The notes: generated from the letters alone by a model not told the origin. A DNA stretch of 39,694 bases from an uncultured archaeon (GCA_903873955.1 CAIQQL010000142.1:1-39694), one strand, 5' to 3'; shown: positions 1 through 39,694, counted from the first letter of the stretch. Made by a program: numbers and translations.

Positions 1-313
1 TGACAAAAAAACTTTTATTGAGATAGTAATTAAAAAATAGGGTGAAAATGATCAGGACTAAAGCTACAATAATCAGGGTTCTTCCTCTGCCCGGATGGAA
101 CTTTTCCTCATCTTTTTTCAAGGTAGAGAACACCAGAATCATATAGATGAGGCAGATGCCTGTGAATGAGGTGACAAGAAGATATCCTCCTACAAGATAC
201 AAAAGTATGCTCTCAAGATTGATGAGCCAAAAATAGGCAAAGATGATAAGGCCTGCACCGACAACTCCCCGTAGGAACCTGTCTATCTGTCCCTCATTTT
301 TTATTTTCCACAT
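1..313 (-). CDS. DUF2892/YgaP-TM-like small membrane protein, truncated by window edge (3' end missing)
   Basis: Manual reverse-strand translation from ATG at 313: MWKIKNEGQIDRFLRGVVGAGLIIFAYFWL...YLLVTSFTGICLIYMILVFSTLKKDEEKFHPG...; open to the window edge. 'N.G..DR..R...G' followed by two hydrophobic helices resembles DUF2892. Not in the ORF track. Confidence 0.6.
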   Translation of the reverse strand, partial: MWKIKNEGQIDRFLRGVVGAGLIIFAYFWLINLESILLYLVGGYLLVTSFTGICLIYMILVFSTLKKDEEKFHPGRGRTLIIVALVLIIFTLFFNYYLNKSFFV

Positions 314-348
314 CTTCTTATTTACTCCTTCGGATATATAACTTTTTG

Positions 349-1527
349 CTAGTTGTATAATTTAAAATTAGCCCTTGCCTTTTCATCGCTTCGGTCAAAA
401 ACCTTTTTGATTTTAGATTTATAGGCTGGGAAGGTTCCGTTTTTTATCGCTGCCCTTGCCCCTTCAAGCAGGCGGGTCAGGAAATAGATGTTATGGTAAC
501 TCACCAGGCGGTATCCATTCCCCTCCTCTTGGGTGATCTGGTACCTGAGGTACGCTCTAGAATAATGAGTACACGCAAGACACTTACACCCAGGCTCTAT
601 CGGTCTTTTGTCATTGACAAATTCTGCGTTGGTCAGCCGAACTTTCCCCTTGAAGGTGAACAACGTCCCTCTTCTGGCATTTTGTGTAGGGAACCTGGAA
701 TCAAACATGTCTACCCCTCGTGAAATGGCCTCTAGTATCTCCACAGGATGGCCTGCGCCCATCAGATAGACGATCTTATTTTCAGGGATGATTGATTTTT
801 GAACTTCAATACATCGGTATTCATCTTCCTTGGATTCACCTAATGCCAGACCTCCAAGGGAATATCCGTCAAAACCTATCGAGGTAAGCTCTTGCGCAGA
901 TTGTTTGCGAAGGTCACTATAAATCCCTCCTTGACAGATCCCGAAAAGAAGCTGCCGCTTATGGGGGGGCAACTTTGTTTGGAGTTTGGTATGGTGGATT
1001 CGGCAACGTTTTGCCCAGAGAGCCGTCTTCCGGACTGCTTCTTCAATTTGTGCTTTGCTGTGTTCAAGGAGAGGCATGCTGTCAAGGCACATGGCAATGT
1101 CAGCATCAATCGCGAGCTGATATTCCATATCTTTTTCAGGACTGATGAACACTTCTTCATTATTGAAAGGATTCCTGAATCTTACTCCTTTTTCAGTGGA
1201 CCCGATATAACATTTTTTCGAATACATCTGAAACCCTCCCGAGTCGGTGGCCGTGACGCCTGAATAGTTCATGAATGTCCTTAGTCCGCCCATCTTCTTG
1301 ATCAATTTTGCTCCCGGTTTCATGGAAAGGACAAACATATTTGAAATAGTCGCAGGTACGCCTATCGCCTCTAGATCCTTGGTTGAGAGATACTTTACTG
1401 AGGCCTTAGTGGCCACCGGCATGAAAAAAGGGGTTTCTATTGGGCCATGCTTTGTCTGAAGGATGCCGACCCGTGCTTTGGTTTTCTTGTCCTTATCGGT
1501 AATTTGGAATGCTTCTGTGTCCATCAT
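349..1527 (-). CDS. tgt: tRNA-guanine transglycosylase, bacterial/eukaryotic-type (no archaeal PUA extension)
   Basis: ATDSGGFQMYS, LLFGICQGGIYSDLR, SLGGLALGES, GVDMFDSRFPTQNARRGTLFT, and a C.C..C...H zinc site (CKCLACTH). Confidence 0.9.
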   Translation of the reverse strand: MMDTEAFQITDKDKKTKARVGILQTKHGPIETPFFMPVATKASVKYLSTKDLEAIGVPATISNMFVLSMKPGAKLIKKMGGLRTFMNYSGVTATDSGGFQMYSKKCYIGSTEKGVRFRNPFNNEEVFISPEKDMEYQLAIDADIAMCLDSMPLLEHSKAQIEEAVRKTALWAKRCRIHHTKLQTKLPPHKRQLLFGICQGGIYSDLRKQSAQELTSIGFDGYSLGGLALGESKEDEYRCIEVQKSIIPENKIVYLMGAGHPVEILEAISRGVDMFDSRFPTQNARRGTLFTFKGKVRLTNAEFVNDKRPIEPGCKCLACTHYSRAYLRYQITQEEGNGYRLVSYHNIYFLTRLLEGARAAIKNGTFPAYKSKIKKVFDRSDEKARANFKLYN

Positions 1528-1611
1528 CGCTATGCAAGAATTCTTAATTTAAAAACTAATCCTTTAAGTAGTCAGGGAAGGTTTTTTAAAGTGTTAATTC
1601 TTTAAGTTTTC

Positions 1612-2541
1612 ATGTACTTTAAAAAGACTCTGGTATTTCTCGTCGTGGCATCCATGATGCTCCTGGGAATCATGGGAATTGCATCAGCACAATTAGACTT
1701 AGCAAGGACCGACAAGCTGAATTTTAATCATGTTATGGATATTTCTGGAATTTCTACAACTCCTGACTATTTGACCCCTGGTAAACCTGGCACTCTGCAA
1801 TTGACATTGAGGAATACCGGTGGTGAGATGTTAAAGGATGTCATCTTTAGGGTGAACTTTCCGGATAAGATTGCCCCCTCCAAGGGAATAGACTATTGGA
1901 AGACACAGATTATGTCATCAGGTGAAGCAAATACAATAACGCTCTCCTTGATTGTTCAGCCTGATGCAGGCGAGGGCGTATACAAGATTCCTTTCAGCGT
2001 GGATTATCTCAACTCTATTGGTGATGAACGGACTGAAAACGGCACGCTTAGCGTTTCTGTAGGCGGACGTCCAAATATGTTTGTTGAACTGAAAAGTGCA
2101 GATATCTATCAAGGCCATCCTTCAGGAACTGTAACGGTGAGGACGGTCAATAATAATCTGGCAAACGTGAAGTTTTTAACTGTTCAGTTAGGGACTTCTT
2201 CCCAGTATACGCTCTTAAGTTATCCGCGAGAATATGTGGGCGATTTGAAATCAGATGACACCCAAGAGACTGATTTCAAGATCCTGGTGCTCACAAATGA
2301 TCCAAAGGGCACCCTTCCTTCTTCCATCAGCCTTCCTGTGCAACTTGTCTACAAGGACTTTTTCAATCGCGACTTTGCTGATAATGTCACCTTGGTCCTT
2401 CCCATAAGAACGGCCGCTGAAATGGGCATCCAGCCGAGTTATGCAGTCTACTATGTGTTAGGCGTAGTGGTCATCATTCTGCTCTATATGATCTACAGGG
2501 AATACAAGAAGAGAAAAAAGAAACAGGCTCTGTATAAATAA
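1612..2541 (+). CDS. COG1361/NEW3-CARDB-like secreted protein with C-terminal TM anchor
   Basis: Signal peptide, 'LTPGKPGTLQLTLRNTGGEMLKDVIFRVNFP', C-terminal TM VYYVLGVVVIILLYMIY followed by a KKRKKK tail. TTTTTTAAA at ~1583-1590, about 26 nt upstream of ATG (leaderless). Confidence 0.7.
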   Translation: MYFKKTLVFLVVASMMLLGIMGIASAQLDLARTDKLNFNHVMDISGISTTPDYLTPGKPGTLQLTLRNTGGEMLKDVIFRVNFPDKIAPSKGIDYWKTQIMSSGEANTITLSLIVQPDAGEGVYKIPFSVDYLNSIGDERTENGTLSVSVGGRPNMFVELKSADIYQGHPSGTVTVRTVNNNLANVKFLTVQLGTSSQYTLLSYPREYVGDLKSDDTQETDFKILVLTNDPKGTLPSSISLPVQLVYKDFFNRDFADNVTLVLPIRTAAEMGIQPSYAVYYVLGVVVIILLYMIYREYKKRKKKQALYK

Positions 2542-2589
2542 TCGTCAAAACGACCAAATCTTTATAAACTTCTAATATTAAGAGAAAAT

Positions 2590-4368
2590 ATGAAAAAAAT
2601 AGGTTTAGGAATTCTTTTCATCCTCACCCTTGCGATTTTTGCAGTCGGAGTTCATGCAGAAGATGCAGTAGTTATCAATTCTAAAAATTGGCAGGATGTC
2701 TACAATGGGCTTGTCTATGCGAATATGCTAAAAAAGTCTGCAAGTTTTATCACTACATATGATCAGGGTATCGATCTGATCAATCTTCTTGATAAATCCA
2801 AGACAAACATCCTGCTCATCGAATCTTCAGACAACAAGGTAATCTATGACTATGGATCCAATCTGCGAAGTAAAGGTTTCACAGTGGAAACCTTGCAAGG
2901 CACAACAACCCAGATAAACCTGCAATTGGCAAAACGTTCGGGTGCGACAAGGTTTTTTGTCCTGGATGACGCGTTTGGCTACAATGCCATTGCAATTGGT
3001 GGATACTGTGTTGCTTCACAAAGCATGCCTATTTTTGCCAATAATAAGAATTATGGGGAAGTGAAATCGTTCTTGCAAACGGTTTCTAATCCAAGGGTGA
3101 CTTCATATGGGCGGGTTGATCGGGAAGTGAAGGCGACGATTGCTCCTTATTTGACAGAAACAATCAACAAAGGGAATAAGTTCTTGAATAACATTGAAGT
3201 TTTCAAAAAGCATCTTTCTCTATCCGGAAGGAACCAGATTGTCATGACTGATGGGGGTGTTATTGAGGCAGAGATCCTCTCAGGCATGGATCCTGTCATG
3301 CTCGTAGGCGAGACCGAAGTTCCTGCCGATGTCATTCAGATGATCAAAGACGCAAATATCAAGGTTGGAGTGGCAATCGGGACAAATATTTTCGGTAATG
3401 CCAAAACAATAAAGGACGCTACAGGCATAAAGACCTTGGTTAAGTTTGGCCAGGGTCGAAATCAGGTCGAGTATCCTCTGGATACCGTCGTGCTTCCTTC
3501 TTTTGAATATCTTTTAGATATCACCCATGTGGAATATAATCTCATCACGCAAAAGCTGACCCTTACTTTCTCTAATCCAAGTACAAGGAATTTCCTTATC
3601 TTCAAAGGAGATTATAACATCCTCTCTCAAGACAAATCTATTGCAACTACCGGCGATAATGACTCAGTCTATGTCTCCCAGGATGGCACTATCACCACGA
3701 CCTATGACAATATCAATCTTGTAGACTATGCCAATAAAGACCTGACCTTGCAGGCACAGGTGCTCATGGGTGAAGACACAGGGGCCCTTGAATATGTCCT
3801 TAAAAAAGATGTGCCAATCACTTTCTCAAAATTTGACGATAGCTCTGACATCCAGATTGTCTCAGCAAAATATAACCAGTATGCAAAACGCTTTGAGATC
3901 CAGATTAAAAATACGGGTTCAGTAGAAGTATATACCCGTGCACAGATAAATGATTTCCTCATTGCTGGAGAAAAAAACACGCTTTCTTCAACGGGCGATC
4001 CAGTCAAGCTCGCTCCTGGAGAAACCAAAGATATCAAGATTGTATCGCCTCAGGGATTGGAACAGTCCGACTTTGACGATAATCCTCTTATCCATGGCAA
4101 ATCCTATTATGGTCAACGTGCCGATGTCCTCATCAAATCTAAACTCTTTGACCTGAAGTATGATGTAGTCTCGGGCAGAGGGCTTTCAACAGGTATCCTT
4201 GGTGCCTTCTTGGGCGTCTTCGGGACTATGCAGTGGTATTATTGGGTGATTGTGTTCATCATCGTGATAGTCCTTATCTGGCTTATCCTCCTTTTATTAA
4301 GAAGACGTAAGAACGAGGGCTCGGGTTCTTCACGAGTTACTGGAAAAGTATCCTCAAATATATCCTAA
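2590..4368 (+). CDS. Surface protein with CWB2-like (cell-wall-binding repeat 2-like) N-terminal region, CARDB-like C-terminal segment and C-terminal TM
   Basis: Signal peptide; repeated 'DAVVINSKNWQDVYNGLVYANML...', 'ATRFFVLDDAFGYNAIAIGGYCVASQSMPIFANN...' and 'NQIVMTDGGVIEAEILSGMDPVMLVG...' pattern resembling CWB2 repeats; TM WYYWVIVFIIVIVLIWLILLLL plus RRRK. TTTATAAA at 2561-2568, 26 nt before ATG. Confidence 0.55.
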   Translation: MKKIGLGILFILTLAIFAVGVHAEDAVVINSKNWQDVYNGLVYANMLKKSASFITTYDQGIDLINLLDKSKTNILLIESSDNKVIYDYGSNLRSKGFTVETLQGTTTQINLQLAKRSGATRFFVLDDAFGYNAIAIGGYCVASQSMPIFANNKNYGEVKSFLQTVSNPRVTSYGRVDREVKATIAPYLTETINKGNKFLNNIEVFKKHLSLSGRNQIVMTDGGVIEAEILSGMDPVMLVGETEVPADVIQMIKDANIKVGVAIGTNIFGNAKTIKDATGIKTLVKFGQGRNQVEYPLDTVVLPSFEYLLDITHVEYNLITQKLTLTFSNPSTRNFLIFKGDYNILSQDKSIATTGDNDSVYVSQDGTITTTYDNINLVDYANKDLTLQAQVLMGEDTGALEYVLKKDVPITFSKFDDSSDIQIVSAKYNQYAKRFEIQIKNTGSVEVYTRAQINDFLIAGEKNTLSSTGDPVKLAPGETKDIKIVSPQGLEQSDFDDNPLIHGKSYYGQRADVLIKSKLFDLKYDVVSGRGLSTGILGAFLGVFGTMQWYYWVIVFIIVIVLIWLILLLLRRRKNEGSGSSRVTGKVSSNIS

Positions 4369-4433
4369 ACCTCCTTCTGTCAGTCATAACGGTCCAGGGT
4401 ATCTTTTTCTAAGGAATGAGGTCTGGAATGTTA

Positions 4434-4458
4434 TCACTTTTTATCAGGAAAAAAGTGA
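4434..4458. promoter_or_regulatory. Perfect 9-bp inverted repeat TCACTTTTT-N7-AAAAAGTGA upstream of ABC exporter
   Basis: Direct reading: arms 4434-4442 and 4450-4458, just upstream of TATA-like CTTAAATATAC. Confidence 0.5.
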
Positions 4459-4506
4459 AACACTTAAATATACACTTTTCCAAAAAATATTGCAAGGTTA
4501 TCTGAA

Positions 4507-6297
4507 ATGACTTTTCCAATAATAAACATACTGAAGACTGAATGGGGCTATCTCGGAAAGAGAAAGAAACTCTTTGTTGGTTATATCCTCTTGTTTGTTC
4601 TGGCCGGGCTAGTGGAACTTTCGTTTCCTTATATTATTGGATCAGCTTTTAACTCCATTCAGAACACTATAACCTCTAGAGCTGAGCTTAATCAGCTTCT
4701 GTTTAAGATCGCGCTCTTGTTTTTTGTGATGTTGGTCTTCTGGATCCTGCATGGCACAGCAAGGGTCTTGGAGACGACAACCTCTTTTTATGTGAAAAAG
4801 AACTATATCAATGACAAACTGCGCATCATCTTCAAACTGCCAATCAAATGGCATAAGGATAACCATTCTGGGGATACCATTGACAAGATCAATCGGGCTT
4901 CTGGTGCATTGGAGGACTTCTCAGGTCAGATGACCTATAGGATCGCCTATGCGATTGTCAACTTTTTCGGGTCAATCCTCATTCTTTCTTTGATTGACTG
5001 GAAAATTGGGATCTTCACCTTGGTTTTTGCGATCTTCACCTTGTTTATTGTCTCACGTGTCGATCGGCGTCTTGAAGCGATCTACAAGGACCTAAACAAG
5101 TTCAGTAATGATTTCTCCACAGCATTTTTTGATTATGTCAGCAATGTGACGACCATCATCACACTCAGGCTGAGGAGAACAATCTCAGATGAACTGAACA
5201 GTAAACAAGCAGTCTCTTATAAAGCGTTCAAGAGCAGCACCATTATCAATGAGGCAAAATGGGGATTTGCCAGTCTTGCCATACAACTGATGACGGTGGT
5301 CGCATTGAGCTATCGGGCGTACACGGAATTCGGTCTTACGGGAGGCATCATGATCGGGACATTGTACATGCTTTATGGGTACCTGAAGAACATAGGTGAC
5401 ACTTACTATCAGTTTGCAGATCTTTATGGGCAGATTGTGAGATACAATGCCAGAATTGAGGGAGCATATGCGTTAGATGAAGAATATGCTAAGCTTGGAG
5501 AGGTGGAGACTGGGAATATGCCTCGCAACTGGAAGAGACTTGAGATGAGAAACCTCTCTTTTACATATGACAAGAATGGGAAATTTACGCATATCGATCA
5601 CATCAACTTCTCTTTCAACAAAGGCCAGAAGATAGCTTTGGTAGGGGAGAGCGGAAGCGGCAAGAGCACAATCCTCACCTTGATTAGGGGGTTATATCAA
5701 CCTCGATCAGGAGACATCTATTGTGATGGGAAACTTATGCCGCAAGGGATTGTGGATATCAAGGATAAAGTCACGCTTATCCCCCAAGAGCCCGAGATCT
5801 TCAACAACTCTTTCAAGTATAATATCACGATGAACCTGCGTGTGCATGAGCAGGACTTGAAAAAAGCTATTGAGATGGCCCAATTAAAACCTGTGATGGA
5901 AAAACTGCCCAAGGGACTTGATACGAGTGTCATGGAAAAAGGGGTCTCTCTTTCTGGTGGGGAAAAACAGCGGCTGGCTCTGGCAAGAGGCCTTCTTGCT
6001 GCAAGAAAAAGCGACATCATCCTTTTAGATGAGCCTACGAGCAGTGTAGACAGTTTGAATGAGTTGAAGATTCATGAGAATATCTTCCGGGATTTCAAAA
6101 ATAAGACGATCATCTCTTCTATACATCGTTTGCATCTGCTTGACAAGTTTGACTATATCTACCTGTTTTCACGAGGGAAGATCATCGGCCAAGGTACGTT
6201 TGAGCAGATGAAGAACAACCCTCATTTTAAGAGCATGTGGGTCAGGTATAACCGAGAGAAAAAAGAGGACAGGAAATTAGGGGAAAAAGAAAAATAG
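4507..6297 (+). CDS. ABC exporter (fused permease-ATPase, MsbA/MdlB type)
   Basis: N-terminal TM region; Walker A GESGSGKST, signature LSGGEKQRLALARGL, Walker B IILLDEPTSSVD, H-loop SSIHRL. Confidence 0.92.
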   Translation: MTFPIINILKTEWGYLGKRKKLFVGYILLFVLAGLVELSFPYIIGSAFNSIQNTITSRAELNQLLFKIALLFFVMLVFWILHGTARVLETTTSFYVKKNYINDKLRIIFKLPIKWHKDNHSGDTIDKINRASGALEDFSGQMTYRIAYAIVNFFGSILILSLIDWKIGIFTLVFAIFTLFIVSRVDRRLEAIYKDLNKFSNDFSTAFFDYVSNVTTIITLRLRRTISDELNSKQAVSYKAFKSSTIINEAKWGFASLAIQLMTVVALSYRAYTEFGLTGGIMIGTLYMLYGYLKNIGDTYYQFADLYGQIVRYNARIEGAYALDEEYAKLGEVETGNMPRNWKRLEMRNLSFTYDKNGKFTHIDHINFSFNKGQKIALVGESGSGKSTILTLIRGLYQPRSGDIYCDGKLMPQGIVDIKDKVTLIPQEPEIFNNSFKYNITMNLRVHEQDLKKAIEMAQLKPVMEKLPKGLDTSVMEKGVSLSGGEKQRLALARGLLAARKSDIILLDEPTSSVDSLNELKIHENIFRDFKNKTIISSIHRLHLLDKFDYIYLFSRGKIIGQGTFEQMKNNPHFKSMWVRYNREKKEDRKLGEKEK

Positions 6298-6333
6298 GCA
6301 GTGTTGTTAAATTCTCGGTAATATGTCCTGGGG

Positions 6334-6708
6334 CTAATGAAATGATTGGATTACCCTTTCAATGCCGCTGATAAGTTCCGCGCTGTTCCCATATGGTACC
6401 CATAAGGAAGACACTTTTTTTAATGAATTGGAGGGTTTTGCGTCTGCTTTGTAAAGAAAAGCGATGGGAATGCCCCGTGCATCTGCCCATCCTATCTCAA
6501 CACCCTGTGCAGTGGACTTCAGTGAAACTTCTGCCAACACAAGGTCAATTCTCCTTTCTAAGATGAGCGCTCTTGAATCATAGGGAGCATCGCTATGTTC
6601 ATGGGGAAAAATAAATCGATGTGTATGTGAGAAAGCGCTGGCCTGGATTGGGGCATACAACTCCTCCCGATAGTTCATATCCCTGGAATGGGTCACATAA
6701 ATCTGCAT
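6334..6708 (-). CDS. Nucleoside 2-deoxyribosyltransferase-like protein
   Basis: MQIYVTHSRDMNYREELYAPI...RRIDLVLAEVSLKSTAQGVEIGWADARGIPIAFLYK; typical N-terminal strand and 'D..lAEvS..s.G.g.Eig.A' motif. Confidence 0.6.
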   Translation of the reverse strand: MQIYVTHSRDMNYREELYAPIQASAFSHTHRFIFPHEHSDAPYDSRALILERRIDLVLAEVSLKSTAQGVEIGWADARGIPIAFLYKADAKPSNSLKKVSSLWVPYGNSAELISGIERVIQSFH

Positions 6709-6742
6709 ATCCCTGCTTTGGGTTGCGCCTTCTTAAGGTTAT

Positions 6743-7255
6743 CTATGGCCTTTTGACTGGTGACAAACTGGCCACATCCTGCTTGTCCACTCTTCTTTGC
6801 AGTTTAGACTTGTAGGAAAGGAGCTTGTCCTTGGAGACTACGTGGAGGTTGACTCTCCCATATACTTTCTTCCTCGGGTTATTGACAAACGTTTTGAAAA
6901 AGATCCATCTGTTTTGGGATTTATCAAATATCCTGGTTTTTTCTATCCCGCACAGGTCTATCTCCTGACCTGAATACTTCAAGGTGATAAGATCCACCTG
7001 CCAGTTATGGTCATCATATCGTTTCAGTTTTGTTTTGGCATGGGCTTTAACTAGTTCTGAGACTCTGTCAAGGTATCTTTCTTCAATGCAGATGTCAATA
7101 TCTGCAAGTTCCCTGGTTGAACCATAGATGTTGGCAGCAAATCCTCCAAAGACGACATACGGAATCTTATGGCTTTTGAGAAGATGGTCAATCCAGACAA
7201 GGGCTTTTTTTGTGTCTCTTCTGGGTCTGTGAAGCGGTCGTTTTGCTTTTTTCAT
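6743..7255 (-). CDS. Nucleotidyltransferase-fold protein (AbiEii/MNT-like)
   Basis: VVFGGFAANIYGSTRELADIDICIEE. The track start at 7258 is GTG; an ATG at 7255 is preferred. Abuts the stop codon (7258-7260) of the giant gene. Confidence 0.6.
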   Translation of the reverse strand: MKKAKRPLHRPRRDTKKALVWIDHLLKSHKIPYVVFGGFAANIYGSTRELADIDICIEERYLDRVSELVKAHAKTKLKRYDDHNWQVDLITLKYSGQEIDLCGIEKTRIFDKSQNRWIFFKTFVNNPRKKVYGRVNLHVVSKDKLLSYKSKLQRRVDKQDVASLSPVKRP

Positions 7256-7257
7256 CA

Positions 7258-10200
7258 CTAGATCTCATAATAAATGTTCAGGAGATGGCTTGATCCTTTG
7301 TAGTTCTCCAGGGCGATAGGGACCTTGATCTCATAGTCATAGCTTCCAAATGCCCCCTGCTGTGAGCTATTGATGGCAGCGACAAAGACAAGGTCTTCAT
7401 TTACTGCAGTACTGAACTCTCCAGTCCCGAGGTCCTGGGTAGTGTCCCATAACATTCCCGTCTTGAAGGCCGTGCTGTTGGTGCTTTTGATTGTAGGGAC
7501 ATACTGGAGGGGAGTCCCGTAGATATTATAGGTTGCGCTGGTTCGCGGAGTGCTGCCATCAATACTATAACTGTCATTCACATTGCCGGGGTAAATGGAA
7601 AGATTCAAGACCTGGTCAACTTCATTGAAGTCATTCGAAGCATTGCCATTGGATTTGGTCCTGCCAATCGCTTGTAGGCTGGCCCAACTTATGGATCGGT
7701 CCTTATTAACAAAGTAGATGTTCTTGACAGGGTCAGTACCGAAGTTGAAGAGGATGCTGCTATTGCCTAACAGTTTCATGGCAGTCGAATTGCCATAGAA
7801 GACCTGGTAGAGAAGGCTTGAATCAAAGGCGACCTGGATACTGCGGTTACCGCCGCTCCAATTATAATTTCCTGAGAGGTCATAGGCCAGGCAGTTCCAG
7901 GTATAATTGCCTGTATACAGCTGTACTGTCCAGTTGACCGTGACACTGGAAGTGCCGTTGACGTCCGTGGTCTGGACAAGGGAAAATGACTGGTTCTGGG
8001 AGTTGGTCAGATACAGGCTCAGATTACGTAAGCCAATGCTGTCTGTGGCGTTACAGCTGAACTGTTGTAATAGCGGATAGCTGGTGGTATTGGTGAGACT
8101 AGCATTTGGGATCAGGGCATTTACGATTGGTGGAGTGGTGTCGATAATCAAGGTGTCATTCCAGCCGCTCACTGCCCTGTTTCCCGCAAAATCAAATGCC
8201 TGATAGAACCATTTATAGACTCCTTCGACAAGCTGGACCACGATACCTAAGATAGTGTTTAATACCTTGGGGACAAACGTCACGGTGGTCATGTTGATGA
8301 GGGCTCCCGTCGCATTATCATAGATAAAGATGGTCGCATTTCGAATTCCGCTTCGGTCATCACTGAGATTGACCGTGAAATTGTTCGTAAGCGTATTGCT
8401 ATACTCTGTCTTAGGGCCGCTGCCTCCGCCACCACCACCTCCGCCACCTCCACTGACGGCTGAGATGATAGTCACATTTGGAGCGATGTAATCAAGGGTC
8501 ACATTACGGGTCTCGGTCCAGGCGCAGTTATTTGAGACATCGCAGGAACTGGCATTGAAGTAGTATACTCCCTGGGCAGGCGGATTGAAGCTTAAGAAAA
8601 GGTAATTGGTGCTGACATTGGTGAAATTGAGAAGGCTGCCTGAGGCGTTATAGACGTATAAGGTGACATTCCTGACTCCTGATTGCCCGTCCAATGCACT
8701 GACATTGATGAGGATGCTCGAGTTCGTGGATGAGCTGGAGTTGTCAGTAGGGTTGGCAAAGACGATGGTTGGAGCAAGAGTGTCACTCGCAGAACCATTG
8801 ATCAGCACACTGTCCATGGTCGTTAGGGTGTCAGACCCTGATTTTGCACAGTTCACCGTCCAGTTGAAGGTGCCATTTGAAATAAAGCTTCTAGTGTATT
8901 GATACAGATTGACGGTGGTGTTTTCAATCATGACATTTCCTTTAGAGTCTGAGAAATTAATGATACAAATGGAGCCACTGATGAAATTGTTGTTGCTGAT
9001 GCGTGTATAATTTGCAAAGAACGTCACTGGTTGGCCTGGGAACTTGGTTTGTCCTCCCCTGAAAACTCCCGAGTCAGTCTCATCCCAGATGGTCAGTCTA
9101 GATTTCGACCCTGTAGTGTATGAAGTAAAGTGAGTTACAGTAAACGATGCGATTCCAGTGAGATTACTATAGCTCACATTTGTACAAATGGACGTATTGC
9201 AGATAACTCCATTCATATAGACATCAGGCGTTTCGGTCCAGGGAAGATTCTTGATAAATATGGTTGCTGTGGAATTGAAACTCATGTCAACACCAAAGGT
9301 CACCGTGACATTGTTATAAGTCAGGTTGGTGTATGCGTCAAAACTTTGGTAGGTGACATTGACGCATCCGGGCCAGATGACCTTGTCATAGTCAGTTTCA
9401 AGGATAGCGGTACCATTACACACTCTTGTCAGGTCAGGCAGGCTTGACCAGTTGGTGGTGTTGCCATTAAACAGGGTTGGATCAGTAAGGGGAAGAGATT
9501 CAATAATATACCTGATGACGCGGGTTTCCGAATCATTGAAGTTCCCGCCTACATCATACGTTCGTACTCTCCAGGTGTAGGTGCCATTACCCAGGGTGTA
9601 ATTGAACGATGCATTGACTGAAGGGCTGAGCAGTGATACACCCTGAACCACGGCGCCATTGATATACAGCTCTATTCTGGTGATGTTCTTATTATCACTT
9701 GCAGAATAAGATAATGTCACAAAACCATCTCCATCAATGGAATTATTTGCCGGACTGATGAGGGTCAGGGAAGGAGGGATGATATCTATGGCCAAGGTGA
9801 TGTTTCTTTTTTCAGTGTTATTGCAATTGCCAGAGGTATCACAGGAACTTGCATTGAAAAAATAAGTCCCATTGACCAGGCCAGTCCTGTTGAGGTAGTA
9901 ATAACCTCCGTTCGCTGATGAAACGTTGATGAGTGCTCCACTGGCATTATAGACATAGATCGTGATATTGCTCACAACACCATTGTCTACTGCCATGGTA
10001 TTAATAGGAATATAAGGGGTGTATACTATTGACCCAGAATCAGGTGTGGGGGAGAGAAAAGTGATTACTGGAGGTTTTACATCGACAATGATTGTGCCAT
10101 TTGCGTTGAGATTGAAATAAGGGGTATAGGTAAGCGACCCGCTGTCAATCGCTCTGCATCTGAAGTCAACCCCTGTCTGAGGTTGTTCATTGAAGATGTT

Positions 10201-13200
10201 CCAGAGAAGGGTAGAATTGGCCCAATGAATACCAATCTCTTGCCATTGCTTTGCAGTATATGATGTGTTCACTGCTTTAACCTGGACATCATCAATCCAG
10301 CATCCTCCATAATCCGAGGTAGAATCTACCGGAGAGAGCTTGCAACCAATATCAAACGAATAATTTCCCCCATAGGTGGGAACCATGCGATAGGTTGCAT
10401 TGCCTTGAAGATACTGGTCGACATATTGGTTTCCCCATGCGCCAAGGAGTGCAGGACCCGCAATGACGGTACCATCGGTTATGTTCTTGAGCATCAGGGT
10501 GACATTCTCATAAGGTTCAGTGGAATCTGAGATCCTGAGGCGATAATGGAAGGAGACCTCTACGGAGGTAGGTGAGTCTGTGACATTCAAGGAGACATTC
10601 CACCCTCCTGAAATAGACGTGTTGGTGAGCGGTGTGTTTACGTTGAGCTCGGTGCCAAGACAATATCCGCTAACGCAGCTTTCATTGATAGTTCTTCTGC
10701 CAATTGCCTGGGGGGTAGCCGAGGTACCATAGAGATTAGGGTAGAACGTGAAACTCTGGTTGCCTGTCTCAAAGCTGGCATTGATGAGGGTAGAATTCCC
10801 TCTCTGCGGTGCAAAGAAAGCTTCAACGTGATAGGTGAGGGTGTTATTGTCCGCGTCTGTACTGCCGCTGCAGTTTAGAGAGAGAGTCGTATTGAAATAA
10901 CCGCTGCAGCTTCCCCCATTACAGGTTATGTTTGTTGGAATGGTTGGAGGGCTATTGATGATATAGAACCAAGAGGAGGAAGTGGTGTTACGGTTTCCGG
11001 TGGTATCATTGGCAAAGATGGTAATATTGAAACCCCCTAAGATTGAGGTATTCAAGCCAGTGAATTCATAGAATCTGGTTATGGCATTGTACGTGAGGGG
11101 GATGGTTTGTATGGACCCATTAGGATAGGTCAGATTCATAATGACTTTGTTGACCAGAGCATTGTCTGTGACGTTGATCTGGATGGTATAAGGCAGGCTT
11201 TGATTGATTAATGTCCCTGAAGTAGGCGCGATTATTTGTACAAGTGGTGCAAGGGTATCGATGATGGTCGTGCTTGCATTGAGGTAATAGGTTCCGATGA
11301 GTCTGCTCAGGGAGTCAAAATAGCTGATATTGGCAAAATTGGTGATGGATGTGCTATTGGAGAGGGACTCATTGATACGGACCGTGATTTTAAACGCGTT
11401 TGTTTGCCCGGAGTAGATGACAGGGTAGACCCATCTTACGGTATTTCCTTGGATGCTTCCTCCTTCACTGAGATTGATGATATCCACTCCTGCAGGCAAC
11501 GTGTCGGCAATAGTGACATTGATCGCGTCGCTTGGCGCATAATCTCTTTGTCCAAAAGCGACCGCCATATTGCCATTGGCAGGGTCTGCAATCATGGCTG
11601 TGATATAGTATACCCCATCCTTTCCTCCCTGCACAATACTGGGATAGCCATCTGAGCGATTGTTGGTGGTAAGACGTTTTATGTCCCAGGTTATGCCATT
11701 ATTGTAGGAGACTGCCATGAAGAGCTCTCTGCTGGTCGCATTGATTTGCGAGTCATATGCCCAGTTATTATCTGAGACATTGGTGGTTGAAGACCAGCCA
11801 ATATAGAGATTGCCTGCCGCATCATGGGTGATAGAAGATTCATAGGTTCTGAATACATTATTGGTGATTCCTTTGCGGTTGTTATCTAATGCATTAAACA
11901 CCAAAGGATTAGTGGTGTTGGCAAAGAAGATGTTTTGTAAGGTGTTGTTGACAGGATCAAAAGGGGACCAGGCAAAATAGAACATGCCTTCTTTGAAGTC
12001 TGCTGAGATATCCACATCTCCATAGCTATTATTGGTAAGTTGTACTCTCGAAGAAAAACCTCCAAGGGGACTGGTGGAGTTTTGGATATAAAGCTCCCCA
12101 TCTCCTGCCTCATAAGCGATATAATACATCCCTGAGTCATCTTGGAGCATAAGAGGTTGGCGCTCAGTAAATCCGGGAGTATAGGTGAGTGCATAAGGTT
12201 CGCTCCACGTAAGCCCATCATCAAATGACTGGATAAGCCAGACATCTCCGTCAGCCCAGATACTCCCATTTGAATCCATATGGGTATACACAATAAAGAG
12301 TGAACCATTTTTATCTTCAAACGCATAAGGGAAGGCATCGTGCCCGACTTCATTGGTGGCCTGTATCGGGCTTGACCAGTTGACCCCTGCATTGGTTGAA
12401 CGCACTACATAGAGGTCCTGATTTCCATTATCCACTGTTTTGAGGGTGTTTTGGTTGTAAGGGATTATCAGGGTTCCTGCTTTTGTCTTGATGATACGAG
12501 GGGCATCCTTGAAATAAGCATTGCTGACAATCGTGTGGAGATCATTGAATGCGAGAGGGACAATTCCTGGAAGGATAATCGCAGAGGTGTTGATGGTGTA
12601 GTTCAGGAATGTTCCTATCTGGACGGGGTCTGGAAAGTCTTCCTTGCTTGCGGTAAGGTTTGGTTGTACCACTTGGAACGTGGTTGTTTGGGTGTTGTTA
12701 AGGTTGCCTGCGTAGTCTTTTGCAAGTATTGTTACATTATACATCCCCAATAAGGAGGTCTTGCTGAAATATCCCTCATATCTGAGGAGGATAGGATTGT
12801 AACTGAGGTTAAAGATCTGCATTGAGCTGTCAGGAAGGGTCACATTTCCCTGTACGCTTGCAATAGGGGAGCTGTCATTGACCACGGCATAGATGAATGC
12901 GCTGCTATTGATCCCATAAAGGGTCATCTCGACAGAGACCAAAGGTACCAATGGTGGCGTCGTGTCTTGAAAGGCGAGGATTACGGTTCTGTTAGCACTT
13001 CCCCATCCAACGTTCCGGGCATAATCGAAACATTGGACGTTCCAAAGAAAACTGGTATATCCTATATTTCTTACGGTGAAGTTAGTGGTGTTCTGGAAAC
13101 CAGTCAGGTTCACAGTTTGGTTTTTGAGCCAGGTTCCCGAAGCATTGAGCCAAAGCGAGCAATTCGCAAGATTTCCATTATCGCTGATGTTTGCGACAAA

Positions 13201-16200
13201 GGTGATGTTGACGCCAAGGCTGCTGTTGTAATAATTGTCTGCAGGGCTGATCAGTGCGACGAGGGGTGGTACTGCAACGGTGGTATTTCTCGTTTCAGTG
13301 ATGTTACAGTGGTTGACAATATCACAAGCAGTCGCATTGAAGAAATACAGCCCATCCGCTAGGTTAGTGAGATTTACGTAAAGAGGAGAACTCGAACTGT
13401 TGGTCGTATTGACGAGCGCCCGGCTTGCATTATAGAGAAAGATGCTGATATTGGCAAGATTGGTGTCATTGGCGCTTATATTTGCCAGAATATAACTCCT
13501 GTTTATCGTGCTTCCGGAAAGATCGGTAGGGGTGGTGAAGTTGATGCTCGGAGTAAGTGTGTCGATGGTCACATTACGTGTCTCCGTATTATTGGTGAAC
13601 CTGCTCGTGTCATTGGCGCTCGCATTGAAGAAATACAATCCATCAGCAAGCCCTGTGAAGTTGAACAAGAAGGGAGAAGAACCAGAACTGGTGGTATTGA
13701 TCAGGGATTGACTCGAGTTATATAAATAAATCGTGATCCTGGCAAGGTTGCTATCGGTTGCCGTTACATTAATACGTAGGATGTTCCTGTTGAGGAAGGT
13801 ACTTGAGTTTTCCGTAGGGGGGGCAAATTGTACCTGTGGAGGGTAACAATCGGTCACGTTGATGAAATCATTGAGGGTGATAGTGGTTAACCCAGCACGC
13901 GTGCAACGTATATTATACGTTCGTACTCCTGTGACATTGAATGTGCGATTGAACTCATAATATGCAGATGTGGCGTTATACGCCATTGCGTTACCAGTGG
14001 AATCTGTGAAATTGACAACACACGTGGCTCCAGTAATAGTAGTACCATTCGAGTTACGGGTATAGTTTGCATAAAATCTCTCGGGATTTCCGGAACAGGC
14101 CATTCTTCCTCCCCCCGTGATGCTTGAGTCATTCTGATCCCAGATAGTAAGTCGTGCGCTTCCTGTAGCACTATAATTCGTGAAGTGCGTTACGCTAAAT
14201 GTCAAGCTTCCTGAATTGATATCATATATTGGATTGAGGCAGTCTGCTGAATCACAAATCTGGTCATTCATAAGGATATCAGGCGTTGCATCCCATCCGG
14301 TGAGGTTATAGAGTGCGATGTTGGCGCTGGAATTAAAGGTTGGATTTAGGCTTACCTCAACTGATGTGAGGTTAGTACTTATCTTAATGAAAGAGGTTAA
14401 GTTTTGATACGCGACATCAACACAGTCATTCCATTGAATCATGCCTCCTGTAACATTTTCAACCACAGCAAGTCCATCACAGACATTATGGAGGTCCGAG
14501 ACATTGCTCCAGTTAGTAGTCCTGCCTCCAAACTTGGAAGAGTCAGGTATGGCGCTGCTGTTGATGGTAAGGGTATAATTTACGGAGTAGTTGCTGTTGC
14601 TCATTAAGTCTTGGGCCCTGCAGGACCAGAGATATCTGCCATTACTTAATAGGACTCCAAAAGTTGAGGTGTTCGTTATACCCGAAACTGCTCTTGTTTG
14701 ATTCAGGTTATTATTGATGAACAGCGAGATGTTGGATAATCCCAGATTATCGGTTGCGTTGCAATTAAAACTGACATTGGCAGGGGTCCTTAAGGTGTTG
14801 TTGTCTGGGAAGAGGGGGTCTGCTGTTGGAGGAAGGGTGTCTTTTCTGGTAAATGTACGGAATTCGCTTGAGTTAGAAAGGACACCATTAAAACAAGTCA
14901 CACTCCAATTATGCGTCCCATATGTGATAGAATCAATTGAAAAATTGGTGGTCGTTCCATTGAGGGTTGTACTATTTGTAAAATTGAGGACGTTATCGAG
15001 ATAGATTGAACAACTAAATGAGGCATTGATCGTATCAGAAGCAACAAAACTGAAATTGACCTGGTCAGAATCATTGATCGTTGTTGTGTTGAGAGGGGCG
15101 AGAAGATTGATGGTGGGAGGAGTGTATGAGGTGAATGTGATATTTCTCACTTCTGTGCAGTTGGTGGATCCATACCGTTCAAGAGCACAGGCATAATAGG
15201 TCTTCGTTGTTTGTGATGAATCATCATAACTCTGGTTGATCTCTAGTTGCCAGCTGGAATTGGAAGCCGTCTGGTAAAGGGTCGAGACATACCTTAGGGC
15301 AATATCTCTCTGCGGTAAAGACCGATTATAGATAATGAGGTCATCAAGATACCCTGTATAGTTCCTGCCTGCAACTTTTCCTGAAGCGCCAACATAAAGG
15401 AGGGACGATCCTCCCCTGATTCTTCCTCCGGCACTGACTGCCCCTGCAAGGGCACCATTACTATAGATCCCAAGACCCGTATCATTATAGGTACAGAAAA
15501 TTTGAGACCAGCTGCCTCGAGGTATAGAGGTGTTGATGCTGTAAAAAGCAGTCGTAGTGTTTATGGTACATCCAATAACTGAACTGTTCAGCATCCACAT
15601 TCTGTAGCCTGCGCCAGCTACTAGGCTGTTTTCAAGAATAGTATCAAGAGGTTGATTGGCGTTTGGGTTGAGCCAAAGTCCGAATGAGAGGTTTCCACTT
15701 ATATTTAGATTAGATGATCCTCTCACATACATGATATCGTTTGCTCCATCAAAAGAAAGTGCACTACCATATCTTCCATTGGTTAAGGGTGCTGTACCGT
15801 TATATAACGTACCGCTATTGTTTGTCGCAAGATCATCAACAAAGGTGGTGTTCTCTTTTAATGCAGAGACATTGTTGAATGGCATAAGAAGCATAACCGA
15901 AGGGTCAAAAACAGAGTAATTGGTCCCGTTCCAGTTCCAGATCAGCTGGGTGAGACCAGTCTCATTTATGCTTATATTTGCAATAAAACTCTTGTTGTTG
16001 GATGAGGCTTCATCAAATGGGGTAGGATCAGTGAATTGAATGAGGGAAGGAATAACAAAGTAAATATTCAGTTCAGGCACTGCACTGGTATTTGTGTTTT
16101 CCTTTGAGGCAAAAGTGTGGGTGTAGATTGTTGTCGTTCCGGATTCCACAGCATCCTGGATTTCCCATCCATAATTTGGATACGTCCCATTGAGGAAATT

Positions 16201-18621
16201 AAGGATATCTTTGGTGACATCAAAGGTGACCCATCCTATGGCCGCCTGGGCATTGATCACATCCGTATAAGAAGCATTGGCGGGCTGCGTGGTCCAGGTA
16301 AGCCCTGTTTCAGTCCAACTGCTGTTTGATACCCTGTTAATCAGCAAGGTTCGATTAGCTGTAGATGCAACAGTCTGAAACAAGGAAAGATTTGCATAAA
16401 TGACTTGTGCATTTGCAGGTATGCCCGTGGTATTGAAAAAAAGATAAGCGTGACCTGCCTGATTTGTTCTTGCACGTACAATAAGTGTTGTTCCGGTTCC
16501 ATAATTGGTTCCTGCATTATTTTGAAGCACATACGTATCATTCATACTGGGTTGCAGCTGTTCAAGAAAACCAGGGTCTTCAGGAGTCAAAGTGAATGCA
16601 TACCTCTCTCCAGGAGAGAGTTCCATGACAAAGTCCCAGTCTCCTTCACAGATACCTGCGCTAAAATTCCAGGTTCTGCATTTGTACAGTGCATTGCCTT
16701 TTGCTACTGCTTCAACAAGGGCTGAGCTGAAATTGAGATTTGTTGGATCGATGGCATAGGTCTGTGTTGTCGCATAATCATCTAGAGTTATATTCGGTAA
16801 ATCTATGCCTAACACGACTTGTGTTGTATTCTTTTGCGTGAGATTATAAAAGGTGATATGGGTGAGATGAGAGTCTTTCTCAGAGAAGTCAACAGAAAGT
16901 GTCGCCTTTGTAGTGGAAAAAAGTGCATAGGTTTTTTGTGGGGAGGCAGGAGTAGTGCTCATGACGCCGCGCATGGTCCTGGTCACTTGTGCTGAAGGCT
17001 GGTCATCAATCTCAGGGATACTGCGGTTATTGTCATCAACCAAAGTCAGGTTTGCATCAACATAATTTCCATTCTTATCCTGTAAGACTAAAGTAAAGTT
17101 GATAAGTGCTCCAACCTCGATAGTTATATTGTTGCTTAGAAGGTTGATCCCATTTTGAATGGCGGTGAAGGATACCTGATCAACTCCCGTAAACTCAGGG
17201 GCTGCCGAGAAAGTAGCAATGGTCCCTTCTAGATCGATATGGATATGCTCTGAACCATGGGCTATAAACAAAGGTGAAGAGGTGTTATCGGTGAGATAAT
17301 CACTGAGATTAAGCGTATAATTTTCTCCAGAAGCAAAAGAAAAGTCGGGTATTTGGAAGGAGGTCAAATTACCTTCCTCATTTGAAAGATTGGAGGGTTC
17401 AGCGATACCCTTTGTGTTATTGCTTGCGTTTTGATTTCCAGGGATGAATATTGTGCTATAAGCTTCTTTTAGGGTGAGGTTATCAGAGACTAGGAGTATG
17501 CTTGCTTCATAAGCCTGACCTGGCTGTAGACTAAATTCCTCAGGGTTGAATGGCAATATCAATCGTCGTTCATTGCCCAGATAATCCTGACCGAATCCAA
17601 AAGTCGATACGTTATAGGTTGTGCTGACAATGAAGGAATTTCCTGTCACTTGCAGAGAAAGATCGCTTTCATTGAGCAATTGTGCGTCCGTATGCACAGA
17701 GTTGGGGACCAGGCTGATATTTTGTCCGTCAATGGGATAACTTGCCCGTGTGGTGATGTCTACAAACCCTGAAAGGGTCTTGATTGTAAATTGTGACGCT
17801 TCCTGGGCTGAGGCGAGGACAAACATGCTGCTCTGCAAAATTGATAGGGCTGCTTTAATGATCTTGTCCTTGAACAGAGGATACGCCAGGCTCGAAATCA
17901 TAGTGAATCTTGGCTGAGCAAGCACAAAGGAATAGAAAGGAAGGGCAAGGCCCTCCGTGATCGGAGGGACACTTGGCGATTCCTTTTGGGGTTGCTCTGC
18001 CTGCAGAGTCTCTGAGGCGGAGAATGTGAGGTCATTTGAAGGTTGATCTGTGCTTGTAGGATTTGAAGGTGGTGATGTGATAGGAGAGGTTTCAGTCGGG
18101 GTGCTTGTGTCGAGGGTATTTTGATTTGATGGGGTGCTTGACGTACTGGTATCAGAGGTATTATCCACAGGAATATAGACTCCTTTTCCTCCATCGGCAG
18201 GAGTGGAATTATCTGCAGATGGCCTGCTAAAGGTAAGGTTAAAATACACTTTGGGGTAGAGATCATCTTTTCCTAAAAACCCGAAACCCTCTCCAGACCC
18301 GGTAAGATTTTTCCCTAGAATGAAATAGCTTGCATTCATGAATGAGATATTCTCGTTATATTCCCGTAGTTCGGTCAATGGGATGGTCTTGGTGAGGTTA
18401 TTTACCGTGAGTAGGACCATAGCCTGAGAGGGGATGAACTCACCTTCGTGCAAGGAAAAGGCAAGGTAAATGGGCTCTGGGCCGCTTGTTGCAATACTTA
18501 CCTTGGGGAGAAGGAGGAATAAGCAGATAAAACTAAAAAATACGATTAACCCTAAGCGCAGTTTGGCTTCATCCCCTTTTAGACATTTAGGAAAATATAC
18601 TCCTTCTTTCAAATAATTCAT
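7258..18621 (-). CDS. Giant (3787 aa) secreted multidomain surface protein: DNRLRE, LamG, repeated Ig-like, DUF11 and BNR/propeller-like modules; C-terminal domain shared with the locus paralogs
   Basis: Single 11.4-kb ORF with an N-terminal hydrophobic signal; S/T/P-rich linker; DNRLRE-like 'DTYVLQNNAGTNYGTGTTLIVRARTN...'; LamG-like 'ALSFDGANDIMYV...GSWSQIFCTYN...YLDDLIIYNRSL'; many 'GLYFFNAS..' Ig-like repeats; very many N-X-S/T sequons. Confidence 0.9.
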   Translation of the reverse strand: MNYLKEGVYFPKCLKGDEAKLRLGLIVFFSFICLFLLLPKVSIATSGPEPIYLAFSLHEGEFIPSQAMVLLTVNNLTKTIPLTELREYNENISFMNASYFILGKNLTGSGEGFGFLGKDDLYPKVYFNLTFSRPSADNSTPADGGKGVYIPVDNTSDTSTSSTPSNQNTLDTSTPTETSPITSPPSNPTSTDQPSNDLTFSASETLQAEQPQKESPSVPPITEGLALPFYSFVLAQPRFTMISSLAYPLFKDKIIKAALSILQSSMFVLASAQEASQFTIKTLSGFVDITTRASYPIDGQNISLVPNSVHTDAQLLNESDLSLQVTGNSFIVSTTYNVSTFGFGQDYLGNERRLILPFNPEEFSLQPGQAYEASILLVSDNLTLKEAYSTIFIPGNQNASNNTKGIAEPSNLSNEEGNLTSFQIPDFSFASGENYTLNLSDYLTDNTSSPLFIAHGSEHIHIDLEGTIATFSAAPEFTGVDQVSFTAIQNGINLLSNNITIEVGALINFTLVLQDKNGNYVDANLTLVDDNNRSIPEIDDQPSAQVTRTMRGVMSTTPASPQKTYALFSTTKATLSVDFSEKDSHLTHITFYNLTQKNTTQVVLGIDLPNITLDDYATTQTYAIDPTNLNFSSALVEAVAKGNALYKCRTWNFSAGICEGDWDFVMELSPGERYAFTLTPEDPGFLEQLQPSMNDTYVLQNNAGTNYGTGTTLIVRARTNQAGHAYLFFNTTGIPANAQVIYANLSLFQTVASTANRTLLINRVSNSSWTETGLTWTTQPANASYTDVINAQAAIGWVTFDVTKDILNFLNGTYPNYGWEIQDAVESGTTTIYTHTFASKENTNTSAVPELNIYFVIPSLIQFTDPTPFDEASSNNKSFIANISINETGLTQLIWNWNGTNYSVFDPSVMLLMPFNNVSALKENTTFVDDLATNNSGTLYNGTAPLTNGRYGSALSFDGANDIMYVRGSSNLNISGNLSFGLWLNPNANQPLDTILENSLVAGAGYRMWMLNSSVIGCTINTTTAFYSINTSIPRGSWSQIFCTYNDTGLGIYSNGALAGAVSAGGRIRGGSSLLYVGASGKVAGRNYTGYLDDLIIYNRSLPQRDIALRYVSTLYQTASNSSWQLEINQSYDDSSQTTKTYYACALERYGSTNCTEVRNITFTSYTPPTINLLAPLNTTTINDSDQVNFSFVASDTINASFSCSIYLDNVLNFTNSTTLNGTTTNFSIDSITYGTHNWSVTCFNGVLSNSSEFRTFTRKDTLPPTADPLFPDNNTLRTPANVSFNCNATDNLGLSNISLFINNNLNQTRAVSGITNTSTFGVLLSNGRYLWSCRAQDLMSNSNYSVNYTLTINSSAIPDSSKFGGRTTNWSNVSDLHNVCDGLAVVENVTGGMIQWNDCVDVAYQNLTSFIKISTNLTSVEVSLNPTFNSSANIALYNLTGWDATPDILMNDQICDSADCLNPIYDINSGSLTFSVTHFTNYSATGSARLTIWDQNDSSITGGGRMACSGNPERFYANYTRNSNGTTITGATCVVNFTDSTGNAMAYNATSAYYEFNRTFNVTGVRTYNIRCTRAGLTTITLNDFINVTDCYPPQVQFAPPTENSSTFLNRNILRINVTATDSNLARITIYLYNSSQSLINTTSSGSSPFLFNFTGLADGLYFFNASANDTSRFTNNTETRNVTIDTLTPSINFTTPTDLSGSTINRSYILANISANDTNLANISIFLYNASRALVNTTNSSSSPLYVNLTNLADGLYFFNATACDIVNHCNITETRNTTVAVPPLVALISPADNYYNSSLGVNITFVANISDNGNLANCSLWLNASGTWLKNQTVNLTGFQNTTNFTVRNIGYTSFLWNVQCFDYARNVGWGSANRTVILAFQDTTPPLVPLVSVEMTLYGINSSAFIYAVVNDSSPIASVQGNVTLPDSSMQIFNLSYNPILLRYEGYFSKTSLLGMYNVTILAKDYAGNLNNTQTTTFQVVQPNLTASKEDFPDPVQIGTFLNYTINTSAIILPGIVPLAFNDLHTIVSNAYFKDAPRIIKTKAGTLIIPYNQNTLKTVDNGNQDLYVVRSTNAGVNWSSPIQATNEVGHDAFPYAFEDKNGSLFIVYTHMDSNGSIWADGDVWLIQSFDDGLTWSEPYALTYTPGFTERQPLMLQDDSGMYYIAYEAGDGELYIQNSTSPLGGFSSRVQLTNNSYGDVDISADFKEGMFYFAWSPFDPVNNTLQNIFFANTTNPLVFNALDNNRKGITNNVFRTYESSITHDAAGNLYIGWSSTTNVSDNNWAYDSQINATSRELFMAVSYNNGITWDIKRLTTNNRSDGYPSIVQGGKDGVYYITAMIADPANGNMAVAFGQRDYAPSDAINVTIADTLPAGVDIINLSEGGSIQGNTVRWVYPVIYSGQTNAFKITVRINESLSNSTSITNFANISYFDSLSRLIGTYYLNASTTIIDTLAPLVQIIAPTSGTLINQSLPYTIQINVTDNALVNKVIMNLTYPNGSIQTIPLTYNAITRFYEFTGLNTSILGGFNITIFANDTTGNRNTTSSSWFYIINSPPTIPTNITCNGGSCSGYFNTTLSLNCSGSTDADNNTLTYHVEAFFAPQRGNSTLINASFETGNQSFTFYPNLYGTSATPQAIGRRTINESCVSGYCLGTELNVNTPLTNTSISGGWNVSLNVTDSPTSVEVSFHYRLRISDSTEPYENVTLMLKNITDGTVIAGPALLGAWGNQYVDQYLQGNATYRMVPTYGGNYSFDIGCKLSPVDSTSDYGGCWIDDVQVKAVNTSYTAKQWQEIGIHWANSTLLWNIFNEQPQTGVDFRCRAIDSGSLTYTPYFNLNANGTIIVDVKPPVITFLSPTPDSGSIVYTPYIPINTMAVDNGVVSNITIYVYNASGALINVSSANGGYYYLNRTGLVNGTYFFNASSCDTSGNCNNTEKRNITLAIDIIPPSLTLISPANNSIDGDGFVTLSYSASDNKNITRIELYINGAVVQGVSLLSPSVNASFNYTLGNGTYTWRVRTYDVGGNFNDSETRVIRYIIESLPLTDPTLFNGNTTNWSSLPDLTRVCNGTAILETDYDKVIWPGCVNVTYQSFDAYTNLTYNNVTVTFGVDMSFNSTATIFIKNLPWTETPDVYMNGVICNTSICTNVSYSNLTGIASFTVTHFTSYTTGSKSRLTIWDETDSGVFRGGQTKFPGQPVTFFANYTRISNNNFISGSICIINFSDSKGNVMIENTTVNLYQYTRSFISNGTFNWTVNCAKSGSDTLTTMDSVLINGSASDTLAPTIVFANPTDNSSSSTNSSILINVSALDGQSGVRNVTLYVYNASGSLLNFTNVSTNYLFLSFNPPAQGVYYFNASSCDVSNNCAWTETRNVTLDYIAPNVTIISAVSGGGGGGGGGGSGPKTEYSNTLTNNFTVNLSDDRSGIRNATIFIYDNATGALINMTTVTFVPKVLNTILGIVVQLVEGVYKWFYQAFDFAGNRAVSGWNDTLIIDTTPPIVNALIPNASLTNTTSYPLLQQFSCNATDSIGLRNLSLYLTNSQNQSFSLVQTTDVNGTSSVTVNWTVQLYTGNYTWNCLAYDLSGNYNWSGGNRSIQVAFDSSLLYQVFYGNSTAMKLLGNSSILFNFGTDPVKNIYFVNKDRSISWASLQAIGRTKSNGNASNDFNEVDQVLNLSIYPGNVNDSYSIDGSTPRTSATYNIYGTPLQYVPTIKSTNSTAFKTGMLWDTTQDLGTGEFSTAVNEDLVFVAAINSSQQGAFGSYDYEIKVPIALENYKGSSHLLNIYYEI
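8418..8453 (-). repeat. Poly-glycine tract (SGGGGGGGGGGSG) in the giant protein
   Basis: Direct reading of the (GGT/GGC/GGA)n reverse complement of cctccgccaccaccacctccgccacctcc. Confidence 0.9.
8795..9500 (-). repeat. Duplicated ~210-aa module, copy B, in the giant protein
   Basis: 'DPTLFNGNTTNWSSLPDLTRVCNGTAILET...VTHFTSYTTGSKSRLTIWDETDSG...FFANYTRISN' parallels copy A. Confidence 0.8.
13855..14550 (-). repeat. Duplicated ~210-aa module, copy A, in the giant protein
   Basis: 'DSSKFGGRTTNWSNVSDLHNVCDGLAVVEN...VTHFTNYSATGSARLTIWDQNDSS...FYANYTRNSN' parallels copy B. Confidence 0.8.
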
Positions 18622-18734
18622 AGTGCTTTAAGCAAAAGCAACCCCTTGCCAGATTAGGGATATATTTGTTTTTATACCTTTGTGTATGTAGTGTAAAGAG
18701 GCCCAGATAAACAGAATTGAGGTAGTGTAAACGC

Positions 18735-20084
18735 TTAATGCCTAAGCTTCCTATCCCATTGATTGTGGTTGTTGTGATGGTGTCTTTGGCTGGCTGTCGC
18801 ATTTAAGGTACGCTTCTTTTTGGCAGGCAGGCCATAGATTGGCTTTTCCACAATGATGATTTCATCACGGGTATCTTTCTTCTCTTTATCGCAGCAACAG
18901 CAGCAAAGGATCAGGAGAAGGATCATGAGCAGGATAGGCAAGAGGATACAGATCAAGGAGGAGACATTGAGCACTTCCCTATTCACGGTCGTTGGGGCGG
19001 GAGTTTGGATCTCACTGATATAATAGGGTGAGGCCCTTATGCCCAAGTCCACCTTGTCTCCATGGATGCGATCGAACCAGAAGATGATGTCCTCTAACCC
19101 ATCTCCATTGAGATCGATGCCTTTGCGTTCTCCAATCCTCAAGGTAAGGGGCATACCTATAGGGAGGATGGAAAGCAGGATGGTCTCGTTCCCCATGCCT
19201 TCAACTCGGGCATAGTAAGTCCCATTCTTGAATTCGAACATGAACCTGTCCATTTCACGCATGGCATGGGTGTACCCATCAATGAGCTGTTGATCAGAGA
19301 CGGGATAGGTTATCCTGACATTTTCACATATTCCATTTTGCTGACAATCTAAAGGAATCGTTTGATTCACAGGGAAAGTTTCATTGGATGATCCTCCCGG
19401 ACTTGGGCCGGTCGGATACGTGGGATTGGTTGGGGGCTGAGTGCAAGGATTTTTTGGATCAAGATAGAAGAAATAGGTGAGGTTATGGGTTGGAGGAGAG
19501 GGGAGCACCATCTGATAATCAACGGTAGTATTGGTAAAGGATATCCCTCGAATGATAGGTGTGACATAGATTGGAGTGGCCCCTTGTTGGAGCAATCCTA
19601 CAAAGTAGGTGCCTGATAGAGCGTGCATTTTAGCGGCAGATAGGAGCAGGGTATTGCCATTCACCAGAAAAGTCGCATTGTCATAAAAGACATATTTGGC
19701 AGAAACAGGGCTCCCGTCTGATATCCCTATGAATGTGTTAACTGTGGTGTAATTCCCGGCAGTGACCAGGTTCCAATTGATGACGGATAGAGTGGAGGCA
19801 TATAACGGGCTCTGGTAGCATTGGTCTAACTTCAGGTCCTTCCCTTCAACCGTAGCTTCTGCACCATTGAAGGTAAGATTATCATATAATCCGTTAGCTC
19901 CCACTAAGCCATAATATCCGTGCCAGATAGAAGGTGTTAAGTGGAGACTGAGGGTATATGCCTGTCCACCATGACCAGTCGATACTACATGCCCGCTTAG
20001 TTGGGGGAAAAGCATTAGGAAAATGAGGATAACGCTTAGAAACGAAAGAAGGATGAGGACAGCTACCACAATCTTTTTTTGCAT
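18735..20084 (-). CDS. Membrane-anchored surface protein: N-terminal locus-shared domain, EF-hand-like loop, C-terminal TM, Cys cluster and His-rich tail
   Basis: N-terminal signal/TM; 'IWHGYYG...INWNLVTAG...GTYFVGLLQQGATPIYVTPII...VDYQMVLPSPPTHNLTYFFYLD'; DLNGDGLED; TM LICILLPILLMILLLIL followed by CCCCC; tail RHHHNNHNQWDRKLRH. Confidence 0.8.
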   Translation of the reverse strand: MQKKIVVAVLILLSFLSVILIFLMLFPQLSGHVVSTGHGGQAYTLSLHLTPSIWHGYYGLVGANGLYDNLTFNGAEATVEGKDLKLDQCYQSPLYASTLSVINWNLVTAGNYTTVNTFIGISDGSPVSAKYVFYDNATFLVNGNTLLLSAAKMHALSGTYFVGLLQQGATPIYVTPIIRGISFTNTTVDYQMVLPSPPTHNLTYFFYLDPKNPCTQPPTNPTYPTGPSPGGSSNETFPVNQTIPLDCQQNGICENVRITYPVSDQQLIDGYTHAMREMDRFMFEFKNGTYYARVEGMGNETILLSILPIGMPLTLRIGERKGIDLNGDGLEDIIFWFDRIHGDKVDLGIRASPYYISEIQTPAPTTVNREVLNVSSLICILLPILLMILLLILCCCCCDKEKKDTRDEIIIVEKPIYGLPAKKKRTLNATASQRHHHNNHNQWDRKLRH

Positions 20085-20104
20085 GGGTTTGGTAAGAATT
20101 AAGA

Positions 20105-20113
20105 TTATATAAA
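20105..20113 (-). promoter_or_regulatory. TATA box (TTTATATAA) for the 449-aa gene, about 25 nt from ATG (leaderless)
   Basis: Plus-strand TTATATAAA at 20105-20113; start codon at 20084. Confidence 0.6.
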
Positions 20114-20163
20114 CTTAATTTAGGGATCTGTCTTTTGTTCTTACAGTATTTTTCAGAGAAATA

Positions 20164-20217
20164 TTTATAAAGAATAGCCGTGTTATTGGAATATCTTATC
20201 AAAAGAATGAAAGGAGG
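20164..20217 (+). promoter_or_regulatory. TATA box (TTTATAAA, 20164-20171) and Shine-Dalgarno GGAGG (20213-20217) for tandem paralog 1
   Basis: Direct reading; same spacing architecture in paralogs 2 and 3. Confidence 0.7.
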
Positions 20218-20220
20218 TTA

Positions 20221-20907
20221 ATGATGATATCTAAAACATATACAGCTATTTTCGGGTTATTGGGGGTTCTGATCGTTTCGTTAGCAGTCTTTGGCAGTTT
20301 TGCCTTGGCTTCAACTCCTACTCCAGCCGGCGCAGTTAATATCTCTGTGATCGACTATGGAAGTGCGACTGAAACTACAGCCACAACCGTGAATGCTTCA
20401 TATGGTAATATTAGCAGACTAGACCTTACGGCCAATGCTTCCACTAAGAGGTGGCATGGATATTTTGGTAACATAACTGCCTCCCTTAAATTGGGGAATG
20501 GTTCCGCGGTCTTTTATGACTTTGGAGGCGCCCAGATAAACACGGTTTTTGCCACATCGACAAATTCCTTTGCCTGGGGTCAGTTAGTTGCTGCAACAGC
20601 CTCTAATGTTGATACTGCCTGGGGTTATACGACCAATGCAGCTGATAATGCTTCTAAAGTGTTCAGTGGATCAGGTACAGTAGAAAACATCGCTTCAGTC
20701 CCAACTGTTACTACAGTCGGGTCTTTTGTGACCGGCGCTTTTGCAGATAGTACTCCAACAACGAGAGGTGACTTTGCCTTCGGCGCAGTCGTCTACAATC
20801 CAGCAAAAACTGGTTTTGATAGTAGTGCAACGTACAGTTATCAATTGATGGTTCCAACCGGAGTCCAAAACAGTCAGCAATATTATCTCTACATGAGCCT
20901 CAAGTAA
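20221..20907 (+). CDS. Secreted protein, tandem paralog 1 of the locus-shared domain family (start may be ATG at 20224)
   Basis: Signal peptide; KRWHGYFGNITASLKLGNGSAVFYDFG...TVFAT...FGAVVYNPAKTG...YSYQLMVPT...YYLYMSLK. Confidence 0.85.
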   Translation: MMISKTYTAIFGLLGVLIVSLAVFGSFALASTPTPAGAVNISVIDYGSATETTATTVNASYGNISRLDLTANASTKRWHGYFGNITASLKLGNGSAVFYDFGGAQINTVFATSTNSFAWGQLVAATASNVDTAWGYTTNAADNASKVFSGSGTVENIASVPTVTTVGSFVTGAFADSTPTTRGDFAFGAVVYNPAKTGFDSSATYSYQLMVPTGVQNSQQYYLYMSLK

Positions 20908-20950
20908 AAATTTTTATTTTTATTTTTATTTTTTCCTTTCTTTTATCTTT
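20908..20950 (+). terminator. T-rich archaeal-type terminator after paralog 1
   Basis: aaatttttatttttatttttattttttcctttcttttatc immediately after the stop. Confidence 0.6.
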
Positions 20951-20953
20951 CCC

Positions 20954-21023
20954 CGTCATAGTAATGTTTATAAATCTGGGACCCTCCGTATAACCAGTAT
21001 CATACTAAAAAGGTGAAAGGAGG
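20954..21023 (+). promoter_or_regulatory. Promoter/leader of paralog 2: CGTCATAG (20954-20961), TTTATAAA (20967-20974), GGAGG (21019-21023)
   Basis: Direct reading; conserved with the paralog 3 leader. Confidence 0.7.
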
Positions 21024-21030
21024 TTCAAAC

Positions 21031-21708
21031 ATGAAAAAACAATTTCTATTATATGCTATAGCCCTATCAGTTTTGGCTATTGCGTTCGCACTCTGTGCTT
21101 CATTCACACTTGCTATCCCAACACCATCTGGTGCTAATGGGACTGCAACGTATATGGGAAGATATACACAGACAGACTCTGGAACCGCTGTTGCTGAAGG
21201 AGGAAATGTCAGCCTTCTCAATCTCAGTGCTAGCCTTACGACGCATAGATGGCAGGGTTTCTTAGGTTCAGTCTCAAGCAATCTTGCTTTAGGAAACGGA
21301 TCAAGTGTCCTTTACAACTTTGGAAAGGCTCGACTTGACACAGTTTTTGCCACGACTAACAGTGGAGCGTATAGTTGGTTAACCTTACAAGCTGGTGCAG
21401 ATACCGATGTCAATGACCTCTGGGCTTTTGATGGTACGGGTGGTGCAGACAATGCAACAACCGCTTTCAATGCAACTTCCACAGTAAAGGGTATTTCTGT
21501 TCCTGCAGCTAAGACTACGGGTGGATTTATTACCGGTCTCTTCAATGATGGAACTAACGCTGGCAAGGATAATATTGCCTTCGGCGCAGTCGTCTACAAT
21601 CCAGCAAAGCCAGGATTAGATGGAGTCAACTATGAGTATCAACTTATGGTTCCAACCAACACTGCCTCAACTGAAACCTATTACTTCTACGTAAGTCTCG
21701 CAGAGTAA
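21031..21708 (+). CDS. Secreted protein, tandem paralog 2
   Basis: The track start at GTG 21013 includes the SD; ATG at 21031 gives MKKQFLLYAIALSVLAIAF signal. THRWQGFLGSVSSNLALGNGSSVLYNFG...FGAVVYNPAKPG...YEYQLMVPT...YYFYVSLAE. Confidence 0.87.
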   Translation: MKKQFLLYAIALSVLAIAFALCASFTLAIPTPSGANGTATYMGRYTQTDSGTAVAEGGNVSLLNLSASLTTHRWQGFLGSVSSNLALGNGSSVLYNFGKARLDTVFATTNSGAYSWLTLQAGADTDVNDLWAFDGTGGADNATTAFNATSTVKGISVPAAKTTGGFITGLFNDGTNAGKDNIAFGAVVYNPAKPGLDGVNYEYQLMVPTNTASTETYYFYVSLAE

Positions 21709-21714
21709 TCCGAC

Positions 21715-21755
21715 TTTATTTTTTATTTTTTATTCTTTTTCTTCCTTTTTTCCCA
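21715..21755 (+). terminator. T-rich terminator after paralog 2
   Basis: tttattttttattttttattctttttcttcctttttt. Confidence 0.6.
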
Positions 21756-21756
21756 T

Positions 21757-21826
21757 CGTCATAGAAACGTTTATAAATCTCAGCCTCTAAATAGAGACAG
21801 TATTATATAAAAAAGGTGAAAGGAGG
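21757..21826 (+). promoter_or_regulatory. Promoter/leader of paralog 3: CGTCATAG (21757-21764), TTTATAAA (21770-21777), GGAGG (21822-21826)
   Basis: Direct reading; conserved with the paralog 2 leader. Confidence 0.7.
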
Positions 21827-21834
21827 TTAATAAC

Positions 21835-22494
21835 ATGAAAAACTATTTTCTAGTAATCATTGCAAGTATCGTAGCTGTAATGGCTATGGCTGCTTTCACA
21901 CTCGCTATCCCTGATCCTTCAGGTGCAGTTGGAACAGCTGAATGGGTCGGTAACTTTACTCAATCTACTGCAAGCAGTACTACTGCTCATGGTGGGCAGG
22001 TTAGCCAGTTCTATTTAGCTGCTAATTCAACCACTCATAGATGGCAAGGTTATCTTGGTAATGTCACAGGCGTTCTCGCCTTAGGTAATGGTTCTGATAT
22101 CCTCCTCAATTTTGGAGCTCCAGAATTTGACACTGTTTTTGCAACAACAAATTCAGGTGCAGTCCCATGGACTACATTACAAGCTGGTGCAGCTGCTGAT
22201 GTTGATACCCAATGGGGTTTCTCCACTGGTAAAGACACTGCTGTTACTGCATTCAACACTACTGCTACTCTAGCCGGGATTTCTGTCCCTGTTGCTACTG
22301 CTACTGGAGACTTCCTTACGGGAGTTTTCAATGACGGTTCAAGTGCAGCAAAGGACAATCATGTCTTCGGTGCTGAAGTATACAGTACTGCAAAGGCAGG
22401 CTTAGGTGGTAATGAATACCAATACGAACTTGTAGTTCCTACTCCTACTGATGGAGATGAGACTTACTACTTCTACGTACGCCTCGCTGAGTAA
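21835..22494 (+). CDS. Secreted protein, tandem paralog 3
   Basis: Signal peptide; THRWQGYLGNVTGVLALGNGSDILLNFG...TVFATTNSG...WTTLQAGA...YQYELVVPT...YYFYVRLAE. Confidence 0.87.
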   Translation: MKNYFLVIIASIVAVMAMAAFTLAIPDPSGAVGTAEWVGNFTQSTASSTTAHGGQVSQFYLAANSTTHRWQGYLGNVTGVLALGNGSDILLNFGAPEFDTVFATTNSGAVPWTTLQAGAAADVDTQWGFSTGKDTAVTAFNTTATLAGISVPVATATGDFLTGVFNDGSSAAKDNHVFGAEVYSTAKAGLGGNEYQYELVVPTPTDGDETYYFYVRLAE

Positions 22495-22499
22495 TTAGA

Positions 22500-22564
22500 C
22501 TTAATTTTTTTCTTTTTATTTTTTCTTATTTTTTCTTTTTCCTTGATTGTTTTCAAGGAAAAAG
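22500..22564. terminator. T-rich tract plus perfect 12-bp stem hairpin between convergent genes
   Basis: CTTTTTCCTTGA (22535-22546) / TCAAGGAAAAAG (22553-22564), preceded by a T-rich tract. Confidence 0.6.
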
Positions 22565-22577
22565 AATTATTTTTTGG

Positions 22578-23108
22578 TCAGAATGATTCTTCTTCGACAT
22601 CAACTGTATAGTAGGACACCTCTGCATTCTTCCATCCATCCTTGGGAAGACCTGCTTTGATAGAAAGATGTTCAAAAAAATCGACTTTCGCTGGCAACTC
22701 TTCCCATACCTGTGGCAGGAAGGTTGCTGAAGCCGGACCTTTCCTAAGGATGATGCCCATGGTCGGGTTTACCTTCGAGAGAAGGTCTTGGGGGCTTCGA
22801 AAGCTGATCTTCTTGGGTTCGGAGAGGATGGAGACCTCGATATGGATGTCGCCAAGTTCTGCTTCTCTCACTGGTGGGAAACGGGGGTCTTCAAAGGCGG
22901 CGTTACATGCATTTTGGGATACATCATCGATAAGGCTCTGATGGGCAAGAAGTGACCCTATACACCCTCTCAATTCTCCACGTTTTGTAAGGGTCACAAA
23001 TGAGGCTCCCGGTTTGTCGTACTGTTCCCGATCCTCAGGGGAGGGAGTGAAGTGTTTACCCTTCAATGCGCCTTCAATGGATGCCCGGGCAATTTGAGGA
23101 AGGTTCAT
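22578..23108 (-). CDS. amrA: AMMECR1-domain protein (AmmeMemoRadiSam system A)
   Basis: RGELRGCIGSL motif, AFEDPRFPPV, VEVSIL-type strand. ATG at 23108 forms an ATGA overlap with the upstream stop; the track start at 23147 is probably too long. Confidence 0.9.
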   Translation of the reverse strand: MNLPQIARASIEGALKGKHFTPSPEDREQYDKPGASFVTLTKRGELRGCIGSLLAHQSLIDDVSQNACNAAFEDPRFPPVREAELGDIHIEVSILSEPKKISFRSPQDLLSKVNPTMGIILRKGPASATFLPQVWEELPAKVDFFEHLSIKAGLPKDGWKNAEVSYYTVDVEEESF

Positions 23109-24094
23109 TTCCAGACTCCTGTTATTTTTGTATGGCAGGAAGGACATTTTCCGGATTTTAGGAAGCTGTCAGTCTGATATCCTGTTCGGTGGATGATCTC
23201 GTGATGGCAGGCCGGACAAAAGGAGTTATGTTCCCCGCTAAGATTGCCGGTGTACACATAACGTAGGACCTTCTCTCCCAATGCTTGCGCATGCAAGAGG
23301 TGTTTTTCTTCAGTGGGATACCTGTCAGTCATCTTGAACATGGGGAAAAACCGTGAGACATGCCAGGGGATGTTGGGATCAATGCCTGAGATGAATGAGG
23401 CGATTTTCGAGAGCTCCAGATCACTGTCATTTTCGTGGGGGATGAGCAGGGTCGTTACTTCAAGCCAGATCTTCTTCTTATGGGCAAGCTGGATGCTTTG
23501 GAGCACAGGTGCTAAATTTGCTTTGCAGTGTTTCAGATAAAATGCTTCTTGCATGGACTTGAGGTCAATGTTCATCGCATCGATGAAGGGTGTAAACGCG
23601 GAAAAACACTCTTTTGTCATATAGCCATTGGTGACCAGGATGTTCTTCAGGCCTGCTTTTTTTGCTTCCTTGGCGACAGCGATTGCAAACTCGATGAAGA
23701 TCGTTGGCTCATTGTAGGTGTAGGCGATGCTCTGGCAGTTTAATTTTTTAGCCTGTCTTACGACAGTCAGGGGCGAGACTGTCTCTCCATAGGCTTCTTC
23801 AAGCTGGGAGATATCGTAATTCTGGCAGAAAGAACAGGCGAAGTTGCATCCCACCGTCCCGATTGAATATGCTTTGGTCCCGGGTAAGAAATGATACAGT
23901 GGCTTTTTTTCAACAGGGTCATCATTTTTAGCGACCACTTTTCCAAAAACTGTAAGGAAAAGCTTTCCATTCATGTTTCTTCGCACTCCGCAAATGCCTG
24001 ATTTTCCAGGGGCGATCAGACAGCGATGTGCACATGCCTGGCACTGTACCTGCTGGTCCTTCAAAGATGAATAGAGTGTGCATTCTTTCGTCAT
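23105..24094 (-). CDS. amrS: AmmeMemoRadiSam system radical SAM enzyme
   Basis: CNFACSFCQNYDIS radical SAM motif; C..CAHRC N-terminus; CPACHHE...CPSCHTKI C-terminus; adjacent to AMMECR1 and MEMO. Confidence 0.93.
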   Translation of the reverse strand: MTKECTLYSSLKDQQVQCQACAHRCLIAPGKSGICGVRRNMNGKLFLTVFGKVVAKNDDPVEKKPLYHFLPGTKAYSIGTVGCNFACSFCQNYDISQLEEAYGETVSPLTVVRQAKKLNCQSIAYTYNEPTIFIEFAIAVAKEAKKAGLKNILVTNGYMTKECFSAFTPFIDAMNIDLKSMQEAFYLKHCKANLAPVLQSIQLAHKKKIWLEVTTLLIPHENDSDLELSKIASFISGIDPNIPWHVSRFFPMFKMTDRYPTEEKHLLHAQALGEKVLRYVYTGNLSGEHNSFCPACHHEIIHRTGYQTDSFLKSGKCPSCHTKITGVWK

Positions 24095-24127
24095 AATATT
24101 AATAAGCTGAGGATGTTTAATTAGCTT

Positions 24128-24832
24128 ATGGGGCGTGTTGATTGGTTTCCATCGGATAAAAACGAGTTGAACGCACTTCTAGACCGATTATTGTCCGATG
24201 TCGTCCCCAGCAAGCAGGAGATTCATGGTCTTGTTGTACCCCACGCAGGTTATACCTATTCTGGAGAGGTTGCTGCGAAGGCGTATGGGCTTCTCAAAGG
24301 AAGGAGAATACGAAAGGCCATTGTGTTTGGACCCTCCCACTACGCATCGATAAACGGTCTGGCGACGCTCAAAGAGGCAAGGACGCCTCTCGGGCCATTG
24401 AAGATCACGGCAAATGCCCTTCCAAAATTGGATTATGAGCATGCTATACAAAATCAATTGCCATTTTTGCAAAGACTGGGCTGCGAAGAAGTGCTTCCTG
24501 TGGTTGTGGGAGAGATTACGATGAAGACGGCACAAGAGCTTGCGAAGGGATATATGCAGGAGAAAGCGCTTTTGGTCTTCTCGACAGATCTCAGTCACTT
24601 TTTGCCCTCCCGCCTGGCGGTAAGTTCTGACAAGCGCACACTTGAGATCCTAGAACAGCTTGAGGTTGAGCAGGGAGAGGACCTTGATGCCTGTGGACGT
24701 TATCCTCTCTTTATCATGATGGCACTTTGCAGGTTGATGAATTATAGGCCTTCTCTAGTTGAATACAAAAACTCAGGGGATATCACAGGGGATATTTCTT
24801 CTGTTGTGGGATATGCTTCACTTACATTTTAA
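24128..24832 (+). CDS. amrB: MEMO1 family protein (AmmeMemoRadiSam system B)
   Basis: GLVVPHAGYTYSGEVAAKAYGLL, VFGPSHYA, VFSTDLSHF. Confidence 0.93.
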   Translation: MGRVDWFPSDKNELNALLDRLLSDVVPSKQEIHGLVVPHAGYTYSGEVAAKAYGLLKGRRIRKAIVFGPSHYASINGLATLKEARTPLGPLKITANALPKLDYEHAIQNQLPFLQRLGCEEVLPVVVGEITMKTAQELAKGYMQEKALLVFSTDLSHFLPSRLAVSSDKRTLEILEQLEVEQGEDLDACGRYPLFIMMALCRLMNYRPSLVEYKNSGDITGDISSVVGYASLTF

Positions 24833-24937
24833 GAACGTTTATTGCCCGCCTCGTAATCTGGACCCTTGACAATCTGTCTCTATCGCGTAGTTGGGAGAGG
24901 TGCAATCTTTTTTAAACCTTGATTTCTGCCTATTTAT

Positions 24938-25690
24938 ATGGAAGTTTCTTATGAATTTGGCCAACATCTCCTGGTCAATGGGGAGATGCTGAAGCGAGCA
25001 GTCGCTGCTGCGCATATCACAAAAGAGGATGCGGTTATTGATGTTGGTGCAGGAGAAGGGGCGATAACCAGAGAGCTCCTGAAGGTTGCAGGAAAGGTGA
25101 CTGCCTTCGAGATTGACAAGCGATTCGAGGCCACGCTCAAGGGCCTAAGTGAGCATGATGACAATCTGACAGTCATCATGGATGATGCACTTGCCTATAA
25201 CTGGAAAGATTACACCAAGATAGTCGCGAATCTTCCGTTCTTTCTTGCAGAAGAGGTGATCATGAAGGCTATCCGCGCACAGATCAAGGAATTATCTCTT
25301 TTTGTCGGAGGGCGTTTTAAGGAGTTATTGCTTTCAGATGAGCGTATCGGGCTGATGGCAAGGAAGTTCTATACTCTCGACGTGATTTGTGAAGTCGATG
25401 CTACCTCTTTCCAGCCTGCTCCTAAGACCACCGTGTGGCTGGTGCACCTGGCCAGCAAGGAACAGATCACGGACCTTGACACTCTCTTGTTTTCAATCCT
25501 GACAAGACGAGGTAAGCTCAAGAACGCTCTGCAGGCTGCATTGGTAGATACAGGAAAGACCAAGCGTCAGGCAAAGGCTTTGGTGACTCAGATGGATATT
25601 GATAAGGTCATTCTTGAAAAACCTGCAAAGAAAGTGACTTCGGCCTTGCTTATTCGTCTGGAGCAAGAACTCGCTAAAGTCCTCAAATAG
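24938..25690 (+). CDS. KsgA/Dim1/Erm-family rRNA adenine N6-dimethyltransferase, divergent
   Basis: GQHLLVN, AVIDVGAGEGAITREL, IVANLPFFLAEEVI (NLPY-like), C-terminal helical domain. Confidence 0.8.
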   Translation: MEVSYEFGQHLLVNGEMLKRAVAAAHITKEDAVIDVGAGEGAITRELLKVAGKVTAFEIDKRFEATLKGLSEHDDNLTVIMDDALAYNWKDYTKIVANLPFFLAEEVIMKAIRAQIKELSLFVGGRFKELLLSDERIGLMARKFYTLDVICEVDATSFQPAPKTTVWLVHLASKEQITDLDTLLFSILTRRGKLKNALQAALVDTGKTKRQAKALVTQMDIDKVILEKPAKKVTSALLIRLEQELAKVLK

Positions 25691-25762
25691 GTTCCAGGAG
25701 TTTTTTGGTCAGTTTTTACTGATGTCTAAAAAGTTGAACCTCTTCTGGGTCCATGTTTTCCT

Positions 25763-26812
25763 TCACGGCTTATTATGATTGAGCACTTGCTCAGAACTGC
25801 TTCCTTTGGGATAATAAAACAATTGCGGAGCATCTTTTGAGGACTCTATGATTTTCCAGGCAAGGATTGCATGCTCAATAGACGGGAAGCCTTCTTTGTC
25901 TCCGCGCAGAAAACGTTCGAACAGGGCGATATAAGGATTGTCGCCTCCTTCAAGGTCGATGCGCAATCCATCAATCTCAAGATAACTCTCCTTTTCTGCA
26001 AAGCCTTTTCCCGTGATGAACTCAAATGACCTGCCTTTGGATTGCAGGCTGTGGTGCACAAATGTCTCCGTGTCGGATGGTTTTCCGAGGTCTTTCACAT
26101 ATCCTTCCTCTTTCCCATCACCATACTGTCCTCGGCGATGATGGGTTATTTCAAACTCTGAAAAATGCTCCTGGGGTTCCTCAAGGATCTTGAAGGCAAT
26201 CTGCAGGAAATGGCTCTGTACCATGTCCTTGAGGGCTCCGATACCTTCATAATAGCCTGCCCTTCCCTCCAGCCCTACTTTCTCGAGGGCCACTATCTTC
26301 ATGTTCTTGAAATCTTTCTTTTTGAGGGAGAGGATATTTTTTTTGAAAAGATAATGGTCAGAAAGCCAGATATGGTCGATGATCTGGTGTTCTTTGAGCA
26401 GGTCTTTAAGTTTTTGTGCACTGCTTTGGCTGTCTCCAAAGGGCTTTTCGACCAACGCCTTGAAGGGATACCCCTCTTTGTTGAGCCTGCCTAGAGCACG
26501 GAAAATCTTGTCGAACATGTTAGGTGGGAGAGAGACATAAAAATAATTTACCTCTTTTTCATCCAGCAGGTTTGTGCAGGCAAGACAGATGTCATCCGTC
26601 TCAAAATCGAGCTGGTGATAATGGAGATGCTTCCGGAAGTAAGGGGAGCAGACCTCTTCATCGCTGCAGACAAAATCACGATAGACCTCATCGGTAAAAT
26701 CCTTTCTGCCGAAGGCGTAGACCTCCAGGTTCTTTTCTCGCATCATGTTCAGGGCAGGGAGGACCTTTCGTTTCACCAGGTCTCCTGTGGACCCAAAGAT
26801 AAACAGTTTCAT
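25763..26812 (-). CDS. zwf: Glucose-6-phosphate dehydrogenase family protein, short (~350 aa)
   Basis: FGSTGDLVKRKVLPAL, LVEKPFG, DHYLFK, GYYEGIGALKDMVQSHFLQ. ATG at 26812 (MKLFIFGSTGDL) is preferred over the track start. Confidence 0.8.
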   Translation of the reverse strand: MKLFIFGSTGDLVKRKVLPALNMMREKNLEVYAFGRKDFTDEVYRDFVCSDEEVCSPYFRKHLHYHQLDFETDDICLACTNLLDEKEVNYFYVSLPPNMFDKIFRALGRLNKEGYPFKALVEKPFGDSQSSAQKLKDLLKEHQIIDHIWLSDHYLFKKNILSLKKKDFKNMKIVALEKVGLEGRAGYYEGIGALKDMVQSHFLQIAFKILEEPQEHFSEFEITHHRRGQYGDGKEEGYVKDLGKPSDTETFVHHSLQSKGRSFEFITGKGFAEKESYLEIDGLRIDLEGGDNPYIALFERFLRGDKEGFPSIEHAILAWKIIESSKDAPQLFYYPKGSSSEQVLNHNKP

Positions 26813-26813
26813 C

Positions 26814-27161
26814 TTACCAGTGCTCAAACTCGTCCTCGACACGGCTTGCCCAACGATGGACAATGCCCATGACTAGGGCCTTGACCTCCCTTTTCGGTTT
26901 TATAGTGTATTCAAATTGATAACCTCCGCCTGCAAGGTTGGTCTGCATCCTGCTGAGGACGCCGAGGGCATAAAGCTTTTTTACTCCCCGCTGGACTGTG
27001 GAAACATCGAGCCTGATAGCTCTTCCGAGTTTCTCTGTGCTGAATTTTGTCTTTTCGTTTTTGATAAAATAAGAAAATAAAGAGAACTCTGCCTTCGAAA
27101 GTCCAAGTCCGCACCGGATTACTTCTTCCAGACTGAATTTTTTACAGGCAAAATCTATCAT
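26814..27161 (-). CDS. Winged-helix transcriptional regulator (TrmB/MarR-like)
   Basis: LSKAEFSLFSYFIKNEKTKFSTEKLGRAIRLDVSTVQRGVKKLYALGVLSRMQTNLAGGGYQFEYTI. Confidence 0.7.
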   Translation of the reverse strand: MIDFACKKFSLEEVIRCGLGLSKAEFSLFSYFIKNEKTKFSTEKLGRAIRLDVSTVQRGVKKLYALGVLSRMQTNLAGGGYQFEYTIKPKREVKALVMGIVHRWASRVEDEFEHW

Positions 27162-27502
27162 TGTTTTTGTGAAAGGACGCCGTCTATCCTCTGTTTGAGG
27201 ACGGGTTTTGGGGCAAAGCCTATAAGACGCCCTATTTCCTGGCCTTTCTTCAAGACAAGGAGCATAGGGATGCCCTGCACTTCAAATTTTTCGGCTAAAG
27301 CTGTTTCTTTCTCAGTATCGAGCTTGAGAAAAGTAAGTTTTCCAGCATAATCCTTGCTCAGATCTTCAAAGATGGGACCCATCATTTTACAGGGCATGCA
27401 CCAATCTGCATAGAAGTCTACGATGACTGGTGTTGTTGACTTTTCAACCAGCCGGGTGTAGTTTTCCGAGGTGAGATAATTTAAGGTCATGTGTTTCTCC
27501 AA
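27158..27502 (-). CDS. Thioredoxin
   Basis: VIVDFYADWCMPCKMMGPIFEDLS; ATGA overlap with the HTH gene. Confidence 0.93.
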   Translation of the reverse strand: MEKHMTLNYLTSENYTRLVEKSTTPVIVDFYADWCMPCKMMGPIFEDLSKDYAGKLTFLKLDTEKETALAEKFEVQGIPMLLVLKKGQEIGRLIGFAPKPVLKQRIDGVLSQKQ

Positions 27503-27598
27503 TTACGATTTAGTTGCTCATAAGAGTACTGCTGAAAAACTACAGTTCTTTATAAACATGCCGAAGAACTGCAGAATCCTGTGCCTTTTCCACCGTAC

Positions 27599-27871
27599 TT
27601 AAAGCTCAAATTCATCGATGAAGTCCACAATGGTCCTATATCGTTCAAGGAACCTGAATCCTTTGTCGGTGACCATCAGAAATCGGTCCTGATGTTCATC
27701 GGTGACTTCCTTAAGAAGACCCCTGAGGGTGAGCTCGGAGTAATACTCCTTGAAGCGCGCAGTGGTCATCTTGGACTTCCGTAAAAGAGGGGTCGGGCGC
27801 ATATAATTCCTATTTGATTGGACCATCGTGAGGATATCTCGCATTATCTCTAATTTTCCTCTTTTTGCCAT
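27599..27871 (-). CDS. Archaeal winged-helix protein (HTH_45-like)
   Basis: KLEIMRDILTMV...RPTPLLRKSKMTTARFKEYYSELTLRGLLKEV...FLMVTDKGFRFLERYRTIVDFIDEF. Confidence 0.75.
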   Translation of the reverse strand: MAKRGKLEIMRDILTMVQSNRNYMRPTPLLRKSKMTTARFKEYYSELTLRGLLKEVTDEHQDRFLMVTDKGFRFLERYRTIVDFIDEFEL

Positions 27872-27873
27872 GC

Positions 27874-28557
27874 TTAGTTACCTGATCGTTTAAGGACCTT
27901 GTAAAGAATGGCCATAAACAAGAACGTCGATACCAGATAGATTCCTATCTGGTAAATATGCAGGAATCTTGGGAGTAAGATATCGATGATATTGAGGATC
28001 CAGAAGAGCACAAGAAGAAAATAGATGAAATACAGACCCTTCCCTTTTTCTTTGTTATGGGACTCATGATATGCTTTGGAAAACACAAAGGAGATTGCCA
28101 CCAAGAGTGCTGCATTCAGGAAAATACTCATCTCCTGGCTATGGCTGATGACCCCTAGAAATGCAAGCAGTAACGCAGCTGAGTTGATCAGCAGGACTTT
28201 TATCGGGGTATGGCTCCATTTTTTCCACATGACACTGTAGAGGAGATAGAACATGGCCATGAAACTGGAATACAGGAAGATAAAGAGAGAAAGGTTGCCA
28301 ATCGCATGAGGGTTCAGTTCAATGATCTCCTGGAGATTAAAAAAGAAGATGAGGTATTTAATTGAGTATCGGAAGAAATAGGCGATTGCGAAGAAAAGGA
28401 AGGCCCTCCTGAAATATTGGATTCCTTTGTAGGAACTCAGCTCATACATTTCGCGTGTGGCACGATATATCATGAGGCTGCATATCACGATTACAAATGA
28501 ATAGAGTAGTTCAATTCCTAACTCAGGAGGTAGCAGGAATTCTATTGGAGGTCTCAT
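27874..28557 (-). CDS. Polytopic (about 7 TM) membrane protein, possible sensor
   Basis: Multiple hydrophobic segments; directly upstream of the winged-helix gene in the same orientation. Confidence 0.6.
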   Translation of the reverse strand: MRPPIEFLLPPELGIELLYSFVIVICSLMIYRATREMYELSSYKGIQYFRRAFLFFAIAYFFRYSIKYLIFFFNLQEIIELNPHAIGNLSLFIFLYSSFMAMFYLLYSVMWKKWSHTPIKVLLINSAALLLAFLGVISHSQEMSIFLNAALLVAISFVFSKAYHESHNKEKGKGLYFIYFLLVLFWILNIIDILLPRFLHIYQIGIYLVSTFLFMAILYKVLKRSGN

Positions 28558-28600
28558 GATAGTGATATCCTATCCCGATATTTAAAGTTTATATCCTCAG

Positions 28601-28615
28601 TGGACTTAATGTCCA
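28601..28615. promoter_or_regulatory. Palindrome TGGACTTAATGTCCA immediately upstream of TATA box TTTATAAA (28621-28628)
   Basis: Direct reading; 5-bp arms TGGAC/GTCCA in the divergent intergenic region. Confidence 0.5.
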
Positions 28616-28649
28616 TTTCATTTATAAACGCTCTTTGAGAAATACCCTT

Positions 28650-29078
28650 ATGAAAAAAACAAATTTGGTGATGAAAAAATCAACACAGACACTTTTGGTC
28701 TGTCTTGCAGTCATCATTATCATCGTCGCATTGGCAGGATATCTTATATTTGCAAAAAGTCCTTCTGCTGCAGGTCAGCAAGGGCAGGATTCTCAGAAAC
28801 AACAAGGGAAGAATTTTCCTTATAGGCAGGGTGGCTTTAATCAGACAAGGAATTTTAGGTTTAATGAGACACAGATCAGTGAGCTAAATGATTTTTTTAG
28901 TTCAACAACAGACATCTCTGCATTGCAATCCTACTGCCAGACAAACAGGATAGGTTGTTTTTATTATTGTAGGGTCGAGAATATGACCTCGCCTATTTGC
29001 AGTCAATTAAATACCACGATGATGCGCGGGCCACGAAATATGGCTGGAGCGCCCATCGGGCAGGCCCCTGCACAATGA
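28650..29078 (+). CDS. Small secreted/membrane-anchored Gln/Asn/Phe-rich protein with Cys motifs
   Basis: ATG at 28650 lies 26 nt after the TATA box (leaderless). N-terminal TM TLLVCLAVIIIIVALAGYLIF; KNFPYRQGGFNQTRNFRFNETQ; CQTNRIGCFYYCRVENMTSPIC. Confidence 0.65.
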   Translation: MKKTNLVMKKSTQTLLVCLAVIIIIVALAGYLIFAKSPSAAGQQGQDSQKQQGKNFPYRQGGFNQTRNFRFNETQISELNDFFSSTTDISALQSYCQTNRIGCFYYCRVENMTSPICSQLNTTMMRGPRNMAGAPIGQAPAQ

Positions 29079-29782
29079 ACAGCGTTATTCATCTGCAGGA
29101 TGTCTGGAAGAGATATGACATGGGTAAGGCGGGAGGGCTATCGGTGTTGAAGGAGGTCAATCTTGACATAAAACAAGGCGATTTCATCGCAATCACCGGG
29201 CCGAGCGGAAGCGGAAAGAGCACTATCATGCATATCATTGGTGCTCTGGATGTACCTACCCATGGTGAAGTATTTCTCCAGGGAAATAGCGTCAGACTTA
29301 TGGGACAGAACACACTTGCGACCCTCAGGTCAAAGACTATTGGATTTATTTTTCAGCAATTTAATCTTCTGCCTACCTTCAGTGCATTGGAAAACGTCAT
29401 GATCCCTCTTGAGCTTATCGATACGCCTGATGCAGAGGCAAAAGAACGTGCAGAGGCCCTTCTCAAGATGATGGGTCTTGGAGAAAGGTTGCATCACAAG
29501 CCTACAGAGCTTAGTGGCGGTCAGCAGCAGAGAGTTGCCATCGCTCGGGCTCTCGCAAATAATCCTGATGTCATCTTGGCAGATGAACCGACAGGAAATC
29601 TTGATAGCACCACCGGAAGGTTCGTCATGGATTTTCTTTCCCGTCTTAATGAACAGGGCAAGACGGTCATTTTGGTCACGCATGAACTTTCTTTGGTATC
29701 CTACGCCCAGAGGGTTATATATATCCGGGACGGTAGGATTGAAAAAGAAATAACAAATAAACGCCCAAAAAAACTCTCATGA
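29075..29782 (+). CDS. MacB/LolD-type ABC transporter ATP-binding protein
   Basis: GPSGSGKST, LSGGQQQRVAIARAL, VILADEPTGNLD. ATG at 29075 gives an ATGA overlap with the upstream gene; the track start at 28997 is too long. Confidence 0.93.
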   Translation: MNSVIHLQDVWKRYDMGKAGGLSVLKEVNLDIKQGDFIAITGPSGSGKSTIMHIIGALDVPTHGEVFLQGNSVRLMGQNTLATLRSKTIGFIFQQFNLLPTFSALENVMIPLELIDTPDAEAKERAEALLKMMGLGERLHHKPTELSGGQQQRVAIARALANNPDVILADEPTGNLDSTTGRFVMDFLSRLNEQGKTVILVTHELSLVSYAQRVIYIRDGRIEKEITNKRPKKLS

Positions 29783-30909
29783 TAAATCGGCTCTTTCTGT
29801 TAACCTCTGCACTTTTTCTCGTTATGGGATTTTTCATCAGTGCTCAGAGCGTATCTGCTTTGGGTACCTGTTATCCCCAGATTAACTTAGTGAACCAGGA
29901 TCCAAATCCGGCTGTGCCTGGCAGTTATGTCAAGGTTCTCTTGGAAGTCTCAGGCGTTGATAATCCCGATTGTAAAGGGTTTGCTGTGCAGATAAGTCCA
30001 CAGTATCCTTTTTCATTAGACCCTGGGGTTAGTCCAATTCAGGTCTTAAATGACAGCACTTATACTCCAGACTTCAAGACATCATGGACCGTTCCATTCA
30101 AGTTAAGGGTGGCAGACGATGCTATACAAGGAGAGTATACTCTTCCTATCAAGTCGCATACTGGTACCAGCAGGGATTTCTTGACAAACCCTCCTATGCA
30201 GCTTAGTTATGACAATGAAGTGAACATCACTTTGACTGACGCCCTGACAAGTTTTGCCACGGTAGTGCAGGATTCTTCAGGTTCTCAGGTTTCAATTGGT
30301 GTAGTGAACACGGGAACCAATACGGCAAATTCTATGATTGTAAGCATCCCTGTCCAAGATGGTTACAGGGCTACGGGGTCTTCACAGCAGATTGTTGGCA
30401 ATCTGATTGCCGGTGATTATACCATTGTCAGCTTCAATGTCGCTTCAACGGGAACATCAACAGGCGGTGTGGCAGGTGCAGGAAGAAACTTCACACGAGC
30501 AGGTAACTTCACAAGGCCTGCAGGCAATGGATCCAGGCAAGGCTTTGCCGGAGGAGGATTTGGACAAGCCAATCAGACTTCAGGTAATGCTCCATTATTG
30601 ATACAGCTAGACTATACTGACGGGATTGGAAAGAGAAGGACCGTCACAAACTCTGTGCAGTTAAGCAATACTCTTTCTGGAAACAGTTCCAGGACAAGCT
30701 TTGGTTCCGCTCGGACCTCTGCGAGCAGCACTTCTTATTCTGCCTGGGCTTATGGGCTAGGGGGAGCAATTATCGGGGCACTTCTCCTCTTTTTTATCAT
30801 GAGGTATCAGGATAAAAAGAAAAATGTTCCAATAAAATCAGGGCATGACAAAGGTACCCTGAGCGATCCCGATTGGGTCGCTGCTGAAAGATTGTCTCGA
30901 AAAAAATAA
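29779..30909 (+). CDS. COG1361-like membrane-anchored extracellular protein
   Basis: Signal peptide; 'DPNPAVPGSYVKVLLEVSGVDN...'; Gly/Phe/Asn-rich linker; C-terminal TM; ATGA overlap with the ATPase gene. Confidence 0.75.
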   Translation: MINRLFLLTSALFLVMGFFISAQSVSALGTCYPQINLVNQDPNPAVPGSYVKVLLEVSGVDNPDCKGFAVQISPQYPFSLDPGVSPIQVLNDSTYTPDFKTSWTVPFKLRVADDAIQGEYTLPIKSHTGTSRDFLTNPPMQLSYDNEVNITLTDALTSFATVVQDSSGSQVSIGVVNTGTNTANSMIVSIPVQDGYRATGSSQQIVGNLIAGDYTIVSFNVASTGTSTGGVAGAGRNFTRAGNFTRPAGNGSRQGFAGGGFGQANQTSGNAPLLIQLDYTDGIGKRRTVTNSVQLSNTLSGNSSRTSFGSARTSASSTSYSAWAYGLGGAIIGALLLFFIMRYQDKKKNVPIKSGHDKGTLSDPDWVAAERLSRKK

Positions 30910-30924
30910 CGGAGCAATAAAAAG

Positions 30925-32211
30925 ATGAAATTCAAGAGATCTTTTAAAATTGCTCTAAACATAATCTTCCACAGCAAAGTCAGGAGTTGGCTTACTATCC
31001 TTGGAATTGTCATAGGTATTGCGGCAATTGTCGCGATTGTCTCCATCGGGCAAGGTGCCCAGCAAGCTCTTGCACAAAGCCTCAATTCTCTTAATGCCAA
31101 CATTATCACGGTTTCTCCTGGATTTTCACGTGCAGCAGGCGCTGGCGCGGGATTTAGGGGAGGGTTTGGAGGAGGTCAAGACTTCGGGGGATTTGGAAAT
31201 GCAAGATCAGGATCTTCACAGAAAAATCTTACCGCTCGGGATGTTTTGCTGCTCAACAGCATTTCAAATGTAGAGGTTGCCACAGGGTATATCTCCGGGG
31301 GTGTGGACAAGGTGACTTATCTAGGTAAGACGGCGAGGGTCAATATAGAGGGGATAGACCCTGCAGTCATGAAGGATATTGTTACCACTGATTTGAGTAC
31401 CGGGAGATATCTTGTCAAAGGAGACTCAGGATCGGTGGTCATCGGTGGGAGAATCGCCAATTCTACTTTCTCTAATATCGACATCAATCGTATGATTGTC
31501 ATAGGGGGAAAGAACTTCAGGATTGTGGGCATCTTGCAGCAGAGCGGAGGCAACGACGATGCTAAGATCTACATGCCCATTGAGAGTGCGGTCACGATAA
31601 TCGATGGGAAAGTCAAAGATAATTATGATTCGGTGCTGGTAAAAATAAAGGACATTACCCTAACTGATGACACGGTTACCAAGATTACGAACACCTTGAT
31701 GGCCTCCCACACCATTCTCGCAAATAAAAATCCTGATTTCACTGTGACCTCGCTTAAGTCGGTCCAGCAAAGGGTCACTTCTACCTTAAGTTCGCAGTCT
31801 TTGTTCTTAAGTGCCATTGCAGCAATTTCATTAATTGTAGGGGCAATAGGCATCATGAATACGATGTTTACCTCTGTCCTTGAGAAGACACGCGAAATAG
31901 GTGTTCTCAAGGCGTTAGGTGCAAAGAATACGGATATTCTTACGATATTCCTGCTTAACTCAGGAATCATCGGTTTTATCGGAGGGGTCTTTGGAGTGCT
32001 CTTAGGTGTCCTCAGTTCAGGATATGTGGCGTCAATTAGCGGTGTTTCATTAGGTGGGGGAGGGAGAATGGGTTTAGCGACGGCATATGTAAGCCCTCAG
32101 CTAATCATAGGAGTGTTTACAATTTCTATTCTTGTTGGTCTTATTTCTGGTGCAATTCCTGCTTATCGCGCTTCAAGGCTCAGGCCTATTGAAGCACTAC
32201 GTTCAGAGTAA
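30925..32211 (+). CDS. MacB/FtsX-type ABC transporter permease
   Basis: KIALNIIFHSKVRSWLTILGIVIGIAAIVAIVSIGQGAQQ...; 'GAIGIMNTMFTSVLEKTREIGVLKALGAKN'; 'GAIPAYRASRLRPIEALRSE'. Confidence 0.93.
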   Translation: MKFKRSFKIALNIIFHSKVRSWLTILGIVIGIAAIVAIVSIGQGAQQALAQSLNSLNANIITVSPGFSRAAGAGAGFRGGFGGGQDFGGFGNARSGSSQKNLTARDVLLLNSISNVEVATGYISGGVDKVTYLGKTARVNIEGIDPAVMKDIVTTDLSTGRYLVKGDSGSVVIGGRIANSTFSNIDINRMIVIGGKNFRIVGILQQSGGNDDAKIYMPIESAVTIIDGKVKDNYDSVLVKIKDITLTDDTVTKITNTLMASHTILANKNPDFTVTSLKSVQQRVTSTLSSQSLFLSAIAAISLIVGAIGIMNTMFTSVLEKTREIGVLKALGAKNTDILTIFLLNSGIIGFIGGVFGVLLGVLSSGYVASISGVSLGGGGRMGLATAYVSPQLIIGVFTISILVGLISGAIPAYRASRLRPIEALRSE

Positions 32212-32283
32212 CAAACGAAGACCGTAGATAGTCTTTAAATAATAGATTTAGGATAAGAAGAACCTTGGAAATATTTTCTTTGA

Positions 32284-33783
32284 CTATTCCATAGGGGTCT
32301 TGATCTCTACATCATCCTCTTTTTTTGTCTTTACCAAGAGCGCAATAAACGCTCCGACAAGCACGACTGCTGCAGAAACGAGGAACACTGTCGAGTATGC
32401 ATTGATCTGTGCTTTCAAGATGAGCAGGGGCACTACTTGCGAATAAACGAGTGGTGTGTGGACATTGATGATGGTGCCTTGCGAAAGGGAGATGACATGG
32501 CTTTCAATGGAGTTGTTCAGGATTGTTGCAAACACGGCAATACCAAATGCTCCTGCAATGTTCCTGACAAGTGCAAGCACTGATGAAGCGATTCCTATCT
32601 CTTTTTCAGGCACTGCGCTCGCGATTGCACTGGTACGCTGGGCCATCCCGAATCCAAGTCCGAATGCCATGATGGTCAATGGATAGATGATGTCCCAGGC
32701 AGTTGACCTGGCATCAATGCCTGCAAACAGGTACAATCCTAGGGCAGCAATCAGGGTGCTTGCAAAGATGACATATCTGCTTTCTACTTTGCCAACAAGA
32801 CGCGAGCCAAACTGCGCGGCTATGACCATCGCAAATGCCAGGGGCATGAACAAGTAGCCTGTCTCTGTCGCACTGTATCCTAAGAACGTTTGTGCAAAGA
32901 CAGGGATAAGGAACACGCTGCCCATGAAACCCATGAACACAATAAAATTATTGACTAATGTCCAGACAAAGACGGGGATCTTGAAGAACTTGAGGTCAAC
33001 AATCGGCTCTGGATGGTTCTTTTCGATGATGTAGAAAATCACTCCAAAAACAATGACTGTAGCATAGGCAAGGATACTGTTCAAAGACCACCAACCCCAG
33101 TCAACTCCTTGGTCAAGTACTAAAACCAGTGCTGCAAGTGAAATTCCTAAAGTTACTGCCCCAAACCAATCAAACTTGACTGTCTTTTTTTCCGCTACTG
33201 ACTCATTGACGTATTTGATTGCCATATAGATTCCTAAAGCTCCGATTGGGAGATTGATCAAGAAGATGGATCTCCAGCCAAAGATATCGATAAGTGGACC
33301 TCCTAGGAGTGGACCGAAAACTGATGCTGCTGCAAATGATGCTGACCAGATTCCCAGGGCCTGTGCACGCTCTTTGCCTGCCCTAAAAGTGACCGTGATG
33401 ATTGCCATGGCAGTAGGATAGTCTGCAGACCCGGCAATCGCCTGTATGATACGGAAAACAATCATCGAAGATAGATTCCAGGAAAATCCGGCAAGGATCG
33501 AGCCAACAATAAAGATGCTAAAACCCAAGATATAAACTTTCTTTCGGCCTATCGTATCTCCTAATTTTCCCCAGACGGGAACAAAGACAGCATTTGCGAG
33601 AATGTATGCAGTCGCAATCCATCCGGCAGAAGAGATGGTTATCCTGAAATCATCAATAATCTTTGGCAGAGCGAGATTTACAATGGTCTGGTCAAGACGG
33701 CCTAAAAAAGTACCGACAATAACAGTAATGAGCACTAACCATTGCGTTTTCTTTGAAGATTCCATGTGAAGATTAGAACTCAA
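32284..33783 (-). CDS. MFS transporter, DHA2/EmrB-QacA family
   Basis: GTFLGRLDQTIVNLALPKI, FVPVWGKLGDTIGRKKVYI, ~14 TM pattern. Confidence 0.9.
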   Translation of the reverse strand: MSSNLHMESSKKTQWLVLITVIVGTFLGRLDQTIVNLALPKIIDDFRITISSAGWIATAYILANAVFVPVWGKLGDTIGRKKVYILGFSIFIVGSILAGFSWNLSSMIVFRIIQAIAGSADYPTAMAIITVTFRAGKERAQALGIWSASFAAASVFGPLLGGPLIDIFGWRSIFLINLPIGALGIYMAIKYVNESVAEKKTVKFDWFGAVTLGISLAALVLVLDQGVDWGWWSLNSILAYATVIVFGVIFYIIEKNHPEPIVDLKFFKIPVFVWTLVNNFIVFMGFMGSVFLIPVFAQTFLGYSATETGYLFMPLAFAMVIAAQFGSRLVGKVESRYVIFASTLIAALGLYLFAGIDARSTAWDIIYPLTIMAFGLGFGMAQRTSAIASAVPEKEIGIASSVLALVRNIAGAFGIAVFATILNNSIESHVISLSQGTIINVHTPLVYSQVVPLLILKAQINAYSTVFLVSAAVVLVGAFIALLVKTKKEDDVEIKTPME

Positions 33784-33791
33784 TCAAGGAG

Positions 33792-34475
33792 TTATTTATA
33801 GATCCACAGCTTTGCGGACATGCCATTCTTAAGTTCAGGGTAAGCGTTGATGTCATATTTGACCTTTACGTCATAAGACTGGAGAGCCCGTTTATCTGAG
33901 ATGCTAAAGACAATATCTGTCTGATGGGCTGTTTCGCTGATGGAGTCCACGACTCCTGAATATTGCTTTGAACCATATGCGTCGGCCGTGAAGACCACCC
34001 GTTGCCCGAGTTTGATATCTCTCAATCCTTTGTCTTCCTCGACTTGGCCGACCACTCGAAGTTCAAGAGGGTCGATCATCTGCACGATGGCCTGCTGGGA
34101 AGTGACGACTGCTCCGGGTGTGTTGAGGACATTGATGACCACGCCGCTTGTTTTTGCACGTATAGGCATGTCGCCTACCTGTGCCACGATCATGTTCTCA
34201 GAAACAACATCTCCTTCATGGACAAACACTTTGTCTAATATTCCTGGTGTTGAAGAGGTTAATGCGATGACTGGGGCATTGACTGCCGCTTTTTCCACAT
34301 AGACCCGGCTTTGTGCAATGGTCCAATAGGTCATTCCAATCGCAATGGCTGCAAGAATGAATAGGATAAAAGCCACCTTGAACTTGCTGCTTCTTGTCAA
34401 GTTAAGGATTGCCTTTTCTTCTTTTTTCTCAAATTCCTGGGCTTTTTTAAAAATGTCTTGTTTTTTTTCACTCAT
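33792..34475 (-). CDS. Short HlyD/EmrA-like membrane-fusion-type protein
   Basis: N-terminal cytosolic helix and TM; 'VNAPVIALTSSTPGILDKVFVHEGDVVSENMIVAQVGDMPIRAKTSGVVINVLNTPGAVV' biotinyl-lipoyl-like halves; β-barrel-like C-terminus. Confidence 0.8.
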   Translation of the reverse strand: MSEKKQDIFKKAQEFEKKEEKAILNLTRSSKFKVAFILFILAAIAIGMTYWTIAQSRVYVEKAAVNAPVIALTSSTPGILDKVFVHEGDVVSENMIVAQVGDMPIRAKTSGVVINVLNTPGAVVTSQQAIVQMIDPLELRVVGQVEEDKGLRDIKLGQRVVFTADAYGSKQYSGVVDSISETAHQTDIVFSISDKRALQSYDVKVKYDINAYPELKNGMSAKLWIYK

Positions 34476-35427
34476 GGGCTTTCACTTTCTTCGCCTTTCG
34501 GGAATCTAATATCATGATAATGATTACAAGGATGATACCAATGAATGCCCCTCCTGCGCCGTAGACCCATTTAAGATAATCGGAATTGGTGTTTGTTTTG
34601 CAGATAGTCTCAAGTTTCTGTGGCATGTTTACCGTCACGTTCTTTTCGATAGTGCTTCGTACACCTGAAATATCAGTATAGGAAATATCAAGGGTGAGCT
34701 GTTTGGTTGTGTCTTTTGGCAATACTTTGATATGGGAAATGATAAAATCTCCTTTATCCAGGTCACCGATGACTGCAGATGGGGGACCTAAGGTGGTAAT
34801 ATCGGACTGCTGCTTGATGGTTAATAAGACTGAATGGGCAAGATTTTGTCCAGTATTGGTCACGACAAAGGAGGTTCCTTGTGGAGTAATCTCCTGCATC
34901 ATTACATCAAAATCTGTCTGGGTCTTTCCTATCATGATAGGAATCTCTTCTTGAATACTTGTGCCTTTGGAGGCGTCAGCGGTCTTTCTGAACTTGAGTT
35001 TTGAGATTCCTTCTGGAGCATTGTCGGCAACCTTAATCCTATACTTGAGGACAACTTGGTTTGCGTCTTTATCCATGCCCATCTTATAGGCATTGACTGT
35101 TCCTGGAAGGGCTCCGATATCTTTGACTAATGACTCATTTGAAGTGAACGGATAGTCTGAGACAATCTGGAAGATGGCATGAGGGGCATCAGCTTCACCC
35201 ATGTTCTGGACTTTTATCCAGAGGTCAAACCATTCACCAGGGCTTACTGGGTAAGGTTCATATTTGAGTGTATTGACATCGAGACTCGATTCACTCGTGG
35301 TCGCAGTAGCGCTTAGGGTGTTATTTATTTGGTAGCTATTGGCTGCGCTGGAAAATGCAGAAAAGGAAAGAAGGGTAAAAACTAATGCTGCAATCAAGGA
35401 TAAACTGAGCACAGGTCTATTTTTCAT
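34468..35427 (-). CDS. COG1361-like membrane-anchored extracellular protein (paralog of 29779-30909)
   Basis: Signal peptide; 'YPVSPGEWFDLWIKVQNMGEADAPHAIFQIVSDYPF'; 'IGDLDKGDFIISHIKV'; C-terminal TM YGAGGAFIGIILVIIIMIL. Confidence 0.75.
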   Translation of the reverse strand: MKNRPVLSLSLIAALVFTLLSFSAFSSAANSYQINNTLSATATTSESSLDVNTLKYEPYPVSPGEWFDLWIKVQNMGEADAPHAIFQIVSDYPFTSNESLVKDIGALPGTVNAYKMGMDKDANQVVLKYRIKVADNAPEGISKLKFRKTADASKGTSIQEEIPIMIGKTQTDFDVMMQEITPQGTSFVVTNTGQNLAHSVLLTIKQQSDITTLGPPSAVIGDLDKGDFIISHIKVLPKDTTKQLTLDISYTDISGVRSTIEKNVTVNMPQKLETICKTNTNSDYLKWVYGAGGAFIGIILVIIIMILDSRKAKKVKAHE

Positions 35428-35520
35428 AGCAACCCATACCTAAGTCCCTTTAAAAATCTTTTGATAGTAAACTCCTCTTTTTTCTCAAAAAGTGTCAATT
35501 AATCGTCGGTAAATTAACAG

Positions 35521-35553
35521 AATATATCACTTAGTGAATATATCACTTTGTGA
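35521..35553. promoter_or_regulatory. Tandem 16-bp repeat (AATATATCACTTAGTG / AATATATCACTTTGTG), each with a TCACTT-N-GTGA palindrome-like site
   Basis: Direct reading: 35521-35536 and 35537-35552, one mismatch. In the intergenic region upstream of the COG1361-HlyD-MFS genes. Confidence 0.6.
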
Positions 35554-35702
35554 GGTATTTTTCATCTAGCCCGATCTTTTTAATTAGAAATACTCTTCTA
35601 GGGGCTTTTGTTATGAGGTTTCTTGAGCGGTAATCTGGACTATTCAAGTAAGAAGGAATTTAAACAGCCGGTGATTAAGAGATTCAGTATCTGGGGAAAA
35701 AC

Positions 35703-36485
35703 ATGTTTCATCATATCCTATTGGTCCATAGTGAGAAGCTATCCAAAAAGCACCTGTCTACCGTCGAGAAAGTGAAAATGATGGTCCAGGACAGGTTATT
35801 GAGGTCAATAAGCTTGCGTGAGGTTTCAAAAGAACATTTGCGCGGGGCGGATTTGATAATCACTCTGGGAGGAGATGGGACTTTCATAAAATCATCCAGT
35901 TTGATAACTGATAACACCCCAATTCTGGGAATCAACTCTGAGCCGGAGACCAGTGAAGGTATGCTTACCAGCATCCTTGATCATGAGTTGGAAACTCTTG
36001 GATTGATTTTGAGAGGAAAATATACTCCTTTGGAGCGGGAGCGTGCTCGCATAAAATATAATGGCACTTTCCTTCCTGAACTTGCTTTAAATGAGGTGTA
36101 TATAGGTACGGATAGTCAATTCCATACTTCAAGGTATAGCCTTACCTGGAAAGGAAAGAAGGAAGAACAAAGAAGTTCAGGCGTGCTTGTGGTTACTTGT
36201 TCTGGATCGCATGCCTGGTACAAATCTGCAGGAGGCATTCCTTTTTCAGCAACCAACAAACTTTCTTTTCTTGTTCGAGAGCCCTACAGCGGTAAAAGGG
36301 TCTTTCGACCTAACCTCTTGCAAGGGGAGATCCACGGGGAGGAAGTTATTTCGATAGAATCTCGTAGACTTGATGGAGGTATTTTGGCTATTGATGCCCT
36401 GAAGACTTATCCTTTTAATATTGGCGATCATGTAGAAGTATCTTTGTCAAATAACCCTCTTAAAGTGCTTACGCGGGCTGTATAG
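35703..36485 (+). CDS. nadK: NAD kinase (ATP-NAD kinase family)
   Basis: LIITLGGDGTFIKSSSLI, ILGINSEPETSEG, SGVLVVTCSGSHAWYKSAGG. Confidence 0.88.
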   Translation: MFHHILLVHSEKLSKKHLSTVEKVKMMVQDRLLRSISLREVSKEHLRGADLIITLGGDGTFIKSSSLITDNTPILGINSEPETSEGMLTSILDHELETLGLILRGKYTPLERERARIKYNGTFLPELALNEVYIGTDSQFHTSRYSLTWKGKKEEQRSSGVLVVTCSGSHAWYKSAGGIPFSATNKLSFLVREPYSGKRVFRPNLLQGEIHGEEVISIESRRLDGGILAIDALKTYPFNIGDHVEVSLSNNPLKVLTRAV

Positions 36486-36573
36486 TCTGTTTTAGAATCT
36501 CTCCGATATAGCTGCGCATTTAAGGTACGCGAGATGAGGAATCCAAAGGTTTAAATGCCCTCATTTTGTTCTT

Positions 36574-36632
36574 TAATAAAGCATTGGAGAGACGATCCAA
36601 GTTCACAAACCCACTTTCCAATGCTTTTCTTT
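36574..36632 (+). ncRNA. Candidate small hairpin RNA with its own TATA-like element and T-tract
   Basis: AAAGCATTGGAGAG (36578-36591) / CTTTCCAATGCTTT (36614-36627), 13 of 14 pairs plus one mismatch, then TCTTTTT; TTTAAAT at ~36550, about 25 nt upstream. Confidence 0.35.
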
Positions 36633-36652
36633 TTACCTCATTTTCCCAAAGT

Positions 36653-36886
36653 TTAGGAGTTGGTTTTAATAATCTCCTTCAAGGCGCTGAACGCTTTCGG
36701 AACATCCGATTCCTTGATTATGATATCAAGCTCATTGAGTGTGGATACAATTTATGTGATGGGTATCTGTTCCCGGGTGAAGCCGCGGGTAATGATAAAA
36801 AAATATCCTGCATCTTCAATCGCTCCAGCAGGAATCGTCGTGCTGATTGCAGCAATGTTATCGATAAGAAAATCTATATAAAGCTG
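36653..36886 (-). pseudogene. Remnant of a small ACT-domain (aspartokinase-type ACT-like) gene: in-frame stop and missing N-terminus
   Basis: Manual translation on the minus strand: QLYIDFLIDNIAAISTTIPAGAIEDAGYFFIITRGFTREQIPIT*IVSTLNELDIIIKESDVPKAFSALKEIIKTNS*; internal TAA at 36752-36754. Confidence 0.5.
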
Positions 36887-36907
36887 GCATTTTTTTAACC
36901 TAGGAGT

Positions 36908-37537
36908 ATGGTTTCTCAAGAAGAGCTTTGGAATGAAGAATATGCTCATGCAAAGATTAAATGGAACAAGGAGACTAAAAACCTCCCTCCAAAACTTAAA
37001 GACAAAGTCGTACTGGAACTGGGAGTAGGTAATGGAAAAACTTTGCTTTCAATCCTCAAGCAAAAACCTAAACGTGTCATTGCTGTAGATTTTTCTCAAG
37101 ATGCGATAAACTCTTGCAAGGACCTCTTTGAGAAGCATACGAATGTATTTCTCATCAAAGCAGATGCGCTCAATTTGCCTTTGGGCGAACAAGAGTTTGA
37201 TGTGGTCGTATGCTATTATCTTCTGAATAACCTGCTTTTTGCTGAGCGCGACCGCGCGGTCAATGAAATTTTTAGTGTGCTAAAACCAAAAGGGATGGTG
37301 CTTTTTGAAGATTTTGCAGTAGGGGATATGAGGGAGACAGGTCAGCAGCCTTTTTCAAAGGAAAAGCATACAACCGTGAAGACAAATGGGTTTTTGTGCC
37401 ATTATTTTGATCAAGAAGAGGTCAAGGGTCTGTTCAAAGGGTTTACTCCTCTGGAACTAGAACTTAAAGTTACAACCCCTATTCATAACAAACCTCAGCT
37501 CACCCGCAAAGTCATTTGTGCCGTCTTTGAAAAATAG
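36908..37537 (+). CDS. Class I SAM-dependent methyltransferase
   Basis: VVLELGVGNGKTLLSIL, VIAVDFSQDAI, ADALNLPLGEQEFDVVVCYYLLNNL, LKPKGMVLFED. Confidence 0.88.
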   Translation: MVSQEELWNEEYAHAKIKWNKETKNLPPKLKDKVVLELGVGNGKTLLSILKQKPKRVIAVDFSQDAINSCKDLFEKHTNVFLIKADALNLPLGEQEFDVVVCYYLLNNLLFAERDRAVNEIFSVLKPKGMVLFEDFAVGDMRETGQQPFSKEKHTTVKTNGFLCHYFDQEEVKGLFKGFTPLELELKVTTPIHNKPQLTRKVICAVFEK

Positions 37538-37976
37538 TAAGTGGTCGAAGCTTATGGTGCTTTAAATCAAAATACCATCGTTGAGCCTGGGAAGAGAAGC
37601 CGCTCTCTAAGCGAGTAGGTTTTGCTTCGCATTCAAAAAAGTAAAGAAGGTCATAAAATTCGGGTTTTCCTTCGTCATCCAGCCCTCTGTTTCTTTGCTC
37701 TTCCAGACATCTTGGACTTTGATCAAAAGTATATGGTCGACAGGTGATGGCCTTGCTCAGTTCCCCGCGATGGATGGTGTAAACCTTGCCTTCCAGCTCC
37801 ACTTGTGAACCATAAGGGATCCAGACAATCCCTCTGGTTTCTGGATTAAGAAAAGCAGCAAAAATATCAATACTTTTTGGAGATAATCGAGAATGGACCC
37901 GAGTGATGGTATAGTTGGTGCCTATCTTACCTGCTTCAGTACAGTCCCTGTGTTCATATTGTCTATACTCATTCAT
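37512..37976 (-). CDS. Hypothetical protein, tail-to-tail overlap with the methyltransferase
   Basis: 154-aa ORF of globular composition (VWIPYGSQVELEGKVYTIHRGELSKAITCRPYTFDQSPRC...); 26-nt overlap with the convergent gene. Confidence 0.55.
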   Translation of the reverse strand: MNEYRQYEHRDCTEAGKIGTNYTITRVHSRLSPKSIDIFAAFLNPETRGIVWIPYGSQVELEGKVYTIHRGELSKAITCRPYTFDQSPRCLEEQRNRGLDDEGKPEFYDLLYFFECEAKPTRLESGFSSQAQRWYFDLKHHKLRPLTIFQRRHK

Positions 37977-38119
37977 GGAATTTGCTTCCTTTTTTTAGAT
38001 CAGGATATGGTTCTGGCAAGAGAGAATTTAGGACAGTGCAATGTGAAAAGAATAAACGAGCTAAAAAAGATTTTGTATCGCGCATAATAATAAAAACTTC
38101 GTTCATTTATAAAATTTTC

Positions 38120-38779
38120 TTAAGTGCAATATACTCTTTCTATGTTTTCCTTCATTGGAACGTTCTTCAGATGTGAGCAATCTCCTATTCGGATAACCTT
38201 CCATAGGGGAGGGCCATAGACAATCTCAGTGATCGCGGTATTAGTGATGTCAAGTTCATAAGCTTCTTTCGGGCTAATGTGCAGGAGATTTTTTAGAAGG
38301 CATTTTGTGGCATATGCGTGGGTAAAAGCGATTATCCTATCTGAAGGTCTATGGTTTTTTACGACTTCTTCTAAAAAACGGAGCATCCTACCTTCCACTT
38401 CACAGGGAGATTCTCCTCCTGGTGCTTTGAAATGCCAGAGGTCTGCGTTGATTTGTGCCAAGATTTCCGATGTATACGTATCAACTCTTTTTTCCCCAAT
38501 CCACGCTCCTTGGAAGATCTCCCCTAGCAAGGGAGTGATCTTGATATTTTCAAGGATGGCTGCGGGGAGCACGTGTTGTGCCGTTTGCCAGGTACGCAGT
38601 GCCTGAGAAGAATATGCTGCATCAAATAACCCTTCTTCCTTTTTTAGTCTTTCTTCAAGGAGCTGTGACTGATAATGGCCCAGGTCTGTCAAAGGAGGAG
38701 TGTTATCGCCACCAGAGATGATTTGGGGAGAGAGTTGGGCCCTGCTTTGGGCATGTCTAATGAGCAGAAGCGAGAGCAT
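38120..38779 (-). CDS. Histidine phosphatase (phosphoglycerate mutase-like) family protein
   Basis: LLLIRHAQSRAQL, YSSQALRTWQTA, IIAFTHAYATKCLL; start MLSLLLIRHAQ at 38779 is preferred. Confidence 0.85.
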   Translation of the reverse strand: MLSLLLIRHAQSRAQLSPQIISGGDNTPPLTDLGHYQSQLLEERLKKEEGLFDAAYSSQALRTWQTAQHVLPAAILENIKITPLLGEIFQGAWIGEKRVDTYTSEILAQINADLWHFKAPGGESPCEVEGRMLRFLEEVVKNHRPSDRIIAFTHAYATKCLLKNLLHISPKEAYELDITNTAITEIVYGPPLWKVIRIGDCSHLKNVPMKENIERVYCT

Positions 38780-39623
38780 ACTTCTCCCTCTCTTGAAAAA
38801 AAGATTCCGCGTCTTCAAAGTAGTTTTCTCCTCTCCCTAAAAGTTGTCTGGAGAATGCAGGGCCATGGAAATCAGAGCCGTATGTGACCCTTAGCCCCTT
38901 TTCTCGTGCATAGTCTATGAACGGGATGTTTTTTTCTGCAAAATTAGGCTGGACTTCAAGGCCGTCAAGGCCTTCTTCAAGCAGCATATCTAATGCTTTC
39001 ATGGATTTTACATCCTTGAATGGATGGGCGATGATTGCTCTTCCTCCAGCAGCATGGATCTGTTCTATCGCTTCACTGGCTTCAATGAAATATTTTTCTT
39101 CTACGTTGCCTGCAATGCTTTGCTTTCCGAAGTAGTGAGCAAATAACCCGGTAATCGATTCGTTCTGATGTCGCGATTGTAAGTAGGCAGCACAGGCTTT
39201 GTCCTGCAGCATGGTCATGAAAATATTGTACTTTCCTAGTCTTGATTCAGGAAAAGCATGTTCAAGTTTGGCGAGGTTGATAGGGACCCCTTGGGCTTGT
39301 AAAAGAGTGATGCGCTGTTCGCATACTTTTCTCTGGATATCCTGCACATGCTCAAGAAAATCCTGGAATCCTTGATTATAGGGGTCAACATGCAACCCTA
39401 GGATATGGTAATGGAGAGTGCTTATTTCTACGCCTGGGACAAGTTCAATATTCCATTTCACTGCCTCGTCTTTGGCTGCAAAATATCCTTTCAGGGTGTC
39501 ATGGTCAGTGATGGCCATGGAGTCTATCCCTTTGAGCTTGACCGCTGCTACAAGCGTTCGCGGATCGCTTGTCCCGTCTGAGAAGTTGGTGTGCAGGTGC
39601 CAGTCGATGTATGTTGTGTTCAT
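38757..39623 (-). CDS. PHP-domain metal-dependent phosphoesterase
   Basis: IDWHLHTNFSDGTSDPRTLVAAVKLKGIDSMAITDHDTLKGY; LVPGVEIST; AIIAHPF; YGSDFHG. Confidence 0.92.
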   Translation of the reverse strand: MNTTYIDWHLHTNFSDGTSDPRTLVAAVKLKGIDSMAITDHDTLKGYFAAKDEAVKWNIELVPGVEISTLHYHILGLHVDPYNQGFQDFLEHVQDIQRKVCEQRITLLQAQGVPINLAKLEHAFPESRLGKYNIFMTMLQDKACAAYLQSRHQNESITGLFAHYFGKQSIAGNVEEKYFIEASEAIEQIHAAGGRAIIAHPFKDVKSMKALDMLLEEGLDGLEVQPNFAEKNIPFIDYAREKGLRVTYGSDFHGPAFSRQLLGRGENYFEDAESFFQEREKYALASAH

Positions 39624-39694
39624 CTTAATAATATGGGGCTAAGGAAAACTTTATATATTCTCGATATAATTTATATAAATAATATAAAATGAAA

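What the first reader, a model, noticed from the sequence alone, without database searches (positions are those of the whole stretch)
7258..22494. One uncharacterised extracellular domain shared by five proteins of a divergent surface locus
By eye, the three tandem secreted proteins share a core: (R/K)W(H/Q)G(Y/F)xGN(I/V)T..L.LGNGS.V.Y.FG....TVFAT....W..L.A........TG.F.DG....D..FGAVVYNPAK.G...Y.YQLMVPT.....YY.Y..L. The same order appears in the 449-aa membrane protein (IWHGYYG...INWNLVTAG...GTYFVGLLQQGATPIYVTPII...VDYQMVLPSP...LTYFFYLD) and at the extreme C-terminus of the 3787-aa protein (QVFYGNSTAMKLLGNSSILFNFG...NIYFV...ISWASLQA...TGEFSTAVNEDLVFVAAINSSQQG...YDYEIKVPI...). Three soluble paralogs, one membrane-anchored receptor-like copy and one copy capping a giant fibre-like protein suggest a multi-component surface assembly built on one domain, such as domain-domain polymerisation or a layer plus its anchor. 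I do not recognise a named family.
Basis: partly seen in the sequence, partly recalled or inferred. Interest (0 to 1): 0.85.

Follow-up and report, generated by a model that had tools for sequence, protein, structure and literature searches.

The report
DPANN surface module shared by paralogs
A tiny uncultured archaeon carries five surface proteins built on one previously unnamed protein domain, and related archaea keep the same set of parts together, often tied to a membrane motor, which points to an undescribed cell-surface machine or fibre.

Summary
One domain of about 190 residues, absent from Pfam, NCBIfam and solved structures, occurs in all five proteins. Three are small secreted, sequon-rich paralogs (S). 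One is the ectodomain of a two-TM membrane protein (M). One is the extreme C-terminus of a 3787-aa glycan-binding-type giant (G). Profile-profile matches are S-M 5e-20, S-G 1e-15 and M-G 9e-7; reversed controls are 0.16 or worse. AlphaFold2 models of S and of the G C-terminus have the same order of secondary-structure elements and no significant PDB neighbour.

The domain is widespread in Nanobdellota (Pacearchaeota and Woesearchaeota; 84 of 382 genomes). S, M and G co-occur almost perfectly across 191 genomes (p<1e-20) and are syntenic. Tandem S genes in relatives are always one A-type plus one B-type (23 of 23 pairs). In relatives M carries a cytoplasmic HerA/CedD-type motor; the window's copy keeps only the anchor. 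The layout resembles nanohaloarchaeal SPEARE proteins, but split into separate polypeptides sharing a domain.

Most likely S subunits form a glycosylated extracellular polymer that G decorates and M anchors. Homology, co-occurrence and topology are tested; polymerisation and the motor's substrate are inferred.

The parts
20221..20907 (+). S1 (P0001): secreted S-domain protein, 228 aa, N-terminal signal segment then the domain to the last residue
   Evidence: S profile without window members 7e-20; ribosome-binding site AAAGGAGGT at 20210-20218
21031..21708 (+). S2 (P0002): secreted S-domain protein; ATG start at 21031 more likely than GTG at 21013
   Evidence: S profile 1e-19; AlphaFold2 pLDDT 88.6, pTM 0.78
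21835..22494 (+). S3 (P0003): secreted S-domain protein, 219 aa
   Evidence: S profile 1e-16
18735..20084 (-). M-type membrane protein P0004, 449 aa: TM1 (aa 5-23), S-like ectodomain, second extracellular region, TM2 (aa 377-395), short basic/His-rich cytosolic tail; no ATPase
   Evidence: M profile 1.9e-22; BLAST to motor-bearing relative 1.2e-12
19305..20084 (-). M ectodomain region of P0004 (S-related domain with its N-terminal anchor)
   Evidence: profile A5 match 19305-20093
7258..18621 (-). giant surface protein G, 3787 aa: N-terminal signal/TM, CBM96/DNRLRE, LamG, Big_7 repeats, BNR-like, C-terminal S-related domain; 236 N-x-S/T sequons against 84 expected
7261..7812 (-). S-related domain at the extreme C-terminus of the giant
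   Evidence: 1.3e-48; 8.2e-63, window row included; AlphaFold2 pLDDT 86.4, pTM 0.85
16084..16545 (-). CBM96/DNRLRE carbohydrate-binding-type domain of the giant (aa 693-846)
   Evidence: Pfam 4.1e-25, NCBIfam 6e-22
15298..15732 (-). LamG/concanavalin-like lectin domain of the giant (aa 964-1108)
   Evidence: Pfam 1.5e-15
20085..20220 (.). divergent intergenic region with an archaeal TATA-like element on each strand (20162-20171 plus; 20105-20115 minus)
   Evidence: by eye; not tested statistically
2590..4368 (+). 592-aa membrane-anchored protein of a family also found near S genes (14 of 77 sources counting the window); possible accessory, role unknown
   Evidence: no Pfam family above cut-off

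Best explanation
The five proteins are parts of one cell-surface assembly built on a single novel beta-rich domain. Small secreted, probably N-glycosylated S proteins are the bulk subunits of an extracellular polymer (fibre or patch); in relatives it is made from an ancient A-type/B-type pair. The giant G is a glycan-binding-type adhesin docked onto that polymer by the same domain at its C-terminus. M is the membrane anchor: its ectodomain is another copy of the domain and nucleates or holds the array. In most relatives M also has a cytoplasmic HerA/CedD-type motor with a co-encoded coiled-coil partner, so the full system is probably a contact-dependent adhesion and translocation machine; the window's organism keeps the adhesion half without the motor. 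Shown: homology, shared secondary-structure order of S and G, co-occurrence, synteny, motif-intact motor in relatives. Supported by sequence features: topology, sequon enrichment. Inferred: subunit-subunit binding through the domain, polymerisation, what the motor moves.
For: Homology of the five. S and G models have the same order of strands and helices at good confidence. In 191 genomes of the family S is in 21, G in 21 and M in 19, with 20, 18 and 19 shared by S-G, S-M and G-M; presence is patchy even within one genus. Synteny G-S-S-T and M-f8-coiled coil-S-HTH-S. The domain ends at or next to the last residue in S and in the G proteins of relatives. Tandem S genes: 23 of 23 adjacent pairs are one A plus one B, 21 in order A-B, a stoichiometric-pair signature. 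Cys pair in 119 of 122 S proteins, both lost together in the window trio. Sequons: S family 1031 against 449 expected, giant 236 against 84; cytosolic controls at expectation. The giant has lectin-type domains. M in relatives has DUF87/HerA and intact Walker A/B motifs; best NCBIfam hit CedD 2e-12.
Against: Foldseek finds no similarity to known donor-strand filaments or pilins. The same domain in three proteins could be independent recruitment of a recognition domain. One genome (G029) has G and M without typical S, one (G223) has S without strong G or M, and two more have S and G without M; assemblies are incomplete. The window's M has no motor, so any transport role does not apply to it directly.
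Confidence: 0.5

Rival explanations
1. The domain is a stand-alone recognition (glycan- or protein-binding) domain recruited separately by secreted, membrane and giant proteins; the proteins act in parallel rather than as one assembly.
For: Beta-rich fold with insignificant resemblance to lectin and glucanase jelly rolls; neighbouring lectin-type domains in the giant; paralog numbers vary from 1 to 7 or more.
Against: Near-perfect co-occurrence of all three architectures and conserved operon positions; obligate A-plus-B pairing of tandem S genes.
Confidence: 0.22
2. It is a type IV-secretion-like or DNA-exchange apparatus in which S forms the mating-type fibre, G the tip adhesin and M the translocating ATPase; surface adhesion is secondary.
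For: M motor is HerA/CedD-like; CedD is required for DNA import in Saccharolobus (PMC11868833); SPEARE proteins were re-read as VirB4/TraG-like ATPase fusions (PMC10266531); coiled-coil partner and M are conserved neighbours.
Against: The window genome retains S, G and the M anchor but the M protein has no motor and the coiled-coil gene was not found; CedA-like channel and other Ced parts were not examined; the HerA superfamily is broad and also includes repair and defence proteins.
Confidence: 0.2
3. S proteins are the S-layer (two-dimensional lattice) of these archaea, with M as the membrane anchor.
For: Secreted, sequon-rich, several copies, membrane-anchored relative.
Against: Present in only 84 of 382 phylum genomes and 25 of 191 family genomes, including many absences in nearly complete genomes; subunits are small and co-inherited with an adhesin and a motor.
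Confidence: 0.1
4. S genes are a variable surface-antigen family expanded by duplication for immune or phage evasion, unrelated mechanistically to M and G.
For: The window trio is a private expansion on a long branch; copy number varies.
Against: A/B subfamilies are old and conserved in order across Pacearchaeota and Woesearchaeota; tight co-occurrence with M and G.
Confidence: 0.05

Closest known systems
SPEARE-type giant proteins of nanohaloarchaea (PMC6642349, PMC10266531)
   Same: Giant adhesion-type ectodomain with LamG/Ig domains plus, on the cytosolic side of a TM, a HerA/VirB4-superfamily ATPase and coiled coil; DPANN archaea; proposed role in host contact.
   Different: Here adhesin (G) and motor-bearing anchor (M) are separate polypeptides that share one novel domain, accompanied by small secreted proteins made of that domain alone.
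Archaeal donor-strand filaments: Saci_0406 thread (PMC9715654), AbpA bundling pili, and bacterial TasA
   Same: Small Sec-secreted, glycosylated beta-rich subunits with an N-terminal arm, linked to a related cap or minor subunit in one operon.
   Different: No fold match in the PDB library by Foldseek for either model; no profile match to any chain; donor-strand exchange untested.
CedB/CedD and HerA ATPases (PMC11868833, PMC9905601)
   Same: M motor domain hits NCBIfam CedD 2e-12 and Pfam DUF87/HerA 5e-11; TM-anchored HerA-superfamily ATPase.
   Different: Far below the CedD and HerA curated cut-offs (46.6 bits against 600); large extracellular domain; window copy lacks the ATPase.
Archaeal type IV pilins/archaellins
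   Same: Secreted surface subunits in tandem with membrane partners.
   Different: No class III prepilin cleavage motif visible in S1-S3; N-terminal hydrophobic helix looks like a signal peptide removed before the mature P-x-P-x-G start; beta-domain family unrelated by Pfam.

Membership tests
SPEARE proteins | Single polypeptide of thousands of residues, mostly extracytoplasmic, C-terminal TM and conserved cytoplasmic VirB4/TraG-like ATPase region | tested here: not met
   Window G has no C-terminal motor and ends in the S-related domain; window M is 449 aa without ATPase; relatives' M have the ATPase but only about 800-1230 aa
SPEARE proteins | At least one laminin-G domain in the extracytoplasmic part | tested here: met
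   LamG in window G (1.5e-15); none reported in the one M protein scanned with Pfam
SPEARE proteins | Sequence homology of the cytoplasmic region to SPEARE ATPases | not tested
   No SPEARE sequence was fetched; the paper reports similar sequences in Woesearchaeota (PMC6642349)
Donor-strand filaments (TasA / AbpA / Saci_0406 thread) | Same fold of the subunit head | tested here: not met
   Foldseek against PDB to April 2026: 0 matches at E<=0.001; best 0.74 for S and 0.084 for G, neither a donor-strand filament
Donor-strand filaments (TasA / AbpA / Saci_0406 thread) | N-terminal extension inserted into a groove of the next subunit | tested here: inconclusive
   S has a confident arm (aa 35-79 of P0002) almost without strands in the monomer model; no multimer could be modelled
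CedB/CedD DNA-import ATPases | Motor domain above curated equivalog score | tested here: not met
   46.6 bits against cut-off 600; no motor in the window copy
HerA/FtsK superfamily (relatives' M only) | DUF87-type P-loop domain with Walker A and B | tested here: met
   Pfam 5e-11; GATGxGKS and LLVFDEVH or close variants in most M proteins whose frame reaches the motifs
Archaeal S-layer protein | Universal, dominant lattice-forming surface protein of the lineage | tested here: not met
   84 of 382 genomes in the phylum, 66 of 248 high-quality ones; lattice formation itself not testable
Type IV pilin | Class III signal peptide cleaved before a retained hydrophobic helix | tested here: not met
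   By eye: helix starts within about 10 residues of the start with no [KR][GA] motif before it; cleavage not tested

The most novel reading that the evidence does not exclude
S, M and G define a new class of archaeal extracellular heteropolymer, made of A and B subunits of a fold not yet in the PDB, coupled through the same domain to a transmembrane HerA-type motor and to giant glycan-binding adhesins: a DPANN host-contact machine distinct from type IV pili, S-layers, donor-strand threads, Ced and SPEARE.
Probability: 0.3. Interest if true: 0.9.

Novelty: new variant of a known kind. Interest (0 to 1): 0.74.

Why it matters
How tiny DPANN archaea attach to and exchange material with other cells is largely open. 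This gives a concrete, widespread, unannotated set of parts (secreted subunits, giant adhesin, motor-bearing anchor, coiled-coil partner, HTH regulators) that travel together in Nanobdellota, plus a natural experiment: the window's organism keeps the surface half and lacks the motor, so adhesion and translocation can be tested apart. A roughly 190-residue domain with confident models and no PDB match is also a ready target for structure work.

Tried and rejected
First genome-contig scan with the three window paralogs found nothing: they are too divergent; a profile from relatives found 229 stretches. Direct P0004-giant comparison is insignificant; kept only because both join through S. Viral origin: no match in 2.9 million viral contigs for S or G, none in predicted viral structures for S. 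Known PDB relatives by sequence: none. Defence-system reading: S and P0004 match nothing in PADLOC; the relative's motor matches only generic HerA plus Mads8, so not favoured. S-layer: rejected as sole role on distribution. An archaellum link (ArlC/D/E-like coiled coil next to M) was suspected by eye, but Pfam and NCBIfam gave only generic coiled-coil hits. Sigma-70-type promoter scan is uninformative for archaea and matched the shuffle expectation. Search of the own genome for the coiled-coil partner was negative, but the assembly is 89% complete and the search carried no positive control.

Full report
WHAT IS THERE. The window is a contig of a 1.23-Mb, 154-contig, 89%-complete genome. Pfam and NCBIfam find nothing in the small proteins or the membrane protein. 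The giant has CBM96/DNRLRE, LamG, seven Big_7 stretches and a BNR-like region. None of 122 family members gives a meaningful Pfam family.

IS THE SHARED DOMAIN REAL? A three-paralog profile hits the giant's C-terminus at 1.4e-9 and P0004 at 3e-5 in a two-protein set. The decisive test used relatives only. Three groups were assembled from other genomes: S (119 sequences), M (12) and G (22). Window members score 7e-20 to 1e-16 (S), 1.9e-22 (M) and 1.3e-48 (G) at Z=100,000. Profile-profile matches are S-M 5e-20, S-G 1e-15 and M-G 9e-7; reversed controls are 0.16 or worse. S-M is collinear over the whole domain. AlphaFold2 gives S2 pLDDT 88.6/pTM 0.78 with 122 sequences and the giant's C-terminus pLDDT 86.4/pTM 0.85 with 21. 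Their elements correspond one to one: S E80-85, 91-95, 98-104, 107-114, H130-136, H148-151, E154-158, 161-169, 172-178, 188-193, 209-214, 224-230; G E20-25, 29-32, 38-41, 49-54, H79-86, H96-100, E110-115, 118-127, 135-141, 158-164, 178-183, 195-201. (G has three further short strands at 64-66, 169-171 and 174-176, and a preceding one at 5-11.) Neither model has a significant PDB match (best E 0.74 and 0.084) nor S a viral-structure match. That makes a fold absent from the PDB plausible; it does not prove one, since no cellular AlphaFold library was available. P0004 itself was not modelled.

WHERE IT OCCURS. A scan of 85,488 species genomes gave 229 stretches; all but two of the 76 kept loci's organism labels are Pacearchaeota, Woesearchaeota, Nanoarchaeota/Nanoarchaeia, DPANN or plain 'archaeon'. 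The two exceptions, one Patescibacteria and one Diapherotrites assembly, may be mislabelled (inference). In the phylum 84 of 382 sampled genomes have it; in the family 25 of 191.

THREE ARCHITECTURES, ONE SYSTEM. S: signal segment, arm, domain, end. M: N-terminal TM, domain, carboxypeptidase-regulatory-like and other beta domains, TM, HerA/DUF87 motor with intact Walker A/B, charged coiled tail. G: long adhesin-type proteins of about 2000-4850 aa, often accompanied in the same genome by a second version of about 500-900 aa, with the domain at the extreme C-terminus. Taking strong matches only, S is in 21, G in 21 and M in 19 of 191 genomes, with overlaps of 20, 18 and 19 (Fisher p 7e-25, 3e-21, 3e-24). 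Genomes are related, so p-values overstate, but presence is patchy within single genera while the set stays together. Gene order is conserved: G-S-S-T, and M-f8-coiled coil-(f13)-S-HTH-S. T is a 320-aa TM-anchored family found at 44 of 77 sources.

A AND B. A tree of 64 S proteins separates two subfamilies. All 23 adjacent tandem pairs are one A and one B, 21 of them A first. The window trio is a private expansion on a long branch (100/100). A Cys pair present in 119 of 122 S proteins is missing in exactly these three, as expected if the two form a disulfide that was lost once.

SURFACE AND SUGAR. N-x-S/T sequons: giant 236 against 84 expected from composition, S family 1031 against 449, P0004 ectodomain 10 against 3.4; cytosolic neighbours at expectation. 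This fits exported, N-glycosylated proteins; glycosylation itself was not observed.

THE WINDOW'S PECULIARITY. P0004 is M without its motor: it aligns with motor-bearing relatives through the ectodomain (E 1.2e-12; alignment), then has a second extracellular region, TM2 at aa 377-395 and a short tail. The ORF is complete. Among strong M matches in 191 genomes no other complete frame is below about 780 aa (one 350-aa frame in G172 was taken to be cut by a contig end). The own genome shows a canonical HerA on another contig but no M-type motor, and the coiled-coil partner that neighbours M elsewhere was not found. With 89% completeness the latter is suggestive only.

HOW IT PROBABLY WORKS. S subunits are exported, glycosylated and assemble, in relatives as an A/B pair; G docks by its C-terminal copy and displays lectin-type domains; M holds the array at the membrane. 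The reason to prefer assembly over independent recruitment is the triple co-occurrence, the obligate A/B pairing and the terminal placement of the domain. The motor in relatives belongs to the HerA/CedD side of the FtsK-HerA superfamily (NCBIfam CedD 2e-12; PDB HerA chains). CedD is needed for DNA import in Saccharolobus (PMC11868833), and giant SPEARE proteins of nanohaloarchaea fuse adhesin and VirB4-like ATPase (PMC10266531; first described in PMC6642349). The present system reads as a 'split SPEARE' whose parts share a domain instead of a backbone. That analogy is inference; SPEARE sequences were not compared here.

VERDICT. Observation confirmed; interpretation partly supported and extended. 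Novel domain and novel combination, in a recognisable kind of biology (DPANN contact proteins with FtsK/HerA motors). Confidence is 0.97 that the domain is shared, about 0.85 that S, M and G are one functional system, about 0.5 that they form a polymer-plus-anchor as described.

Noticed in passing
G000:C84:3-24215 (L136 and L137 joined; T-like stretch at contig 22752-23273): The same genome has a second giant protein, at least 8071 aa and cut by the contig start. It has LamG/Ig-type domains, a T-family-like segment near its end, a short hydrophobic stretch, and then a C-terminal HTH domain (E 4e-42) of the same family that stands alone beside S genes at 18 relatives' loci: possibly a surface protein wired directly to a DNA-binding domain. 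Whether the short hydrophobic stretch spans the membrane, or the fusion is an assembly join, is open.
   Followed up: partly
G000:C71 (L133:478-1401 + and 1456-2400 +): Two tandem T-family-like proteins, on a contig away from the S/M/G locus; in relatives T usually follows the S pair directly.
   Followed up: partly
L049, L054, L058, L074 (between M and S): M is followed by a small helical protein (f8) and an approximately 280-aa cytosolic coiled-coil protein in the motor-bearing relatives; the coiled coil is very conserved (mostly 55-67% identity) although Pfam gives only generic hits.
   Followed up: partly
L029:14295-16193 -, L033:1632-3527 +, L037:4874-7291 -: A second, short G protein (about 600-800 aa, CARDB and LamG types) lies near M in relatives, so each system may have a near-membrane and a far-reaching adhesin.
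   Followed up: partly
window 2590-4368 +: 592-aa TM protein of a family recurring near S genes in 13 other loci, without sequon enrichment (2 against 5.5 expected), so perhaps not glycosylated like S, M and G.
   Followed up: no
G000:C96:6411-7052 (L041 ORF 1-2298): 765-aa surface-type protein with the pre-TM domain of M proteins (E 1.3e-7) but no motor and no S-related domain.
   Followed up: no
window 20085-20220: Divergent intergenic region with TATA-like boxes on both strands and strong AAAGGAGGT ribosome-binding sites before S1 and S2, hinting at high expression (by eye).
   Followed up: no
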